DNA of 64,000 nucleotides from Sandarakinorhabdus limnophila DSM 17366 (GTDB lineage Bacteria; Pseudomonadota; Alphaproteobacteria; Sphingomonadales; Sphingomonadaceae). The notes beneath the pieces were generated by a model that was not told where the DNA came from, ran no database searches, and worked only from the letters and a program-made list of their open reading frames with translations. Position 1 is the first letter of the stretch. Every line of letters starts with the position of its first letter. A program made the position numbers and the translations under genes. Positions 1 through 64,000 of this stretch are shown here, piece after piece. Location of the stretch: NCBI RefSeq assembly GCF_000420765.1, contig NZ_ATVO01000006.1, positions 248,001 through 312,000 on the forward strand. The letters run 5' to 3'.

Positions 1-225
1 AAGGGTGACGGCAACCCGGCCGCCGCACGGGTGCGCGACCACGGGGTGTGGATGGACGGCCAGGCCCGCGCCGCCGCCATCTATGACCGGTCAAAGCTTC
101 GCGCTGGTGACGTGGTGGCAGGCCCGGCGGTGATCACCGAAATGGATTCCACCACGCTCGTCCACAATGGCCACATTGCCAGCGTGGATGTTTTTGGCAA
201 TCTGCTGATCACACCGGAGAAATGA
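1..225 (+). CDS. Hydantoinase A / oxoprolinase subunit, C-terminal end (partial)
   Basis: The reading frame is open from the first base and stops at 223-225, so only the last 74 residues of the gene are present. The fragment contains 'GPAVITEMDSTTLV', which resembles the C-terminal barrel of the HyuA/N-methylhydantoinase A/acetone carboxylase beta family, where 'GPAII.e.dsTtvvp' is typical. It is followed by a hydantoinase B gene at 773-2665, the usual partner, with one small gene in between. HyuA and HyuB together perform ATP-dependent opening of cyclic amides such as 5-oxoproline, or carboxylation of ketones; the substrate cannot be told from this fragment. The stop overlaps the next start in an ATGA arrangement, indicating translational coupling. 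Confidence 0.85.
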   Translation, partial: KGDGNPAAARVRDHGVWMDGQARAAAIYDRSKLRAGDVVAGPAVITEMDSTTLVHNGHIASVDVFGNLLITPEK

Positions 226-761
226 TGAGCTCCCTTCATCATCCCGCCATCGCCAGCGGCCTGCTGCTTGCAACGATGGCCAGCCCAGCACAAGCCGCCG
301 TCATCAAGTCGGCGCCTGATGGCTTTGTGTCGGAAAGTTCAGCCGTCATTGGCGTAAAGCCAGCGCGGATGTGGCGGGCGCTGACCAATTGGTCGAACTG
401 GTGGGACAAGGCCCACAGCTACAGCGGCAAGGCCGAAGCCATCCATCTCGATCCGCGCGGCGGCGGCCTGCTGCTGGAACGCTGGGATAAGAACAGCGTG
501 AAGCATGCCGTCGTGCTGAGCGCGGTGGCGCCATCGTCGCTGCGCATGTCGGGTGGCTTTGGCCCGCTGCAGGCGCTGCCGGTGAACGCCATCCTGGAAT
601 TCAGCCTGCGCGGCGAAGGCTCCGACACACGATTGACGATGACCTATCGCGTTGCCGGCACCGCAGCGAACAATCTGGATACGCTCGCCGTGCCAGAGGA
701 CAACGTGATGAGCGAAGGATTCAGCCGGCTGCTGAATTACGCCGCGACCGGCAAGCCCTGA
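222..761 (+). CDS. Exported SRPBCC (START-like) domain protein
   Basis: A 179-residue protein starting with a signal peptide of about 25 residues (hydrophobic 'SGLLLATMASPAQA', then cleavage near AQA-A). The mature part looks like the SRPBCC/AHSA1 ligand-binding fold: an N-terminal strand followed by 'VWRALTNWSNWW'-like sequence (here 'MWRALTNWSNWWDKA'), a central 'GGGLLLERW' and a late 'LTMTYRVAG' strand. These domains bind hydrophobic ligands in a deep cavity. The start overlaps the hydantoinase A stop (ATGA), and the hydantoinase B gene begins 11 bases downstream, so it is part of that operon. An exported member inside a cytoplasmic enzyme operon is unusual; its role is unknown and may be substrate sensing or binding. 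Confidence 0.75.
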   Translation: MMSSLHHPAIASGLLLATMASPAQAAVIKSAPDGFVSESSAVIGVKPARMWRALTNWSNWWDKAHSYSGKAEAIHLDPRGGGLLLERWDKNSVKHAVVLSAVAPSSLRMSGGFGPLQALPVNAILEFSLRGEGSDTRLTMTYRVAGTAANNLDTLAVPEDNVMSEGFSRLLNYAATGKP

Positions 762-772
762 AGGACCGCACC

Positions 773-2665
773 ATGCCCGCCCGTATCATTGAGACCAATC
801 CGCGCCCCTTTAAGGCCAAGACCATCGATCCGGTCACGCTTGATATAATCGAGAACGCACTGCGCAATGCCCGTATCGAGATGGACGCCACCCTGGTGCG
901 CACCGCGATGTCGCCGGGTATTCGCGAACAGGGCGATGCCTTCCCGATGATCGCCAACCCGGCGGGCAAGATGATCGTTGGCCAGTTCGGCAGCTTTATT
1001 GATGGCTTCCTGCGCGGCTGGGATGGCAGCATCGAGGAAGGCGACATGATCTTCCTGTCTGACCCCTACAGCTGTGAAGGCGCGATCAGCCACAGCAACG
1101 ATTGGCTGGTTCTGCTGCCGGTGTATCGCAGTGGGCGCCTGATCGCGTGGACGGCAATGTTCGGCCACCAAAGCGACATTGGCGGCAAGGTCGCCGGTTC
1201 CATGCCGATCGACGCCCGCGCCATATTCGAGGAAGGCGTGCGCATCCCGCCGGTGAAAATCTGGCGCAAGGGCGAGTATAATGAGGATCTGATCAAGCTG
1301 GTCATGCACCAGACCCGCAAGCCTGATTGGTGCGCGGCCGATTTGAATGCGCTGATCGCCTCCTGCCGAGTCGCCGCGCGGCGCATCGACGAAATGTGCG
1401 CGCGTTTCGGCGAGGACGACGTGGTGGCGGCGATGGACCAGCTTTTGGCCCGCAATCACCGCGCCATGAAGGCGCTGATCGCCACCTCCGTCTCCACCGA
1501 CAAGGTGAGCTTTGAGGATTATGTTTGCGACGATGGCGTGGGCTATGGCCCCTACAAGATAAAGTGCACCATGCAGCGCGTGGGCGACAAGGTGGTGCTG
1601 GATTTCGATGGCACCGATCCGCAGAGTGACGCGGCGATCAATTTCTATCTCAATGAGAACATGTTCAAGATGTTCTTCGGCATCTATATGATCATGGTTT
1701 TCGATCCGCAGATCATGTTCAACGATGGCTTCTACGACCTGATCGAGGTGAAGATCCCCGAAGGCTCGCTGTTGAAGCCGCGTTACCCGGCGGCGCTGTC
1801 GGGCCGCACCCACGCTCTGGGCCGCATCTTCGATTTGCTGGGCGCGTTGCTCGGCCAGCGCACGCCGGAATTCCTATGCGCGGCTGGATTCTCCTCGTCG
1901 CCGCACCTGATGTATTCCGGGCGTGACCAGCGGCCGGGCAAGAACGGCGAGTGGTTCCAGCTGTTCCAGATCGGTTTCGGCGGCATTCCCGGCAAGCCGT
2001 TCGGCGATGGCCCGGATGGCCATTCGCTGTGGCCGGGTTTCACCAACGTGCCCAACGAGTTCCTCGAACGCTATTTCCCGCTGCGCATCGAGCGTTATGA
2101 AGCCTTGGCGGATACCGGCGGCGCCGGCCTGAACCGTGGCGGCAACGGCATCCTGATGAGCTACCGTTTCCTGAGCGCCGGCAGTGTTTCGATCCACGAT
2201 GATCGCTGGTTCACTTACCCCTGGGGCGTGAACGGCGGCGCGCCGGGGAGCCGCGCCCGCAAGATCCTGGAAAAGGCCGATGGCACCCAGACGATTGTTG
2301 CCAACAAGCTCGACAGCCTCGATGTCGATGCTGGCGATCAACTCCACTTCATCACTTGGGGTGGCGGCGGCTGGGGCAACCCGCTGGAGCGTGATCCGGC
2401 GCTGGTTGGCCTCGAAATCCGCCAGGGGCTGGTGAGCGAAGCCGGCGCGAGGGCCTATGGTGTGGTGGCCGACGCAGAAGGCCGGGTGGACGCAGCAGCC
2501 ACTTCAGCCCTGCGTGCTGAACTGGCCGCCGCTCAGCCTGCTGAACCGGCGATCTTCAATCGTGGCGGCACGGTAGGCGAGCTGCGCGCGGCATGCGAGG
2601 CCGAAACCGGCCTGCCTGCGCCCAGGCAGCCGGTGTGGCACCACTTGGCCATCGCGGCCGAATAA
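773..2665 (+). CDS. Hydantoinase B / oxoprolinase family protein
   Basis: A 630-residue protein of the HyuB family (N-methylhydantoinase B, acetone or acetophenone carboxylase alpha-like). Family features seen are the early 'DPVTLDIIENALRNARIEMD' region, 'MSPGIREQGDAF', 'FLSDPYSCEGAISHSNDW' (the metal/substrate region, with a canonical 'NDP...G..H..D'), 'GHQSDIGGKVAGSMP', and a glycine-rich C-terminal 'GAGLNRGGNGI'. The length is slightly above the usual 500-600 residues. It pairs with the hydantoinase A fragment upstream. A CoA-transferase gene follows after 9 bases, which suggests that the ring-opened or carboxylated product is activated as a CoA thioester. The start follows a GGA ribosome-binding core 9 bases upstream. 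Confidence 0.9.
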   Translation: MPARIIETNPRPFKAKTIDPVTLDIIENALRNARIEMDATLVRTAMSPGIREQGDAFPMIANPAGKMIVGQFGSFIDGFLRGWDGSIEEGDMIFLSDPYSCEGAISHSNDWLVLLPVYRSGRLIAWTAMFGHQSDIGGKVAGSMPIDARAIFEEGVRIPPVKIWRKGEYNEDLIKLVMHQTRKPDWCAADLNALIASCRVAARRIDEMCARFGEDDVVAAMDQLLARNHRAMKALIATSVSTDKVSFEDYVCDDGVGYGPYKIKCTMQRVGDKVVLDFDGTDPQSDAAINFYLNENMFKMFFGIYMIMVFDPQIMFNDGFYDLIEVKIPEGSLLKPRYPAALSGRTHALGRIFDLLGALLGQRTPEFLCAAGFSSSPHLMYSGRDQRPGKNGEWFQLFQIGFGGIPGKPFGDGPDGHSLWPGFTNVPNEFLERYFPLRIERYEALADTGGAGLNRGGNGILMSYRFLSAGSVSIHDDRWFTYPWGVNGGAPGSRARKILEKADGTQTIVANKLDSLDVDAGDQLHFITWGGGGWGNPLERDPALVGLEIRQGLVSEAGARAYGVVADAEGRVDAAATSALRAELAAAQPAEPAIFNRGGTVGELRAACEAETGLPAPRQPVWHHLAIAAE

Positions 2666-2674
2666 GGACCAGCG

Positions 2675-3871
2675 ATGATCGTTGAGAATAACGGCCCCCT
2701 CGCGGGCGTCAAAGTCGTGGAAATGGGCCAGCTTATTGCCGGGCCGTTCTGCGGGCAATTGCTGGGCGACATGGGCGCCGACGTTATCAAGCTGGAACCA
2801 CCTGGTCAGGGCGATCCGATGCGGGTATGGGGCCGCGGTGACTACCCGCTGTGGTGGGAAGTTGTAGCCCGCAACAAGCGCGCCGTTTCGTGCAATTTGC
2901 GCGAGAGGGAAGGCCAAGCGCTGGCCCGCCGCCTGATCGGCAAGGCCGACATACTTATCGAGAATTTCCGCCCAGGCACGCTGGAGAAATGGGGCTTATC
3001 ACCCGAAACCCTGATGGCCGACAACCCTGGCCTGATCATCGTGCGCGTGTCGGGCTATGGCCAATCCGGCCCCTATTCGGCCCGCGCCGGCTTTGGCGGG
3101 ATCGGCGAGGCGATGGGCGGCTGGCGGGCCATTGTCGGTGATCCGGATCGGCCACCCAGCCGCATGGGCGTCTCGATCGGGGATTCGCTGGCCGCTACTT
3201 ACGGCGCTATGGGCGCGCTGGCCGCGCTGAACCACCGCCACGCCACTGGCAAGGGCCAGATCGTCGATTCCGCCCTTTATGAGGCCGTGCTGCAGGTAAT
3301 GGAAAGCCTCGTGCCGGAGTATGTTGCCTCGGGCTATGTGCGCGAACGCTCTGGCTCCGTGCTACCGGGCATTGCGCCATCCAACGTCTATCCGTGCAAG
3401 GACGGCGAATATCTGATCGGCGCCAATCAAGACACGGTGTTCGGTCGGCTTTGCGACGCGATGGGCCGGCCCGAGCTGGCCAAGGATCCGCGCTATGTGA
3501 ACCATGTCGCGCGCGGAAAGCACCAGGAAGAACTGGACGCCCTGATCGGCGACTGGACAAAAACACTGACCATCGCCGAGCTGGAAGACAAGATGGTGGC
3601 AGCCGGCGTACCGGCCGGTCGCCTCTATCGCCCGCAGGACATGCTGGACGATCCGCATTTCCAGGCCCGCGAAGCCATTATCGGCGTGCCGCACCCGCGC
3701 TGGGGCGAGGTGAAGATGCAGAATGTCTTTCCCAAGCTGTCGGCCACGCCAGGCAGCGTCCGCCGCCGCGCGCCCGAAACGATCGGGCAAGACAATGCGG
3801 ACGTGTACGGCGAGATGCTGGGCCTTGACGAAGCGGCGCTGGCCGAACTGCAGGCCCGCGGCATCATCTGA
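2675..3871 (+). CDS. CaiB/BaiF family (class III) CoA-transferase
   Basis: A 398-residue class III CoA-transferase. It opens with the family signature 'GPLAGVKVVEMGQLIAGPFC' followed by 'LGDMGADVIKLEPP' and 'GDPMR'. 'NKRAVSCNLR' and 'ADILIENFRPGTLEKWGL' are also typical. The catalytic aspartate that forms the acyl anhydride is visible as D170 in 'VSIGDSLAATYG'. These enzymes move CoA between carboxylic acids in the cytoplasm. The ribosome-binding site AAGGA lies 8 bases before the start. It is the last gene of the operon with hydantoinase A/B and probably activates their product. Its 3' end overlaps the convergent GDT1 gene by 8 bases. Confidence 0.93.
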   Translation: MIVENNGPLAGVKVVEMGQLIAGPFCGQLLGDMGADVIKLEPPGQGDPMRVWGRGDYPLWWEVVARNKRAVSCNLREREGQALARRLIGKADILIENFRPGTLEKWGLSPETLMADNPGLIIVRVSGYGQSGPYSARAGFGGIGEAMGGWRAIVGDPDRPPSRMGVSIGDSLAATYGAMGALAALNHRHATGKGQIVDSALYEAVLQVMESLVPEYVASGYVRERSGSVLPGIAPSNVYPCKDGEYLIGANQDTVFGRLCDAMGRPELAKDPRYVNHVARGKHQEELDALIGDWTKTLTIAELEDKMVAAGVPAGRLYRPQDMLDDPHFQAREAIIGVPHPRWGEVKMQNVFPKLSATPGSVRRRAPETIGQDNADVYGEMLGLDEAALAELQARGII

Positions 3872-4451
3872 CGAACTGCGGCCACAGCGCCGCCAGCATC
3901 ACCACACCGAGCAGCGCCAGCACGGCCGCCGCGGCCATGCGCACGGCCTTCAGCGGCACACGCGCCAACAGCTTGTCACCCAGCAGCACGGCCGGCACGT
4001 TGGCAATCATCATGCCCAGCGTGGTGCCGATGGTGACAGCCAGCACATCGTGGAACCGCGCGCCCAAGGCAATGGTGGCGATCTGGGTCTTGTCGCCGAT
4101 CTCCACGATGAAAAAGGCGACGGTCGTGGCCAAGAACGCCTGCGCACCGCTGGCAACGGCCGGCATGTCGTCCATCTTGTCGGGCACCAGCGTCCATGCG
4201 GCCATGGCGATGAAGCCCAGCGCCACCGCCAGCTGAAACCACGGCCCGGCCAGCCAATCAGCCAGCGTCGCCCCCGCCCAGGCAGCGAGCGCATGATTGG
4301 CAAGGGTGGCCACCAATATGCCGGCAATCACGCTGCCAGGCTTGCGAAAACGCGCCGCCAGCAAGAGAGCGAGCAGCATGGTCTTGTCGCCAATCTCGGC
4401 GAGAGCGACCAGCCCAGTAGCGGTGGCGATGATGGCAAGGCTGCTGCTCAT
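3864..4451 (-). CDS. TMEM165/GDT1 (UPF0016) family transporter
   Basis: 195 residues from the chosen start (a further upstream start at 4526 would add 25 non-hydrophobic residues and run into the neighbour's promoter). The protein has two homologous halves of three membrane segments. Each carries the diagnostic acidic motif E-x-G-D-K-T: 'EIGDKT' at residues 19-24 and again at 117-122. The family exchanges Mn2+ or Ca2+ for H+ in the inner membrane; bacterial members mostly export manganese. A GAGG sequence sits just before the start. I saw no yybP-ykoY (Mn) riboswitch in the 77 bases separating it from the divergent protease gene. Confidence 0.93.
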   Translation of the reverse strand: MSSSLAIIATATGLVALAEIGDKTMLLALLLAARFRKPGSVIAGILVATLANHALAAWAGATLADWLAGPWFQLAVALGFIAMAAWTLVPDKMDDMPAVASGAQAFLATTVAFFIVEIGDKTQIATIALGARFHDVLAVTIGTTLGMMIANVPAVLLGDKLLARVPLKAVRMAAAAVLALLGVVMLAALWPQFVR

Positions 4452-4528
4452 CGCCTCGGCATAGGCATTCGGCGTCGCTTTGCAATCGGTCCCTTGCACC
4501 GCCACCGTATCAGGCAGACAATGCACTC

Positions 4529-5455
4529 ATGTCCGTGTTGACCCTTTTGCTGGCCGCTGCTGCCGCCAGCGTGACACCGCCGGCCGCCTCCGTCCCTGGC
4601 CAACCGCTGATTGCGCCGGCCATCATCGACAACAATCTCGAAATCCTAGGCGACGCGCTGGAAGCCGAACAGCTGAAAAAGCGCATATTTGTTGACGTGA
4701 AGGTGAACGGCATCGGGCCGCACCGCTTCCTCGTCGATTCCGGCGCCGATCGTTCGGTGGTCAGCGATGGACTGGCGGCCCGATTAAACCTGCCGGCTGG
4801 CGAGTCGGTGCGCCTGCAAGGCATGGCCGGCGCCGTCAGTGTCGGCACGGTCGAGGTGGCCATGCTCACCATCGGCAAGTCGGAAATCGGCCCGATCAAT
4901 GCGCCGGCGCTGTCGGCACGCCATCTGGGCGCCGATGGCTTGATCGGCATCGACGCGCTGGCCGATCAACGGCTGTTGCTGGATTTCGACAAGCGCACCA
5001 TCACGGTGCAAGACTCGCGCACGCCCTTTGCCGCCAATGACCAGGAAATTGTGGTCACCGCGCGTCGCCGCAAGGGCCAGTTGATCATCACCCAGGCATC
5101 GATCGGCAATCGCGCGGTATTCGCAGTGATCGATACCGGCAGTGAAGTTACCCTGGGCAACAGGGCCCTGCGGGAGCGGCTTTATGGCACCCGCCGGCCC
5201 GAAAAGATGTTCGATATCGAGCTGCTGTCCGTCACCGGGCAGGTGTTGAAAGCCGAAGCCATAGTGCTCAACAACGTGCGGATCGGCGGGCTTATCCTCA
5301 ACAATGTCGTGGTGGCCTTTGCCGATGCGCCGCCCTTCGCGCTGTTCGGCCTGAGCACCCAGCCAGCGATCTTCCTGGGATCGGATCTTCTGTCCAGCTT
5401 CCGCCGCGTTGCACTGGATTTCGGCAACCGCAAGGTGCGCTTCACGATGAGGTGA
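4529..5455 (+). CDS. Exported retropepsin-like aspartyl protease
   Basis: 308 residues with a short N-terminal hydrophobic export signal ('LTLLLAAAAASV'). There are two retropepsin-type half-sites: 'FLVDSGADRSVVS' with catalytic D70 and 'VIDTGSEVTLG' with D202. Having both aspartates in one chain means a single polypeptide could form a full pepsin-like active site, unlike dimeric retropepsins. Each half continues with a hydrophobic-hydrophobic-glycine segment of the flap/psi loop ('DGLIGIDALAD', 'FLGSDLLSSF'). Predicted location is the periplasm. It is divergent from the GDT1 gene, with 77 bases between the chosen starts. The substrate is unknown. Confidence 0.85.
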   Translation: MSVLTLLLAAAAASVTPPAASVPGQPLIAPAIIDNNLEILGDALEAEQLKKRIFVDVKVNGIGPHRFLVDSGADRSVVSDGLAARLNLPAGESVRLQGMAGAVSVGTVEVAMLTIGKSEIGPINAPALSARHLGADGLIGIDALADQRLLLDFDKRTITVQDSRTPFAANDQEIVVTARRRKGQLIITQASIGNRAVFAVIDTGSEVTLGNRALRERLYGTRRPEKMFDIELLSVTGQVLKAEAIVLNNVRIGGLILNNVVVAFADAPPFALFGLSTQPAIFLGSDLLSSFRRVALDFGNRKVRFTMR

Positions 5456-5474
5456 AGCGCACGTTGTGCCGATA

Positions 5475-5888
5475 TCAATCCTGAAACGTGTTGACGGCCA
5501 GTCGCTGGAACTGGCTCTGGCAGCCCGCTTCCACAAGCGTCATGCCCAGCGCCTCCACGTCCGTGGGCGCCGCCACTTGTTTCAGATTCAGCGTCACCGG
5601 CGTCTTGCCGCCACTGATCTTCAGCGCACCCACCTTGCCAGACACTTCGGCCGGCAGATCGGCCAGCGCGCACGGGCTGCGTTCGATATCGCCATCAACG
5701 ATCAACCGGCTGGGCTGGGTAAACTGCGGCCGGCGCGATGGATCGATTTCCTCTCGGGTCGGCGCCCCCGTGACGCTCACCTGCGCCTGCGCACCTGAGG
5801 CTGCAACGATGATTGCCATCCCGGTTGCCAACAGGCCACGACGGAAAACCGGCGTGAGCGCCGCCGCTGGCAAGCCCATATCCATCAT
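5475..5888 (-). CDS. Small exported protein of unknown function, possibly a truncated gene
   Basis: 137 residues with a signal peptide ('GLLATGMAIIVAASGAQAQ'). The mature start 'VTGAPTREEIDPSRRP' resembles the region just after the signal peptide in sphingomonad ShlB/FhaC-type two-partner secretion proteins, which then continue for more than 400 residues with POTRA and barrel domains. Here the frame ends only 19 bases from the end of the convergent protease gene, and the remaining sequence does not clearly follow that family. It could be a 5' remnant of a secretion-protein gene or a genuine small secreted protein. The very AT-rich 5935-5995 stretch upstream probably holds its promoter. I do not recognise a function. 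Confidence 0.5.
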   Translation of the reverse strand: MMDMGLPAAALTPVFRRGLLATGMAIIVAASGAQAQVSVTGAPTREEIDPSRRPQFTQPSRLIVDGDIERSPCALADLPAEVSGKVGALKISGGKTPVTLNLKQVAAPTDVEALGMTLVEAGCQSQFQRLAVNTFQD

Positions 5889-6174
5889 TAACGCTTCCCC
5901 CGCGACAACAGCACAGGTGCGACCCGTTCATGTTGTGGAATTAATTAACCCGATTCAACCCAAAATAATATATAATTTTATGGTTCATTTACGCATGTGA
6001 CTCGACACTGTTGCAGGCCAGCAGCGGCTGCGGCGCAACCCGGTTGGCATCGAGCCCCATAGGCGGGATTTCACGTCGTCCTGACGGAAGAAATCCACTC
6101 CGTACCGCCGGCCGCTGCCTCGAAGGCGGCATCGGGCCCCACAGCTGCAAGAATTGCAGAACTGAAGTTCAAGC

Positions 6175-8052
6175 TCAGCGGCGGCGCGGACTACAGCCAC
6201 CGCGACCGGCATTGCGGCCACCGCCGCCTTCCTCGAACAGTGCGGCGAGACTGTCGATGATGGTGCCGCCCAGTTGTTCGGCATCCATGATGGTGACGGC
6301 GCGGCGATAATAACGCGTCACGTCATGGCCGATGCCGATGGCGATCAGTTCGACCGGGCTCTTGGTCTCGATGTGGCGGATCACGGCGCGCAGGTGGCGC
6401 TCCAGATAATTGCCGCTGTTCACCGAAAGGGTGGAATCATCGACCGGCGCGCCATCGGAAATCACCATCAGGATGCGGCGGTCTTCGTTGCGGGCCACCA
6501 ACCGGTCGTGCGCCCACAACAGCGCCTCGCCGTCGATATTCTCTTTCAGCAAGCCTTCGCGCATCATCAGGCCCAGATTCTTGCGCGCGCGCCGCCACGG
6601 CGCATCGGCCTGCTTGTAGACGATATGGCGCAAGTCGTTCAGGCGCCCCGGCTTGGCCGGACGGCCCGCCTGCAGCCACGCTTCGCGGCTCTGCCCGCCC
6701 TTCCAGGCACGGGTGGTGAAGCCGAGGATTTCGGTCTTCACGGCGCAGCGCTCCAGCGTGCGCGCCAGGATGTCAGCGCAGATGGCGGCGATGGAGATCG
6801 GCCGGCCGCGCATGGAGCCACTGTTGTCGATCAGCAGCGTCACCACCGTGTCGCGGAACTGGGTGTCGCGCTCGATCTTGTAGCTGAGGGCATGGGCCGG
6901 ATTGGTGACGATGCGCACCAGCCGGGCAGCGTCCAAAATGCCTTCTTCCTGATCGAAATCCCAGCTGCGGTTCTGCTGGGCCATCAGGCGGCGCTGCAGG
7001 CGGTTCGCCAGCTTGGTCACCGCCGATTGCAGCGGGATCAGTTGCTGATCGAGATAGGCGCGCAGACGGGTCAGTTCCTCGTCGTCGCACAGCTCGGCAG
7101 CCCCCACCACTTCGTCATGCTTGGTGGAATAGGCCTTGTACTCGAAATCCGGCGGCAGATCGGAAAGCGGCATGTTGGGCCGCCACGGCATCATGCCGTC
7201 CTGACCCTCTTCGCCCATTTCTGCGTCCGACACCTGATCGGTGTCCATCTCGACTTCGCGTTGCTCGGCGCCCTCGGGCGCGTCCGACGAATCCTCGGAA
7301 CGGGTTTCGGTGGACTGGTCCTGGCCGCCGCCGTCGTCCTGTTCCTGATCTTCGCTGTCTTCGCCGGGCTGTTCTTCCTGGTCCTGCCCGTCGCTTTCCT
7401 CGGTCTCGTCGCTGGCCTCGTCGGGATCGGCGCCCAGGCCCAGATCGGCGAGCACATGGCGGATCAGCTGCGCAAACGCCGCCTGATCATCCATGTTGGC
7501 AGCGAGCGCATCCAGATGCGTGCCGGCCTGCGCCTCGATATGGCCGCGCACCATGTCCACCGCCTGTTGTGCGGCGCGCGGCACGTCGGCACCGGTCAGC
7601 CGTTCGCGCACCATAAGGCTGATGGCGCTGGCCAGCGGCACTTCCTCAGCAGTGCGGGCGCGCACGATCGGATCGGTGCGCACGCGCATTTCGGTCATGC
7701 GGTCGAGGTTGCGCGCCACCCCGGCCATTTCGGCCGCGCCCAGGGCTTCAAAGCGCGCCTGTTCCAGCGCATTCCAGATGTCGCGCGCCAGCCCCGATTC
7801 CGGCTGCTCCGCCCCATGCAGTTTGGGATCGTGGAAGCGGCGTTTCAGCGCGAAACTGTCGGCCCAGCCGCGCACTTCAGCCACCTGTTCAGCCGGCAGG
7901 GCGCGGGCCGGCTGCGGCACCCGGGCCTGATCACCGAAACAGCCCGGCTTGTCGGCCGTATAGGCCAGCTCCATCCCCGGCGCATGGCCCAGCGCCCGCA
8001 TGGTCGCGGCCACCGCCTGGCGGAAATCCTCGATGGGGCTGGTTTCAGCCAT
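6175..8052 (-). CDS. cobT: Aerobic cobaltochelatase subunit CobT
   Basis: 625 residues, the usual CobT length. After an N-terminal helical region comes a very acidic low-complexity linker (roughly residues 205-285, rich in D, E and Q), the family hallmark. The C-terminal von Willebrand A domain follows, with a MIDAS motif '[13 protein letters not shown]' and a later '[11 protein letters not shown]'. CobT forms the AAA+/VWA co-chelatase with CobS and drives ATP-dependent cobalt insertion by CobN into hydrogenobyrinic acid a,c-diamide during aerobic B12 synthesis. It is 3 bases downstream of cobS, so one operon. No cobN is in this window. Confidence 0.95.
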
Positions 8053-8055
8053 TCC

Positions 8056-9051
8056 CTACTTCTTCGCCTTCACCGCGATGCTTTCCGGCAGATCCTCGCC
8101 GAACACGCGCTGATAATATTCTGCCACGATGCTGCGCTCGGCCTCGTCGCACTTGTTCAGGAACGACAGACGGAAGGCAAAGCCGACATTGTTGAAGATC
8201 ACCGCGTTCTGCGCCCAGGTGATCACCGTGCGCGGACTCATCACCGTGGAAATGTCACCGCCCATGAAGCCGGCGCGGGTCATGTCGGCCACGCGCACCA
8301 TGTTGGAAACCGTCTTGCGGCCGGCTTCGGTGTCGAATTCCTTCACCTTGGCCGTCACGATGGCACTTTCGGTGTGGTGCGGCAGGTAATTCAGCGTGGT
8401 GACGATGCTCCAGCGGTCCATCTGGCCCTGGTTGATCTGCTGGGTGCCATGATAGAGCCCAGTGGTGTCACCCAAACCCACGGTGTTGGCGGTGGCAAAC
8501 AGCCGGAACCATGGGTTGGGACGGATCACCCGGTTCTGATCGAGCAGGGTCAGCTTGCCTTCCACTTCCAGTACGCGCTGGATCACGAACATCACGTCCG
8601 GGCGGCCGGCGTCATATTCGTCGAACACCAGCGCCGTGGGGGTCTGCAGCGCCCACGGCAGCAGGCCTTCGCGGAATTCGGTCACCTGCGCGCCGTTCCT
8701 CAGCACGATGGCATCCTTGCCGATCAGATCGATGCGGCTGATGTGGCTGTCGAGGTTGATGCGCACGCACGGCCAGTTGAGGCGGGCGGCCACCTGCTCG
8801 ATATGGGTGGATTTGCCGGTGCCGTGATAGCCCTGCACCATCACGCGGCGGTTGAAGGCAAAGCCGGCAAGAATGGCCAGCGTGGTGTCTGGGTCGAACA
8901 CATAGGCCGGATCCAGATCCGGCACGCGATCATCCTTCACCGAAAAGGCTGGCACAGCCATATCGATATCGACGCCGAACACCTCACGGGCGTCCACCGT
9001 GGTGTCCGGCGCATTCATCGCCACCGGCGGGGTTTCGTGCATATCGCTCAC
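8056..9051 (-). CDS. cobS: Aerobic cobaltochelatase subunit CobS (AAA+ ATPase)
   Basis: 331 residues. A MoxR-type AAA+ ATPase: Walker A '[13 protein letters not shown]', Walker B '[14 protein letters not shown]', sensor-1 region '[13 protein letters not shown]'. The N-terminal part '[14 protein letters not shown]' is typical of CobS. It assembles hexameric rings with CobT to power cobalt chelation by CobN. It overlaps the upstream J-domain gene by 4 bases (ATGA), an arrangement (J-domain gene, cobS, cobT) often seen in alphaproteobacteria. I saw no cobalamin riboswitch upstream. Confidence 0.96.
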
Positions 9052-9689
9052 GTGTTGTTCGACTCCGTATTGTATCCGGCTGCTGCCTTCAGGTGCGTAA
9101 AGGCGTTGACCACCGCCTGCAACTTCCCTTCGTGGCTTCTGTCCCCCCCATTGCTGTCAGGGTGGTAGCGGCGCACGAGCCCGCGATAGGTGCGGCGGAT
9201 GTCGGCCGCGGTGGCGTTGCGGTCAAGCCCCAGCGTGCCCAGCGCCTGGGCATCGCCCTTGTCGGCCCAGCGTCCGGGTGGTGAGCGTGACGGCCGCAGC
9301 GGTTCATCGAACAGCCCATGCGTATCGCCAAAAGTGAAGGCCATGCGGCCACCGCGCACCACATCCTTCTCCCACCCGGCCAGCGGCGATTGGGCAGCAT
9401 GGATTTCATCGGGCGAGAGGCCATCAAAATAATTGTAACCGGCGTTGAACGCCCGGACATGATCAAGGCACAGATACTGCCAGCCGCCAACATCGCCCGG
9501 CACCCGATTGGACCGCGGCGCCCGGAATTCGCCATTACCGGCACAACCCGGCCAGCCACAGGCCTGCGGCTCGGGGGTTTCCACCCGCCCGTGCCACCGG
9601 CTGTGGCGTGGTTGGCTCTGGCTTGAAATATCTGTCGTCCTTCTGTCTGCCCGGTCTATAACGGCCTCGACAGGAGACGATATGGGCAA
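9048..9689 (-). CDS. J-domain (DnaJ-like) protein upstream of cobS
   Basis: 213 residues with a C-terminal J-domain (about residues 150-212): '[20 protein letters not shown]', then the essential HPD tripeptide in '[11 protein letters not shown]'. The N-terminal half has paired cysteines ('ACGWPGCAG', '[11 protein letters not shown]') and the conserved '[15 protein letters not shown]'. It presumably recruits DnaK, perhaps for assembly of the cobaltochelatase encoded next to it. The start is uncertain. The only clear start codon is a TTG at 9687-9689, which overlaps the divergent bolA start by 8 bases; no ATG or GTG in frame precedes the conserved '[11 protein letters not shown]' region. Confidence 0.85.
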
Positions 9690-9960
9690 GGTTGCCGCAG
9701 AAATCCAATCCCGGCTGATGGCCGCACTGGCGCCGACCGCCCTTGAGGTGATCGACGACAGCCACCAGCACCATGGCCATGCCGGTCATCGCGGCGACGA
9801 TGCCGAATCGCATTTCACCGTGAAGATCAGCGCAGCCAGCTTTGCCGGGCAAAACCGCATCGCCCGCCAACGCGCCGTCTATGCTGCGCTGGGCGATCTG
9901 GTCGCGCCTGATCGCATCCACGCGCTGCGCATCGTCGCATCGGCCCCCGGCGACGTCTGA
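9682..9960 (+). CDS. bolA: BolA family protein
   Basis: 92 residues from the ATG at 9682, preceded by a good AGGAG ribosome-binding site. It shows the class II KH-like BolA fold signature: 'LEVIDDSHQHHGH', 'SHFTVKISAASFAGQNRIAR' and the 'RVHALRI'-type C-terminus (here 'RIHALRIVASAP'). The His-rich loop after 'DDS' and the conserved C-terminal His are candidate Fe-S ligands. BolA proteins pair with monothiol glutaredoxins in Fe-S and iron homeostasis. The next gene starts on the last base of its stop codon. Confidence 0.93.
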   Translation: MGKVAAEIQSRLMAALAPTALEVIDDSHQHHGHAGHRGDDAESHFTVKISAASFAGQNRIARQRAVYAALGDLVAPDRIHALRIVASAPGDV

Positions 9961-11033
9961 TGCGCGCCGCGATTGCCGCCCTTGCCCTGCTGGTCGCCGC
10001 ACCAACGCTGGCCGCCACCGAAGCAGCCGGCAGCTTGGACGGCGTCACCATCATCGATCGGCTGGACGTGAACGACATCGCCGCCGGCAGCGTGCAGCGC
10101 TTCTGGTTCCGCGCCGGGATGAGCCCCGTCGGCCAGCCGTGGCTGGTGCCGGTGGTCGTGGTCAAAGGCGCCCAACCCGGCCCGCGCCTGCTGCTTACGG
10201 CCGGCATCCACGGCGATGAACTGAACGGCATCGCCGTTCTGCACCGGTTGGCCGCCACGGTGGACCCAGCCAAGCTGGCCGGCACGCTCACGCTGGTGCC
10301 CGGCCTCAATCCGCCCGGCCTGCTGCAATCGACCCGGCAATGGACGCCGGACTGGTCCCGCAGTGCCCCCAATCTGAACCGTGAGCTGCCCGGCAAGGAA
10401 GGCGGCTCTGCCATCGCCGATTTCGCTGGCCGGCTGTGGAGCCGCCTGATCCGCCCCAATGCCGACAGCGCGGTGGACCTGCACACCCAATCCCGCGGCA
10501 CGGCCTACATGATGTATGCCTTTGCCTCCACGCCGCGCACCCGCCGCATGGCCGAACTGGTGGCGCCCGACATCATCAAGATGGACAAGGGTGACAAGGG
10601 CACGGTGGAAAACACGCTGACCGATGATGGCGTACCGGCAATCACGCTGGAACTGGGCCGGCCCGAAATGTTCGACGACACCATGATTGCGCGCGCCGAG
10701 TCCGGCCTCACCAACCTGATGCGCGAGATGAAGATGCTGCCCGGCAAGGTGACGCCGCCGCCAGGCGGCCTGACCGTGGCAAATGACATCGTTGCCGTGC
10801 GCGCCCGCCTGCCCGGCTGGGCCCGCCTGCTGCTGCCGATCGGCAGCGCGGTGAAGAAGGATCAACCGATCGCCGAAGTGCGCGATGCCTTTGGCCGCAG
10901 CCTGGAAACGGTAGTGGCACCGGCCGATGGCCGCATCAACATGATCACCACCGACCCCCGCGTCGCCGCCGGCGACACCATTGCCCGCATCGTCTGGTGG
11001 TCCCCCGATCCTGCGTGCCAGAACGGTTGCTGA
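9960..11033 (+). CDS. Exported succinylglutamate desuccinylase/aspartoacylase-family peptidase
   Basis: 357 residues with a signal peptide (about 18 residues, 'ALALLVAAPTLAA'). M14-type zinc motif 'TAGIHGDELNG' with H84 and E87 as ligands; the third ligand is likely the His in 'VDLHTQSRGTAYM', and the general base is the Glu in 'ITLELGRPEMFDD'. The C-terminal part ('VRARLPGWARLLLP' to 'VAPADGRINMI') is the lipoyl-like beta domain of the AstE/AspA family. Predicted periplasmic deacylase or carboxypeptidase; substrate unknown. It starts on the last base of bolA, so co-transcribed. Confidence 0.85.
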   Translation: MRAAIAALALLVAAPTLAATEAAGSLDGVTIIDRLDVNDIAAGSVQRFWFRAGMSPVGQPWLVPVVVVKGAQPGPRLLLTAGIHGDELNGIAVLHRLAATVDPAKLAGTLTLVPGLNPPGLLQSTRQWTPDWSRSAPNLNRELPGKEGGSAIADFAGRLWSRLIRPNADSAVDLHTQSRGTAYMMYAFASTPRTRRMAELVAPDIIKMDKGDKGTVENTLTDDGVPAITLELGRPEMFDDTMIARAESGLTNLMREMKMLPGKVTPPPGGLTVANDIVAVRARLPGWARLLLPIGSAVKKDQPIAEVRDAFGRSLETVVAPADGRINMITTDPRVAAGDTIARIVWWSPDPACQNGC

Positions 11034-11072
11034 CTTGAGTTGGAAGCGCGCAGCGGCTATCCGAAACGGCGC

Positions 11073-11147
11073 GCCGGATTAGCTCAGCGGTAGAGCAGCG
11101 GTTTTGTAAACCGAAGGTCGGGGGTTCAATCCCCTCATCCGGCACCA
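11073..11147 (+). tRNA. tRNA-Thr (anticodon TGT)
   Basis: Full cloverleaf. Acceptor GCCGGAT (11073-11079) pairs with ATCCGGC (11137-11143), followed by discriminator A and encoded CCA (11145-11147). The D-arm is 'AGCTCAGCGGTAGAGC', the anticodon loop TTTGTAA reads TGT (Thr, codon ACA), and the T-arm is GGGGG TTCAATC CCCTC-like with TTCAA. A T-rich stretch follows directly and could serve as terminator. The AT-rich, gene-poor region downstream carries mobile-element debris. Confidence 0.97.
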
Positions 11148-11803
11148 CAGTTTTTATCTTAAATGTTGATTTAATTGTATAAAACATTAATGTAAAAATT
11201 TTTATCCCCTTAAATATCCCCTTTAAACTCTGATATGTAGGTTGTTATACCAACTCTCACTGGTATTCACCCATGGGCCCATTGGCGCAGTCCGATGGAC
11301 ATGATGCGCCAAGGCTGATCCATTCGGCTTCCGCCGTCATAAATCACCGCAGGCGCCAGAAGCCGGCGAACCTGCCCAGCATCGCGCCGCGACTGCGCCA
11401 GACGCCGCAAATCCGTCGCTGTGAAGCCCGCTCGCAAACCCACCGCCGCAGCCATGACAACCTCCCTCGAAAGGGAATGTTGGATCACATCATCGCACGC
11501 TTGGGAATCGCCCGCGTGAGACAGACTTCACGATCATTGGTATTACTACCCCAACTGTGCCGCTGCCCGAGCCGCTGGCGCTGCTCCCATAAGGGTCGAA
11601 GGCTGGCGACGGCACCCACAGCCTTGTCAGAAATCACAAATCCGGGCAGATTTCGCCTTGAGCCAGCGTTCATCTGGGGACTGTCGGTTCAGAGGCTTGT
11701 CACCCAGTCCTTCACCCTATTGCCCTGTCCATACGCCTGCTTTATATTGAAATCTCGAATTTTTGTATCACGTGCAACATTACAATGATCTGGGGAGATT
11801 ACT
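11148..11803. other. Gene-poor, partly AT-rich stretch between tRNA-Thr and carbonic anhydrase
   Basis: The first 110 bases are strongly AT-rich compared with everything around. The rest holds a degenerate IS630 transposase fragment on the minus strand (11267-11455) and no other reading frame that looks protein-like. The last 40 bases contain the ribosome-binding site of the carbonic anhydrase. A position just 3' of a tRNA gene, AT richness and transposase debris together suggest an old integration or excision scar. Confidence 0.5.
11267..11455 (-). pseudogene. IS630-family transposase remnant (N-terminal part)
   Basis: The minus-strand frame begins MAAAVGLRAGFTATDLRRL and continues with 'RRDAGQVRRLL' and 'AVIYDGGSR'. 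This matches the helix-turn-helix N-terminus of IS630-family transposases, where 'dlr.lAr..kda.qarRLLAlAaiydG.sR' is typical. After 'YDGGSR' the match decays and the frame ends; a complete transposase would need about 300 more residues with a DDE domain. No second frame nearby supplies them, so this is a fragment. Confidence 0.65.
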
Positions 11804-12514
11804 ATGTGTGCATGCAACGGCTGTAATTCATCTGGTTTGTCGCGACGCGGTATTTTAGCGGCAGGCGTAGGCGCTCTGGCGCTGGCGGCAGAAGCTCCGG
11901 GAGCACGCGCCCAATCGGCGCGGTCCGCCGAGACCCCGGATGCCGCTTTTGCCCGCCTGATGGAGGGCAATGCGCGCTACGTCTCCGGAGAGATGAATCA
12001 GCGCGACTTCTCCGCGGGGCGCGCCGCGCGCGCTCAAGGTCAGGCGCCGTTTGCCGCCATCTTGGGATGTGCGGATTCACGCGTGGCTCCCGAACTCGCG
12101 TTCGACCAGGGTCCTGGCGAATTGTTCATTGTCCGCGTCGCCGGTAATTTCGTGACGCCCGAAGGGTTGGGTAGCCTCGAGTTTGGCGCCGCGGTGCTGG
12201 GCACCAAGGTGATCATGGTGCTTGGCCATACGAGCTGTGGCGCGGTCAATGCGACGGTTGAGGCCGTTCAAAAAGGCAACAACCTGCCTGGCCACATCGC
12301 GGGCCTAGTGACGGCCATGAAGCCCGGCATCGAGCCTGTCGTGAAAGCCGGTGGAACGGATCTAGAGCAGCGCTCCGTCGTAGCGAACGTGCGGGCCAAT
12401 GTGAGCCGGCTGCAGACCGAGAAGCCGATCCTAGGAGACATGGTGGCCGCCGGTAAGCTCAAAGTGGTCGGCGCCTACTACGATTTGCCCACCGGCAAGG
12501 TTATCCTCGTTTAG
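11804..12514 (+). CDS. Tat-exported beta-class carbonic anhydrase
   Basis: 236 residues. The N-terminus has a twin-arginine signal ('LSRRGILAAGVGALALAAEA') followed by an AQS-type cleavage region, so the enzyme is exported folded with its zinc. Beta-CA motifs: 'ILGCADSRVAPE' gives zinc ligand C89 and the D91-R93 dyad; 'GHTSCGAV' gives H142 and C145. It hydrates CO2 to bicarbonate in the periplasm. The cysteine-rich start 'MCACNGCNSS' precedes the Tat motif and resembles that of other exported beta-CAs. The ribosome-binding site GGGGAG lies 8 bases upstream. The genes on either side are unrelated. Confidence 0.93.
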   Translation: MCACNGCNSSGLSRRGILAAGVGALALAAEAPGARAQSARSAETPDAAFARLMEGNARYVSGEMNQRDFSAGRAARAQGQAPFAAILGCADSRVAPELAFDQGPGELFIVRVAGNFVTPEGLGSLEFGAAVLGTKVIMVLGHTSCGAVNATVEAVQKGNNLPGHIAGLVTAMKPGIEPVVKAGGTDLEQRSVVANVRANVSRLQTEKPILGDMVAAGKLKVVGAYYDLPTGKVILV

Positions 12515-12865
12515 GCATTTGGCTTCGCTGCTCCTGCGGGTGGCGCTGTTGCCCGTCGTTGTTCTGTGCCTCGGTGCGACTTGCGCCGGGCCCAGACGAC
12601 CGCTCAAACGACCGCCAATCTAAAACTGCGACCGCGGCGCGGCGCTCGCAGCTCGTTCACTGGCACTGTCACATTTGTCAAATCGCATCCAAACGCGACC
12701 CCCTTTTCGCCCTCCAAAGGGGGTCGTTTTTGGACGCGATTCTACAAACCGGCACGACTCCGTCATGCCGGAGCCGCTGAATCTTCATAGTGGCGCCTTC
12801 GAACCGTCATGGCGACGAAATGCGGATTGCCTAGCCAGACGTCCGATCAATCGGGGGTCTTTATC
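12515..12865. other. Non-coding stretch between carbonic anhydrase and first TonB receptor
   Basis: Contains the long inverted repeat at 12682-12740 and the ribosome-binding site of the receptor gene. The small reading frames here have no protein-like character. The sequence around the inverted repeat looks to me like debris from the end of an insertion sequence, but I cannot name the element with confidence. Confidence 0.4.
12682..12740. repeat. 25-bp imperfect inverted repeat with terminator-like core
   Basis: The core is a perfect 11-bp stem: CGACCCCCTTT (12696-12706) and AAAGGGGGTCG (12716-12726) around a 9-base loop, followed by TTTTT (12727-12731), which is the layout of a Rho-independent terminator on the plus strand. 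The symmetry extends outward: ATCGCATCCAAA on the left matches the reverse complement of TTTGGACGCGAT on the right with one mismatch. That outer extension is unusual for a simple terminator and suggests a mobile-element end or a processed palindrome. It can terminate the carbonic anhydrase transcript about 180 bases downstream of its stop. Confidence 0.75.
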
Positions 12866-15109
12866 ATGATGCTGCGCGCCATTCTGGCTGGAACGACTGC
12901 CTGTCTTGCCTTTGCTTCGCCAGCCCTTGCCCAAACGCTGGCAGCCGCCAATGCGGATGCCGGGCTCACTGAAATCGTCGTCACCGCCGAACGCCGCGAA
13001 ACCAAGTTGCAGAAAACCCCGATCTCCATTTCGGTCGCCACCGCTGCTGATCTCGAAAACCGCCGGGTGCAGAGCCTGTCTGATCTCGCTGACGGCAGCA
13101 TCCCGTCTTTGCGCATCGCCCCCTTCTTCTCGCGCACCTCGGCCCTCACCGTCGGGATTCGCGGCATCGTGCCGTTCGATGCCAACCAGCCCAGCCGCGA
13201 TGCCACGGTGGGTATCTATGTCGATGGTGTCTTCCTGGGCCGCAGTCAGGGACTGGGCGCAGCGCTGCTCGATATCGAACGGATCGAAGTGCTCAAGGGC
13301 CCGCAGGGCACGTTGTTCGGCCGCAACGCGGTGGGTGGGGCCGTCAATATCGTCACCCGCAAACCAACCGGCGAGTTCGGCGGTCGCCTACTGGGCGGCA
13401 TCCGCAATTTCAACGGCTACAGCGCTGAACTCCATCTCGATCTGCCAGAATGGAATGGCCTTTCGTTCAAGCTGGACGGCATTGCTACCCGTCGCGATGG
13501 CACGGTGGACAACCCGCTGGAAGGTCAGGAGGATTTCAACCGATTCGAACGGCGTGGCCTGCGCGCCTCGGTGCTGTGGCGGCCGTCGAGCGATTTCAGC
13601 GCGCTCTATGCCTTTGATATTTCCTATGACGCGACCACGCCAAATTATCTTCAACTGCTGTCGCGCAGCCCGAACGCTCTGCCCAATTCGCCACTGGTGC
13701 GCGTGCAGGCCCGCAGGGCGCAGACGGCGCTGGTCGGCGTGCCGCAGGAAGACAGTGTGGGCAAGACCAACGGGCACCTGCTGACGCTCGACTGGAAGAT
13801 CAGCGATAGCGTCGAGTTCCGTTCAATCAGCGCCTATCGCGAAGTCGATCAGACCCAGTTCGACAATGGCTTCGGCATCATCGCCTCGGTTTTCCGCCCC
13901 AACGCCAATGTCGTGCGTTACAGCCTCGCCAATCTGGTCCAGCACCAGTTCAGCCAGGAACTGCAGCTGCTCGGCACGTCGGAGCGCCTCACCTGGGTCA
14001 CCGGTCTCTTTTATTATCGCGAAAAGGGCAGCGACGACGCCTGGGCGCCCAACACCATGCGCTGGAATGCCGACGGCAGCGCGCTGACCGTCCTTCCATC
14101 GCTGGTGGCCGGACAAGTCACCCCGTTCCCGGATCGCGCCAGCACGGCGCGCGCCACCAGCTATGCGGCGTTTGCGCAGGCCACCTACACGCCGCCGATC
14201 TTCGATGACCGCCTGAAGCTCACCGCCGGCGGCCGCTACACCCACGACAAGCGGTCGGGCGTGCTGTTCAAGGTGAACGGCGCCGATACCAATTTCACCT
14301 TCGATCGCAGCTACAACCGCTTCGATCCGATGGTGACGTTGGCCTTCGATGCCACCGACGATGTGCATGTCTATGGCAAGTGGGGCACCGCCTATCGCGC
14401 CGGCGGCGCCAACTCGCGCTCGGTCAATTATCGCTCCTTCGATCCGGAAAGCGTCGAAACCTTCGAAGTCGGCTTCAAGTCGGAATTTCTCGACAACAAG
14501 GCGCGGCTGAATGCTGCCTATTACACCACACGCTACACCGACATTCAGATCGATTTTTCCGCCCAGCTCGTCGCCGGTACCACCCGCACCACCATCGAAA
14601 CGGTGAATGCGCCTGGCAATGGCCGCATCCAGGGCCTGGAAATCGATTTCACCGTGGCGCCGATCAAGGGCTTCACCCTCGCCGCCAGCTATGCCCACAC
14701 CAAGGGCAATCTGCCGCTGGCGCAGAACCCCTTCAACAACAACAATTTCCAGCGACCATTCATCGTCTTCACGCCAGATAATGCCTACAGCTTCGCCGCC
14801 GATTTCAACGAGGATGTCGGCTTCGGCGTGGTGCGGGCCCACCTTGATGCCAATATCGCCGATCCGGTACGCGGCCTGCCGGGTGAAGCCACCTTCTCGG
14901 ACCGCAGTGTGCTGGTCAACGGCCGGCTGGCGCTGACCGATATCGAAATCGGCAACGGCACCCGCGCTGAAATCGCGCTGTGGTCGCGCAACCTGCTCAA
15001 TCGCCAGCAGGTCTATCTGCGCAGCGTCGCCGCCCAGGCCGCCACCGGCCCCTATGGCATTTTCAACGAACCGCGCACCTTTGGTGCCGATATCCAGGTG
15101 CGGTTCTGA
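12866..15109 (+). CDS. TonB-dependent receptor (paralogue 1, paired with exported phosphatase)
   Basis: 747 residues from the ATG at 12866, chosen because a signal peptide ('AILAGTTACLAFASPALAQ') starts there and GGGGGT precedes it. A TonB box-like 'LTEIVVTAERRE' follows, then the plug with 'VGIYVDGVFLGRSQG' and 'IEVLKGPQGTLFGRNAVGG', and a 22-strand barrel ending in 'TFGADIQVRF' with the expected terminal Phe. It is an outer-membrane active transporter; the substrate is unknown. It is closely similar along its length to the receptor at 23054-25495 (shared 'IPSL.IAPFFSR'). A PTP-like exported phosphatase gene begins 16 bases after the stop, suggesting import coupled to dephosphorylation. Confidence 0.93.
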   Translation: MMLRAILAGTTACLAFASPALAQTLAAANADAGLTEIVVTAERRETKLQKTPISISVATAADLENRRVQSLSDLADGSIPSLRIAPFFSRTSALTVGIRGIVPFDANQPSRDATVGIYVDGVFLGRSQGLGAALLDIERIEVLKGPQGTLFGRNAVGGAVNIVTRKPTGEFGGRLLGGIRNFNGYSAELHLDLPEWNGLSFKLDGIATRRDGTVDNPLEGQEDFNRFERRGLRASVLWRPSSDFSALYAFDISYDATTPNYLQLLSRSPNALPNSPLVRVQARRAQTALVGVPQEDSVGKTNGHLLTLDWKISDSVEFRSISAYREVDQTQFDNGFGIIASVFRPNANVVRYSLANLVQHQFSQELQLLGTSERLTWVTGLFYYREKGSDDAWAPNTMRWNADGSALTVLPSLVAGQVTPFPDRASTARATSYAAFAQATYTPPIFDDRLKLTAGGRYTHDKRSGVLFKVNGADTNFTFDRSYNRFDPMVTLAFDATDDVHVYGKWGTAYRAGGANSRSVNYRSFDPESVETFEVGFKSEFLDNKARLNAAYYTTRYTDIQIDFSAQLVAGTTRTTIETVNAPGNGRIQGLEIDFTVAPIKGFTLAASYAHTKGNLPLAQNPFNNNNFQRPFIVFTPDNAYSFAADFNEDVGFGVVRAHLDANIADPVRGLPGEATFSDRSVLVNGRLALTDIEIGNGTRAEIALWSRNLLNRQQVYLRSVAAQAATGPYGIFNEPRTFGADIQVRF

Positions 15110-15125
15110 TCCGAAAGCCGATCCG

Positions 15126-16175
15126 ATGACCAAGCAACTTGCCCTGATCGCACTGGGCCTTGTAGCCGCCGCGCCAGCCCATGCGCTGACCGAAGCCAGC
15201 GTCGAACGGATCGACGCCGAAACCCTGGTGGTGCGCTGGACAGCCAAGCGCCCGGTGGACGTGCTGGTGAGCGAAGCGCCAGACGCGGCTGCCCGTGCTG
15301 CCACGCTGGCTTCGGCGGCAGACGGCGATGGCGAACATCGCCTCGGCGTGCCAGCCGGCCAGCGCCGCTATGTGCTGCTAAGGGAACGCGGCACGGGCAA
15401 GACGTTGCGCGTCGCCGAACGGCTGCTGCCGCTGGAGGCCGGCTCCAATTTCCGCGACATCGGCGGCTATCAGGGCGCCGGCGGCAAACATGTGCGCTGG
15501 GGCCTGATCTATCGTTCGGGCGGGCAGCCCCTGCTCACTGCCGCCGATCAGGCCCAGATCGCCCGGCTGCGCCTTGCCAATCTCGTCGATCTGCGTTCGG
15601 CCGAAGAACGCCGCCTGGCCCCGACCCGCATCGAACAGGTGCGTTACAATGCGGTGGGCTATTCGATGGCGGCCCTGATGCCGGCCGGTGGTGTGGCGGC
15701 GGTGCGCAATGGAAGTGCCATCTATCGCGGTTTCCCCACCCTGCTCGCCCCGCATCTGCGGCTGGTGTTCGATCGCGTGCTGAATGAGCGCGGGGCACTG
15801 GCCTACAACTGCTCCGCCGGGCAGGATCGCACCGGCTTTGTCACCGCCATGATCCTGTCAGCCCTGGGCGTGCCGCGCGCCACCATCATGGCCGATTATC
15901 AGCTTTCCACCCAATTGCGCCGGCCGCAGTTCGAAATGCCCAGGCTGGATCCGGCGGTGGTTGCTAATGATCCGGTGGCGCGCATGTTTGCCGGCTATCA
16001 GACACCGCAGGCCGCCGCGCCCACGCCCCTGGTGGAAGCCGATGGCACGCCCTTCCTCGCCGGCGCCTTTGCCGAGATTGAAGCAAGATACGGCACCGTA
16101 GAGGCCTATCTCGAACGCGAAGCCGGCCTGACCCCGGCCCGGCGAAAGGCGCTGCAGGCGGCCTATCTCGAATAA
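15126..16175 (+). CDS. Exported PTP-like (Tyr_phosphatase_3) phosphatase, paralogue 1
   Basis: 349 residues from the ATG at 15126, where a signal peptide starts ('LALIALGLVAAAPAHA'). An Ig-like N-terminal segment (about residues 22-100) precedes the catalytic domain: 'SNFRDIGGYQGAGGKHVRWG', 'IYRSGGQPLLT', 'NLVDLRSAEER', and the P-loop 'YNCSAGQDRTGF' with nucleophile C229 and R235. The family hydrolyses phosphotyrosine, phosphoserine or phosphoinositides; exported members may act on organic phosphates. It lies 16 bases after the TonB receptor stop, so the two are almost certainly co-expressed. A paralogue sits at 21983-22846 next to a paralogous receptor. Confidence 0.88.
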   Translation: MTKQLALIALGLVAAAPAHALTEASVERIDAETLVVRWTAKRPVDVLVSEAPDAAARAATLASAADGDGEHRLGVPAGQRRYVLLRERGTGKTLRVAERLLPLEAGSNFRDIGGYQGAGGKHVRWGLIYRSGGQPLLTAADQAQIARLRLANLVDLRSAEERRLAPTRIEQVRYNAVGYSMAALMPAGGVAAVRNGSAIYRGFPTLLAPHLRLVFDRVLNERGALAYNCSAGQDRTGFVTAMILSALGVPRATIMADYQLSTQLRRPQFEMPRLDPAVVANDPVARMFAGYQTPQAAAPTPLVEADGTPFLAGAFAEIEARYGTVEAYLEREAGLTPARRKALQAAYLE

Positions 16176-16188
16176 GGCAGGGCCATTG

Positions 16189-16506
16189 TCATCCCTGTCG
16201 GCGTCCCGAGGTGCGATTGCGACTGGCAACCACGGCCGCCAGCCACGTTGCCAGTACCGGGCCAAGCCAATCGGCCACCTGTTCCGGCTGCACCCATAGC
16301 CGGGCATCCAGCGCACCCCACCACGGCAGATTGGCACGCAATCCATCGCCGAACTGTTCGATCCAGCGATATTCCGCCTGTGCCACCTCTCGCCCCAGGA
16401 AATAGCCGCTGGCCAGCGCCGCTCCGATCCACCAATTGCGGGTGGTGAGGCCGATCACGGCCTGGATGGCCACCGCGGCCAACGCATGTTCGACAAGATT
16501 CATCAT
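16189..16506 (-). CDS. Small conserved membrane protein of unknown function
   Basis: 105 residues from the double-ATG at 16504-16506; an upstream start at 16563 would add a non-hydrophobic 19-residue tail. It contains two hydrophobic helices: '[15 protein letters not shown]' with '[20 protein letters not shown]' in the first half, and '[15 protein letters not shown]' near the end. Between them is '[11 protein letters not shown]'. The pattern 'GR.[10 protein letters not shown]' recurs in small sphingomonad and phage-associated membrane proteins, but I can give no function. It converges on the phosphatase gene with 13 bases between them. Confidence 0.65.
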
Positions 16507-16681
16507 CGGCTCATCGGCTTCCTGTGCTGGGGCCACAGCTTGCCCGATGCCACGCGCAAGCAAAAGCGGCCCGCCCTACGCAATCGTCCGCTCTTTCCTT
16601 TTTGCCAGTGGCCAAGCAGGGTCAGGCGTGACAGCCTGTGCGCTGCAACATGCAATAATCCACACACGGGGAAGGTGCGCC

Positions 16682-17902
<1,221 letters not shown>

Positions 17903-17916
17903 GGCTGCAAGGCGGC

Positions 17917-17946
17917 GGGGAAGGGCTTGCACCACAAGCCCTCCCC
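17917..17946 (+). terminator. Hairpin after the acyl-CoA dehydrogenase gene
   Basis: GGGG (17917-17920) and GGGCTTG (17923-17929) pair with CAAGCCC (17935-17941) and CCCC (17943-17946), with a small asymmetric bulge. It starts 14 bases after the stop codon. No T-run follows, so it may act as an mRNA end stabiliser or a weak terminator. Confidence 0.5.
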
Positions 17947-18000
17947 TGCTACCCGCGCCATCTGCCGAAGGGGCGCTCAGGCGCTTCATTTCCCTGGTGT

Positions 18001-18087
18001 GCGGCCATGGCGGAATTGGTAGACGCGCAACGTTGAGGTCGTTGTGGCCGAAAGGCCGTGGAAGTTCGAGTCTTCTTGGCCGCACCA
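18001..18087 (+). tRNA. tRNA-Leu (anticodon GAG)
   Basis: 87-base class II tRNA. Acceptor GCGGCCA (18001-18007) pairs with TGGCCGC (18077-18083), discriminator A, encoded CCA (18085-18087). The anticodon stem CAACG/CGTTG frames the loop TTGAGGT, so the anticodon is GAG (Leu, codon CUC). The long variable arm is TGGCCGAAAGGCCG. The T-loop is GTTCGAGTC. Confidence 0.97.
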
Positions 18088-18197
18088 TTTGGGAACAATA
18101 CCGGGCCGGCTTTGCCGGATAGGTTGGTAAGCGCACAATCGAGCGGTTATCTCCAAATTGTAATCGCTCTGCCGCACTTCATGTTTAATGGACCGCG

Positions 18198-19523
18198 ATG
18201 TTCATGGGTGTGCAGGGGCAAGAATCGCGCGGGCGGGGGCCGCCATGGTTTGGTATGGCCGGAGATTTGCCGCGGTTGCTGCTGGGCGGTTTGGCAGCCT
18301 TTGCGGCCTACTTTGCCATGTACGCATTCCGCAAACCGCTGGCCGTGGCAGGCTGGACCGATGTCGGCTTTCACCCCTTCGGCCTTGATTACAAAACGGC
18401 GCTCGTGATCGTGCAGGTGGTGGGATATGCCGCCTCCAAGCTCATTGGCATCAGGGTGATGGCTGAATTTGGCCGCATAGGCCGAGCCAGCGTCATCTTC
18501 GGCCTGATCAGCATTTCATGGGCCTGCCTGATTGCCTTTGCGCTGCTGCCGCCGGTGCTTGGTCTGGCCTGTATCTTAATGAACGGCTTTGCACTTGGGA
18601 TGATCTGGGGGCTGGTGTTCAGCTATCTGGAAGGGCGGCGCACCACCGAACTTCTGGGTGCCATGTTGTGCGGGGCGTTCATCCTGGCCTCTGGTGTCGT
18701 CAAGTCGGCCGGTGCGCTGTTGTTGCAGGAAGGCGTACCGGAACATTGGATGCCAGCTGCAACCGGCCTGCCGTTTTTCCCGGTGCTGATTCTGTCTTTA
18801 TGGCTGTTGGAGCGGATGCCGGCGCCATCGGCCGCCGACGAGGCTGAGCGAACACCGCGCCGCCCTATGGACAAGACCGAGCGGGCGGCCTTTCTGCAGG
18901 CGCATGGGCTACCGATGGCGCTGTTGACGGCCAGTTATATCGTGCTCACCGCCATGCGCGATTTCCGGGACAATTTCGCGGCCGAACTCTGGACGGCGTT
19001 AGGCATGGGCGGGTCGGCAGCGGTGTTTTCCGCCAGCGAGTTGCCGGTGGCGGTGATCGCGCTCGGTGCACTTGCCGGGCTGATCCTGGTGCGCGACAAC
19101 GTGAAGGCAATGTTGGCGATGCACGGGGTGATCATGCTGGGCGGCGCGCTTTTGGGGCTGGGCACATTGGCTTTCCAGGCCGGCCTACTTGGCCCGATGC
19201 CGTGGATGATTCTGGCCGGTGCAGGGCTTTATCTGGCCTATCTACCGTTCAACGCCATGCTGTTTGATCGCATGATTGCCGTGCTGGGCCGAACGGCCAA
19301 TGCCGGTTTCCTGATCTACATTGCCGACACTGCTGGGTATGCGGGCAGCATCGCCCTTCTGCTGTGGCGCAGCCTGTTTGCCCCTGCCGCGGACTGGGTG
19401 CCCTTGTTCATCGCATTTGCCCATGTCGCAGCCGTGCTCATTATCGTGCTTACCGGTATTTCGGCCCTGTATTTCTGGCGCCGGGCCGGCCAAAAACGGG
19501 AGATTCCTGATTGTCTGACGTGA
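18198..19523 (+). CDS. DUF5690-type MFS-like membrane transporter, phosphonate cluster
   Basis: 441 residues with about 11-12 hydrophobic helices, e.g. 'LLLGGLAAFAAYFAMYAF' then 'RKPLAVAGW', and 'GMIWGLVFSYLEGRRTTELL'. The central 'YIVLTAMRDFRDNFAAELW' and terminal 'YIADTAGYAGSIALL' fit the DUF5690 family, distant from the major facilitator superfamily. The following FAD oxidase gene overlaps its 3' end by 13 bases, then phnX overlaps that one, so it probably imports the phosphonate substrate of this cluster (2-aminoethylphosphonate or an N-methyl derivative); this role is inferred from context. Alternative starts exist at 18204 and 18255. Confidence 0.8.
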   Translation: MFMGVQGQESRGRGPPWFGMAGDLPRLLLGGLAAFAAYFAMYAFRKPLAVAGWTDVGFHPFGLDYKTALVIVQVVGYAASKLIGIRVMAEFGRIGRASVIFGLISISWACLIAFALLPPVLGLACILMNGFALGMIWGLVFSYLEGRRTTELLGAMLCGAFILASGVVKSAGALLLQEGVPEHWMPAATGLPFFPVLILSLWLLERMPAPSAADEAERTPRRPMDKTERAAFLQAHGLPMALLTASYIVLTAMRDFRDNFAAELWTALGMGGSAAVFSASELPVAVIALGALAGLILVRDNVKAMLAMHGVIMLGGALLGLGTLAFQAGLLGPMPWMILAGAGLYLAYLPFNAMLFDRMIAVLGRTANAGFLIYIADTAGYAGSIALLLWRSLFAPAADWVPLFIAFAHVAAVLIIVLTGISALYFWRRAGQKREIPDCLT

Positions 19524-20632
19524 TCGTGGTGGGCGCCGGTATTGTCGGTTTGGCCCATGCGTTGGCTGCGGTACGCGCTGGCGCGCGGGTGATGGTGGTC
19601 GACCGGGACGCGCGCGCGAATGGCGCCTCCATCCGCAATTTCGGCTTCATCACCGTCACCGGGCAGGAACAAGGCCGGGTGTGGCGCCTGGCAAGGCGCA
19701 GCGCCGCCATCTGGCGGAACGTGGCACCCGCCGCTGGCATCCGCATCGATCAGGAAGGTCTGCTTGTTGTGGGGCAGCGCCCTGAATCATCGGCGGTCCT
19801 CGATGCCTTCATGGCCACTGAAATGGGAGAAGGGTGCCGACGCCTGAACCCATCTTCGGTCGCCGATCTCTGCCCGCAGGCCCATGCGCCTGCTGGCGCC
19901 ATCCTCAGCACGCATGATCTGCGCGTCGAATCGCGCGAAGCGCTGCCCCGACTGGCCGCCTGGCTGGCCGAGGTGCATGGCGTGCGCTTCCGTTTCGGCA
20001 GCGCCGTAGTGGGTATGGAAACCGGCCGTGTCGCGTTGGCCAATGGTGAAGCGCTGGCGGCCGATGCCATTTTCGCCTGCCCTGGCGATGACTGGGCCTC
20101 GCTGTTCCCGTCGATTTATGCCGAGGAATCAATCACTCGCTGCAAGCTGCAGATGCTGCGCCTTGCGGCGCCCGGCTGGCGGCTTCCGGCCCCGGTCATG
20201 AGCGATCTCAGCCTGGTCCGCTACCTCGGCTATGCCGCGCTGCCCGAAGCTGCAGCGTTGAAGGCCCAGCTGGAACAGGAACAAGCCGAAGCCCTTGGTT
20301 GGGGCATCCATCTGATTGTGGTGCAGAGCGCCGATGGGAGCCTGGTGGTGGGTGACAGCCATGAATATGGCCCGACACCTGACCCCTTCGGTCGTGCCGA
20401 CATCGATGCCGCCATGCTTCGCCAGTATGAGGCGGTTCTGGGCGCGCCTCCTGCGGTGGCCGAACGCTGGACCGGCACCTATGCCTCGGCCGCCGGCCAC
20501 AGCATCGTGCGCTCACCGATGCCCGGCGTGCACTTGGTGGTGGTGACCAGTGGCACCGGTGCTTCCACCGGGTTCGCGCTGGCCGAAGAAACGGTGAACG
20601 GCGTGTTCGGCAATAGGGAGCCAATCTGTTGA
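19511..20632 (+). CDS. TIGR03364-type FAD-dependent oxidoreductase of phosphonate catabolism
   Basis: 373 residues. It starts at TTG 19511 immediately before the dinucleotide-binding loop 'VIVVGAGIVGLAHALAAVRAGARV'-like region (only the GxGxxG core is cited: 'GAGIVG'), typical of DAAO-like amine oxidases. 'NGASIRNFGFITVTGQEQG' and the C-terminal 'TSGTGASTGFALAEE' fit the TIGR03364 clade, defined by its neighbourhood with PhnX. Such enzymes oxidise 2-aminoethylphosphonate or its N-methyl form to phosphonoacetaldehyde, the PhnX substrate. It overlaps the transporter gene upstream by 13 bases and phnX downstream by 4 bases. I assign no gene symbol because naming in this clade varies. Confidence 0.85.
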   Translation: MSDVIVVGAGIVGLAHALAAVRAGARVMVVDRDARANGASIRNFGFITVTGQEQGRVWRLARRSAAIWRNVAPAAGIRIDQEGLLVVGQRPESSAVLDAFMATEMGEGCRRLNPSSVADLCPQAHAPAGAILSTHDLRVESREALPRLAAWLAEVHGVRFRFGSAVVGMETGRVALANGEALAADAIFACPGDDWASLFPSIYAEESITRCKLQMLRLAAPGWRLPAPVMSDLSLVRYLGYAALPEAAALKAQLEQEQAEALGWGIHLIVVQSADGSLVVGDSHEYGPTPDPFGRADIDAAMLRQYEAVLGAPPAVAERWTGTYASAAGHSIVRSPMPGVHLVVVTSGTGASTGFALAEETVNGVFGNREPIC

Positions 20633-21414
20633 GCGCAAATCTGCAGGCTGTGGTGTTCGACTGGGCGGGCACGATGATCGATTTCGGCAGCCGCGCGCCA
20701 GTGGTGGCGCTGCTCAAGCTGTTTGATGGCTTTGATGTGCCGATCAGCGAGGCCGAGGCCCGGGCCGACATGGGGATGGCAAAGCGCGACCATATCGCCG
20801 CCATTCTCGCCCAGCCGCGTGTGGCTGCCGCCTGGGCCGCGCGCTATGGCAAGACCCCTGACGTGACAGACGGTGACCGGCTGTTTGCCCGCATTACCCC
20901 TCTGATGCAGCCCGCCGCACGCGAAACCGCCGTGCTGATCCCCGGCGCTGCCGACGTGGTGCGCCAGTTGCGCGGACAAGGCGTGAAGATCGGTTCGTGC
21001 ACCGGCTACACGCGGGAAATGATGGCCGATATCCTGCCCGCCGCCGCCGCGCAGGGTTATACCCCTGATTGCCTCGTATGCGCCGGTGACACGGCCTTCG
21101 GTCGGCCTTCGCCATTGATGCTGTGGAAGAACATGGTGGAACTGGGGGTATGGCCAGCCGCCGCTGTGGTTAAGGTGGACGACGCTGCGGTGGGCATAGC
21201 CGAGGGGCGCAGCGCCGGCACTTGGACGGTGGGTGTGGCCGCCAGTGGCAACAGCGTTGGCCTGTCGGCCGAGGCGCTGGCGGTGCTTCCAGTGGAGGAG
21301 CGGGCCGATCGTATCGCATCTGCCCGGGCCGAACTGCTGGCGGCCGGCGCCCATGTGGTGATCGATACCGTGGCCGATCTGCCGGCAGTGTTGACCGGCT
21401 TTGCTTACGGCTGA
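20629..21414 (+). CDS. phnX: Phosphonoacetaldehyde hydrolase
   Basis: 261 residues; HAD superfamily. D11 in 'VVFDWAGTMIDFG' is the nucleophile; the W-A-G-T sequence is the PhnX-specific variant. K52 in 'MGMAKRDHI' matches the Schiff-base lysine of the cap domain. 'GSCTGYTREMM' is HAD motif II and 'VVKVDDAAVGIAEG' carries the motif IV acids. It cleaves phosphonoacetaldehyde to acetaldehyde and phosphate. Start is TTG, overlapping the oxidase stop by 4 bases (TTGA-type coupling). Its 3' end overlaps the convergent HD oxygenase gene by 10 bases. Confidence 0.96.
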   Translation: MSANLQAVVFDWAGTMIDFGSRAPVVALLKLFDGFDVPISEAEARADMGMAKRDHIAAILAQPRVAAAWAARYGKTPDVTDGDRLFARITPLMQPAARETAVLIPGAADVVRQLRGQGVKIGSCTGYTREMMADILPAAAAQGYTPDCLVCAGDTAFGRPSPLMLWKNMVELGVWPAAAVVKVDDAAVGIAEGRSAGTWTVGVAASGNSVGLSAEALAVLPVEERADRIASARAELLAAGAHVVIDTVADLPAVLTGFAYG

Positions 21415-21965
21415 GCAGAAACGCGCAGCAGGCTGGCCAGCAGAGGGCGCCAACTGTCGAGCGGGGGCACCGCACAGTGGGGATCCTTGGCAGCATCATC
21501 CCAACGACGCAGCGTCACGGCATCGGCTGCGTGCGGCTGCGCGCAGAAACGGGCCTGCTCTTCGATGTCCATCGGCCCGCCCTGCAGCACAAGGCTGAGG
21601 ATGGAGGCGGCGCTGAGACCGGCTTGGTATGCTGGATCGACGGCGCACAGATAGCGCTTGGCCGCGACATGCAGGCGAACGGGTTCGGTGACCGCCGGCC
21701 CGAACCAGTGGGCCAGCAGGTCTGCACCCCGCTGTTCGTGGCGGGCATCAACGGTGTCATGCTCAGCCGCCGCTCCCGCGTCATCCAGTAACTGGCCGAT
21801 GTCGTGCAGCAGCGCGGCAGCGACGAGTGCAGGGGCAGCACCCGCCGCCTGTGCAAGGGCTGCGCACTGCACGGCATGGGCATATTGCGTCACGTGCTCA
21901 CCGTAATGCTGCATGCCGGCGGACCGGAATGGCGCCAGCAACTGGTCGAGAGCAGCGTCGGTCAT
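21405..21965 (-). CDS. Phosphonate-degradation HD-domain oxygenase (PhnZ-like)
   Basis: 186 residues from the ATG at 21965 (a start four residues earlier is possible). The pattern 'YGEHVTQYAHAVQCA' followed by 'AALLHDIGQLL' (H54-D55) is the HD-domain mixed-valent diiron oxygenase signature; later 'EHDTVDARHEQRGADLL' supplies further His ligands, and a C-terminal 'RRWDDAAKDP' supplies the last Asp. PhnZ cleaves 1-hydroxy-2-aminoethylphosphonate to glycine and phosphate. The usual partner hydroxylase PhnY is not seen here. The gene lies tail-to-tail with phnX, overlapping by 10 bases, and 17 bases after the stop of the phosphatase gene there is none on this strand; it ends the convergent pair. 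Confidence 0.85.
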   Translation of the reverse strand: MTDAALDQLLAPFRSAGMQHYGEHVTQYAHAVQCAALAQAAGAAPALVAAALLHDIGQLLDDAGAAAEHDTVDARHEQRGADLLAHWFGPAVTEPVRLHVAAKRYLCAVDPAYQAGLSAASILSLVLQGGPMDIEEQARFCAQPHAADAVTLRRWDDAAKDPHCAVPPLDSWRPLLASLLRVSAQP

Positions 21966-21982
21966 GGCTGTTGCCACCCGGC

Positions 21983-22846
21983 TCAGCGTTCTGTGTAAAG
22001 CCTCACCAGTTCCCGCCGCTCGGTCAGGTTCAAGCCCAGCTCGCCGGCCAGATAGCCATCCACACCGCCTTTGTGGGCGTCCATCACGGCGAACACCGCT
22101 TCGATATAGGCGCGATCGACGCCCATGATGGCCTGCAGCGCTTCGGGCGGCATCCGGCGGAACATGGCCGATTGTGGATCATTGCCACCGGTCAGTTTGC
22201 CGGGATCGAAATAGCGGTTGGAGAGCAGGTAATCGCCGATCACGTCTTGACGCCCGACGCCCAGCGCGGTCAGCAGCAGGGCGGCGGCCACGCCGGTCCG
22301 ATCCTTGCCGGCAGAGCAGTTGAAGGCGAGCGGCGCGCGGCCGGCCAGCAGTTCGCCAAACATCCGGCGGTACTGGCCGTTGAACTGCTTCAGGATCTGC
22401 GGATAGGTGGAGGTCATTGCCGCGCGCGCCTGCTCGCCGGAGGGCAGTGTGGGGCCGAACAGGCGGACGATGGCGCTCATGTCATTCTGATAATCATCGG
22501 CGAGCACCACCGGCGCCTTGCCGGCCGGCCAGTTGACCGGTGCCGACGTCCGTTCCCGCACGTCGCGGAAGTCGCAGACGGTGCGGATGCCACGGCCGGC
22601 AAGTGTGGCAAAGTCCGCCGGTGTCAGGCTTGCCATCGCGCCAGAACGGAACAACAGGCCCCACCGGACGCTGCGCCCGTCGGCGGCCCTGTAACCACCC
22701 AGATCGCGGAAATTATTGCCGCCCTGCAGCGGCAGCAGCCGATCATGCGGCGCCGCCACAGCTTGCGGCGGCGCCACGGCCTTTGCCACGACGGGCGCCA
22801 GCGGCAGCAGCATGGCAATCAGGATCAGCGGCAGTCGCATGTGCAT
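21983..22846 (-). CDS. Exported PTP-like (Tyr_phosphatase_3) phosphatase, paralogue 2
   Basis: 287 residues with a signal peptide ('LILIAMLLPLAPVVAKA'). Catalytic domain: 'GNNFRDLGGYRAADGRSVRW', 'FRSGAMASLT', 'TVCDFRDVRERT', and P-loop 'FNCSAGKDRTGV' with C177 and R183. It lacks the Ig-like segment of the paralogue at 15126-16175, which explains the shorter length. It reads away from the paralogous TonB receptor at 23054, with a shared 207-base promoter region, and the HD oxygenase gene lies 17 bases downstream on the same strand, so phosphatase and HD oxygenase may form one operon. Substrate unknown; dephosphorylation of imported organophosphate is an inference. Confidence 0.88.
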   Translation of the reverse strand: MHMRLPLILIAMLLPLAPVVAKAVAPPQAVAAPHDRLLPLQGGNNFRDLGGYRAADGRSVRWGLLFRSGAMASLTPADFATLAGRGIRTVCDFRDVRERTSAPVNWPAGKAPVVLADDYQNDMSAIVRLFGPTLPSGEQARAAMTSTYPQILKQFNGQYRRMFGELLAGRAPLAFNCSAGKDRTGVAAALLLTALGVGRQDVIGDYLLSNRYFDPGKLTGGNDPQSAMFRRMPPEALQAIMGVDRAYIEAVFAVMDAHKGGVDGYLAGELGLNLTERRELVRLYTER

Positions 22847-22892
22847 TGTGGTTCTCTCGGCTCATCAACGCGCCGGCGTTAGCCCGCCCTTG

Positions 22893-22908
22893 TGTCAGAG
22901 CAATGACA
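22893..22908. promoter_or_regulatory. Candidate operator in the phosphatase/TonB-receptor divergent region
   Basis: TGTCA (22893-22897) and TGACA (22904-22908) form a small inverted repeat with a 6-base spacer in the 207-base divergent region between phosphatase 2 and receptor 2. The position suits a shared regulator, but a 5-bp half-site can occur by chance and I know no specific protein for it. Confidence 0.25.
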
Positions 22909-23053
22909 AGCGGAGCGAGCAACCAAATCGCAAGATTTTTGCCGCGAAAGCTTAACTGGAAAGCCAATTTTTATTTACACACCACCGGTACGCCCACGGT
23001 TGGCATACCGCGATCGGCTGCAAGGCCGGCGCATTCAAAACAGGGGCAGCATC

Positions 23054-25495
23054 ATGAAAATCCGTCGGGCCAATCTGGCCACCACATCGCTTGTCGCATT
23101 GCTCGTCGCTCAACCTGCGCTGGCAGCTGATGCGGCCGCTGCCGCAAATGCCGAGGCAGAGGGTCTGGCCGAAATCGTGGTCACCGCGCAAAAGCGCAGC
23201 GAAAATCTGCAGAAGACCCCGATCGCCATTGCCGTGCTGGACAGCGCCGTGCTGGCTGACCGCCACGTGGTGTCGCTGCTCGATCTTGGCGATGGCGCCA
23301 TCCCGTCGCTGAAGATTGCACCCTTCTTCTCGCGCCCCGGCGTGCTCGTGATCAACATCCGCGGCGTCGGCGTGATGGCGGACAGCAACCAGCCGGCCCG
23401 CGATCAGGGCGTCGGCGTTTATGTTGATGGCGTCTATCTCGGCCGCGCTCAGGGCTTGGGCGCTGCGCTTTATGATGTCGAGAATATCGAAGTGCTGAAG
23501 GGCCCGCAGGGCACCCTGTTCGGCCGCAACACCATGGGCGGCGCGGTGAGCATCGTTACCAAGAAGCCCAGTGGCAAGTTCAAGTCCAACACCACTTTGG
23601 GCGTTGGCAACTACAACAGCTACAACGCGGTCACCCACATCGATCTGCCGGAAGTCGCCAACATCAGCTTCAAGATCGACGGCATCCTTTCGCGTCGCGA
23701 CGGCATGGTGGACAACCCTTTGCAAGGCCAGAACGATTTCAACAGCTTCGACAAGCGCGGCATCCGTCTCGAAGCGTTGTGGCGTCCGACTGACAATTTC
23801 AGCGTCGATGTCGCAGTCGACAACAGCTATGATGCCACCAGCACCATGTATCTGCAGCAGGTTACCCGCCCGCTGGGCCTTCCGGCCACGGCCACTGCGC
23901 CGGCGATCGCGCCCAACTTCGTGGCAGGGATCAACCCGGTGTCGGCAACCCGGCTCAGCGCCGCCAAGGTGGGCGTGCCGCAGCCGCTGAGCATCGGCAA
24001 GACCGAAGGCTATCGCCTTGGTATGGAATGGGACGCGACTTCCACGCTGAAGTTCAAGTCGATCACGGCCTATCGCGTGATGAGCCAGACCCAATGGGAC
24101 AATGGCTCGGCGGATTCGACGCTGTCGATCGCGCCGACTGCGGCCAATCCCAATGGCAACTTCCTGATTGCCACCGCCGGCGGGCCTTATCAGTTTGCCC
24201 GGATCAGCGTGGCGCCATTCCGCCAGAACCAACTCAGCCAGGAACTGGAAGCAGTCGGCGAAATCGGCCGCTTGAAGTTCGCTGCCGGCGCCTTGTTCTA
24301 TCAGGAAAAGGTGCAGGACAACGCCCAGGCGTTCAACACCAATGTCGTCACGGATGCCGCCGGCACCACCTTCGCCCAGCGCCAGATCGATTTCAACACG
24401 CAGGTCGTCCAGCGCGCCAGCTATGTGCGGGTCACCAGCGTTGGTGTGTTCGGCCAGGGTATCTACACGCCGCCGATTGCTGACGACAAGATCCACCTCA
24501 CCTTGGGTGGTCGTTGGACGCGTGACCAAAAGCAGGGCAATCTTTTCACCATCAACGGGGCCCTCCCGATTGTGCCGGTGAATGGCGTCAACGTCTCTGC
24601 CAAGATCCCGCTTGATCAGGCCTGGAGCCGCTTCGATCCGCTGGTCACCCTGGCTGCCGAAGTGACAGACGATATCCTGGTCTATGGCAAGTGGAGCACC
24701 GGTTATCGTTCGGGCGGCGCCAGCTCGCGCTCGCTGACCTACCGCTCGTTCAATCCAGAATCCGTGTCGATCTTCGAAATTGGCGGCAAGGCCCAGTTTT
24801 TCGACAACCGGGTGCGCTTCAACTTCGCGGCGTTCACGGGGACGTACAAGGACATCCAGCTCGATTTCAGCGGCCTGTATGAAGACGTGATCAACGGTGT
24901 CCGCGTCACCACCACCCGCACCACCACCGACATCATCAATGCGCCGGGCACCGGCCGGGTGAAGGGTTTCGAGCTTGAGTTTCTGGTCAACCCGGCCAAG
25001 GGCCTGACCCTGTCGGCCAGCTATGCCAAGAACATTGTCACCATCCCGCCGACGCTCAACCCGTTCCCGCAGACGGGCGGCGTGCTGATACCCGTGCCGG
25101 TGCCGATCTATCAGGTCTACACGCCGGAAAACACCGCCAGCGTCTCGATCGACTATGATCTGCCGATCAAGGACTTCAACCTGCACGCCCACATTGATGG
25201 CAATTATGATTCGGGCTTCTATGCCAACTACACCGACGTGACCTATGATCCGGTCACCCGCGCGGTGCGCTTTGCCCAGCCGAAGGGCGATTCAGGCTTC
25301 ATCGTCAACAGCCGCCTGGCTCTTGCAGATATCCCGCTGGGCGGCGGCGATGGCAAGCTGACGCTGGCAGTGTGGGCCCGCAACCTGCTCAACTCCCAGT
25401 TCCTGTTCTGGAAGTCCGGCAGCCCGCAAGGCGGCATCAGCGGCTTCTTCAACGACTTCCGCACCTATGGTGTGGAAGCCAATGTGCGCTTCTGA
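23054..25495 (+). CDS. TonB-dependent receptor (paralogue 2)
   Basis: 813 residues from the ATG at 23054, where the signal peptide begins ('LVALLVAQPALAADA'). TonB box-like 'LAEIVVTAQKRSENL', plug motifs 'VGVYVDGVYLGRAQG' and 'IEVLKGPQGTLFGRNTMGG', barrel ending 'TYGVEANVRF' with terminal Phe. It shares 'IPSLKIAPFFSR', 'QGLGAAL' and the barrel motifs 'KWSTGYRSGGASSRS' with the receptor at 12866-15109, so the two are paralogues. It diverges from an exported phosphatase that is the paralogue of the other receptor's partner. Function is TonB-energised uptake across the outer membrane, possibly of a phosphorylated compound. Confidence 0.93.
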   Translation: MKIRRANLATTSLVALLVAQPALAADAAAAANAEAEGLAEIVVTAQKRSENLQKTPIAIAVLDSAVLADRHVVSLLDLGDGAIPSLKIAPFFSRPGVLVINIRGVGVMADSNQPARDQGVGVYVDGVYLGRAQGLGAALYDVENIEVLKGPQGTLFGRNTMGGAVSIVTKKPSGKFKSNTTLGVGNYNSYNAVTHIDLPEVANISFKIDGILSRRDGMVDNPLQGQNDFNSFDKRGIRLEALWRPTDNFSVDVAVDNSYDATSTMYLQQVTRPLGLPATATAPAIAPNFVAGINPVSATRLSAAKVGVPQPLSIGKTEGYRLGMEWDATSTLKFKSITAYRVMSQTQWDNGSADSTLSIAPTAANPNGNFLIATAGGPYQFARISVAPFRQNQLSQELEAVGEIGRLKFAAGALFYQEKVQDNAQAFNTNVVTDAAGTTFAQRQIDFNTQVVQRASYVRVTSVGVFGQGIYTPPIADDKIHLTLGGRWTRDQKQGNLFTINGALPIVPVNGVNVSAKIPLDQAWSRFDPLVTLAAEVTDDILVYGKWSTGYRSGGASSRSLTYRSFNPESVSIFEIGGKAQFFDNRVRFNFAAFTGTYKDIQLDFSGLYEDVINGVRVTTTRTTTDIINAPGTGRVKGFELEFLVNPAKGLTLSASYAKNIVTIPPTLNPFPQTGGVLIPVPVPIYQVYTPENTASVSIDYDLPIKDFNLHAHIDGNYDSGFYANYTDVTYDPVTRAVRFAQPKGDSGFIVNSRLALADIPLGGGDGKLTLAVWARNLLNSQFLFWKSGSPQGGISGFFNDFRTYGVEANVRF

Positions 25496-25604
25496 TCATC
25501 GTCCCGGCCGTTTCGCGATGGGTGCATGACCATCGCACAGTGAAGGGGCTGCTTTCCTCTGTTTGAGGACGGAAGCGCAGCCGGGGTTGGAAATGCGTAT
25601 CTCA

Positions 25605-25640
25605 GCTGGGCGAGCACGAGAACCAACGTGCTCGCCCAGC
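25605..25640 (+). terminator. Strong hairpin downstream of receptor 2
   Basis: A perfect 14-bp stem, GCTGGGCGAGCACG (25605-25618) with CGTGCTCGCCCAGC (25627-25640), and an 8-base loop, 109 bases after the receptor stop. The trailing sequence CTCGTTT has only a short T-run, so it is a probable but not classical terminator. Confidence 0.6.
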
Positions 25641-26134
25641 CTCGTTTAACTGGCAGAAGCATCAATTTGTCCGGCGCGCTTCCGCGATTGAACGGGCTCT
25701 ACCTTCGACTGGCTAAAAATCAGCCAATCCGCCGTCCATTATCGCCGTCTTGTCGAATTGGGGGTCGATGGCCGTCTAGAGCCTTTCCAAACAGCCGCGC
25801 AGGCTGTGGATCCCGCAAGCGCCGTCAGGATTCAGACAAAATCCACTTTTATCGCAGCCGCGGTTGGAAGCGCCCCCTTTCAAGCGCGTGACGCGTGCGG
25901 AATCGGCATTTGGCCAGCGCTCTAGCCGCCACCGGGCAGGATGCGATCACGCCTGAACAGCAGCACTGCGCTCACGCTACTTGTTCTGCCGCCACACCGA
26001 TCACCCGTGTTTGGTCCGGGCCTGGCGCGGGCATGAAAAACCCGTGCCGGCTGTGTGCCGACACAGGCTCCTCATCTGGCTCTGCAACCCGCGGCTTGCG
26101 GCCCGAAAATCGCCCGCCGTGGTTGCAACCGAGC

Positions 26135-26205
26135 TCAAATCTTGAAGCGCAGGCCCATGCGATAGCTGCGGCCCAGCAGGTCATAGACCGGTGAGACGCC
26201 GAACG
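26135..26205 (-). pseudogene. C-terminal remnant of a TonB-dependent receptor
   Basis: Reading the minus strand into the stop at 26137-26135 gives 'FGVSPVYDLLGRSYRMG' and then LRFKI. 'S.vYDllGRsyrmGlrfki' is the typical last beta-strand of sphingomonad TonB receptors. Upstream the similarity fades within about 15 codons, and glcF starts its 3' end at 26274 on the same strand, so the rest of the receptor gene has been lost. This marks a rearrangement breakpoint. Confidence 0.7.
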
Positions 26206-26273
26206 ACGTGCTGGCCGGCGAACAGGCTTGGCTCGTCAGTTGAGGCTGGCGCCCTTTCAGACAATGCAGATTA

Positions 26274-27536
26274 TCAGCGATTCTCCATCGGGAGGCCCAG
26301 TGGCGTCGGCCCGCCGCTGGCCCAGTCCAGCAGTTCCACCATGTGGACGATATGCAGTTCGGGCCGGGCGATCTGGCCGATGCAGCCGATGTTGCTGGTG
26401 GCCACGATATGGGCGCCCGTGGCGGCCAGCGCGGCCTGCTTGCGGGCCTTCAGTGTGGCCGACATTTCGGGCTGCAGGATCGCATAACTGCCGGCCGATC
26501 CGCAGCAGATATGGGCTTCGGCCGGATCTCGTACGTCAAAGCCGGCGGCCACCAGCAACCGGCGCGGTGCCGCCTTCACCTGCTGGCCGTGCTGCAGCGA
26601 ACATGCACTGTGCCAAGCAACAGGCAAGCCCGGCGCGATTTGCGACGGCAGCGATGGCAGCAGCGCCAGATACTCGGAAATGTCGCGCGCTTGGGCTGCA
26701 ACGGCGGCGGCGCGGGCGGCCATGGCAGGATCATCGGCAAACAGCGCTGCGTAATCCTTGATCACCGTGCCGCAGCCCGATGCAGTGATGATGATGGCAT
26801 CAACAGCGCCAGCTGCTTCCCAGGCTTCGATGTTGGCGCGGGCATGGGCGGCGGCAGCGGCTTCCCGTCCCAGGTGATGATCGATCGCACCGCAGCAGGC
26901 CGACTGCCGGGTGATCACCACCTCCACCCCGTGGCGGGCAAGCAGGCGCAGCGCGGCATCGTCGATGGCCGGGCGCAACACCGGCTGCACACAGCCCAGG
27001 TGCAGGATCACCCGGCCGGCGCGGGCACCCACAGGCGGCAGCGGCGCCCGGCGTTCAGCCAGGCCCGGTGCCGGCACGGCATCCGGCACCATCGCCAGCA
27101 TGGCCGCCAGACGGGCGGGCAACAGGGGCGCCAGGCCGCGCACCAGCCGGCCAGCGCGCAGCAACGCCCGGAACAGGCCGCGCCGGGTGAGCACCGCCGG
27201 CAGCAAGGCGCGCAGCAGCCGATCGGGCCGCGGCCGGCGATGGGTGGTTTCGATATGGGCGCGGGCGGCATCAACCAGATGCATGTAATCCACGCCCGAA
27301 GGGCAGGTGGTGGTGCATGACAGGCACGACAGGCAGCGATCAATATGATGCACGGCGCGCGGCGATGGAGCCACTTCCGGGTTGGCCAGCATGTCCTTCA
27401 TCAGCCAGATGCGGCCGCGCGGACTGTCCAGCTCATCACCGGTGACGAGATAGGTCGGGCAGGTGGCGGTGCAGAACCCGCAATGCACGCATTTGCGGAT
27501 GCGATCCTGCGCAGCGGCGACATCGATACTGCTCAT
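26274..27536 (-). CDS. glcF: Glycolate oxidase iron-sulfur subunit GlcF
   Basis: 420 residues. Two [4Fe-4S] ferredoxin motifs near the N-terminus: 'CVHCGFCTATCPTY' and 'CLSCLSCTTTCPSGVDY'. Two CCG domains follow (about residues 170-260 and 300-390), with 'HLGCVQPVL', 'SACCGAIDHH' and 'HICCGSAGSYA'. GlcF passes electrons from the FAD subunits GlcD/GlcE toward the quinone pool during oxidation of glycolate to glyoxylate. The start overlaps the glcE stop by 4 bases. It is the last gene of the glcDEF operon. Confidence 0.95.
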   Translation of the reverse strand: MSSIDVAAAQDRIRKCVHCGFCTATCPTYLVTGDELDSPRGRIWLMKDMLANPEVAPSPRAVHHIDRCLSCLSCTTTCPSGVDYMHLVDAARAHIETTHRRPRPDRLLRALLPAVLTRRGLFRALLRAGRLVRGLAPLLPARLAAMLAMVPDAVPAPGLAERRAPLPPVGARAGRVILHLGCVQPVLRPAIDDAALRLLARHGVEVVITRQSACCGAIDHHLGREAAAAAHARANIEAWEAAGAVDAIIITASGCGTVIKDYAALFADDPAMAARAAAVAAQARDISEYLALLPSLPSQIAPGLPVAWHSACSLQHGQQVKAAPRRLLVAAGFDVRDPAEAHICCGSAGSYAILQPEMSATLKARKQAALAATGAHIVATSNIGCIGQIARPELHIVHMVELLDWASGGPTPLGLPMENR

Positions 27537-28669
27537 GCCGCGCCCCCTGGTGCCGCCGCCGGAGAGAGGATGCCGGCCGGATCGAACTGCGCCTTCACCC
27601 GCGCTGACAGGGCCGCCAGACCCGGCTCCAGTGGCGCACGTGCCGGGATGGGCGAGGCCGGCCCGCGCAGCCGTTCGGCGTGGCCGTCGCGCCCGGCGGC
27701 TTGCGCCACAAGCGCATGCAGATCGAGATCAGCGGCACCAGCCGACAGCAGCACCCAGGCCAGGGCGCCGGCCCAATCCAGCCGCAGGCGCGCATCAGGC
27801 GGCAACAACGCGGCCAGCGCCGGCGCGCGGCTGGCGGGCAGCGGGCAACGCCAGATGATTTCGTCGGCTTGCACATGGCCATAAAGGCTGGCGATCGCCG
27901 TCCAAAGCCCGCGGCTGGCGTCGCCCTCGATCAGCCTGCTGGCGGGCAGCCGGGCGCGGGCGGCGTCCACCAGCGCCGGCAGGACGGCCGGGCTGGATTC
28001 GATGCGCAACTGCACCTCGCCCTCACTCCACGCCGCGCCCGTGATACCGCCATCAACCATCAGCGCATCGGCCATGATACGCACCGCTTTGGCCGCCGTG
28101 TCGGCGGGCAGCTGCAGCGTCGCCTGCGCAGGCGCCAGCGGCAGCACTTTCAGAGTGATTTGTGTCAACACCGCCAGCGTGCCACGTGAGCCGGTGAGCA
28201 GGCGCGGCAGATCAAAGCCCGTCACGTTCTTGAGCACCTTGCCGCCCGCCGTGAAGATCTCGCCGCGCCCGGTCACGCCAGACAGGCCCAGCACATGATC
28301 GCGGCACGCCCCGGCAAAGGGCCGGCGCGGGCCGGAAAGCCCGCTCGCCACGGCGCCGCCGATGGTGCCGTGGCCCAGGCCCCAGATTGCATCGGGCGAA
28401 GGCGGCTCGAACGCCAGACACTGGCCGGATTGGGCCAACAGCTTTTCGACATGATCGAGCGGCGTCGATGCCGGCAGGGTGAGCAGCAATTCGCCCGGAT
28501 CATGATCGATGCTGCCCCCAAGGCCGGTCAGATCCAGGTCCGCGTCTGCGGCGCCGGGGCCGATGCCGGGCCGGCTGCCGGTGCCGGACACGGCCAACGA
28601 CCGCCCATGCACCGCTGCATCGCGAATCATCTCGGCCAGTTCCTCGATCGTGGCAGGACGATAAGCCAT
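27533..28669 (-). CDS. glcE: Glycolate oxidase FAD-binding subunit GlcE
   Basis: 378 residues with one FAD_binding_4 domain. 'GRSLAVSGTGSRPGIG' is the PCMH-fold pyrophosphate-binding loop; 'LGHGTIGGAVASGLSGPRR' and 'FTAGGKVLKNVTGFDLPRLL' are characteristic of GlcE. It is shorter than GlcD and lacks a full FAD-oxidase C-terminal domain, as expected. It acts with GlcD and GlcF at the inner face of the membrane. The start overlaps the last base of the glcD stop. Confidence 0.94.
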   Translation of the reverse strand: MAYRPATIEELAEMIRDAAVHGRSLAVSGTGSRPGIGPGAADADLDLTGLGGSIDHDPGELLLTLPASTPLDHVEKLLAQSGQCLAFEPPSPDAIWGLGHGTIGGAVASGLSGPRRPFAGACRDHVLGLSGVTGRGEIFTAGGKVLKNVTGFDLPRLLTGSRGTLAVLTQITLKVLPLAPAQATLQLPADTAAKAVRIMADALMVDGGITGAAWSEGEVQLRIESSPAVLPALVDAARARLPASRLIEGDASRGLWTAIASLYGHVQADEIIWRCPLPASRAPALAALLPPDARLRLDWAGALAWVLLSAGAADLDLHALVAQAAGRDGHAERLRGPASPIPARAPLEPGLAALSARVKAQFDPAGILSPAAAPGGAA

Positions 28670-30153
28670 CAGAATCTAGGGAGTTCGGGGAACGGCAGCT
28701 GCCCACCGTGGACGTGCATGGCGTTCATTTCGGCACAGCGCGACAAGGTGGGGAACAATTTGCCGGGATTGAGCAGGCTGTGCTCGTCAAAGGCGCATTT
28801 CAGCCGGCTCTGCACCTCAAGATCGGTGGCGCTGAACTGGTGTTCCATCAGATCGCGTTTCTCGACACCCACGCCATGTTCGCCGGTCAGCACGCCACCG
28901 GCATCAACGCAGGCCATCAATATTTCGGCGCCGGCCGCCTCTGCGGCCTCGGTCTGGCCCGGCACGGAGGCATCATACATCACCAGCGGATGCAGATTGC
29001 CGTCGCCAGCGTGGAAGACATTGGCGACCCCCAGGCCATGGCGGGCAACGATGGCGCTGATCTCGCCCAGCACCGCACCAAGCTGCCGGCGCGGGATGGT
29101 GCCATCAACGCAATAATAATCCGACGCGATGCGGCCCACGGCGGGGAAGGCTGCCTTGCGCCCGGCCCAGAACAGCAGGCGCTGCGCCTCGTCGGTGGAG
29201 GCGCGCAGGTGGGTACAGTTGTGAGCATTTGCGATGGTGGTGATGCGGGCTAGCTGATCGTCCACCTCCGCCGCGCTGCCATCGGCTTCGGCAATCATCA
29301 GCGCTTCCACATCAGTGGGATAGCCGGCCTGCACGAAATCTTCGGCGGCGCGGACGGCCAGCGCGTCCATCATCTCGAGGCCCGCCGGGATGATGCCGGC
29401 CGCAATGATGGCCGCCACGCAATCGCTGGCATCGGCAACGGAAGGGAAACCCAGCAGCAGCGCGCGGCTCGTGGCCGGCTTGGGCAGGATACGCACCGTG
29501 GCTTCGGTGACGACGCCCAAAAGCCCTTCGGAACCGCACACCAGCCCGAGCAGATCATAGCCGGCCTGTTCCTGCCCCGGGCCGCCCAGCCGCAGCACCG
29601 TGCCGTCCATCAGCACCAGTTCCACCCCCAGCAGATTGGGGCTGGTGGTGCCATACTTCAGGCAATGCACCCCGCCGGCATTTTCCGCGACATTGCCGCC
29701 GATCGAGCAGGCAATCTGGCTGGACGGATCGGGCGCGTAGTAAAAGCCCTTGTGGGCAATGGCCTGGGAGACGGCGAGATTGGTGACACCAGGCTGCACC
29801 ACGGCGCAGCGATTGTCGTAATCCACGCTCAGGATGCGGTTGAAGCGCGCCATGCCCAGCACGATGCCATCGGCCAGCGGCAGCGCCCCGCCCGAAAGCG
29901 ACGTGCCCGATCCGCGCGCCACCACCTTCACGCCATTGGCATGGCACCAAGCCAGGACCTTGCTTACCTGTTCGGTCGTGCGCGGCAACACCACGGCTAG
30001 CGGGCTCTGCCGGTACATCACCAGCCCATCGCTGCCATAAGGTGAGACGCCTGCCGAATCGGCGATTACCCCATCCGGCACAATGGCGGCGAGGGCAGCG
30101 GCGATCTGGGCCTGTCGGGCCATGACAGCTGCGTCGGGTTCGGGCATCTTCAT
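28669..30153 (-). CDS. glcD: Glycolate oxidase FAD-linked subunit GlcD
   Basis: 494 residues. FAD_binding_4 loop 'VVARGSGTSLSGGALPLADG', then 'DPSSQIACSIGGNVAENAGG' and 'GLVCGSEGLLGVVTEATVRI'. The C-terminal FAD-oxidase domain ends with 'HAGDGNLHPLVMYD' and 'GGVLTGEHGVGVEKR', which hold the catalytic and metal-binding histidines of glycolate/D-lactate oxidases. First gene of glcDEF. About 135 bases separate it from copB upstream; I saw no obvious GlcC operator there. Confidence 0.95.
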   Translation of the reverse strand: MKMPEPDAAVMARQAQIAAALAAIVPDGVIADSAGVSPYGSDGLVMYRQSPLAVVLPRTTEQVSKVLAWCHANGVKVVARGSGTSLSGGALPLADGIVLGMARFNRILSVDYDNRCAVVQPGVTNLAVSQAIAHKGFYYAPDPSSQIACSIGGNVAENAGGVHCLKYGTTSPNLLGVELVLMDGTVLRLGGPGQEQAGYDLLGLVCGSEGLLGVVTEATVRILPKPATSRALLLGFPSVADASDCVAAIIAAGIIPAGLEMMDALAVRAAEDFVQAGYPTDVEALMIAEADGSAAEVDDQLARITTIANAHNCTHLRASTDEAQRLLFWAGRKAAFPAVGRIASDYYCVDGTIPRRQLGAVLGEISAIVARHGLGVANVFHAGDGNLHPLVMYDASVPGQTEAAEAAGAEILMACVDAGGVLTGEHGVGVEKRDLMEHQFSATDLEVQSRLKCAFDEHSLLNPGKLFPTLSRCAEMNAMHVHGGQLPFPELPRF

Positions 30154-30288
30154 GCGTTCATCCTGCGCCGAAGCCCGCCTGCTTTGCTAGGGCCAAATAC
30201 GCGACCCTGTACCGCTCTCCGGCGGCGATTGCAGCCTGTGCACCAAGTCGGGTGATCACGAAATGTGAAGCCTCGGCGATTATTGGCG

Positions 30289-30984
30289 TCACAACCAGAA
30301 GCGCACACCCGTGCGCAGCGACCAGCCGCCCGGATTTTCGCCCGCGGCCTGCGCCAGCCGCGCTGACTCGCCCAGCCGCCGCTCAAACATCACCGCAACA
30401 TAGGGCGCCACGCGGCGGGTGATTTCGTAGCGGGTCAGCACGCCCGCCTCGATGATGGCCGGGCCCGGCGCGATCAGCCGTTCCGGCACGCGCGTCAGAT
30501 AGATGTCGGTCTCGAACAACGGCTGCACCACCAGCCGGTTGGTCATCCTGAGATCGAACGACTGGCGCAGCCGCAGCAGCACGTCGCCCTTGAAACCGAA
30601 GAAGGCATGCGCTTCGGTTTCGAAGAACAAGGGCGACAGGCCCTGGACGCCCACCACGGCATAGCTGCGGGCGTCGGGCTGGATATCGTGGCGCAAGCCA
30701 ACCTGCGCATCGAAGAACATCGCGATGTTGCGGCTGTAGAGCGCCTGGAACTCGCTCTGCTCCAGCCGCGGCCCCTTGGTCTCGCCCTCGGTGCGCCACC
30801 AGAATTTGTTCACATCGCCGCCAATCCAGCCCTGCACTTCCCAGTTGGCAACCCATTTGCCGTCAAAGCGGGTGATGTCCGCCTCTTCGACCAGCGTGTA
30901 GTTGTTGATGGCATCGCCGTGGCCGTGGCCATCCTTCGCCAAGGCGGGCGCCGCCAGCAACGCGGCGAGCAGGACGGCGCGCAT
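30289..30984 (-). CDS. copB: Copper resistance protein B (outer-membrane)
   Basis: 231 residues from the ATG at 30982-30984, where the signal peptide starts ('VLLAALLAAPALAKDG'). A His-rich 'HGHGDAINNYTLVEEADI' lies at the mature start. The CopB/PcoB barrel motifs are 'KWVANWEVQGWIGGDVNKFW', 'ETKGPRLEQSEFQALYS', 'FFDAQVGLRHDIQP' and the terminal 'TGVRFWL'. The start overlaps the copA stop by one base. Together with CopA it sequesters or oxidises copper in the periplasm/outer membrane. A longer N-terminus to 31104 is unlikely because it has no export signal. Confidence 0.93.
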   Translation of the reverse strand: MRAVLLAALLAAPALAKDGHGHGDAINNYTLVEEADITRFDGKWVANWEVQGWIGGDVNKFWWRTEGETKGPRLEQSEFQALYSRNIAMFFDAQVGLRHDIQPDARSYAVVGVQGLSPLFFETEAHAFFGFKGDVLLRLRQSFDLRMTNRLVVQPLFETDIYLTRVPERLIAPGPAIIEAGVLTRYEITRRVAPYVAVMFERRLGESARLAQAAGENPGGWSLRTGVRFWL

Positions 30985-32930
30985 CAATGGACATGACCCG
31001 CCGCCGGCACGGCCTTGCCATCCGGGCCCAGCACATTGGCCACCACCAGCTTGCCCATCATGCCCGAATTCATGTGATAGAGCAGGTGGCAGTGCAGCGG
31101 CCATTCGCCGGCTTCGTTCGCCGTCAGGATGATCGACTGGGTGCGCCCCGGTGCCACCACGATCACGTTCTTTTCCGGCATCAGCCCCGGCGCCTGGCCG
31201 TTTTCGACTTCAAAGAACATGCCGTGCAGGTGCATCGGGTGCGCCATCATCGTTTCGTTGATGAAGGTCACCCGCACGCGCTCGCCAAACCTCACGTCGA
31301 TGGGCGGGCCTTCGCCGAACTTGTGGCCGTTCAGCGTCCAGATATAGCGCTCCATATTGCCCTGCAGCCGCACGATGATCTCCCGCGTCGGCGGCGCGGT
31401 CTCCTTGGGATTGAGCGCCACCAGGTCGCGCATGGAGAGCACGCGGGCCCCATAAGGCGCACCGGTGGCCCAGCCAAAGACGCGGCCCGAACCATCAGTG
31501 TCGCCTTCCTTGCCCAGCACCGGCATGTTCATCATGCCCTTCATCTTGCTGTGGTCCATCCCGGCCATCGGGTCCTTGCCATAGCCATAATCGACCACCG
31601 GGAAGGGCGTGCCGCCCGCAGGCTTCTCGGCTAGCGCCACGGCAGTGGCGGCACGCGGGCCGGCGGCCTTGGGGGTACAATGGCCCATGGCGGCATGTTC
31701 CGGCGGGCAATCAGGGTCAGCCGGCTTCACGGCCGCGGGAGCCTTGGGGGTGCAATGGCCCATCGCCGCATGCTCCGGTGGGCAATCAGGGTCGGCAGCG
31801 CCAGCCGCAACAGGCGTCACACCGGCAATCTGGCAATGGCCCATTGCGGCGTGTTCGGCCGTGCAGGCCTCGCCCGGCGCTGGCATCGAATGGCCCATCT
31901 CGGCCAGCAGCAGCACCTGTTTCGGCCGAGCGGCCGGTGCGGCCACGGTGAGCGCCGGATCACTGGTCAACCGCCCGAGCACACTGGCGCGCCGGTCGAG
32001 TGTTTCCACCCACAGGGCATGGGCGCCGGCCGGTGGCTCCACGATCACGTCATAGGTTTCAGCCACGCCCATCCGGAATTCATCCACCGTCACCGGCTGC
32101 ACCGGCCGGCCATCGGCGGCAACGATGGTCATCGGCACACCCGGAATGCGGATGTCCATGAAGCTCATTGCGCTGCCGTTGATGAAGCGCAGCCGCACGC
32201 GCTGGCCGGGCTGGAAGGCCAGGGTCGGCCCCGCCGCGGTTGGCCGGCCGTGCATCAACAGCGCATAGCCGGTGACATCGGCGATATCGGTCGCATCCAT
32301 GCGCATGTCGCCCCACGCCGCGCGCTCGGCCATGGTCGCCTTCATCCCGAATTTCTTCGCATCACGCATCAGCTCGGGCAGCGTGCGCTTGTTCCAGTTG
32401 TAATAACCGGAATCGCTTTTCAGATTTTTCTGCACCCGGGCCGGATCTTCACGCGTGTGGTCCGACAGCAGGATCACATGCTCCACATCAGACTTGATCG
32501 GGTCCTCGGCCTTGGGCGCGATGATCAGCGCGCCATATTGGCCGGCCTGTTCCTGGCCCCCGCTGTGGGCGTGATACCAATAAGTGCCGCTCTGCCTTAT
32601 GCGGATGCGATAGGTGTAGGTCTCGCCCGGCGCGATGCCGGCAAAGCCGTTGAACCCCGGCGCACCATCATAGGCACCATCGACCAGAAGCCCATGCCAA
32701 TGGATGGAGGTGGTGGCGCTCAGCTTGTTGGTGACGCGCACCACCGCTTCCTCGCCCTCCTTGAAGCGCAAGGTTGGGCCGGGCACGGTGCCGTTGATCG
32801 CGATCACGCTGTCGGTGCGGCCAGGCACGATCTGCATCGCTGCCCGTTCGACCACCAGATCATAAGTGCCGGCCTGCGCCAGTGCGGGCAGCAACAGGCC
32901 AGTAACAAGGAGAAGCAGTCGCAACATCAT
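30984..32930 (-). CDS. copA: Multicopper oxidase CopA (copper resistance)
   Basis: 648 residues from the ATG at 32930, preceded by GGAG and starting a Sec signal ('LRLLLLVTGLLLPALAQA'). This is unlike the Tat signal common in CopA, so secretion route deserves a check. Cupredoxin motifs: 'SIHWHGLLVDGAYDG' and 'TYWYHAHSGGQEQAG' in domain 1, and 'MAHPMHLHGMF' and 'PLHCHLLYHMNSGM' in the last domain provide type 1, 2 and 3 copper ligands. Residues about 350-420 hold three tandem Met/His/Cys-rich motifs ('EHAAMGHC'), a likely extra copper-loading segment. Second gene of the operon led by the glutaredoxin/MauE fusion. Confidence 0.95.
   Translation of the reverse strand: MMLRLLLLVTGLLLPALAQAGTYDLVVERAAMQIVPGRTDSVIAINGTVPGPTLRFKEGEEAVVRVTNKLSATTSIHWHGLLVDGAYDGAPGFNGFAGIAPGETYTYRIRIRQSGTYWYHAHSGGQEQAGQYGALIIAPKAEDPIKSDVEHVILLSDHTREDPARVQKNLKSDSGYYNWNKRTLPELMRDAKKFGMKATMAERAAWGDMRMDATDIADVTGYALLMHGRPTAAGPTLAFQPGQRVRLRFINGSAMSFMDIRIPGVPMTIVAADGRPVQPVTVDEFRMGVAETYDVIVEPPAGAHALWVETLDRRASVLGRLTSDPALTVAAPAARPKQVLLLAEMGHSMPAPGEACTAEHAAMGHCQIAGVTPVAAGAADPDCPPEHAAMGHCTPKAPAAVKPADPDCPPEHAAMGHCTPKAAGPRAATAVALAEKPAGGTPFPVVDYGYGKDPMAGMDHSKMKGMMNMPVLGKEGDTDGSGRVFGWATGAPYGARVLSMRDLVALNPKETAPPTREIIVRLQGNMERYIWTLNGHKFGEGPPIDVRFGERVRVTFINETMMAHPMHLHGMFFEVENGQAPGLMPEKNVIVVAPGRTQSIILTANEAGEWPLHCHLLYHMNSGMMGKLVVANVLGPDGKAVPAAGHVH
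31666..31875 (-). repeat. Tandem coding repeat in copA (three 'EHAAMGHC' units)
   Basis: Two near-identical units begin at 31666 and 31741 (period 75 bases), and a third, more diverged one lies 81 bases further on. Each encodes C-x-x-E-H-A-A-M-G-H-C; the two closest copies also share D-P-D-C-P-P before it. The motif packs Cys, His and Met as expected for Cu(I) binding. The repeat lies between cupredoxin domains. Confidence 0.85.
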
Positions 32931-33682
32931 GCCGCTCCATGCATCGCCAGCATCCAGAAGGCCATGGCGATCATCGTCACATTCTCCAGCAGCGACACAA
33001 AGCCCAGGGGCACGTTGCTGCCGCCGCCGACACAGGCGCAGGTGAGCGTGCGGCGCTCGATGTAGACCGCCTTGATCACCGAGACTGCGCCGATGGAGCC
33101 AATGAAAAGCGCAATTGCCGACGACAGCCAGACCAATTGGCCCGACAACATCAGCACGCCGGCCGCAGCCTCCGCCCACGCATAGACAGTGGCATAAGGC
33201 AGCCACGCTCGCGCCAGCAGATCATAGCCGATGAAGCCGGTGACAAAGCCTTCAATATCCTTCAGCTTCAAAAAGGCGAGCAGGCACATCGCCATCCCAA
33301 CGAACCATTCGGCGGCGTGCAGCGTGAAGGGCGTGCCCATGGTCGCCATGCTCAGCGCCAGCGCCATCGCGCCGGCCATGCCGAACAGGGCGATCACCGG
33401 GCGATAGCTGATCGCCTTCGGGTCATGCAGCTTCAGCCCAAGCCATTGGCGCAGATCATCATGGCCACCGACGCGCTGGCCGGCGATCCAGATCTGCGGG
33501 GTGGTCTTCACGTCGTTGGCGGCCTTGAACGCCTCCACCTCTTCGCGGCTGGTCAGCAGTTGGTCCTCGAATTCATAGCCGTGGCTGCGCAGCAAATGGC
33601 GCGCGCGCAGGCCCCAGGGGCAGACATGATCGGGCAACGCCATGCGCACCAGCAGGGCTGTGCGGGGAAGCTGTGCATCCAT
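32927..33682 (-). CDS. Glutaredoxin-like / MauE-DoxX-type membrane fusion protein, copper operon
   Basis: 251 residues from the ATG at 33682; this start puts the AAGGA ribosome-binding site 8 bases upstream, whereas an ATG at 33691 would touch it. Residues 1-75 are a glutaredoxin/thioredoxin fold with 'VCPWGLRARHLL' where glutaredoxins have CPYC, so only one active-site cysteine remains; 'KTTPQIWIAGQRVGGHDDL' is the cis-Pro and glutathione region. The remaining part has about five membrane helices of the MauE/DoxX type ('GYDLLARAWLPYATVYAWAE') and a late 'LTCACVGGGSNVPLG' cysteine pair typical of MauE-like proteins. Likely role: redox or copper-loading support for CopA. Its stop overlaps the copA start. 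Confidence 0.85.
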   Translation of the reverse strand: MDAQLPRTALLVRMALPDHVCPWGLRARHLLRSHGYEFEDQLLTSREEVEAFKAANDVKTTPQIWIAGQRVGGHDDLRQWLGLKLHDPKAISYRPVIALFGMAGAMALALSMATMGTPFTLHAAEWFVGMAMCLLAFLKLKDIEGFVTGFIGYDLLARAWLPYATVYAWAEAAAGVLMLSGQLVWLSSAIALFIGSIGAVSVIKAVYIERRTLTCACVGGGSNVPLGFVSLLENVTMIAMAFWMLAMHGAA

Positions 33683-33715
33683 CGGAAACATCCTTTGCGA
33701 ATCAGCGATGGAAAC

Positions 33716-33747
33716 CTCATACCCTCCGTACCGCGATACGGAGTCAA
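33716..33747 (-). promoter_or_regulatory. MerR-type operator and promoter of the copper operon
   Basis: A perfect inverted repeat, CTCCGTA (33724-33730) and TACGGAG (33737-33743) with a 6-base spacer, lies between a consensus -35 (TTGACT, minus strand, 33747-33742) and a -10 like TATGAG (33721-33716). The -35/-10 gap is 19-20 bases, the overlong spacing that MerR-family activators correct by twisting DNA. The sequence TTGACTCCGTA is the same as in classical mer operators. The repeat also covers the GGAG ribosome-binding site of the divergent regulator gene, implying autoregulation. Confidence 0.9.
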
Positions 33748-33750
33748 GCC

Positions 33751-34149
33751 ATGACCAATCTCACCATCGCCCGCCTTGCTGCCAGTGCCGGCGTTGGCGT
33801 CGAAACCGTGCGTTTTTACCAACGCAAGGGCTTGCTGCCGGTTCCCGCCAGCAGCGGCGCTGTCCGCCATTATGACGAAGCCGACGTGCAGCGCCTGCGC
33901 TTCATTCGCGCCGCCCAGCGCGCCGGTTTCAGCCTGAAGGAAATATCCGAACTGCTGGCGCTCGATGCCAGCGACGACCGCACCCGCGTCCAGGCGCTCA
34001 CCCGCACGCGGCTGGCCGCGCTCGATGCCGAAATGGCCGAACTTGCCGCCGCCCGCGCCATGCTGTCGGGTCTGCTCAGCGAATGCACCAGCGGCAAGGC
34101 TGGCCCTTGCCCGATCATCGCCACTTTCACCGGCAAGGCCTGCCATTGA
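33751..34149 (+). CDS. CueR-like MerR-family copper-responsive regulator
   Basis: 132 residues from the ATG at 33751, with GGAG 7 bases upstream. N-terminal winged helix: 'TIARLAASAGVGVETVRFYQ' then 'RKGLLPVP' and 'GAVRHYDEADVQRLRFI'. The C-terminal metal loop 'CTSGKAGPCPII' has C112 and C120, the same numbering and spacing as the two Cu(I) ligands of E. coli CueR, and a terminal 'ACH'. The extra upstream cysteine that mercury sensors use is missing, so copper (or Ag/Au) sensing is favoured over mercury. It diverges from the copper operon across the operator at 33724-33743. Confidence 0.9.
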   Translation: MTNLTIARLAASAGVGVETVRFYQRKGLLPVPASSGAVRHYDEADVQRLRFIRAAQRAGFSLKEISELLALDASDDRTRVQALTRTRLAALDAEMAELAAARAMLSGLLSECTSGKAGPCPIIATFTGKACH

Positions 34150-34195
34150 TGGCCCCGGCTCGACACGGCCCGGTGTGTCGCCCAATGTGCCGGCC

Positions 34196-35311
34196 ATGAA
34201 AGCCCTTGCACATAATCCCCCTTTGGCCTGGCTGACCGTGATGCTGGCCGGGGCCGTTCTGCCTATTGCGGCCATACTGCTGCTGCGCGATGCGCCGGCG
34301 CCGGCACCGCTGGCGCTGATCGGGGGACCGATCCTGGCGGTGGGGCTGATGGGCATGGGCATGATCGCCGCGGCGGCGGCTGGACGGCTGTGGATCGGCC
34401 TGGGCCTGGCGCTGCTTGCCGGGGTGGGCCTGATCCTGATCGCGCGAGCGCTGGGCATGCCCGCCCTGCCGCACCCGTTTTCCACCGGGTTGGCGGTGAT
34501 CGTGGCCAGCCTCAGCTTTGCTGCGCGCGGCACATTATTTGCCCGCGCCATGGGGCGTAACGGCTGGCTGATGGCGCTGTTCGTGGTCGCAGGAGAGGCA
34601 GCGATGCTGGTTTCGGCTGCGATGCTGCCGGCCTGGCTGCTCACCCTGCTGCCCGCCCAATGGGCCAGCACGGCGATCCAGACGGCGCTGACCGGCACCG
34701 GCACCCGCGCGGCCAGCTCTGCGCTATTCGCACTGGCCGGCACGGCAGCCACGACGCTGCTGGTCGCCTTCCTGTGGCCGCGCCGCTGGCCTTATGCGCT
34801 CATGTTCACGGCTTGGATCGGCCTGTCGGCGCTGGTCTGGCACCGGCCCGGCCCGCCGATGCCGCACGCCGATCTGGCAATTTACGCTCTGCCAGCATTG
34901 CTGGAGCGTCCGGCTCATGTCGCCCCCATCGCGATTTCACCGCCCGATCCCGCCACGGCCAGCGCGCTGGCGCGGGTGCAGCGCCAGATCGATAACTGGC
35001 CCGCCGCGGCCGAACCCGATCTCACCCAGCGCGCCCGCAACCTGCTGCTGATCGCCGCCGTGGCCGATCTTTACGATACTGAACCGCTGCAATCCCAGCT
35101 GCCAACGCTGGTCGCTGCCGAGCTCAAATCCCGCCTTCCCGCCGCTCAGCGCACCGCCATCCTCATCGCCATTTCGCTCCACCCCGAACAGGGCAGCGTT
35201 GCGGCGCGGGAAACGCTGCCGGCCCTGGGCCTGCCCGCCAATGTGGGCGATGAAGCGCCGGTGCGCGGCCGGGTGGCACTCTATGCCGCGCAACTGGCTA
35301 CGCAGCCCTGA
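34196..35311 (+). CDS. Uncharacterised polytopic membrane protein
   Basis: 371 residues from the ATG at 34196; the open frame reaches back to 33965 but that part is the shadow of the regulator gene. About seven hydrophobic helices occupy residues 1-230 ('WLTVMLAGAVLPIAAILLL', 'LGLALLAGVGLILIARAL', 'LVAFLWPRRWPYALMFTAW'). A soluble C-terminal region of about 140 residues follows, with 'ALARVQRQIDNWPAAAEPDL' and 'RTAILIAISLHPEQGS'. I do not recognise the family. It lies on the same strand 46 bases after the copper regulator, so it may be transcribed with it. Confidence 0.65.
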   Translation: MKALAHNPPLAWLTVMLAGAVLPIAAILLLRDAPAPAPLALIGGPILAVGLMGMGMIAAAAAGRLWIGLGLALLAGVGLILIARALGMPALPHPFSTGLAVIVASLSFAARGTLFARAMGRNGWLMALFVVAGEAAMLVSAAMLPAWLLTLLPAQWASTAIQTALTGTGTRAASSALFALAGTAATTLLVAFLWPRRWPYALMFTAWIGLSALVWHRPGPPMPHADLAIYALPALLERPAHVAPIAISPPDPATASALARVQRQIDNWPAAAEPDLTQRARNLLLIAAVADLYDTEPLQSQLPTLVAAELKSRLPAAQRTAILIAISLHPEQGSVAARETLPALGLPANVGDEAPVRGRVALYAAQLATQP

Positions 35312-35393
35312 TCAGCAAGGCCTGACGCGGGGGCGACTTGCCAATCCGCAACACCCGCTGTTCTGTGGCGATGTGGGTAATCGAGGAGCAAGC

Positions 35394-35996
35394 ATGACTG
35401 CCCTGAGGAGCTTCCCTGCAGCCGTGATCGGGGCGCTGATCGCACTGTGCACACCCCTTGCCGCCAGAACCCAGCCTGCGCAGGCCGCACAACTTGTGCC
35501 CGCCGGCTTCACGGTGCCCGTCGCGGCCCAAGCGGCCACCTTCAAACTCGTGCCGCTGGGCCCAGCTTTGGTAAAGATCGATTATGAAGCCTACATGTCG
35601 TCCATCGATCATCTGCAAAGGACCTTCACCCGCAGCACGGATTGGCCGCACAAGAACCTCACCGCTGCCGATGCTATGGCCGACATGGAGAACGAAGCGG
35701 CCCGTTTCCAGAAACGCGAATCCTTCGCCTATGGCGTGCTCACCCCGGATGGCCGCCGCGAGCGCGGCAGCGTCTATGTCTCGCCCAGCACTGTCGCCGG
35801 CTATGATGCCGTGGTCCGATTGTGGGTGACCAAGGCCGAACATGACGCCGGCTTTGATGCGGAACTCTACGTCTGGGTGCAGACCTGGGTGCGCGCCAAA
35901 TGGCCGTTCGCCAAAGTCGCCTACCCCGGCCGTGCCATCGATTGGGCGACATGGGATGCACTGGTGGCGGCTTCGAAGAAGAACGGGAAAGAGTAA
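35394..35996 (+). CDS. Exported protein with GNAT-like domain
   Basis: 200 residues from the ATG at 35394 with AGGAG 8 bases upstream. A signal peptide is likely ('VIGALIALCTPLAARTQP'). The mature part resembles a GNAT-type acyltransferase core in 'KNLTAADAMADMENEAARFQ', 'ESFAYGVLTPDGRRERGSVY', 'VVRLWVTKAEHDAGFDAELY' and 'WPFAKVAYPGR'. A cytoplasmic-type GNAT fold behind an export signal is odd, because acetyl-CoA is not expected in the periplasm; the domain may bind something else. Similarity is by eye only. Confidence 0.6.
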   Translation: MTALRSFPAAVIGALIALCTPLAARTQPAQAAQLVPAGFTVPVAAQAATFKLVPLGPALVKIDYEAYMSSIDHLQRTFTRSTDWPHKNLTAADAMADMENEAARFQKRESFAYGVLTPDGRRERGSVYVSPSTVAGYDAVVRLWVTKAEHDAGFDAELYVWVQTWVRAKWPFAKVAYPGRAIDWATWDALVAASKKNGKE

Positions 35997-36010
35997 GAGG
36001 CCTCCGGCGG

Positions 36011-36029
36011 GCAGGGCCTGAGGCCCTGC
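36011..36029 (+). terminator. Hairpin after the GNAT-like gene
   Basis: GCAGGGCC (36011-36018) and GGCCCTGC (36022-36029) form a perfect 8-bp stem with a 3-base loop, 14 bases after the stop. A second stem-loop follows at 36070-36103 (AGCGCcGCAGGC with GCCTGCaGCGCT). Neither has a strong T-run; together they probably separate the convergent transcripts. Confidence 0.5.
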
Positions 36030-36180
36030 ACCCACTTTCGTTTTTGGCAAGCGATTCAGACACCAAACCAGCGCCGCAGGCAATCAATCCCGCCTGCAGC
36101 GCTGATGTGTGCGCGTGCTGCAAGGGCAGACCGCAATCGAACGGGTGCACGGACTGCATCTCTGCACGCCGGAGGCCCTC

Positions 36181-36951
36181 TTACGCTTCGTCCCGCAGCA
36201 CCACCGTCAGCCCCGCCGGCAACGGATCAGGCACAGCGTCCAGCCGCGCCGCGTCGCGGCGGGCGCGGTCGATGATGGCGGGGACGACGGCGCCGACCAC
36301 AACCAGCGCGTCGCAGCGGGCCAGGGCATTCAGCTGGTTAAGGGTGAGGTCGCCGGGGTCGTCGCTGGTGATCGCGATCTCCCGCAATTGAGGAGTGGCA
36401 GTGGAGCTGCCTTCGATCACGCGCGACACAGCGGCGTCCGCATCGGGCAGTGCGGCGAAGGGATCAAGTGGCCCCGCTTGCGCCAGTGCACGTTCCCAGA
36501 GGCGGCGGCGATCATTGGGGGTGGGGTGGCGGGCGGCCACCGCGTCGCGGGCGGCGAGGATGGCGCGCGCCAATGGCCCGAGGCTGGCGGGGAGCAGCGC
36601 CTCGAAGCGGGTGCGCAAGGCGCGGGCGAGGCTGGCCGAGGCGCCGGCGGTGGAGATGGCAACCACCACGGGCGAGCGATCGATGATGGCACCCATCAGA
36701 AAATCCGACATGGCGGGTTTGTCGACCACGTTGACCAGCAGGCCCCGCGCGCGCAGCCGGGTGGCGGCGGCCAGGGCTTCAGCGTCATCCTCGATGGCGA
36801 CGAAGGCAAGGACGGCTTCAGCAGCATGTTCGCCCACCAGTTCGCCGCCGGCGGCGCGGACGAGGCGGGCCTTGGCTTCCGCGGGTTCACCGTCGCCAAC
36901 AAGGATGACCTGGCGGCCGGCGAGGTTCACGAAGATCGGCAGTTGCTGCAT
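36181..36951 (-). CDS. Siroheme synthase-type precorrin-2 dehydrogenase/ferrochelatase with shortened C-terminus
   Basis: 256 residues. N-terminal NAD-binding domain of the CysG-N/Met8 type: 'PIFVNLAGRQVILVGDGEPA', 'VNVVDKPAMSDFLMGAIIDR', 'VVAISTAGASASLARALRTR', and 'LGPLARAILAARDAV' of the dimerisation domain. It oxidises precorrin-2 and inserts iron to give siroheme. After residue 185, 'DPGDLTLNQLNALARCDALV' resembles the start of the uroporphyrinogen methyltransferase domain ('PGDpdLLTlral..l..AD'), but the remaining 200 residues of that domain are missing. It lies 21 bases after the FAD oxidoreductase gene of the PKS operon, on the same strand. Confidence 0.85.
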   Translation of the reverse strand: MQQLPIFVNLAGRQVILVGDGEPAEAKARLVRAAGGELVGEHAAEAVLAFVAIEDDAEALAAATRLRARGLLVNVVDKPAMSDFLMGAIIDRSPVVVAISTAGASASLARALRTRFEALLPASLGPLARAILAARDAVAARHPTPNDRRRLWERALAQAGPLDPFAALPDADAAVSRVIEGSSTATPQLREIAITSDDPGDLTLNQLNALARCDALVVVGAVVPAIIDRARRDAARLDAVPDPLPAGLTVVLRDEA

Positions 36952-36972
36952 GGCGCGGCTGTGCCCTGCGGT

Positions 36973-38055
36973 TCAGGCCGGTGCAAGTGCGTGCGGATCA
37001 GCGACGCGGGTGAGGCGCGCCAACAGCGCAAGGCCGCCGGGGATGGCAGAGAGCCCGGCCATGGCGGCCAAACGCCCCAGCGGGTGCCGGGCAACGGCGA
37101 GCGCCGCCATCGCGAGGCGGACAGGGCGGCGGGTGCGGGTGAGCAGCGCTTGGCTGTAATCCGCCGCGCTGGCACCCTGCGCCAGCATGGTGGCCGCCAG
37201 CCGCCCAGATTCGAGCGCAATGGCCATGCCGTCGCCGCAGAAACTGGGGATGACGGCGGCCTGATCGCCCAGCCGCCACAGGCCGTCCGTCGTTGGCCCA
37301 GCCAGATGCCCGTAGGGCACGCGGGAGATGGCGAGCGGGCGCGGCAGCAAGGGTTCCGCATCGCCCAGCGCGGCAAGGGCTGGCTCGGTGATCAACCTCG
37401 CCAGCAGGGCGGGCCAGTTGCCCAGCTCGCGATAATGCGCGCCATTGACCAGCAGGCACAGGTTCAGCCGGCCGCCCTCCACCGGTTGCAGCCCGGCATA
37501 GCCGCCATCGAAGAAGGTGACGGCCACGGTGCTGGCAAGGCGGCGGGACAGGGCTGGGTCACGGAAATACATCTTGAAGCCAATCTCGTCCGGCCCATCG
37601 GGACGCGGCAGGCCCCGCACATCATGCTTGCCGGTGGCAAGCAGCAGGGCCGGCGCGGCGATGTCTCCTGCGCTGGTCTGGGCGACGCCGTCGGCCAGAC
37701 CGCGCACGTTCACCCCACGCTGCACCTCCACACCGGCAGTGGCGGCGCGTTCCAGCATCGCTTCATCGAGAACACGGCGCGACAGGCTAAGCGCGGGGAA
37801 GGGTAAGGCGGCAGCCGCCTGGCGCTGGCCGGCGTTGATCTCGACACGGGTGATAGGGACGGCGCCGAGGCTGCGTGCATCCTCGCCCAGCCCGGCCAGC
37901 GCGGCAACAGCCTCGCCACTGAGAAACTCACCGCAGATCTTGTCGTGCGGGCCTGTCTCGCGCTCCAGCAACAGCGGCGCATGGCCCGATCTGGCCAGAT
38001 CGATGCCGGCTGCCGCGCCGGCCAGGCCGCCGCCGATGATCAGCGGCGCCGTCAT
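36973..38055 (-). CDS. FAD-dependent oxidoreductase of the type III PKS operon
   Basis: 360 residues from the ATG at 38055, which overlaps the methyltransferase stop (ATGA); a start at 38064 is also possible. Rossmann motif 'LIIGGGLAGAAAGIDLARSG' with 'LLLERETGPHDKICGEFLS' is typical of geranylgeranyl-reductase-like and PHBH-fold flavoproteins. The second FAD motif is 'GLWRLGDQAAVIPSFCGDGM'. 'GGYAGLQPVEGGRLNLCLLV' is also family-like. It presumably oxidises, hydroxylates or reduces the polyketide made by the neighbouring synthase. Third gene of the operon. Confidence 0.85.
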   Translation of the reverse strand: MTAPLIIGGGLAGAAAGIDLARSGHAPLLLERETGPHDKICGEFLSGEAVAALAGLGEDARSLGAVPITRVEINAGQRQAAAALPFPALSLSRRVLDEAMLERAATAGVEVQRGVNVRGLADGVAQTSAGDIAAPALLLATGKHDVRGLPRPDGPDEIGFKMYFRDPALSRRLASTVAVTFFDGGYAGLQPVEGGRLNLCLLVNGAHYRELGNWPALLARLITEPALAALGDAEPLLPRPLAISRVPYGHLAGPTTDGLWRLGDQAAVIPSFCGDGMAIALESGRLAATMLAQGASAADYSQALLTRTRRPVRLAMAALAVARHPLGRLAAMAGLSAIPGGLALLARLTRVADPHALAPA

Positions 38056-38780
38056 TTCGGGCATGACTCCACCGTCCAGCGGAAGGGGAAATGCCAGCGG
38101 ACTTCGGCCTCCACGCCGGCCGCCGTCAGCAGCGCCTCCCAATCGGCGCGGGTGAAAGCGCGGCGCACGGACAGCGCGCCATCATGGGCCACGATCGGAT
38201 GCCAGCGGAAGACAAAGGCAAGGGTACGAAAGCCGGCCCAGGCCAGCCAGTGCCGGTGCAGATCGTTGATCAGCCAGCCGACGCGGGCCGTGCGCTCCAT
38301 CCACTGGATGAACGCCACCAGTTCATCATCGCGCATGTGGTGGGCCACCAGCGACGAGATGATGAAATCGGGCTGCCAGTCCAGCGCTTCGGCGCGGCCC
38401 GTATGGTAAGTGATGCCCAGCGCCGGATCAGTGGCCGCGGCGGCGACCGGCGCCGAACGCGGATTGAGATCGATGCCGGCCAGTTCGGCGTGCAGCCCGC
38501 GCCCCTGCAGCCAGCGGGCGATGGCGCGCAGCATGTCACCATGGCCGAAGCCGACATCGAGCAAGGTGAAACCAACGCGGCTGGGCAATTGCCTGCGCAG
38601 CCAGGCGATGGTGGGCCAGCGCGCCAGCGTTATCGTGTTGACCTGTGCCAGATCGGCGATGACGGCGGCATAGGTGGCGGGATCAAGCCCGTCGGCATCC
38701 ATCACCTCCGGCAGATCGGCGCGCTTGGAGAAATCCAGCCGCGCGCGCGGCCAATCCGAAGGAACGGCGTTCGCGTTCAC
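38052..38780 (-). CDS. SAM-dependent methyltransferase of the type III PKS operon
   Basis: 242 residues, class I methyltransferase. SAM-binding motif I 'TLLDVGFGHGDMLRAIARWL', acidic motif II 'ELAGIDLNPRSAP', motif III around 'DFIISSLVAHHMRDDELVAF'. The opening 'EVMDADGLDPATYAAVIADL' recurs in methyltransferases that accompany bacterial type III PKS genes. It probably O- or C-methylates an alkylresorcinol or alkylpyrone intermediate. It overlaps the synthase stop and the oxidoreductase start by 4 bases each, so the three are tightly coupled. Confidence 0.88.
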   Translation of the reverse strand: MNANAVPSDWPRARLDFSKRADLPEVMDADGLDPATYAAVIADLAQVNTITLARWPTIAWLRRQLPSRVGFTLLDVGFGHGDMLRAIARWLQGRGLHAELAGIDLNPRSAPVAAAATDPALGITYHTGRAEALDWQPDFIISSLVAHHMRDDELVAFIQWMERTARVGWLINDLHRHWLAWAGFRTLAFVFRWHPIVAHDGALSVRRAFTRADWEALLTAAGVEAEVRWHFPFRWTVESCPK

Positions 38781-39877
38781 ACACCCACCGTTTCAAAGCG
38801 GAAGCTTTCCGCCGCCAGGCCCGGCCCGAAGGCCACAGCAAAGCCCGGCACGCCCTTGGGCACACTGGTGCCGATCCCGGCCATGATGCGTTGCAGGACG
38901 AACATGATGGTGGCGCTGCTCATGTTGCCGCATTCGCGCAGCACTTCGCGGGACCAGTTCAATGCGCCCTGCCCGATGCCCAGCCCGGTTTCCACCGCAT
39001 CCAAGATGGCGCGGCCGCCGCCGTGCACGGCCCACACACCATATTCATCCGGGCTGCGGCCATGCAACAGATCGACGCCCGCAGGGCCGGCCAGCGCCTG
39101 TTGCAGGATCGCCGGCACGCGGCCCGAAAGCACCATGTCAAAGCCCTGATCGCCCACACCCCAGGTGATGGTATCAGCGGAATCGGCAATGGTGGCGGCG
39201 CGGAAATCGGTGAGGGCGATGCCGGTGGGATCAGCCGTCACCAGCGCGGCGGCACAGCCATCGCCGAACAGCAGCATGGCCAGCAACGATTCCAGTTCGC
39301 CCGTTTCCTGAAAATGCAGGCTGCACAGTTCCAGATTGACCACCAGCACCCGCGCCGATGGATCGGACCGGACGAAATGATGCGCGAGCCTGAGCGAATT
39401 CACCGCCGCATAGCAGCCCATGAAACCCACGTGCGTGCGCTCCACGCCGGGATTGAGGCCAAGGCGCTGCACCAGGATCTGATCGATGCCCGGCGCTGTC
39501 ATGCCGGTGCAACTGGCAACAACCAGATGCGTGATGCCCTGCAGTTCCGCGGCCGACAGACCCAGCCCGGCGATGGCCTGTTCAGCCAGGCCCGGCGCGG
39601 TGGCGGCGAAACGCGCCATGCGCTTGGCCGTCGATGGGAACGCGCCGGGACGATAGAAACCCTCGGCGTCCGCGGTGAAACCGTCCGGGTCTTTCACCGG
39701 CGTAAAGAAGCTCCAGCGGTGATCGATGGCGCTGCGGCCAACCAGGCGCTTGAAGATCAACTGGTCGCGCCGATCCTTGATCAGGCCGCCAACGAAATCC
39801 ACGAACGCCTCGTGCACATCATTGGGCGGCAGCGCGGTGCCGATACGGTTGATGTGCGCGATTGCAGGGGCAGGCAT
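38777..39877 (-). CDS. Type III polyketide synthase (chalcone/stilbene synthase family)
   Basis: 366 residues, usual family length. Catalytic triad visible as C155 in 'VGFMGCYAAVNSLRLA', H285 in 'YGVWAVHGGGRAIL' and N318 in 'LRECGNMSSATIMF'. 'GFGPGL' in the consensus appears as 'AFGPGLAAESF' near the end. It condenses malonyl-CoA units on an acyl-CoA starter to give resorcinols, pyrones or phloroglucinols. AAGGAA precedes the start. It heads a minus-strand operon of methyltransferase, FAD oxidoreductase and possibly a siroheme synthase gene. Confidence 0.95.
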   Translation of the reverse strand: MPAPAIAHINRIGTALPPNDVHEAFVDFVGGLIKDRRDQLIFKRLVGRSAIDHRWSFFTPVKDPDGFTADAEGFYRPGAFPSTAKRMARFAATAPGLAEQAIAGLGLSAAELQGITHLVVASCTGMTAPGIDQILVQRLGLNPGVERTHVGFMGCYAAVNSLRLAHHFVRSDPSARVLVVNLELCSLHFQETGELESLLAMLLFGDGCAAALVTADPTGIALTDFRAATIADSADTITWGVGDQGFDMVLSGRVPAILQQALAGPAGVDLLHGRSPDEYGVWAVHGGGRAILDAVETGLGIGQGALNWSREVLRECGNMSSATIMFVLQRIMAGIGTSVPKGVPGFAVAFGPGLAAESFRFETVGV

Positions 39878-39964
39878 CGCGGAAATTCCTTTTGAGTTGA
39901 AGGGCGACAGTGCGCCGGTTGGGCAGGGCTTGCAACAGCACGCACTGCGGCCGATGGATGCGCC

Positions 39965-40864
39965 ATGAACTCATCAGGCATCAGCGCGGTTCCCGGCATA
40001 TACGTCGGCCATGCCCATTGCGATGTGGCGCGCACCGGCGTCACCCTGATCTTGCCACACGAACCCGCGGTGATGGCGGTGGACGTGCGCGGCGGTGGCC
40101 CCGGCACGCGCGAGACGGATGCACTTAATCCCATCAACCTGGTCGAGCGCGCCCACGGGCTGGCGCTGGCTGGTGGTTCGGTGTTCGGGCTGGCGGCCGG
40201 CGATGAGTTGGCGCTGCTGCTTTCCGCTGCCGGGCGCGGCCTGCCGATGGGCGACGGCCTGCCCGCGGTGCCGGTCGTGCCGGCGGCCATCCTGTTCGAT
40301 ATCACCAATGGCGGCGACAAGGCGTGGGGCATGGACCCACCCTATCGCCGGCTGACGCGGGAGGCCTTTGCCGCCACCGGCCAGCCGGGCAGTGACGGCC
40401 ACGGGCCCATCGGTGCCGGGTTCGGCGCGCGGGCCGGCAGCCGGGCGGGCGGCATCGGCAGCGTCTCGCGCGTGCTGGATGATGGCAACATTGTTGGCGC
40501 GCTGATTGCTGCCAACAGTTTCGGCGAAATTTATGCCGATGCGCCGCCCGGTGACGGCCCGGTGGAGATGCCAAAACTGGCCAAACATCGCCGCTTCGGG
40601 CGGGACAACACGATCATCGGCGCGGTCGCCACCAACGCGCCGCTCACCCGCGCCCAGGCCTTGCGGGTGGCGATGATGGCGCAGGGCGGGCTGACGCGGG
40701 CCGTCCGCCCGATCCACACGCCGTTCGATGGCGACTGCCTCTTCGCCCTCTCCACCGCGCCCCCCGGCCAGACACCAGTGGACGATGTGCAACTGATCGA
40801 AATCGGCACGGTGGCCGCCGATCTGGTGGCCGCTGCCGTGCGCCAGGCTGTCGGGCTCTACTGA
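39965..40864 (+). CDS. P1 family (DmpA/S58) peptidase
   Basis: 299 residues, shorter than the about 350-residue DmpA but typical of bacterial P1 members. 'GISAVPGIYVGHA' and 'GVTLILP' begin the fold; 'DALNPINLVERAHGLALAGG' plus 'GLAAGDELALLL' are conserved. The autocatalytic cleavage site should be the Gly-Ser in 'SRAGGIGSVSR', making Ser the N-terminal nucleophile; 'RDNTIIGAVATNAPLTRAQ' is the later conserved segment. Family members are aminopeptidases or beta-peptidyl aminopeptidases. It diverges from the PKS operon across 87 bases. Confidence 0.9.
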   Translation: MNSSGISAVPGIYVGHAHCDVARTGVTLILPHEPAVMAVDVRGGGPGTRETDALNPINLVERAHGLALAGGSVFGLAAGDELALLLSAAGRGLPMGDGLPAVPVVPAAILFDITNGGDKAWGMDPPYRRLTREAFAATGQPGSDGHGPIGAGFGARAGSRAGGIGSVSRVLDDGNIVGALIAANSFGEIYADAPPGDGPVEMPKLAKHRRFGRDNTIIGAVATNAPLTRAQALRVAMMAQGGLTRAVRPIHTPFDGDCLFALSTAPPGQTPVDDVQLIEIGTVAADLVAAAVRQAVGLY

Positions 40865-41403
40865 GCCTGCAAGGCCGTGATGCGGCCCGCCAGGGCGTCG
40901 AGACGCGGCGCCAGCGTGGCCGCCGCAGCCGGCGCGTCACGCAAGGCTTCAGCCAGCGAAGCGCGGCGATAATCGGCGCCAGCCAGCGGCGCCAGCGCGG
41001 CGCCCAGGGCGGATTCGGTCGCTTCCCGTTGCAAGGCAGCAGCCGAATCGGCGGCGCTGCCGGCAGCGCCCGCGCGCGCGGCATCACGGGCGGCGCGGGC
41101 CGGGGCAGCGGCGGCTTCCACCTGCGCCACCATCGCTTCCAGCGCGGCAATCTCGGTTTCGGCAGCGGCCGGCGTTGGCGGTGGGGTGGGTGCCGGCATG
41201 TCGGGCGCGGCCGGGGACACGGCTTCAGCCGGGGGGGCGCAGTCGGCGTCACCTCTGGGGCAGCGGCCGACACCCGGCACGTTGCGCGGCACCATCGGCG
41301 AGATTTCACCGGGACGCGGGTTCAGGCTGGGCCAATCATTGGATCGGCCGGCGCAACCGACCAGCAAAAGGGCAAGAACAAGAGGCTGGGCCATGCGGTG
41401 CAT
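40858..41403 (-). CDS. Putative lipoprotein, alanine/proline-rich
   Basis: 181 residues with a lipobox 'LVLALLLVGC' (Cys about residue 17), so a probable outer-membrane-directed lipoprotein. Residues 60-85 are a Pro/Ala-rich linker. The rest is a predicted helical, alanine-rich region ('EIAALEAMVAQVEAAAAPAR' and 'LAPRLDALAGRITALQ'), possibly coiled coil. No family recognised. Its 3' end overlaps the peptidase gene by 7 bases. An alternative start lies three codons in. Confidence 0.65.
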   Translation of the reverse strand: MHRMAQPLVLALLLVGCAGRSNDWPSLNPRPGEISPMVPRNVPGVGRCPRGDADCAPPAEAVSPAAPDMPAPTPPPTPAAAETEIAALEAMVAQVEAAAAPARAARDAARAGAAGSAADSAAALQREATESALGAALAPLAGADYRRASLAEALRDAPAAAATLAPRLDALAGRITALQAQ

Positions 41404-41479
41404 GATTTATCGCCTAAAACGGCAAGGAAGAGGTTGCAATGCCCCGCGCGCATGGCTATCAGGCCGGCCTTCACGGTGT

Positions 41480-41556
41480 GCGCCCGTAGCTCAGCTGGAT
41501 AGAGCATCAGACTACGAATCTGAGGGTCGGACGTTCGAATCGTTCCGGGCGCACCA
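41480..41556 (+). tRNA. tRNA-Arg (anticodon ACG)
   Basis: 77 bases. Acceptor GCGCCCG (41480-41486) pairs with CGGGCGC (41546-41552), discriminator A and encoded CCA (41554-41556). D-arm 'AGCTCAGCTGGATAGAGC', anticodon stem CAGAC/GTCTG-like around CTACGAA, anticodon ACG (Arg). T-arm has GTTCGAATC. A T-run follows directly. The sequence beyond it is lower in GC and carries foreign-looking genes. Confidence 0.97.
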
Positions 41557-42064
41557 TTTTTTCCTCAATTTCTTAAGAACTTAGCGTCACGTGCGGCGCT
41601 GGCATCCTATGGCTGCTTATTTCATTTTGGCGCCGGGCATCAGATAGGCATCAGACCGACCGGTTTCAGTCGAGCCGGTTTGGCCCAACAGGGCCCTCCC
41701 AAAGGCGGCCCAAAGTTTCTTCTTACCTGATTCGCTCCCCCCGGGGGCAGGGCCAACTGTAATGCCGTCAGAGCAGCAGGCGCAGCCCCGCTGAGGCGCG
41801 GACAGCCGGGATATGGGCCGCATCTTGACGGCGATCATGATGGCTTAGGGTGTGAGTAAGTCGACGCGCATGTGAAGGTGGCGAGAAAGTCGTCAGAAAC
41901 TTAAAATCCTCGGAGGGTATCCCTCGTGCCGGTTCGTGTCCCGCCGTCCGCACCAGCATGGATCGAGGTGGGAGCTAAGCCCTCAATTGACACAGAGTCT
42001 TGTAATTCGCACGAAGGGCAGAGGAGATCGCAGTTCGCTTCCCCAGGGCGGCAGGAGACGTCTT
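41557..42064. other. Non-coding stretch at the left edge of a low-GC patch
   Basis: No protein-like frame. It contains the 3' tRNA-Leu fragment at 41899-41955 and, near the right end, the leader of the Sel1/protease gene. The region sits between tRNA-Arg and that gene. Confidence 0.5.
41899..41955 (+). pseudogene. 3' fragment of a tRNA-Leu (TAA) gene
   Basis: From the anticodon loop CTTAAAA (TAA at 41902-41904) the sequence reads like the 3' half of a leucine tRNA: anticodon 3' stem TCCTC, long variable arm around GGAGGGTATCCCTC, T-arm GCCGG/CCCGC with loop TTCGTGT, acceptor CGTCCGC, then ACCA (41952-41955). The 5' half is absent: the bases before the loop cannot pair with TCCTC, and no GCGGACG acceptor strand exists at the right distance. 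The T-loop also has T where A58 is expected. Such anticodon-to-CCA fragments are typical leftovers of integrase attachment sites. Confidence 0.7.
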
Positions 42065-43768
42065 ATGCTAAAACACGCCCGTACGACGGCGCTGGCAATC
42101 GCCGGATCAATGCTGTTCGTTGGCGCCCAGCCGGCGCAGGCAGGCTTTTTCAACAACACTGCATTCCTATCAGCCAACAAAGCTGATGAGAATGGCGATT
42201 ATATCAAAGCCGCGAAGCTGTATGCGAAGGTGGTGGAAGGTGGCAGTCCGGAATTAGCCGCAGCAGCCGCTTTTAAGCTCTACAAATATTATTTAAATGG
42301 TATCGGCGTTTTCAAAAATTCCGACTCAGCGTTGCATTATTTAGAGATCGCGGCCCAAAGTGTTGATCCAACATGGGCAAAAATAGCCAACTGGGAGATG
42401 GGCTACCAATTGATGACTGGCTTCGAAGGATCAATGCCGATCAAGAGAACAGAAGCTGTGCCATATTTTCTCCGTGCCAAACAGTTAGGCTCAGACGGTA
42501 GTTCAAAAGCCTTGGATGTACTTCAGGCGTACCCAGAAGTGATTTTGGCTTCACGAGCGGAATTATTTTCGCCACCGAGCGAGCAAATTGCACCTTTCAG
42601 TCTTGCAGCTGCATTCCAATTTCTTAACGCGGGAGATGTCGCAAAAGCCCGGGGCACGCTGAACTGGCATGCTCGACGGGGGAACGAGCAAGCCCAAATC
42701 GAATTGGCTTTGTTACTTTTGACAAAGGGTACGCCGAGCGATCTGCAAGAGGCAGGCGGCTGGTTCCTCCTGGCTGCCCGATCAGGCAATGCCAGTGCTC
42801 AGCGGTTATACGGACTCATCCTGATGGAAATCGCGAAGGCGCCTCCACTAGAGGCGCTTGAGTGGCTGCAGCGTTCTGCAAATCAAGGCGATCCAGACGC
42901 AGAAAACTTCCTAGGCCAATACGCGGCAAATCCTCCACGAAACTACGCCCAACCCGAATATGCCGTAGCAGTCACTCATTTCGTAAAGGCAATGTCATTG
43001 GGCTCGCCAAAAGCTGCACTGAATCTTGGCGATCTTTATGCAGATGGACTTGGGGTTGCGAAAGATGCCGCGACCGCTATCGAGTTGTACAAGGCTGCTG
43101 CAGATGCGGGTCTGGTGGAGGCGCGAAACCTTCTCTTTTCTAAATTCGACATTGTTTACACTCCTTCGTCGAAGGCAGCTCCTGCGGCTCAGAATGCAAC
43201 ATCTCATCGCCAGGTCATTACGTCCCGCGAACTTTCGCCTGTAGAAATCTATCAGAGGAATGCAGCTAGCGTCTTCTTGATGCAGGCTGAAACTCGGGGC
43301 CAAAAAGGTGGCATGGGCGGATCCGCAGTAGCCATTTCGAGCCATGAACTTTTGACGAACTGCCATGTCACGGAAGGGCATAATTTGTTTGGAGTAAAAA
43401 TTAATGGCGCGTGGCAGCTGGTAGAATTCGGAAAGGGCAAAAAGTCCGTCGACCTCTGCATTTACAAAACAGATTTGAACCTCAGCCCCATAACGCAGGT
43501 TCGCGGTTACGAAACTTTGCAAGTTGGTGAAAAGGTTTACGCGATCGGATCGCCGGCGAGACTAGAAAACACCCTATCTGAAGGAATTATTTCAGCGCTG
43601 CGTATTTTGAATGGCGTCAAAGACATTCAAATTACAGCTCCGATAGATCATGGATCATCGGGTGGGGCACTCTTCGATGCCCAAGGGCGACTAATTGGAA
43701 TAACTACATGGCGTCAAGGTGTTTCAGGCAATCTCAACTTCGCTGTTTCAATCGATGAAGCGCCCTAA
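42065..43768 (+). CDS. Exported Sel1-repeat protein with C-terminal trypsin-like protease domain
   Basis: 567 residues from the ATG at 42065, where an export signal starts ('ALAIAGSMLFVGAQPAQA'). Residues about 30-370 are Sel1/TPR-like helical repeats ('LGDLYADGLGVAKDAATAIE' is the clearest). Residues about 395-567 form a trypsin-like domain: H434 in 'ELLTNCHVTEGH', D463 in 'KKSVDLCIYK', S532 in 'DHGSSGGALFD'. A periplasmic protease whose repeats choose substrates or partners is the likely design. Base composition is visibly lower in GC than the neighbours, and codons such as AAA, ATT and TTT are common, suggesting horizontal acquisition. Confidence 0.85.
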   Translation: MLKHARTTALAIAGSMLFVGAQPAQAGFFNNTAFLSANKADENGDYIKAAKLYAKVVEGGSPELAAAAAFKLYKYYLNGIGVFKNSDSALHYLEIAAQSVDPTWAKIANWEMGYQLMTGFEGSMPIKRTEAVPYFLRAKQLGSDGSSKALDVLQAYPEVILASRAELFSPPSEQIAPFSLAAAFQFLNAGDVAKARGTLNWHARRGNEQAQIELALLLLTKGTPSDLQEAGGWFLLAARSGNASAQRLYGLILMEIAKAPPLEALEWLQRSANQGDPDAENFLGQYAANPPRNYAQPEYAVAVTHFVKAMSLGSPKAALNLGDLYADGLGVAKDAATAIELYKAAADAGLVEARNLLFSKFDIVYTPSSKAAPAAQNATSHRQVITSRELSPVEIYQRNAASVFLMQAETRGQKGGMGGSAVAISSHELLTNCHVTEGHNLFGVKINGAWQLVEFGKGKKSVDLCIYKTDLNLSPITQVRGYETLQVGEKVYAIGSPARLENTLSEGIISALRILNGVKDIQITAPIDHGSSGGALFDAQGRLIGITTWRQGVSGNLNFAVSIDEAP

Positions 43769-43944
43769 GCCAAATTGACTAGCCGCTGCTCTGCCCGTTC
43801 CAGCGCCGCTATTCGGCAACCGCGCAGCGATGCTTGCCCGCTGGCTTTCACTCAGGTGGCGGCGCTGGGAACGAAAAATAAGTAGAGTGGGCAGGTGATG
43901 TAAAAAGAGGCATGTTCGCGCTGCGCGGATCGGAGGGCACCCCG

Positions 43945-44316
43945 TTACCGAACTTGACGCGGATGGCACGCAGGGAATGCCTGGGTGATTGCCTCCACTG
44001 CCAGATTGATCGCTGGCAAATGGCGACGAGCAGGATTGTCCCGTAAATAAAATAGGACAATATCTTCCACTTGATACAAATCCATCCCAATTGGATAACA
44101 GTTTTTCCCATCGGCTGTTTCTAGTATTACCAACTTTCTGGTGAATAATATATTTCCAATAAACACCATGCATCGTACATTTTTCATCGAAGTTTTACCT
44201 GTGAGGTCTTTGCTGCAAGCTTTATATAAGTTATTACCTGTCTCTAACGGCTCTAAAGGCGGAACCGGCTGGGCCGAGGGGTTTACCTGCGACCGACACT
44301 GCCGTGTGCATGTCAC
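43945..44316 (-). CDS. Rap1a/Tai-like small protein
   Basis: 123 residues from a GTG at 44316. 'ETGNNLYKACSKD', then a cysteine in 'VRCMVFIGNIL', then 'GKNCYPIGMDLYQVEDIVLF', 'YLRDNPARRHLPAINLAVEA' and 'TQAFPAC' follow the Rap1a/Tai pattern (G..L...C; C.gyi.G; C.p.gv...q...vv..yL..hP..rh..a...v..al..afPC). Founding members are periplasmic immunity proteins against type VI amidase toxins, but the fold is also found elsewhere. No signal peptide can be read in frame and a stop lies upstream, so the N-terminus may be damaged. AT-rich, like the protease gene facing it. Confidence 0.6.
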   Translation of the reverse strand: MTCTRQCRSQVNPSAQPVPPLEPLETGNNLYKACSKDLTGKTSMKNVRCMVFIGNILFTRKLVILETADGKNCYPIGMDLYQVEDIVLFYLRDNPARRHLPAINLAVEAITQAFPACHPRQVR

Positions 44317-44439
44317 GCTCTGCGCGCCATATCCGATGGCGCGAGGCTGCCCGCCAACCTATTGCCCTTGTGTGGGGCTGGAATAAGGCGTCCTGAAAAT
44401 ACGGCGGTGTTGGCTTGGCTGCGCCGTAAACTGGCGCAC

Positions 44440-44473
44440 AAAAAAGGCGGGGCGGCATTGCTGCCACCCCGCC
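44440..44473 (-). terminator. Rho-independent terminator of the third TonB receptor
   Basis: On the minus strand GGCGGGGTGGCA (44473-44462) pairs with TGCCGCCCCGCC (44457-44446) around a 4-base loop, with one G-U pair, followed by TTTTTT (44445-44440). It starts 30 bases after the receptor stop and is a textbook intrinsic terminator. Confidence 0.93.
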
Positions 44474-44503
44474 CATTTACAGTTGATGTTTGAATGCCCG
44501 GGG

Positions 44504-47494
44504 TCAGCGCTTGCCGCTGCCGCCCAGGTTGATACGCACGCCACCCATGAAGCGGGCACCGAACTTTTCGAACTCGAGCACGCGGATCGGGATACCGCGG
44601 TAGCGACGGCCCGGTTCGTCGAGCAGGTTGGTCGCGTCGACGAACATTTCAACGCGCGGGCTGATGGCATAGCGCGCCGAAAGATCGAGGCGGCCGACAC
44701 TCTGCCAATAGCCATCGCCGCCAACGTCGGCGCTGCCGATTTCGAACAGATAATCGCTGCGATATTGCCAGCTGGCGCGCAGGGACAGACCATATTGTTC
44801 GTAATAGAGCGAAGCGTTGTAATTGGTGTTGGACGCATCGGGCAGCCTGACCTTGCGGCCATCCGGCGTCGTGGCGTTGGAGCGATTCAGGGTGATGTTG
44901 CCCTGGAAGCCAAAACCTTCCATCCATTCCGGTGCACCGATGCTGCGCAGCAGCCCGCCAAACGGCTGCACATAGGCGATTTCAATACCCTTGATATCGC
45001 CGTTGCCGCCGTTGACCTCGGTGGTGATCTGGTAGGTCGAACGCTCGAGCCCGGGGAGGTCGAAGTCCGTGTTGCCGAACGGCTGGGTGAAATCGAACAG
45101 AATGTCGCGGACCTTCTTGTAGTAGAGGCCGACCGACAGGAAGCCTTGGTTGCCCATGTACCATTCGACATAGGCGTCCACGCCGACCGCCTTTTCGGGC
45201 ACGGCAAACGGGTTGCCGCCCGAAATCGTCAGCAGCGGGTCGTTTATCGTCAGGTTGGGACGCAGCAAGTCATAATCAGGCCGCGCCGCCCCCGTATTCA
45301 GCGACAGGCGCAGTTTGATCTCGTCTGTGGCATCATAGTTCAGATGCAGGCTGGGGAAGAACAAAGTGGTGCCAGAGCTGGTGTTCAGTTCCTGGCGCAC
45401 ACCGTTGATGGTGCCGTTCGCCCGCCCGGTGTTGTTCACCCGCTCGCCGCGAACCCCGGCGACGATATTGCCGTTTTCGAAGAACATCGTGCCCATCAGA
45501 TAGCCGGCGAAGATTTCTTCGGTGACTTCGTAGAAGTTGTTCTCGGTGGTGTTGGGCTGGATGCGTGAGGCGCCAGCGGCAATGTAGCTGTCCAGCAGGT
45601 CGCTGCCCAGCTGGCTGTCATGATACCGGAAGCCGTAGCCGATCGGAATGTTGACCTTGAGTGGTGCGTTGGTCGAGATCGCGTCCTGCCGCGGCAGCGC
45701 AATGCCCTTGGCGGTCAGATCAGCGGCGCGGGCTTCAATGACCGAAACATTGTTTTCCTTGGTGCGCTTGTTGTATTGGCCGCCGAACTGGATCTTGGTG
45801 TCCTGACCGAACAGCGAAATGGTGCGATCGAAATCAAGCCGCGCCGTATAGGCATCGGTCTGCGCCCGATTGTTGGCCCGGTTCATGGTGACGAAATCAA
45901 GCTCGGTGGTGGTGATGACATCGCGGCGGGCCCCCAGCGAATAATTCTGGTTGGCATCGGCCAGCGTATTGAACAGGACGACCTTGTTATCGCTTGGGTC
46001 GTTGAAATCATAGACGATGCTGGGACGCCGCGTGCGATCTGACGGGCTGACCCAGGTCGAGGTGTACGGGTGGCGGGCGTCGTCCTGGGCGCGGGTGTAG
46101 TTCAACCGCCAGTTGGCCTTCCATTCGCCGAAGATGTGATTGCCGCCCAGCGTGTTGGTGAAGATGCGCTGGCGTGACGACAGGCTGTTCAATGTGCTGT
46201 CGATTTCAATGCCAAACAGCGTGCCTCGCAGCGGCGTGTTGCCGGTGCGAATATCGGCATAACCGGTGCGGCGGGCGGTCGCCTGGGCTGCCGTGCTGTC
46301 GGTGCTGACCGCATTCTGATCGAAATCGAACAGAAACTGGGTGCGCAGTTCGTCGTCGCGGAATTCGGTGAGCACCGAACTCAGGAAGATTTCATTGTTG
46401 TTGTCTGGGCGCCAATCGATCTTGCCGCTGAAGGCGGTGTTGGAACGGGTCAGGCGATAGAGCTTGTTTTCAAACTCGCGCGCCCACACGCGGTCGGCGA
46501 AGCCCGGCAGGCGATCTTCCGGCGCAATTTCCCAAGGGTCGGCTTCGAAATTGTCGGTGACCATGTCGACTTCAAAGCGCGAGGCCGACAAGAGGATGCC
46601 GACGGTGTCATTGAAGAAACGTTCTGAGATGTGCCCGGCAAAGTTGTACTGGCGGCCACCGCCCAGTGCCGAGAAACCGGCACCGACATCGAGGGCAACC
46701 TTGAAGCCGGGATAATCGAAGGCGCTGCGGGTGCGGACGTCAACCTGGCCGGCGACGGCTTCGCCGGTCAGATCGGCGGTGACCGCCTTGCGCACCGCCA
46801 CCTGGCTGGCGATGGTGGCCGGAATGGTGTCGAAGCGGGTTTCGCGGCCGGCCGGGCTGATCACGTTGATGCCGTCGAATGACACCGTGGTCCAGCTGGT
46901 GCGGGCGCCGCGAAGGCTGATGAAACGATCCTGGCCCTGGTCGCGCTGCACGGCGACGCCGGGCAGGCGGGCGATGGCGGCGGCGAGGTTCTGATCCGGG
47001 AAGCGGCCGACGGCATCGGCGGCGAGCACGCTGACCAGCGCGGTCGAGGCGCGCTGCACCTGCAAGGCAGCGGCCAGTGATTCGGCGATCGGGCGCGAGG
47101 CGGTGACAGTGATTTCGCCATCAGTGCCGGTCGCAGCTGCCAAAGTCACGTTGACTTCGGTATCCTGGCCGGCGACGACAGTGATCGTCTGGGTCACGTC
47201 GGCACTGCCGAAATAACGAACGGTGATCTTCTGCTGGCCGGCGGGTGCGCCGCGCAGCGTGAAGCGGCCTTGCGCCGTGGTGCTTTCGACAACCGAGGAA
47301 CCTTCGATGCGCACGGTGGCGCCAGCAACAAAGCTGCCGCTGGCATCGGTGACAACACCGGTGATCTGCCCGGTGCTGGCAGCAGAGCCGGCATCAGCAG
47401 CGGCAGCAGAATCAGCCATTTGGGCAGCGGCGGGCAGGGTCGTGACAAGGCTCAACGCGGCGCTGGCCAGCAGAATGGAACGGGTCGGTTTCAT
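44504..47494 (-). CDS. TonB-dependent receptor with N-terminal carboxypeptidase-regulatory-like domain
   Basis: 996 residues. Signal peptide 'ILLASAALSLVTTLPAAAQ'. Residues about 35-115 form a CarboxypepD_reg-like beta domain ('TGQITGVVTDASGSFVAGAT'), as in Oar/SusC-like receptors. A plug follows ('RFPDQNLAAAIARLPGVAVQ', then 'DRFISLRGA'), and a large barrel; 'PNLTINDPLLTISGGNPFAV' is typical of this large receptor class. The last strand 'FMGGVRINLGG' is followed by a short tail. GGAG precedes the start. It lies 58 bases after a purple acid phosphatase gene on the same strand, so substrate release and uptake are probably coupled. Confidence 0.93.
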   Translation of the reverse strand: MKPTRSILLASAALSLVTTLPAAAQMADSAAAADAGSAASTGQITGVVTDASGSFVAGATVRIEGSSVVESTTAQGRFTLRGAPAGQQKITVRYFGSADVTQTITVVAGQDTEVNVTLAAATGTDGEITVTASRPIAESLAAALQVQRASTALVSVLAADAVGRFPDQNLAAAIARLPGVAVQRDQGQDRFISLRGARTSWTTVSFDGINVISPAGRETRFDTIPATIASQVAVRKAVTADLTGEAVAGQVDVRTRSAFDYPGFKVALDVGAGFSALGGGRQYNFAGHISERFFNDTVGILLSASRFEVDMVTDNFEADPWEIAPEDRLPGFADRVWAREFENKLYRLTRSNTAFSGKIDWRPDNNNEIFLSSVLTEFRDDELRTQFLFDFDQNAVSTDSTAAQATARRTGYADIRTGNTPLRGTLFGIEIDSTLNSLSSRQRIFTNTLGGNHIFGEWKANWRLNYTRAQDDARHPYTSTWVSPSDRTRRPSIVYDFNDPSDNKVVLFNTLADANQNYSLGARRDVITTTELDFVTMNRANNRAQTDAYTARLDFDRTISLFGQDTKIQFGGQYNKRTKENNVSVIEARAADLTAKGIALPRQDAISTNAPLKVNIPIGYGFRYHDSQLGSDLLDSYIAAGASRIQPNTTENNFYEVTEEIFAGYLMGTMFFENGNIVAGVRGERVNNTGRANGTINGVRQELNTSSGTTLFFPSLHLNYDATDEIKLRLSLNTGAARPDYDLLRPNLTINDPLLTISGGNPFAVPEKAVGVDAYVEWYMGNQGFLSVGLYYKKVRDILFDFTQPFGNTDFDLPGLERSTYQITTEVNGGNGDIKGIEIAYVQPFGGLLRSIGAPEWMEGFGFQGNITLNRSNATTPDGRKVRLPDASNTNYNASLYYEQYGLSLRASWQYRSDYLFEIGSADVGGDGYWQSVGRLDLSARYAISPRVEMFVDATNLLDEPGRRYRGIPIRVLEFEKFGARFMGGVRINLGGSGKR

Positions 47495-47552
47495 TGGTTT
47501 CTCCAGTGTGGGTTGTTGTCGTGCAGCCGCGCGGGTGCGCAGCGGTGAACTC

Positions 47553-48983
47553 TCAGAAATCCGGGCTCTTGTACGGTAGTGTGTTGCCGAAACGCCGCGT
47601 GGGCGGCTGGCTATTGTCGTTCTTGATCAAGCGCTTGGTGGCCCCACGCTTTTCGATGATCGCAGCGTCATATTGCACGCCGTCGGCGGTGTAAGCGGTG
47701 TAGCTCAGGCGGTTGCCATCGATGCCGATGACCTGGAAGAACTGGCCATTCTCGCCCTGCCGCTCCAGTTTCACACCGGTCGGTGCGTAATCATCCCAGC
47801 CCTGCTTGCGGAATTGATATTGCTTGGGGCCGGAAACACTGTTCACGAACATCGTGGTCAAGGTGTCGCCCACCTTGAAGCCGGCGCGACGCGGCGCTTG
47901 GCCACCCGCATTGAGCAGCCCGCGCGCATAGGTGTGATCATGACCCTGCAGCACCAGATCGACGCTATTGGCCGTCAAGATCGGCAGCAGCAGAGCCCGG
48001 CCGGCCGGGCTGTCCCGCTCCCCGGCCGAGCTGAAGATCGGATGGTGCATGGTGACGATGCGCCAGCGCGCATTGGAGGCTTTCAGTTGCGCATCCAGCC
48101 AATCGGCCTGTGGCTGCAGATCGGGCTGGTTGGTATCCAGCACGAACACATCAAGATCGGCAGAATAATGCACGGCATAGGCGGTTTCCTGCACGGCGGC
48201 CGGCAGCGCGGCCTCGACCGGCAGCCGGAACTGCGGCCGCCACAAATGGCTGAGCAGGCGACGGCGCGCGGCATCGGCGGGATCGGCCATGTCATATTCA
48301 TGATTGCCGGCCACTGGGATCGCCGGGATCATGGCATGCAGGAAGCCGCCGGCCTTGAACCAATCCGCCCATTCGATGTCGCGGCTGCCACGGTTCACCA
48401 GATCGCCGGCGTGCAGCATGAAGCGCGCATCGGGCGCGGCTTGGAAGGCCGCGCGAATGGTGCGCGACCACAGGGACAGCACGCCATTTTGCGCATCGCC
48501 CATGTAGATGAAGAGGATCGGCCCGGATTTGGGCGCCGTGCGGGTCTGGAACCACTCGCTCCAGTGGCCGTCACTGCCCTGCACACGATAGGCATAGAGC
48601 GTGTCCGGCTTCAGCCCATCAAAGCGTACGCTGTGATAGGCCACGGCGGGCAGCGTGTCGTTGGCCTGCACGGCCAGCGCGCGGCCATTGGCGATCACCG
48701 TATCGAGATCGACCCGTTCGGTGACGGCGGCGACGCTGCGTCCGGTCAGATCGATTCGCGCATCCGGTGTGGCCAGCGTGATTTCGGCGCGGGTGGCGGT
48801 GACGTTTGCAGCCGTGCGCCACGCCACCGCAAAGGCTTGCGACGGATCACCTTCGAAGGTCGCCACGATGCGATCGGGCCAGGCCGTGGCACCCTGCCAC
48901 GGCGGCGGCCCATGGTCACCATCATGCGCAAGAACCGGCAGGGCCAAAGCCATGGCGGTTATCGCCGTCATCAAAACACGCAT
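47553..48983 (-). CDS. Exported purple acid phosphatase / metallophosphoesterase
   Basis: 476 residues from the ATG at 48983, where the signal begins ('TAITAMALALPVLAHDG'). Residues about 40-140 are a fibronectin-like N-terminal domain ('HSVRFDGLKPDTLYAYRVQG'). The dimetal site is complete: 'IYMGDAQNG', 'LHAGDLVNRG', 'VAGNHEYD', 'VTMHHPIFSS' and 'LQGHDHTYARG'. Purple acid phosphatases hydrolyse phosphomonoesters using Fe(III)-M(II). It is the first gene of a two-gene operon with the TonB receptor and lies beside the phosphonate locus, consistent with phosphorus scavenging. Confidence 0.93.
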   Translation of the reverse strand: MRVLMTAITAMALALPVLAHDGDHGPPPWQGATAWPDRIVATFEGDPSQAFAVAWRTAANVTATRAEITLATPDARIDLTGRSVAAVTERVDLDTVIANGRALAVQANDTLPAVAYHSVRFDGLKPDTLYAYRVQGSDGHWSEWFQTRTAPKSGPILFIYMGDAQNGVLSLWSRTIRAAFQAAPDARFMLHAGDLVNRGSRDIEWADWFKAGGFLHAMIPAIPVAGNHEYDMADPADAARRRLLSHLWRPQFRLPVEAALPAAVQETAYAVHYSADLDVFVLDTNQPDLQPQADWLDAQLKASNARWRIVTMHHPIFSSAGERDSPAGRALLLPILTANSVDLVLQGHDHTYARGLLNAGGQAPRRAGFKVGDTLTTMFVNSVSGPKQYQFRKQGWDDYAPTGVKLERQGENGQFFQVIGIDGNRLSYTAYTADGVQYDAAIIEKRGATKRLIKNDNSQPPTRRFGNTLPYKSPDF

Positions 48984-49450
48984 GAAGCCCCCGCCGCGCT
49001 GTTGATATTGGCGGTGGCGTAGTGGCAGTTTGTGACTCCGTGGCGTCCGAAATGTTGCACGCCCAAGACTGGCCACGCTGGACGTTGATCCCCTTTAGAA
49101 GGCCAGGAATCAGCCATTCAAAGGTGGCCGTCCCTTCGAGCGCTTCACCCGCGGCGTTCACAAACCGACCAAACCGCTATCGGCCCAAATCCCCAAAACT
49201 GCCGCAAAACAGGTGCAGATCACGCCAAGTTTTTGTCAGTTCATTTTCATTTCATGCCTCCGCAACGGCTCTGACTCCACCAAACGGTAGCCAGGTCTCA
49301 CATACTGCGATCGGAGGTGGACGTGACGGGCTGTCAGGATCATCTCGGATCAAATGCCAAAGGCGCTGCTTGGCTGGCGACGGCTTCGGTGCTCGCCTCG
49401 CTGGTCACCGCTGACGCCAGCGCCAGCTCTCTGTGTTGATCTGAATCGAG
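48984..49450. other. Divergent intergenic region between acid phosphatase and transglutaminase genes
   Basis: No protein-like frame. It must carry the promoters of both flanking operons. Two sequences resemble Pho-box direct repeats (CTGTCAY-type heptamers): minus strand 49038-49022, GAGTCAC-3nt-CTGCCAC, 39 bases before the phosphatase start; plus strand 49233-49250, TTGTCAG-4nt-TTTTCAT, about 200 bases before the transglutaminase start. Both are imperfect. Confidence 0.35.
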
Positions 49451-50293
49451 ATGACGGAGGTTTGCACAACAGCCATGCCGACGCGGGTCCGTTTCTCCCT
49501 CACCGAGCCAGCAACCAACAGTGCCCCCTTGCTGTTCGGCGTACCATTCAACACGCCCGAACAATCGGTGATCGCGATCGATGTTGTGGCGGGAAACTGC
49601 CTTGATCGGGTGACCGCAAGCAATAGCGGGCAGAGCGCCTTGCTGATCGAACCGGAGGGTGGCTGTGCCGTTGTTGACGTGGACTTCAGCGATGCGGCCG
49701 GGATGGCGCCGGCATGGCTGTTCGGGTCGACCGGCGGCGCCCACGAACAACCATCAGTGGCCTTGGCAGAACTGATCGACGGTTTGGCCGGCACCACATG
49801 CGGGCAGGCCCGTGTGAACAGGATCATCGAACATATCGACGCGCGCTTCGTTTATGGTCGCCGCGAACGCGGGCTGGGCGATGGCGAAGCTGCGATGCCG
49901 GCGCTGGTTTGCGACACGCACGCAGGAACCTGTGTCGACACGCACAGCTATGCCGTTGCGGCGATGCGGGCGGGCAATATGGACGCCGCGTACATCAGCG
50001 GCGTGTTCTTCAAGGCCGGGCAAAGCCTTTCGCGCCCGGGCCATTGCTGGATCGCGGTACAGGTGGATGGGGCTGCGCAATATTGGGATGTCTCGCACCA
50101 TCTTAAATATGGCCTTGGGCCATCTCAGCCCGGCTACAATCCGTTGCCCGGGACACGCTTTGCGCTGACGGCCGGCCGCGATCTGCGGTTTGAACTGCCT
50201 GGCCGGAGCCTCGCGGTCAGCATTCTCAAGGGGTTTGTTGCAGCGGATGGCGAACAGGGATTGGCGCTGCCAACCACGGCAAGCCTTATCTGA
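49451..50293 (+). CDS. Transglutaminase-like cysteine protein upstream of phnD
   Basis: 280 residues. Transglutaminase-core triad: C161 in 'HAGTCVDTHSYAVAAMRAG', H198 in 'RPGHCWIAVQV', D213 in 'AQYWDVSHHLKYG'. Residues 1-100 form a beta domain often found before the core in bacterial members ('RVRFSLTEPATNSAPLLFG'). No export signal, so cytoplasmic. These proteins are usually proteases or amide-cleaving enzymes. It is 173 bases upstream of phnD on the same strand; membership of the phosphonate transcription unit is possible but unproven. Confidence 0.82.
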   Translation: MTEVCTTAMPTRVRFSLTEPATNSAPLLFGVPFNTPEQSVIAIDVVAGNCLDRVTASNSGQSALLIEPEGGCAVVDVDFSDAAGMAPAWLFGSTGGAHEQPSVALAELIDGLAGTTCGQARVNRIIEHIDARFVYGRRERGLGDGEAAMPALVCDTHAGTCVDTHSYAVAAMRAGNMDAAYISGVFFKAGQSLSRPGHCWIAVQVDGAAQYWDVSHHLKYGLGPSQPGYNPLPGTRFALTAGRDLRFELPGRSLAVSILKGFVAADGEQGLALPTTASLI

Positions 50294-50466
50294 CGCCGCA
50301 ATGTGGGGCCGCTGTCCGAATGAACAATTCGTGACAATTGCGGAACTTGTTCCTGCTCACCAACTCGGTGTTCCATGCAAGCATCTGAAAATGAAATAAT
50401 AATTTCGTTGTTTCGAGAAAATCCGATCTTGTCGGGGTAATAAAAACAACATGGAGTTCGGTAACA

Positions 50467-51453
50467 ATGAAACTCATGGGATCGGGGATCAGACTTTCCA
50501 AACATTTGGTCGCCCTCGCCGTGCTTTGCATCGGGTCGGTGTCGCTGGCTGCATGCGCCAAGGACGAGCCGCCAGCCTTTCCCGAAGGAAGCTGGCAGCA
50601 GCGCATGGGCAAGATCCGGGCTGCCGTACGGGGCGATGAGGCCGATCCGGCCTTTGCTGCCACCTGGTCAGGATATCGCAGCCACCTGCAGGCCGTCACC
50701 GGGCTTCCCGTCGAAACGTTCGAAGCATCGGATTACAACGGCGTGATCCAAGCCGTTGCATCCGGCCAAGTGGATTTCGCCCTGCTGGGCGCCGGAGGCT
50801 ATGCCAATGTCGATACCCAAGTGGGCAGCAAGGCGTTGCCGTTTCTGTTGGTCCGGCAAGCCGAAGGCAACACGGGCTATTATTCCGCCCTGGCCGTACG
50901 GACGGCTTCTCCGTTCCGCATCTTGGCCGATCTCAAGGGCAAGACAATCGCCTACATCGATTTCAATTCAACGTCTGGTTACATCTATCCAAGGCATGAG
51001 TTGATCAAGCAAGGAATTGACCCCGAACGGTTCTTCGCAAAATCGATCATGGCTGGCGGCGGCACGCAGGCCCTGCTTGCCATGATGAATGGCCGAGTGG
51101 ATGCAGCGATGATCACCGTCAGCGCCGGAACGCCGGAAACCGGCTTTGCCACGGGCAACCATGTCAGTTTGGCTCGTCGGGGGCTGATTAATCTTGATGA
51201 GATGCGGATCATCTGGACAGCAGGCCCGATGCCCAACTCACCTTACGTGATGCGCACCGATCGGCCGCAGGCGTTTGCCGATGTGCTGCGCGGCGCGCTT
51301 GCCATGCTGCCGTATGAAAAGCCCGATGTCTGGGCCAGCATGGGGCAGGCACCCGGCAATGATTTCCACCCCGTTAGCCGGGCCGACTACGCTGATATCA
51401 TGGCCATTCGGGCCGAGGACATCAGCCAGCGGCGATCAGGATCCGGCGAATGA
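50467..51453 (+). CDS. phnD: Phosphonate ABC transporter substrate-binding lipoprotein PhnD (copy 1)
   Basis: 328 residues with a lipobox 'SLAAC' (Cys about residue 30). PhnD/ThiY-type binding protein: 'HLQAVTGLPVETFEASDYNG', 'VDFALLGAGGYANV', 'LKGKTIAYIDFNSTSGYIYP' and 'GTQALLAMMNGRVDAAMITV'. The 'STSGYIYP' loop is where PhnD binds the phosphonate oxygen atoms. It delivers phosphonate to the PhnC-PhnE1E2 transporter. It overlaps a second binding-protein gene by 4 bases. Confidence 0.92.
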   Translation: MKLMGSGIRLSKHLVALAVLCIGSVSLAACAKDEPPAFPEGSWQQRMGKIRAAVRGDEADPAFAATWSGYRSHLQAVTGLPVETFEASDYNGVIQAVASGQVDFALLGAGGYANVDTQVGSKALPFLLVRQAEGNTGYYSALAVRTASPFRILADLKGKTIAYIDFNSTSGYIYPRHELIKQGIDPERFFAKSIMAGGGTQALLAMMNGRVDAAMITVSAGTPETGFATGNHVSLARRGLINLDEMRIIWTAGPMPNSPYVMRTDRPQAFADVLRGALAMLPYEKPDVWASMGQAPGNDFHPVSRADYADIMAIRAEDISQRRSGSGE

Positions 51454-52346
51454 TGGCTCGTCTTGTCGTGGGCACTGTTGCTGCGCTGATGCTGGTCGCG
51501 TGCGGTGGCAGCAGCAAGGATACCGAAGCCGGTGCAGCTCGTCCGCCGACACTGCAACAGCTGCGCATCGGCATACTGGCGCCGGCCGCATCGCCGTGCC
51601 GATCGGATGCGCCGGAATGGCCCGCAGCACAGCGCAAATATGTGCAGCACCTGGCATCGCGCATGGAAGTTCCGGTCTCGCTGTGCCCGATGGCGGAATA
51701 TAGTGCCATTGCTGCGGCCATTGCCGATGGCCGCATCGAGATGGGCCCAGTGGACAGGGCCGGCCTGGCGCCGGTGGCGGAAAAGATCCGTCCGATCCTC
51801 GCCGTGCGTCCCGACACGGCGCCAGGCCGGGCCATTGCCGTGGTGGTGGTGCGCGAAGCAGCGCCGGCCCGGACCTTGGCTGATCTGGCGCCCGCGGCCG
51901 GCCGCGTGGGGGCGCGGCTGATCCTGTCGCGGGAGAATAGCGATATTCTGGATGGTGTGCGCCGGATCCTGACAAGCGCGGGTTTTCCCGCCGCCAGTCT
52001 TGCGGCAGCAAGCGCCCAGCCCGATGCGGAAACCGCTGCCGCCGCACTGCGCAGCGGCGCTGGCGATGCGGCTGCTGTTGGCGGGGCCGAATGGTACCGT
52101 TACTGCCGCGGCACCAAGAAGGACGAAACGCCCTGTGCTGGCCTGCGCGAGGTGTGGCGCGGTCGGGAACCGGTGGCAGTGGCATGGAGCGTTAGCCGGA
52201 ACATCGCTCCGGAAAGCTGGGCGCGATTGGTGGGCATTCACATCGCACTGTTTCTGGAACAGCCCGCCATTGCTGCCTGGCTGGCCCCGGGCGGGAGCGA
52301 GATCACACCTGTTGAGGCAACGGCGCTGGAACCGGCAGGGCAATGA
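51450..52346 (+). CDS. Second PhnD-like substrate-binding lipoprotein
   Basis: 298 residues with a lipobox 'LMLVAC' (Cys about residue 18). It is a shorter and more diverged member of the same family: 'LRIGILAPAASPCRSDAPEW', 'YVQHLASRMEVPVSLCPMAE', 'IADGRIEMGPVDRAGLAPVA', 'AGRVGARLILSRENSDILDG'. The phosphate-binding loop is not the PhnD consensus, so its ligand may differ. It is coupled by 4-base overlaps to phnD before and phnE after. Two tandem binding proteins for one ABC transporter suggests a broadened ligand range. Confidence 0.8.
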   Translation: MMARLVVGTVAALMLVACGGSSKDTEAGAARPPTLQQLRIGILAPAASPCRSDAPEWPAAQRKYVQHLASRMEVPVSLCPMAEYSAIAAAIADGRIEMGPVDRAGLAPVAEKIRPILAVRPDTAPGRAIAVVVVREAAPARTLADLAPAAGRVGARLILSRENSDILDGVRRILTSAGFPAASLAAASAQPDAETAAAALRSGAGDAAAVGGAEWYRYCRGTKKDETPCAGLREVWRGREPVAVAWSVSRNIAPESWARLVGIHIALFLEQPAIAAWLAPGGSEITPVEATALEPAGQ

Positions 52347-53248
52347 GCGTTTCAGCCCTGTTTGATGCAGAGGATCGCCGCCGTGCTGCCGTGTTCGAAC
52401 AGGATTGGCGAAAACGCCGGCTTGCGCATCGCCTGCAGAATCTCGGTTGGCTGTTGCTGGTTTCTGCCTTGCTGGCGGTCTCGCTGGAATTGAGCGAGCT
52501 GCGTAACAGTTCTGTCGGTCTTGGTTGGGGCGAGCGCGTGGCGACCTTCGTCGATCGGATGACCCCGCATCTGCGAGCCGATGCGCTGTTTGCCAGCCGC
52601 AACACAGATGGTTCACTGGCCAGCTGGTTCTATGATCTGCCGCTGTGGCTGGTGGCCATACGCGAAACCGTCGCCATGGCCATCGTCGGCACGCTGGTTG
52701 GTGGCGTGTTTGCACTGTCGTTGTCCTTTCTGGCTGCGAGCAATCTCAACGCGAACCGGCCGCTGCGGGTGCTGATACGCCGCAGCCTCGATGCGGCCCG
52801 AACGATCCCGGATGTGATCTTGGCGTTGATCTTTGCGTCGGCCTTCAGCCTGGGGCCGGTGGCCGGCGTCCTGACCCTCATCGTCAGCACCACGGGCTCG
52901 CTTGGCAAGCTGTTCAGCGAGTGCATGGAAAACGCCCGGATTCGTGAAGTGGAAGCGATTGCTGCCACGGGTGGCAACTGGCTGTTGCAGATGCGCTTTG
53001 GCGTCATTCCACAATTGTTGCCGCAACTGGTATCGTATTGGCTACTGCGGCTGGAGCTGAATCTGTCAGCGGCCGCGGCGCTGGGCATCGTCGGTGCCGG
53101 CGGCATCGGTGTGGAGTTGCAGCGCGCCATCAGCTTCACCGAATTCGATACCTATCTGGCCATCCTGCTGCTGATCATTGCCTGCATCACGGTCATTGAT
53201 CTTGTGTCGGAACGGCTGCGCCACCGCTTGATCGGAGCGATGGCGTGA
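52343..53248 (+). CDS. phnE: Phosphonate ABC transporter permease PhnE (first)
   Basis: 301 residues. Binding-protein-dependent permease with about six helices; 'VAIRETVAMAIVGTLVGGVF' begins the transport domain and the EAA loop reads 'EVEAIAATGGNWLLQMRFGV', contacting PhnC. Followed by 'LNLSAAAALGIVGAGGIGVE', the PhnE-type signature. Overlaps the neighbours by 4 bases on both sides. Confidence 0.92.
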   Translation: MSVSALFDAEDRRRAAVFEQDWRKRRLAHRLQNLGWLLLVSALLAVSLELSELRNSSVGLGWGERVATFVDRMTPHLRADALFASRNTDGSLASWFYDLPLWLVAIRETVAMAIVGTLVGGVFALSLSFLAASNLNANRPLRVLIRRSLDAARTIPDVILALIFASAFSLGPVAGVLTLIVSTTGSLGKLFSECMENARIREVEAIAATGGNWLLQMRFGVIPQLLPQLVSYWLLRLELNLSAAAALGIVGAGGIGVELQRAISFTEFDTYLAILLLIIACITVIDLVSERLRHRLIGAMA

Positions 53249-54087
53249 ACGACACAGTGGCTCTGTCGCCTGCCGATATGATCGCCCGCGCCCGCGCCCG
53301 TGTGCCGCGCGCAATCGACATACCGTTACGCGAGCGGCTGCAACCATGGGCGATTGCGACGGCCACCTTCGCGCTGTTTATCGCTTGCTGCATCGATCTT
53401 GATCTGGGACCCGACGTGCTGGCCAATGGCATTGGCAAGCTGGGCGGCATACTGGCTGCCATGTGGCCACCAAGCGCCGGTGGGCAGTGGTCGCGGTTAC
53501 TGCTCGCGATCGCGCAGACGCTGGGCCTGGCCGTGCTGGGGACATTGTTGGGCATTTTGGGCGCCCTGCCGCTGGGGCTGATGGGTGCACGCAATCTGGT
53601 ATCCAATGCGGCCATCCACTTCATCGTGCGGCGGATGATGGATGTGTTCCGGGGCATCCCTGCACTGGTGTGGGCCCTGATCCTGGTCGCAGCGTGTGGG
53701 CTGGGGCCATTGCCGGGTGTGCTGGCGCTGGCGTTTGCCGACATACCGCGGCTGGGCAAGCTGTTTGCCGAAGCCATCGAGAGTGTCGATCGTCGCCAGC
53801 GCGAATCCTTGCAGGCGACGGGTGCGAGTGGGTCGTTGGTGATACGTTTTGGTATGCTGCCCCAGGTCCTGCCAGTCTGCCTTAGCCAGTGCCTCTATTA
53901 CCTCGAACAGAATTTCCGCGCCGCCGCAGTGGTAGGTGTTGTTGGTGCCGGCGGCATCGGTTTTGAACTCAACGAGCGCATCCGCATCTTCGCCTTCGAC
54001 GAAGTGGCGTTGATCACGATCCTGTACATCGTGATCGTCGGTTTGCTGGACGAGGTTTCGCAGCGCCTGCGGGCGCGGCTGATCTGA
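53245..54087 (+). CDS. phnE: Phosphonate ABC transporter permease PhnE (second)
   Basis: 280 residues with about six helices. EAA loop 'RQRESLQATGASGSLVIRFG' and then 'NFRAAAVVGVVGAGGIGFEL', as in PhnE. Together with the first permease it probably forms a heterodimeric channel (PhnE1E2). The 16-base gap before phnC contains its ribosome-binding region. Confidence 0.92.
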   Translation: MNDTVALSPADMIARARARVPRAIDIPLRERLQPWAIATATFALFIACCIDLDLGPDVLANGIGKLGGILAAMWPPSAGGQWSRLLLAIAQTLGLAVLGTLLGILGALPLGLMGARNLVSNAAIHFIVRRMMDVFRGIPALVWALILVAACGLGPLPGVLALAFADIPRLGKLFAEAIESVDRRQRESLQATGASGSLVIRFGMLPQVLPVCLSQCLYYLEQNFRAAAVVGVVGAGGIGFELNERIRIFAFDEVALITILYIVIVGLLDEVSQRLRARLI

Positions 54088-54103
54088 ACGGGGAAGGGTC
54101 TCC

Positions 54104-54934
54104 ATGCTCGAAGTTAATGGTCTGGTCTGCCGCTTTGGCGACGTGGTGGCGGTTGACAACGCGCGGCTGTCGATTGCCGGCGGCGAAATGGTTGGCGTTA
54201 TCGGTCGGTCAGGCTCTGGAAAGAGCAGTTTGTTGCGCTTGATCAACCGGTTGTATACGCCGCAAGCGGGCAGTATCCATTGGCAGGGCGCTTGCGTGTC
54301 TGCCTACACGGGCCGCGACTTGCGGAACTGGCGCCGCCGGGCCGCAATCATCTTTCAGGATTATAATCTCATTCCGCGCCTTGATGTGCTCACCAACGTT
54401 TTGTTGGGCACATTGGCTACGCGGCCGGTGCTGCCGTCGCTGGCCAACTATTTCACACCGGAACTGCGGGCGCGTGCCGTCATTGAGCTGGACCGACTGG
54501 GTATGGCTGAAGCCGCCTTTAAGCGGACCCAATATCTTTCAGGCGGTCAACAGCAGCGCGTCGCCATCGCGCGCGCCATGGTGCAGGATCCGGAAATTCT
54601 GCTCGCAGACGAACCGGTCGCATCGCTTGATCCCGTCAACAGCGAAATCGTCATGCAAAGCATTCTCGACATCAACCGATCGCGCGGGCTGACCGTTTTG
54701 ATCAACCTGCATTCCATCGACATCGCCCGCCGCTATTGCCAGCGGATCATCGGCATGAACCAGGGACGCATCGTATTTGACGGCCCTGTCAGCAGCCTTA
54801 CTGATCGGGCCGTCGCGGCAATTTATGGCGTCACGGTCGATCCTGAAGATGCAAGCTCGCCTGAGAGAAGAGAGGCCTTGCCGATCATGGAGCCGCTCTT
54901 GGCGACGCCCGCACAGAAGGTGGTGGCGCGATGA
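54104..54934 (+). CDS. phnC: Phosphonate ABC transporter ATPase PhnC
   Basis: 276 residues. Walker A '[17 protein letters not shown]', Q-loop '[18 protein letters not shown]', signature '[15 protein letters not shown]', Walker B '[13 protein letters not shown]' and H-loop '[13 protein letters not shown]'. It powers phosphonate import through PhnE. Here phnC follows phnD and phnE, the reverse of the E. coli phnCDE order. The stop overlaps the acetyltransferase start (ATGA). Confidence 0.95.
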
Positions 54935-55620
54935 GCAGCCGCCTTGCTGGTACAGCCGCAGAACGCGGCATGGCCTATGTTGCACGCCAAGTTCCCGCTC
55001 GGCCCCATTCCGTCAACCGGGGGCCAGAACCGCAGATTGATGCGGAGGCCTCCGTGGTCGACTGCGCCCTTGGGCGTTGGACACGGGTGGGAGCGCGAAC
55101 CCAGCTGAGTGAAGTCGCGTTCGGCGATTATTCCTATATCGTCAGCGACTCCAGCGCTACCTATGCCGATATTGGCAAATTCTGCTCGATTGCCCGCGAT
55201 GTCAGGATCAATCCAGGCAACCATCCGACATGGCGTGCAGCGCAGCATCATTTCAGCTACCGGGCCATTTCATACGATCTGGCCGATAATGATGACGCCG
55301 ATTTCTTCGAATGGCGCCGTGCAGATCGTGTTGTCATGGGCCACGACATCTGGATTGGCCACGGCGCCACGGTGCTGGCTGGCGTGACCATCGGTACTGG
55401 CGCCGTTGTGGGCGCTGGCGCGGTTGTGTCGAAAGACGTGCCGCCCTTTGCGGTCGTGGTCGGTGTGCCGGCCCGCATCCTGCGCTTCCGCTTTGAAGAG
55501 CCGCTGCGCGAAGCGCTGCTGGCGTTGGCCTGGTGGGATTGGGATGATGCGCGGCTGGCAGCGGCTCTGGAGGATTTCCGCCGGCTGAATGCTGCTGATT
55601 TCATCGCCCGCCATGACTGA
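54931..55620 (+). CDS. Hexapeptide-repeat acetyltransferase of phosphonate loci (TIGR03308-like)
   Basis: 229 residues. Left-handed beta-helix repeats: '[20 protein letters not shown]', '[18 protein letters not shown]', '[20 protein letters not shown]' and '[20 protein letters not shown]'. The insert with '[20 protein letters not shown]' fits the phosphonate-linked transferase family. The acyl acceptor is unproven; N-acetylation of aminoalkylphosphonates, as done by PhnO elsewhere, is plausible (no phnO is seen). The start overlaps phnC, and its stop lies inside phnN. Confidence 0.85.
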
Positions 55621-56179
55621 AGCAGTCCGCCCTGGGGTGCTGGTGTTGGTGGTGGGGCCGTCAGGCGCCGGCAAGGACAGTCTGCTGGCCGCGGCTCAAC
55701 ATGTGTTGGCTGGCAATACCGGCTTTGTGTTTCCAACTCGGGATGTCACGCGTCCGGCAGGCTCGGGCGGTGAAGCCCATAACCCGGTGACCGCCGACGA
55801 ATTTCGACTGCGCTGCAATGCCGGGGCCTATGCGCTTTGGTGGGAAGCCAATGGTCATGGCTATGGCATTCCAACGGCCATCGGTGCAGCGCTGGCAAGC
55901 GGGCAGACCGTACTGTGCAATGTCTCGCGCGGCGCGATCGAGCTGGCCCGACAGCGCTTTGCGCGCGTAGCGGTTATCTGGGTAACGGCACCGCTGGAGG
56001 TTCTGGCCAGACGCATTGCCGGTCGCGGTCGCGAAACAGCTGACGAAATCGCTGCCCGTTTGGCGCGTTTGCCACCAGCCGAGCCCACAGGATCAGATGT
56101 GACGATCATCGACAATGACGGAACACTTGAGGCTGCAGCCGCGAAATTCGTGTCGGCGGTCAGGGCTGCGGCAGCGTGA
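55613..56179 (+). CDS. phnN: Ribose 1,5-bisphosphate phosphokinase PhnN
   Basis: 188 residues from the ATG at 55613, chosen because it lies just before the P-loop '[17 protein letters not shown]'. Guanylate-kinase-like fold: '[20 protein letters not shown]', '[15 protein letters not shown]' and '[20 protein letters not shown]'. PhnN converts ribose 1,5-bisphosphate to PRPP, the last step of the C-P lyase pathway. It overlaps the acetyltransferase stop by 8 bases. Its 3' end overlaps the convergent 2H-phosphoesterase gene by 20 bases. Confidence 0.93.
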
Positions 56180-56852
56180 AACGCGCCAATATCGTGAATG
56201 GACTTTTGGTATCGGGCTGATGAAACAGGCTGATCGAAGTCACCTGATGCTGTCCGCAATCGTCCGCAAAATATTGGATGGCGGCATCGAGCAACTGCTG
56301 CCGGTCTCCACTATTCTCGATCCGGCCAGTCAACGTCATGTGAAAGCGGAAATCGTTAAAGACATAAGGGTAACCCCAAGCAGCAAGTTGTTCATGCTGG
56401 CGATCGGTCAAGGGCGCACGCAGGCGCCTGGCCATATCTGCCGGGGTGAGCGGAGCCCGAAACGGATCAATCAGGCGAACACTTGATTCATGCAACGCCT
56501 GCATCGATGTTGACGGCGCGGCGAGCCTGAATGCGATGAAACTGCCCATCGCTTGAGGCTCGATGATTGCGTTAAAGGCGGGATGTGTGCTCGCAAGCAT
56601 GGCCACCGCAGCGATCAGATCAGCCTGTGTCGCCGTTTCTGCGAGGGCAAAGGGGGCCTTCAGTGTTGCATGAAAGCCATAGTGACGCGGATCGGCAGTG
56701 AAGGCCTCGAAACGTTGGCCATCGAACCCCGGTAAAACCGGCTGTGGCAGCACAACACCGGTGGCCGCGTCGCGTCCCAGCCAGGCAGCCGCGCGCTGCC
56801 AGAATGCGCTTTCGCAATCCGGGGCGTAATAGATGGCAAAACGTTCAGGCAT
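56160..56852 (-). CDS. DUF1045 (2H phosphoesterase-like) phosphonate metabolism protein
   Basis: 230 residues from the ATG at 56852; the upstream frame extends into phnM and is not needed. The two 2H-superfamily motifs are 'YGFHATLKAPF' (H-A-T) and 'FRFHMTLTGR' (H-M-T), spaced as expected. 'RFAIYYAPDCESAFWQRAAA' and 'WLGRD' are typical of the C-P lyase operon member TIGR03223. It may open the cyclic ribose phosphate that PhnP handles elsewhere; no phnP is visible here. It lies 5 bases after phnM. Confidence 0.88.
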   Translation of the reverse strand: MPERFAIYYAPDCESAFWQRAAAWLGRDAATGVVLPQPVLPGFDGQRFEAFTADPRHYGFHATLKAPFALAETATQADLIAAVAMLASTHPAFNAIIEPQAMGSFIAFRLAAPSTSMQALHESSVRLIDPFRAPLTPADMARRLRAPLTDRQHEQLAAWGYPYVFNDFRFHMTLTGRIENSGDRQQLLDAAIQYFADDCGQHQVTSISLFHQPDTKSPFTILARFTLPQP

Positions 56853-56857
56853 CGGCT

Positions 56858-57982
56858 TCAGGCCACCCGGTTGCCGGCCAACCACACGGAAAGTGCCAGC
56901 GGCCAACGGCCCGGCTGCCAACGCACCTGCACAAGATCGGCACGCAGGCCCGGCGCAATTCGCCCGCGGTCTGTCAGGCCGGTAGCGCGCGCCGGATTGT
57001 CAGTTACTGTTGCGATCGCATCGGGCAACGAAAAGCCTTGGTCTGGTTCGACCAACAAGAATGCCGCCCGGATCATGGAAAGCGGAATATAGTCTGAAGC
57101 CAGAATGTCGAGCAGGCCGGCCTGCGCGGCAGCCTTGGCGGATAGATTGCCGGAATGGGAACCGCCACGCACCAGATTGGGTGCCCCCATGGCGATCGTC
57201 ATACCGGCGTGGCGGGCAGCCTGAGCGGCCACTTGGGTCACAGGAAACTCGGCCATGGTGCAGCCAAGTGACACTGCTTCGGCAATATGTTCAAGCGTGG
57301 CGTCGTCATGACCGGCTAGGGCAACGCCCTGCGCATGACAGATGTCGGCTAAGTGGCGTCGATTACGGCGGCACAGATCGGCTATTTCGGTGTCATCCAC
57401 CGTCTGATCAGACGGCGATTTCAGGTGCAATTGGCGCTGGCCGGGGCGGTGATCCATCAGCGACAACAGCCGCAGCCGAGGATGATCGAGGTAAGGCGCG
57501 GCAATATCCAGGATCGCTGACTTGGTCACCTCGAAACGCAAATGCAGGCCATGGTCGATTCGTAGCAGGCCGTCGCGCGTGCACTGGTCAATCGCAGCAA
57601 CCAACTTGGGAAAAGCGGCAGCTCGGTCGAGCCCGTTGCGTTCACCATGCAGGGCGAGGGAATCGAGCACAGTGGTAATGCCGGCGGCTGCACACTGCCC
57701 ATCGTGCGCTATTACCGCGCCCAGATCATCCCAATTGGCACCGGGACGCGGCTGATAATGTTTTTCCAGATTGTCGGTATGGATGTCCACTAGTCCGGGG
57801 ATCAGCAGGTCATCTCCCAGATCGACAGCCGTCCCTGACGGATCTGCGGTCTCCACGACCTCAGCGATGAAACCGCCGCGAACAACAACTTCACCGCTGA
57901 TACAGCAATCAGCAAGGACGATCCGACGACTGAACAGAACCTGCTGGTGCATCGTGGTCGCGGCGACGATTGCGGTCATCAT
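56858..57982 (-). CDS. phnM: Alpha-D-ribose 1-methylphosphonate 5-triphosphate diphosphatase PhnM (copy 1)
   Basis: 374 residues, amidohydrolase fold. Metal motif 'GLVDIHTDNLEKHYQPRPGA', then 'AHDGQCAAAGITTVLDSLAL', 'LLSLMDHRPGQRQ', 'GVALAGHDDATLEHI' and 'ILASDYIPLSMI'. It removes pyrophosphate from the ribose-triphosphate intermediate to give the PhnJ substrate. The start overlaps the phnL stop by 4 bases. A second phnM begins at 63542, which is unusual. Confidence 0.95.
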   Translation of the reverse strand: MMTAIVAATTMHQQVLFSRRIVLADCCISGEVVVRGGFIAEVVETADPSGTAVDLGDDLLIPGLVDIHTDNLEKHYQPRPGANWDDLGAVIAHDGQCAAAGITTVLDSLALHGERNGLDRAAAFPKLVAAIDQCTRDGLLRIDHGLHLRFEVTKSAILDIAAPYLDHPRLRLLSLMDHRPGQRQLHLKSPSDQTVDDTEIADLCRRNRRHLADICHAQGVALAGHDDATLEHIAEAVSLGCTMAEFPVTQVAAQAARHAGMTIAMGAPNLVRGGSHSGNLSAKAAAQAGLLDILASDYIPLSMIRAAFLLVEPDQGFSLPDAIATVTDNPARATGLTDRGRIAPGLRADLVQVRWQPGRWPLALSVWLAGNRVA

Positions 57983-58704
57983 GCGGCCGCGCGGTGACGC
58001 GCTACGTCAAACAAGCGGGTGGCCACCTGTTCGCGCACAATTTCGTCGTGGAAGATCCCAACCATCGCGGTGCCGCGCGCGCGGGCCTCGTTCATCAACG
58101 CCACGACCGTGCCCCGGTTGGCCGCATCAAGGGACGCCGTGGGTTCATCGAGGAGCAGCACGGGATATTCGCGCACCATCACGCGGGCGATGTTCACCCG
58201 CTGCTGCTCGCCGCCGGAAAATGTCGCCGGCGGCAGCTGCCAAAGCGTGGACGGCAGGTTCAGTTTGGTAAGAATGGTTTCGGCACGTTCCCTGGCTTCG
58301 GCTGCGTCCACGCCATTTTCCAGCAAGGGCTCCATGACCAGAGCCAAGGTCGGGATGCGCGGGATCACGCGCAGGAACTGGCTGACATAGCCCATCGTGC
58401 GCCGCCTTACGTCGAGCACAAGATGCGGTGGGGCGCGTGTGATGTCCACGAACTGGCTGTCGTGGCTGATCTCGACGCTGCCCGCGCACGGCAAATAATT
58501 GGCATAGATCGAACGCAACAATGTGGATTTTCCCATGCCCGAAGCGCCGGCAAGCACGACACACTCGCCGCTGCGAACTTCCAGCGAGACATCGGCGAAC
58601 ACCGGAACCACGGCAGCGCCCTGGTTGTGAAGCGTGAAGCTTTTGCCAAGACCGGTGATGCGGATGGCGGGCTGATCGTTCTGGTGCATCGTTTGCCCCT
58701 TCAA
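57979..58704 (-). CDS. phnL: C-P lyase ATP-binding subunit PhnL
   Basis: 241 residues, ABC-type ATPase without a transporter partner. Walker A 'VLAGASGMGKSTLLRSIYAN', signature 'FSGGEQQRVNIARVM', Walker B 'PVLLLDEPTASLDAANRGTV'. PhnL belongs to the C-P lyase complex with PhnGHI. The start overlaps the phnK stop (ATGA); a second ATG five codons in is possible. Confidence 0.94.
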   Translation of the reverse strand: MKGQTMHQNDQPAIRITGLGKSFTLHNQGAAVVPVFADVSLEVRSGECVVLAGASGMGKSTLLRSIYANYLPCAGSVEISHDSQFVDITRAPPHLVLDVRRRTMGYVSQFLRVIPRIPTLALVMEPLLENGVDAAEARERAETILTKLNLPSTLWQLPPATFSGGEQQRVNIARVMVREYPVLLLDEPTASLDAANRGTVVALMNEARARGTAMVGIFHDEIVREQVATRLFDVARHRAAA

Positions 58705-59498
58705 ATCTGCAGAACGGAAGACACCAGCAACTGGGTGTAACCATGCTGGGGATCATCGAGCACCTGATCGGTCAGGCCATGTTCCACGACGTCGCCCGAT
58801 TTCATCACCAGCAGCCTGTCGGCCAGCAGCCGCGCCACGCCGATGTCATGGGTTACAATGATCGCTGCTAGGCCCATGTCGCGCACCAGCGCGCGCATTA
58901 GATCAAGCAGGCGGGCCTGCACCGACACATCCAGCCCGCCGGTGGGTTCATCCATGAACACCAAACTGGGACCATGTATCAGATTGCGGGCGATCTGCAG
59001 CCGCTGCTGCATGCCCCCCGAAAAGGTGCGTGGCTTGTTGTCGATGCGGGCGGTGTCGAGTTCCACCCGTGCGAACCAATCCAGCGAAAGCGCCCGCATT
59101 TGGCCATAATGGCGGGTGCCATTCATCATCATTGGCTCAGCAACATTGGCACCGCCCGACACCCGCATGCGCAGACCATCCCGCGGATTCTGGTGGACGT
59201 AGCCCCACTCTTCCCGGCTGATTCTGCGGCGATCCTGCTCCGAAAGTGCAAAGATATCGGTCAACCCGTGACGGCGGCTGGCAAAAAGCACCTCCCCGCT
59301 GGTGGGTGCCAACTGGCCCGAAAGGCAACGCAGCAGCGTGGTCTTGCCCGACCCGCTTTCACCGACAATGCCGAGAATCTCACCACGGCGAAGTTCGAAC
59401 GATACATTGCGGCACGCGGCAAGCGGACCGAAGTAGTGATGCAGACTTTTTACGGACAGCAGCGGCCCGTCCGATTGAACCTGTGTCATGACGGTCAT
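58701..59498 (-). CDS. phnK: C-P lyase ATP-binding subunit PhnK
   Basis: 265 residues. Walker A 'GIVGESGSGKTTLLRCLSGQ', 'YVHQNPRDGLRMRVSGGANV' in the Q-loop region as in PhnK, signature 'FSGGMQQRLQIARNL', Walker B 'LVFMDEPTGGLDVSVQARLL'. PhnK binds the PhnGHIJ core near PhnJ and couples ATP hydrolysis to turnover. The start overlaps the phnJ stop by 4 bases. Confidence 0.95.
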   Translation of the reverse strand: MTVMTQVQSDGPLLSVKSLHHYFGPLAACRNVSFELRRGEILGIVGESGSGKTTLLRCLSGQLAPTSGEVLFASRRHGLTDIFALSEQDRRRISREEWGYVHQNPRDGLRMRVSGGANVAEPMMMNGTRHYGQMRALSLDWFARVELDTARIDNKPRTFSGGMQQRLQIARNLIHGPSLVFMDEPTGGLDVSVQARLLDLMRALVRDMGLAAIIVTHDIGVARLLADRLLVMKSGDVVEHGLTDQVLDDPQHGYTQLLVSSVLQI

Positions 59499-60442
59499 GC
59501 CTCGATCCCCACAGCGGCGGCGTCATCATCTGTGTTGTCGTCGCCGGTTGCCAGGCCGTCCAGCGCGTGGCCAGCCATCGGTCCGGCATGGCCGGCGACG
59601 CGGCGATCGCCGCAATATGCGCTGTCGGAACAAACGAACATGCGGTTGCCCGCATCATCCAGAATGACCTCGTCCTTGTAGCTTTCACCGCAGCCGCACA
59701 GCCCGCAGACCTCATCCCAGCTCTGCACTTCGAAAGGATAATCTTCGAAATCCAGGCTGCGCACATCGGTGTGAGGCGGCACCGCATAAACCCGCTTTTC
59801 GCGCCCAGCACCAAACAGGTGCAGTGCCTCGCTCTGATGCAGTTTTGGATTGTCGAACTTTGGGATTGGCGACGGCGACATCAAGTAGCGTTCGTCTACC
59901 AGCACCGGGTAGCCTGCCCCGCCGGCAATGCGACCAAAAGCTGCCACGCTTTCATAGAGTGAAAGATACTGCAGGCCATATTCCTCATAGGCATGCATGG
60001 CCCGTGTTTCAGTTTCGCGCGGTTCAAGGCCGCGCAGCGGTTCGGGCTGAGGCACCTGGTAGACCATGATCTGGCCCGGTCCCAGCGGCGCCTCAGGGAT
60101 GCGGTGCCGGGTCTGTATGATGCTGGCGTCCTGCGTGCGTTCGGTGGTGGCTACATCGGCAACCCGCGCAAAGAAGCGGCGGATGGAAACGGCATTGGTG
60201 GTGTCGTCGGCACCCTGGTCGATGCATTTGTACACATCGTCGGGCCCGATGATCGCGGCCGTCAACTGGATGCCGCCCGTGCCCCAGCCATAAGGCACCG
60301 GCATCTCGCGCGAACCAAATGGCACCTGATAGCCGGGGATGGCGATGGCTTTGAGAATGGCGCGGCGCACCATCCGCTTGGTCTGCTCATCAAGATAGGC
60401 ATAGTTATAGGCGCGCCGGTTGCTCTGATTTGCAATGGTCAT
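59495..60442 (-). CDS. phnJ: Alpha-D-ribose 1-methylphosphonate 5-phosphate C-P lyase PhnJ
   Basis: 315 residues from the ATG at 60442, which overlaps the phnI stop; the longer frame is not needed. The cysteine pattern is exactly C-x2-C-x21-C-x5-C ('EVCGLCGCGES' and 'FVCSDSAYCGD'): the first three ligate the [4Fe-4S] cluster and the last is the catalytic thiyl cysteine. 'AIPGYQVPFGSREMPVPYGW' holds the conserved glycine that carries the glycyl radical. It breaks the C-P bond by radical SAM chemistry. The C-terminal tail after 'GHALDG' is a short acidic extension. Confidence 0.97.
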   Translation of the reverse strand: MTIANQSNRRAYNYAYLDEQTKRMVRRAILKAIAIPGYQVPFGSREMPVPYGWGTGGIQLTAAIIGPDDVYKCIDQGADDTTNAVSIRRFFARVADVATTERTQDASIIQTRHRIPEAPLGPGQIMVYQVPQPEPLRGLEPRETETRAMHAYEEYGLQYLSLYESVAAFGRIAGGAGYPVLVDERYLMSPSPIPKFDNPKLHQSEALHLFGAGREKRVYAVPPHTDVRSLDFEDYPFEVQSWDEVCGLCGCGESYKDEVILDDAGNRMFVCSDSAYCGDRRVAGHAGPMAGHALDGLATGDDNTDDDAAAVGIEA

Positions 60443-61554
60443 TCTGCTGCCTCCGAAAGGCCATCGCCCGGCGCGCGCGCAGCCTGCCATTCCCGGCGCA
60501 GGCGCCGGATGAACTGAAGCTCGGCCTGGAAGTCCACATAATGTGGCAGCTTGAGATGCTGCACGAAGCCCGACGCTTCGACATTGTCGCTGTGATACAG
60601 GACAAATTCCTCGTCTTGTACGGCGTGAGCGGGCGCTTCGCCCACTTCGGCATGACGCAATGCGCGGTCAACGATCGCCATGCTCATGGCCTTGCGTTCA
60701 TTGTGGCCAAACACCAGTCCATAACCGAACGTGAATTGCGGCGGGCGTTCTGCCGAACCCTCGAAATTCGAGATCATCTGGCATTCGGTGACAGTGATTT
60801 CGCCCACTTCGATGGGAAATCCCAACTCTTCGGGCTGAAATTCCACCACGACGTTGCCCATGCGGATTTCGCCGCACAAGGGGTGGGTGTTGCCCCACCC
60901 GCGCTGCGACGCATAAGCGAGGCTTAGCAGAAAGCCCTCGTCACCGCGGGCCAGCGCCTGAAGCCGCTGGTCACGCCCGGCCGGGAACGCCATGGGCTCG
61001 CGAGTCAGGTCATAGGGTTCGCTTCCGTCCGCTGGATCGGCTTCCGGTGTTTCCAGCAGCGCTTCGTGCGCAAACACGGAAGCGATCGTGGGCATCTGGT
61101 CAGCCAGCGGCTTGCTGGCGAGGGTGGCCTTGGTGTCGGGACCGGTGTCGGCCAGATCGAAGTTGATCAGCCGGTGGGTATAATCAAAGGTCGGGCCGAG
61201 AATCTGGCCGCCAGGAATATCCTTGAAGGCAGCCGAAACCCGCCGCTGGACAGCCATGTCCTTGGTGCTGACGGCTTGCGACATGCCAAATCGCGGCAAG
61301 GTCGTGCGGTAGGCGCGCAGCAGGAAGATCGCTTCGGTCACATCGCCGCGCGCCTGCTTCAGCGCCAGGGCGGCCAGTTCGGGATCGTAACAGCTGCCTT
61401 CGGCCATGACCCGGTCAACCGCCAGCGACAGTTGTTCGCGGATCTGGGCAACTTCGATCTCGGCCACACCAGGATCGCCGCGGCGCTTTTCGTCGAGCCA
61501 GCGATGGGCGTTGTCGATCGCCCGCTCACCGCCTTTTACGGAGACATAGGCCAT
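60439..61554 (-). CDS. phnI: C-P lyase core subunit PhnI
   Basis: 371 residues. 'VSVKGGERAIDNAHRWLDEK', 'EGSCYDPELAALALKQARGD', 'IPGGQILGPTFDYTHRLINF', and the C-terminal 'HSDNVEASGFVQHLKLPHYV' are hallmarks. With PhnGHL it installs the phosphonate on ribose of ATP, releasing adenine. It lies 3 bases after phnH. Confidence 0.96.
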   Translation of the reverse strand: MAYVSVKGGERAIDNAHRWLDEKRRGDPGVAEIEVAQIREQLSLAVDRVMAEGSCYDPELAALALKQARGDVTEAIFLLRAYRTTLPRFGMSQAVSTKDMAVQRRVSAAFKDIPGGQILGPTFDYTHRLINFDLADTGPDTKATLASKPLADQMPTIASVFAHEALLETPEADPADGSEPYDLTREPMAFPAGRDQRLQALARGDEGFLLSLAYASQRGWGNTHPLCGEIRMGNVVVEFQPEELGFPIEVGEITVTECQMISNFEGSAERPPQFTFGYGLVFGHNERKAMSMAIVDRALRHAEVGEAPAHAVQDEEFVLYHSDNVEASGFVQHLKLPHYVDFQAELQFIRRLRREWQAARAPGDGLSEAAE

Positions 61555-61557
61555 GGT

Positions 61558-62178
61558 TCATTTCCCTTTGGCTGAAGACGGTGAAATCCGCGTTGATCGC
61601 GGCAAACCGACGATCTGAGTGCCACAAGTCAACACGAGATCGACACCGAGCTGGAACCGGGCACGATCCTGCGCCACCGCGCCCCAGAACGCCGCAGACA
61701 GGCCCGCCGGCGCAATGGACAACGGTTCGGCAATACCGGGCCCGGTCAAATCGATTGCCGCTCCGCCCACGAGGGCCGGACAGACGATCAGCAGTGTCGT
61801 CGACCTTTCCGGGTATTTGGCATCGCCGGCGTTGAAATGATCAATCTGCGGCACGTTGTGCGGCCCAGCCAGAGCAAAGGCGGCGGCAGCAGGATCAGTG
61901 GTGACGGGGCAACCGCAATGGAACCGGACCCAGTTTGCCAGACGGCGGCCGTCAGCGTCATCCGGGAACCAAACTGGCGTTTCAAAATCCAGCAGCGCCA
62001 GCGCAATTGCTCCGGCCGCTTCAAAACCAGGCACGGGCGGTGAGACCAGTACATCTAGATCCGTTACGCGTCCGGGCTTGGCCATGGAATCCATCAGGCG
62101 GCGAAAGGTTCGCTGCGCATCAAGCGCCAGATCGGCAAAACCCGGCGCCATATCGGTAAGCGCTTGCGCAGCAATCAT
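61558..62178 (-). CDS. phnH: C-P lyase core subunit PhnH
   Basis: 206 residues. 'DLALDAQRTFRRLMDSMAKP' is the N-terminal family signature; later 'GTEEYPDRSATLLI'-like sequence appears as 'DAKYPERSTTLLIVCPALVG'. The C-terminal 'WGAVAQDRARFQLGVDLVLT' is typical. It is part of the PhnGHIJ core. The start overlaps the phnG stop by 4 bases. Confidence 0.94.
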   Translation of the reverse strand: MIAAQALTDMAPGFADLALDAQRTFRRLMDSMAKPGRVTDLDVLVSPPVPGFEAAGAIALALLDFETPVWFPDDADGRRLANWVRFHCGCPVTTDPAAAAFALAGPHNVPQIDHFNAGDAKYPERSTTLLIVCPALVGGAAIDLTGPGIAEPLSIAPAGLSAAFWGAVAQDRARFQLGVDLVLTCGTQIVGLPRSTRISPSSAKGK

Positions 62179-62654
62179 TTCGGCCCCCGGTTGCGTACCA
62201 TCGTGAAGAACTCCACCTTGGTCGCTGCCGCCTTGCGCGCCTCCAGCGCTTCGCGGGCGGCCTGTTGTTCGGCCAGCGGCACCAGAATGTGTTGTTCAAG
62301 AACATCGCGCCACGCCGGATCCTGGACCATGGCATCGGCAAGCGCCGCCAATTCGGCGTGGTCGTGATCCCGGCCAATCACATAGCCGACCCCAACAGTG
62401 CCATTGGCGATCTGCATGGTCGCGCGGGCGACAGGCATTTCGCCCAGGTTGAAACGGGCACCATCACCACCGATACGTCCACGCACCATGATCAACCCGG
62501 TTTCGCTGGGCCGCAGCCGCTGGGTAGCCGGCAAATCGGGCAACGATTCGAACAATGCGCGCACCGTCTCCTGAGGATTACGGGCCACAAGCGCATGAGC
62601 CCGCTGCCGCGCCTCAACAACCTCCTGCCCTTGTTGCATTTCGCTCTCAGCCAT
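62175..62654 (-). CDS. phnG: C-P lyase core subunit PhnG
   Basis: 159 residues from the ATG at 62654; the in-frame starts further up would lie above the promoter. 'GLIMVRGRIGGDGARFNLGE' with 'VARATMQIANGTVGVGYVIG' is the PhnG core, followed by 'DHDHAELAALADAMVQDPAW'. First gene of phnGHIJKLM and the 2H phosphoesterase; every junction overlaps or is within 5 bases. No good ribosome-binding site is visible upstream. Confidence 0.94.
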   Translation of the reverse strand: MAESEMQQGQEVVEARQRAHALVARNPQETVRALFESLPDLPATQRLRPSETGLIMVRGRIGGDGARFNLGEMPVARATMQIANGTVGVGYVIGRDHDHAELAALADAMVQDPAWRDVLEQHILVPLAEQQAAREALEARKAAATKVEFFTMVRNRGPK

Positions 62655-62685
62655 AACGAATATATCCCAAGGAACACCAAAACCT

Positions 62686-62713
62686 TTTATAGAAAAGTAA
62701 AGAGTCAGCTCAA
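62686..62713 (-). promoter_or_regulatory. Likely promoter of the phnG operon
   Basis: On the minus strand TTGAGC (62713-62708) and TATAAA (62691-62686) are separated by 16 bases, a good sigma-70-type pair. Transcription would start near 62679, about 25 bases before phnG. The 160-base divergent region it shares with phnF is AT-rich, where the PhnF repressor would be expected to bind. Confidence 0.55.
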
Positions 62714-62816
62714 TACAAATCAACGTTGCAGAAATATGACTAATTTAAAACTTGTTGCCGCTTAAATGTTACTGTCATGATTCCTTATTATTCCGGGCTC
62801 TGGAGGGCGAGCGGGG

Positions 62817-63545
62817 ATGTGGGACACGATAGCGACCGATCTAGAGCGGGCCATCGCTGAGCGCCGGCTGGCACCAGGCGACAAACTGCCGAGTGAACAG
62901 CAGCTTGTCCGAAAATATTACGTCAACCGGCACATGGTGAGGCGGGCACTGTCCCGGCTTGTGCAAAAGGGCTTGATCATCAGCCACCAGGGCCGCGGCA
63001 GCTATGTTTCCCGATCAACGTTTCAGATGCCGATCACCCAGAGGACCCGTTTCAGCCAGTCGGTGCGAGCGGCCGGTGCAGTTCATTCGAGCCAAACACT
63101 GCGTTTGGAAGTGATCCCCGGGCCGGCCGACGTCGCCCGGGAACTCGAGGTAAAGGCAGGCACGGCAATGCTGCGCCTTCAGCGGCTTTCTGTAGTGGAT
63201 GGGCAGGCAACCGGGATCAGCGACCATTACTTCGTTGCCGTCCGTGTGCCGGGCTTTGCCGAGGTCTACGAACAGTGCGGCTCGATCACGGCAACGCTCA
63301 TTACAATTGGCATTCATGACTATGTGCGGCTGCGCACCCGGATCCATGCCCGGTTGCCGACACCAGGCGAAGCCCAACTGCTGGGCATGCCGCAGCATGT
63401 CCCATTGATCATTACCCGCGCTACCAATGTGGACCTGGATGGCGCCATCCTCGAATACGGCGAAGCGCGTCTGGCAGCTGACCGCGTTGAACTGGTCATG
63501 CAGTCGCCCCCCACACCCGAACCCAACGGAGCTTCAGGTTCATGA
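62817..63545 (+). CDS. phnF: GntR/UTRA-family regulator PhnF
   Basis: 242 residues. GntR winged helix 'LAPGDKLPSEQQLVRKYYVN' then 'RHMVRRALSRLVQKGLIISH' and 'GRGSYVSR'. The C-terminal UTRA ligand domain has 'GTAMLRLQRLSVVDGQATGI' and 'LIITRATNVDLDGAILEYGE'. This is the HutC-type subfamily used as PhnF in C-P lyase loci. It is divergent from phnG and probably represses both directions. A perfect CTGTCAT half Pho-box (62772-62778) lies upstream. The stop overlaps the second phnM. Confidence 0.9.
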   Translation: MWDTIATDLERAIAERRLAPGDKLPSEQQLVRKYYVNRHMVRRALSRLVQKGLIISHQGRGSYVSRSTFQMPITQRTRFSQSVRAAGAVHSSQTLRLEVIPGPADVARELEVKAGTAMLRLQRLSVVDGQATGISDHYFVAVRVPGFAEVYEQCGSITATLITIGIHDYVRLRTRIHARLPTPGEAQLLGMPQHVPLIITRATNVDLDGAILEYGEARLAADRVELVMQSPPTPEPNGASGS

Positions 63546-64000
63546 GTATGCAGATGATCACCAATGCGCGTATCGTTACAGCGGAAGCCGTCGTCCATGG
63601 CTCGGTCATCATCGAAAACGGCATCATTCAAGAAATAAAAGAAGGTGATTTTTCAAGTGTAGGCCTTGATGTTGATGGTGACTTTGTAACGCCTGGTATT
63701 GTCGATATGCATACCGACAATCTGGAGCGCCATTTCTTTCCGCGCCCGAATATTGACTGGGATCCGGTGTCCGCCGCCATCGCTCACGATGGCGTCTGCA
63801 TCGCCAGCGGCGTCACCACCGTGTTCGACAGCTTTTCCCTGGGGTCGTGGAACAAGAGTGAAGCGCGCGGGTTGACCAATCTGCGCCGACTGTTGGGCGG
63901 CGTGGACACGGCACGGGCGTCTGGCGCGCTGCGTGCCGACCATTTCGTGCATTGGCGCTGCGAGCTGCCCGCCCCGCATCTGCCGGAGTTGGTCGACGAA
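63542..64000 (+). CDS. phnM: PhnM (copy 2), cut by the window end
   Basis: The ATG at 63542 overlaps the phnF stop (ATGA), and the frame stays open to the last base (153 codons). 'GIVDMHTDNLERHFFPRPNI' and 'AHDGVCIASGVTTVFDSFSL' match PhnM and align with copy 1 at 56858-57982, whose equivalents are VDIHTDNLEKH and AHDGQCAAAGITTV. The N-terminus ('MITNARIVTAEAVVHGSVII') is the beta-sandwich of amidohydrolases. The sequence differs from copy 1 enough to be an old paralogue or separately acquired gene. Another function of the amidohydrolase family cannot be excluded. Confidence 0.88.
   Translation, partial: MSMQMITNARIVTAEAVVHGSVIIENGIIQEIKEGDFSSVGLDVDGDFVTPGIVDMHTDNLERHFFPRPNIDWDPVSAAIAHDGVCIASGVTTVFDSFSLGSWNKSEARGLTNLRRLLGGVDTARASGALRADHFVHWRCELPAPHLPELVDE

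What the first reader, a model, noticed from the sequence alone, without database searches (positions are those of the whole stretch)
12866..25495. Two paralogous pairs of TonB receptor plus exported PTP-like phosphatase bracket a PhnX-type phosphonate module
Seen: the receptors at 12866 and 23054 share long stretches, and each is next to an exported Tyr_phosphatase_3 protein (C229/R235 and C177/R183). One pair is co-directional with a 16-base gap, the other divergent. Between them lie DUF5690, FAD oxidase, phnX and HD oxygenase genes. Inference: the pair is a duplicated uptake unit in which a phosphorylated or phosphonylated compound is imported and dephosphorylated in the periplasm. I know of no described system of this make-up.
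Basis: partly seen in the sequence, partly recalled or inferred. Interest (0 to 1): 0.75.

Follow-up and report, generated by a model that had tools for sequence, protein, structure and literature searches.

The report
TonB receptors paired with exported phosphatases
This bacterium carries two conserved gene pairs, each an outer-membrane import gate beside a secreted phosphatase, next to genes that break down phosphonates, which together look like a way to scavenge organic phosphorus compounds, although the exact compounds are unknown.

Summary
Both TonB receptors, both exported Y_phosphatase3 (PtpB-type) enzymes and the DUF5690/PbfD/PhnX/Phn-HD module are at the stated places. The pairing is real and wide: in the window's genus 13 of 14 such phosphatase genes adjoin a TonB receptor, and such pairs occur in other Alphaproteobacteria, Gammaproteobacteria and one Prevotellaceae contig.

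The pairs are not a local duplication. A and B are separately inherited types: four congeners carry pair A without DUF5690, and one carries the B module, as far as read (98.7-98.8% DNA identity), without phosphatase A. Pair A is merely near the phosphonate module; phosphatase B lies 5 bases from Phn-HD on the same strand.

An organophosphorus role is suggested by neighbours elsewhere: a PhnD/PhnE importer beside a C-P lyase cluster, phytase, PhoA, PhoD, PAP2, PhnX/PbfD. DUF5690 looks like a distant organophosphate antiporter. Substrate and phosphate regulation are not shown.

Closest precedent: Flavobacterium phosphate utilisation systems. The full-text listings I saw describe no receptor plus PtpB-type pair.

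The parts
12866..15109 (+). TonB-dependent receptor A (747 aa, signal peptide by eye)
   Evidence: PF07715 Plug and PF00593 barrel; 80-82% identical receptors (fragments, except L199) beside phosphatase-A orthologues in L199 and four congeners
15126..16175 (+). Exported PtpB-type phosphatase A (349 aa): FnIII-like N domain + Y_phosphatase3, CSAGQDR loop, C229/R235
   Evidence: PF13350 181.6 bits; AlphaFold2 pLDDT 90.4; Foldseek best 8dhj/8dhi C. difficile PTP and 1ywf M. tuberculosis PtpB, plus FnIII domains lower in the list
16679..17902 (+). Acyl-CoA dehydrogenase; neighbour, part of the unit doubtful
   Evidence: PF00441/PF02770/PF02771; follows phosphatase A also in congener L333 (95% identical), not in L332, L334 or L335
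18001..18087 (+). tRNA-Leu(gag) separating pair A from the phosphonate module
   Evidence: ARAGORN
18198..19523 (+). DUF5690 membrane protein, predicted organophosphate-antiporter-like MFS permease (start may be 18255)
   Evidence: PF18943 463.8 bits; AlphaFold2 pLDDT 84.8; Foldseek best SLC37A4/G6PT; GlpT R45, K46, K80 columns invariant R, K, K in 14 of 14
19511..20632 (+). FAD-dependent oxidase of the PbfD type (TIGR03364)
   Evidence: 409.2 bits, cut-off 285.1; PbfD1 of A. baumannii is annotated as a TIGR03364 member (PMC10590968, passage)
20629..21414 (+). PhnX phosphonoacetaldehyde hydrolase
   Evidence: TIGR01422 343.5 bits, cut-off 220
21405..21977 (-). Phn-HD phosphonate degradation oxygenase (TIGR03276)
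   Evidence: 224.7 bits, cut-off 214.6; GTG start 5 bases, ATG start 17 bases after the phosphatase B stop
21983..22846 (-). Exported PtpB-type phosphatase B (287 aa), CSAGKDR loop, C177/R183
   Evidence: PF13350 211.9 bits; 98.9% identical copy in congener G599 between Phn-HD and receptor B
22847..23053 (.). Divergent intergenic region of pair B; holds TGTCA-N6-TGACA (22893-22908), a weak Pho-box-like match (3 mismatches)
   Evidence: function unproven
23054..25495 (+). TonB-dependent receptor B (813 aa)
   Evidence: PF07715; 54-62% identical receptors beside such phosphatases in L207, L225, L251, L274, L347
44504..47494 (-). Third TonB receptor (TonB-Xanth-Caul, TIGR01782) of the same region
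   Evidence: 550.4 bits, cut-off 310; relatives adjoin PtpB-type phosphatases in L091, L092, L327, L330, L331; a 44% identical relative lies two genes from a phytase gene in L199
47553..48971 (-). Purple-acid-phosphatase-like metallophosphatase, exported by eye, upstream partner of the third receptor
   Evidence: PF16656 + PF00149; same homology cluster as genes in phn modules L084, L085, L087
50506..64000 (.). Phosphonate ABC importer (phnD-like, unnamed gene, phnE, phnE, phnC), then C-P lyase genes incl. phnJ 59495-60442, phnI 60439-61554, phnG 62175-62588; cluster runs off the window
   Evidence: NCBIfam TIGR01098, TIGR01097 x2, TIGR02315; Pfam PhnJ 462.5, PhnI 527.1, PhnG 159.1 bits; gene-by-gene match to the cluster in congener L318

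Best explanation
Each pair is an organophosphorus acquisition unit. The TonB receptor pulls a phosphorylated organic compound across the outer membrane, and the partner PtpB-type phosphatase, exported to the periplasm (by eye a lipoprotein in some relatives), removes phosphate. Pair A is an orphan unit of this kind. Pair B belongs to the phosphonate module: phosphatase B is probably co-transcribed with Phn-HD, and the module's inner-membrane step is DUF5690, a distant organophosphate:phosphate-antiporter-like permease that delivers an aminoalkylphosphonate to PbfD and PhnX, giving acetaldehyde, phosphate and amine. Shown here: gene content, conservation of the pairing, exported class, PtpB fold, intact catalytic residues, OPA-like fold and motif of DUF5690. 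Inferred: import, dephosphorylation, substrate class, co-transcription, and any functional link of pair B to phosphonates. Inositol phosphates or other phosphomonoesters are the likeliest substrates of the phosphatases, because PtpB-type enzymes are reported (recalled) to act on phosphoinositides and a relative of each pair type lies near a phytase gene.
For: Conserved pairing: 13 of 14 PF13350 matches in 24 genus genomes adjoin a TonB receptor; 15 of 29 strong receptor-A relatives in 199 family genomes have a PF13350 match within 0.5 kb, the window's two included (coordinates); 29 of 68 loci with a called phosphatase in the GTDB scan. 59 receptor-phosphatase adjacencies by 57 phosphatase genes, 55 co-directional, 47 with the receptor first. 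Phosphorus neighbours: L091+L318, a congener with phosphatase, receptor, kinase-like, PhnD, Phosphonate-bd, PhnE, PhnE and a C-P lyase cluster; L199 and L225, phytase near pair-A-type and pair-B-type units; L327 alkaline phosphatase PF00245; L208 PhoD; L092 PAP2; L060/L061/L199 calcineurin-type phosphoesterase; S. soli L210/L317 with DUF5690-PhnX-PbfD within about 5 kb. B module kept in congener G599 with identical spacing. DUF5690 present in all 10 of the 199 family genomes with TIGR03364; in 20 class-level modules read, DUF5690 and a TonB receptor were found together in 2 and neither was found in 18.
Against: No transport, activity or expression data. None of the 9 other family loci fetched around TIGR03364 shows a phosphatase of this family. 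Most pairs elsewhere have no recognised phosphorus gene within five genes: 47 of 55, a test that is also biased towards finding them because several of its profiles were built from the same loci. Several pairs adjoin TetR-type, GPH sugar symporter or ECF/FecR genes, which suits carbon uptake. No convincing Pho box, also not at pstS. The residue before the catalytic C is N, not H, in 14 of 18 aligned phosphatases. The OPA reading of DUF5690 fails at two of five GlpT columns and profile comparison is weak.
Confidence: 0.55

Rival explanations
1. The pairs take up phosphorylated or anionic carbon sources (phospho-sugars, phosphoglycans, other esters); phosphate is a by-product and expression follows the carbon substrate, not phosphorus status. 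Closeness to phosphonate genes in this window is incidental.
For: Next to pairs, a homology group in 10 loci of which the two members scanned are TetR-type, a group in 3 loci of which the member scanned is an MFS_2/GPH sugar symporter, and ECF sigma and FecR groups in 5 loci (one member of each scanned); a plasmid cassette with receptor, phosphatase, receptor and MFS between identical IS6 copies; a glycosyltransferase next to the units of L060/L061/L199 and an epimerase near that of L206.
Against: Phosphatase, phytase, C-P lyase and PhnX/PbfD neighbours in several independent loci; position of both window pairs in a phosphorus-rich region.
Confidence: 0.25
2. The phosphatases are signalling or housekeeping enzymes that act on phosphorylated periplasmic or surface proteins or glycans and only ride along with receptor genes.
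For: Pfam calls the family tyrosine phosphatase; the fold matches M. tuberculosis PtpB and a C. difficile PTP. Most members without an export signal have no receptor neighbour (86 of 95).
Against: Association of exported members with TonB receptors, with receptor-first order and often short gaps; receptor and phosphatase distances correlate over 50 pairs (Mantel r 0.39, 0 of 2000 permutations as high, not corrected for species relatedness).
Confidence: 0.12
3. Pair B and the phosphonate module are neighbours by chance; phosphatase B was inverted next to Phn-HD and has no role in phosphonate use.
For: Divergent order of pair B differs from its relatives L225, L251, L274, L347, which are receptor-first and co-directional; none of the 9 other family TIGR03364 loci fetched shows such a phosphatase.
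Against: 5-base gap and shared strand with Phn-HD; the arrangement kept at 98.7-98.8% DNA identity in a second genome that has no second PF13350 match; independent proximity in S. soli.
Confidence: 0.3

Closest known systems
Phosphate utilisation systems (Pus) of Flavobacterium johnsoniae and kin (PMC8115612; abstract and passages seen)
   Same: TonB-dependent transporters co-localised with phosphomonoesterases, phosphodiesterases and phosphonate-degrading enzymes; a phytase gene grouped with a TonB transporter gene
   Different: Bacteroidetes, SusCD-type with a SusD lipoprotein cap, and shown to be induced by phosphate depletion. Here no SusD was found, the phosphatase is of the PtpB type, and nothing is known about expression
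PbfD/PhnX branch of 2-aminoethylphosphonate degradation (PMC10590968; passages seen)
   Same: TIGR03364 oxidase next to phnX; TIGR01422 and TIGR03364 cut-offs met
   Different: 'TonB' and 'DUF5690' have zero occurrences in that paper's main text; exported phosphatases were not looked for there
AepP, an organophosphate-antiporter-family 2AEP permease of Pseudomonas putida (PMC8316502; passages seen)
   Same: Single-protein permease beside AEP catabolic genes; OPA-like fold and R/K/K residues inferred for DUF5690
   Different: DUF5690 is its own Pfam family, gives no NCBIfam match, no PDB sequence match at E <= 1, and only weak MFS_1 matches (9 of 14 members; best E 0.00026)
PtpB-type phosphatases (M. 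tuberculosis PtpB 1ywf, C. difficile PTP 8dhi/8dhj)
   Same: Fold and catalytic C/R; profile match E 5.5e-33 and 9.8e-53
   Different: Exported, FnIII-like extra domain in A, receptor partner; N instead of the H of the usual H-C-X5-R motif (motif as given in PMC6355987, passage)
Caulobacter crescentus ElpS/Cc0171 (PMC2996285; search listing and passages seen)
   Same: An extracellular lipoprotein produced under phosphate starvation whose gene co-occurs with a TonB receptor gene
   Different: The receptor there is reported as constitutive, and 'tyrosine' has zero occurrences in the main text

Membership tests
Y_phosphatase3 (PF13350) | Score over the curated cut-off of 22.2 bits | tested here: met
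   181.6 and 211.9 bits
Y_phosphatase3 (PF13350) | Catalytic C and R of the C-X5-R loop | tested here: met
   C229/R235 and C177/R183; both invariant in 18 of 18 aligned relatives
Y_phosphatase3 (PF13350) | Phosphatase activity | not testable with these tools
   no assay
PhnX phosphonatase (TIGR01422) | Equivalog cut-off | tested here: met
   343.5 against 220 bits
PbfD-type oxidase (TIGR03364) | Curated cut-off | tested here: met
   409.2 against 285.1 bits
Phn-HD oxygenase (TIGR03276) | Curated cut-off | tested here: met
   224.7 against 214.6 bits, narrowly
Phosphate utilisation system (Pus) | TonB transporter co-localised with phosphohydrolases | tested here: met
Phosphate utilisation system (Pus) | SusD-like lipoprotein partner | tested here: not met
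   no SusD family among the ten proteins of 11804-25495 scanned
Phosphate utilisation system (Pus) | Induction by phosphate depletion | not testable with these tools
   Pho-box scan inconclusive
Organophosphate:phosphate antiporters (OPA; for DUF5690) | Match to an OPA family model | tested here: not met
   no NCBIfam match at E <= 0.001; the library holds at least one OPA model, TIGR00881 (seen)
Organophosphate:phosphate antiporters (OPA; for DUF5690) | MFS fold closest to OPA structures | tested here: met
   Foldseek rank 1 SLC37A4 and many G6PT chains in the top 50, but GLUT and other MFS chains score nearly as well
Organophosphate:phosphate antiporters (OPA; for DUF5690) | Substrate-site residues R45, K46, K80, H165, R269 of GlpT (roles recalled) | tested here: inconclusive
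   R45, K46, K80 matched in 14 of 14; H165 column is F and R269 column is L or F, with an invariant R254 four residues away

The most novel reading that the evidence does not exclude
A two-gene outer-membrane system, TonB receptor plus exported PtpB-type phosphatase, is a widespread and undescribed route of organophosphate (perhaps inositol phosphate) acquisition in Alphaproteobacteria and beyond. In the window it is coupled to a complete outer-membrane-to-cytoplasm phosphonate route whose inner-membrane step is DUF5690, a new organophosph(on)ate permease family. PtpB-type enzymes, known to me mainly from pathogens, would then be nutritional enzymes in most of these bacteria.
Probability: 0.4. 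Interest if true: 0.75.

Novelty: new variant of a known kind. Interest (0 to 1): 0.58.

Why it matters
If true, it names a role for a set of TonB receptors and PtpB-type phosphatases that carry only generic annotation, gives a first functional hypothesis for DUF5690 (no paper in the searched library names it), and makes outer-membrane uptake of organic phosphorus and phosphonates in sphingomonads directly testable. In the listings of my searches on TonB receptors and phosphorus the only systems of this kind I saw were the Flavobacterium Pus loci and the Caulobacter ElpS/Cc0171 pair.

Tried and rejected
Local duplication of one unit: rejected, because the trees and congeners show two separately inherited types. 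Strict co-evolution of partners: rejected as a general rule. Receptors close to B occur with A-type phosphatases (L064, L065, L067, L207) and a receptor close to A occurs with a B-type phosphatase (L059); B with B also occurs (L225, L251, L274, L347). Phosphate regulation by a Pho box: a scan of the own genome found 127 matches with up to 3 mismatches against 25 in the reversed control. I read the 15 places with 1-2 mismatches by eye: no pst/pho gene recognised; three lie 78-114 bases upstream of genes that look like TonB receptors; five lie inside called genes; pstS has only 4-mismatch sites. Left open. Enrichment of phosphorus genes near pairs: 8 of 55 phosphatases beside a receptor against 4 of 135 phosphatases alone and 0 of 32 receptors alone. 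The window and L082-L090 were left out of that count. The profiles were partly built from the same loci, so the test is biased; without the loci that gave profiles (L091, L092, L095, L096, L098, L199, L208) L060, L061 and L225 remain among the pairs and L151 and L270 among the others, and the L060/L061 family was itself chosen after it was seen there. I therefore use these neighbours as examples and not as statistics. Genomic island by base composition: the G+C profile of 8000-32000 shows no sharp step (0.60-0.69). Gene calls outside the window come from a simple home-made caller, so starts and some small genes are unsure; 12 of 80 GTDB-scan loci gave no called phosphatase. L302 and L313 lack a called TIGR03364 gene although they were fetched for one. 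I fetched 20 of the 22 non-own class-level TIGR03364 places. A plasmid search with phosphatase A gave 17 records; I looked at the surroundings of 4: three have the receptor directly upstream, the fourth (L346, not annotated) shows no match to the window receptors beside the phosphatase.
Full report
WHAT IS THERE. Receptor A (12866-15109) is followed after 16 bases by phosphatase A (15126-16175). Receptor B (23054-25495) stands divergent from phosphatase B (21983-22846). Between them lie an acyl-CoA dehydrogenase gene, a tRNA-Leu, DUF5690, a TIGR03364 FAD oxidase, PhnX and a Phn-HD oxygenase. The receptors are 46% and the phosphatases 35% identical. The genome search found no other gene of the phosphatase family. 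Phn-HD and phosphatase B share a strand and are 5 bases apart if the GTG start is used, 17 if the ATG is used. PhnX and Phn-HD converge and overlap by 10 bases.

THE REGION. The window holds a third unit of the same make-up: a TonB-Xanth-Caul receptor (44504-47494) and a purple-acid-type phosphatase with a signal-like start (47553-48971). From 50506 on there is a phosphonate ABC importer, then C-P lyase genes: PhnJ, PhnI and PhnG match Pfam at 462.5, 527.1 and 159.1 bits, and the genes match, one by one, a cluster of a congener.

THE PAIR IS A CONSERVED UNIT. In 24 genomes of the genus, 12 have the phosphatase family, with 14 matches, and 13 of these adjoin a TonB receptor. In 199 family genomes the family is present in 106. 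Many of these genes are short forms without an export signal or receptor neighbour. Of 124 called genes, 29 have a long N-terminal extension with a hydrophobic start; 19 of those adjoin a receptor, against 9 of the 95 others (Fisher p 5e-9); some of the 9 have starts that my caller probably misplaced. That sample includes loci chosen by receptor matches. In the subset fetched only by phosphatase, 10 of 100 adjoin a receptor against 19 of 696 other genes. Strong relatives of receptor A number 29 in 17 of 199 genomes, and 15 of the 29, the window's two included, have a phosphatase match within 0.5 kb (coordinates). In 68 of them my gene caller found the phosphatase, and in 29 it adjoins a receptor, including Phenylobacterium, Caulobacter, Hyphomonas, Ponticaulis, Microbulbifer, Bowmanella and a Prevotellaceae contig. 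Over the loci examined up to there are 59 adjacencies by 57 phosphatase genes in 55 loci, 55 co-directional and 47 with the receptor first. The window's pair B is one of only four that are not co-directional.

NOT A LOCAL DUPLICATION. Receptor A groups with L059 and L060/L061 (support 91), receptor B with L064, L065 and L067 (support 100). Phosphatase A groups with L091 (98), phosphatase B with L062, L105 and L120 (96) and L059 (97). Four congeners carry pair A (phosphatase 79-83% identical; receptor fragments 80-82%) and have no DUF5690 match. One congener, G599, carries the stretch from the acyl-CoA dehydrogenase into receptor B (window 16844-24231, the part read) at 98.7-98.8% DNA identity with the same spacing but has only one phosphatase match. 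Pairs of B-type receptor with B-type phosphatase occur elsewhere (L225, L251, L274 and a Sphingomonas sanguinis plasmid, L347), so pair B is a real pair type that has been rearranged here; partner exchanges also occur.

LINK TO PHOSPHORUS. In congener G106 the sister of phosphatase A in the family tree (58% identical) is followed by a receptor of the third kind, a small kinase-like gene, PhnD, a Phosphonate-bd protein and two PhnE genes, beside a C-P lyase cluster. In L199 the nearest relative of pair A (82% and 79% identical) stands between a calcineurin-type phosphoesterase with a glycosyltransferase on one side and, on the other, a third-kind receptor, an unnamed gene and a beta-propeller phytase. 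In L225 a pair of B type stands next to another receptor and a phytase. Further neighbours are an alkaline phosphatase PF00245 (L327), PhoD (L208) and PAP2 (L092). In Sphingobium soli a pair lies within about 5 kb of a receptor-DUF5690-PhnX-PbfD cluster. Against this, most pairs have no recognised phosphorus neighbour, and the only count I made is biased by its seeds. Other pairs adjoin TetR-type, sugar symporter or ECF/FecR genes.

THE PHOSPHONATE MODULE. TIGR03364 is present in 10 of 199 family genomes and DUF5690 in 12, including all 10. Of nine loci fetched around the other TIGR03364 genes, eight hold a TonB receptor and none shows a phosphatase of this family; two of the nine are short. 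L084-L089 carry phospholipase C, purple-acid phosphatase or PAP2 genes instead, L082 and L083 a sulfotransferase gene. The two DUF5690 genomes without TIGR03364 have DUF5690, a receptor and a phospholipase C, or DUF5690, a receptor, a metallophosphoesterase and a GDPD. In 385 class genomes 23 have TIGR03364, the own one included. Of the 20 other places I read, 18 show neither a TonB receptor nor DUF5690, and two show both. DUF5690 is therefore likely the inner-membrane partner of the receptor-type modules. Its predicted structure (pLDDT 84.8) is an MFS fold whose best PDB match is the glucose-6-phosphate antiporter SLC37A4, with GLUT and other MFS chains close behind. Residues aligned with GlpT R45, K46 and K80 are invariant in 14 of 14, whereas the H165 and R269 columns are not matched. 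Profile comparison with GlpT, UhpT and UhpC aligns the same first-helix motif but is weak (probabilities of 3.5% or less); GarP, FucP and NepI do not align there.

THE ENZYMES. The predicted structure of phosphatase A (pLDDT 90.4) is a PtpB-type phosphatase with an FnIII-like domain in front. Sequence search finds C. difficile PTP and M. tuberculosis PtpB. C, D and R of the active loop are invariant in 18 of 18; the residue before C is N in 14 of 18 and H in 4. The aligned A group has CSAGQDR and the aligned B group CSAGKDR. Signal peptides and lipoboxes were judged by eye.

HOW IT MOST LIKELY WORKS. Receptors import phosphorylated organics and the phosphatases dephosphorylate them in the periplasm. 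Module B adds import of an aminoalkylphosphonate through DUF5690 and its breakdown by PbfD and PhnX. The gene facts are shown; the transport, the substrates and the regulation are inferred. The main rival is uptake of phosphorylated carbon sources independent of phosphorus status.

WHAT IS KNOWN. The closest described kind is the phosphate utilisation systems of Flavobacterium, TonB/SusCD transporters with phosphatases, induced by phosphate depletion (PMC8115612; abstract and passages seen). In the present loci I found no SusD, and the enzymes are PtpB-type. TIGR03364 oxidases include PbfD (PMC10590968; passages), and an OPA-type AEP permease, AepP, is known (PMC8316502; passages). Of my ten full-text searches, seven combined TonB receptors with phosphatase or phosphonate terms. 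No listed title or abstract start describes a TonB receptor paired with a PtpB-type phosphatase; the lists (20 of 46; 10 of 11; 10 of 47) were capped and I read passages of few papers. No paper names DUF5690. Subscription papers are mostly not in that library.

VERDICT. Observation confirmed; interpretation partly supported; a new variant of a known kind.

Noticed in passing
window 50506-64000: Phosphonate ABC importer and C-P lyase genes (PhnJ, PhnI, PhnG by Pfam); with PhnX the same window holds two different phosphonate routes.
   Followed up: partly
window 49475-50293: Transglutaminase-like gene (PF01841) beside the importer; a 36% identical homologue lies inside the phn cluster of congener L318 (11732-12553).
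   Followed up: partly
L345 (Sphingobium yanoikuyae plasmid pF1) 4544-13984: Two identical IS6-family copies (868 bp, 100%) flank a receptor-phosphatase pair, a second receptor and an MFS gene: a possible mobile uptake cassette; the first receptor starts right after the IS and may be cut.
   Followed up: partly
L084-L089, L319-L321: TonB receptor modules with DUF5690 carry phospholipase C, PI-PLC, GDPD or metallophosphoesterase genes, which suggests (phosphono)lipid head groups as substrates.
   Followed up: partly
L281, L282, L288 (own genome): Three of the 15 best CTGTCAT-N4-CTGTCAT matches lie 78-114 bases upstream of receptor-like genes outside the window, a possible shared regulator site.
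   Followed up: no
L344 (Sphingobium herbicidovorans plasmid pMSHV) 7911-8974: The phosphatase gene beside the receptor is annotated as two overlapping pieces.
   Followed up: no
window 22893-22908: Inverted repeat TGTCA-N6-TGACA between phosphatase B and receptor B, a possible operator.
   Followed up: no
window 26274-27536: Gene matching glycolate oxidase subunit GlcF downstream of receptor B, on the opposite strand.
   Followed up: no
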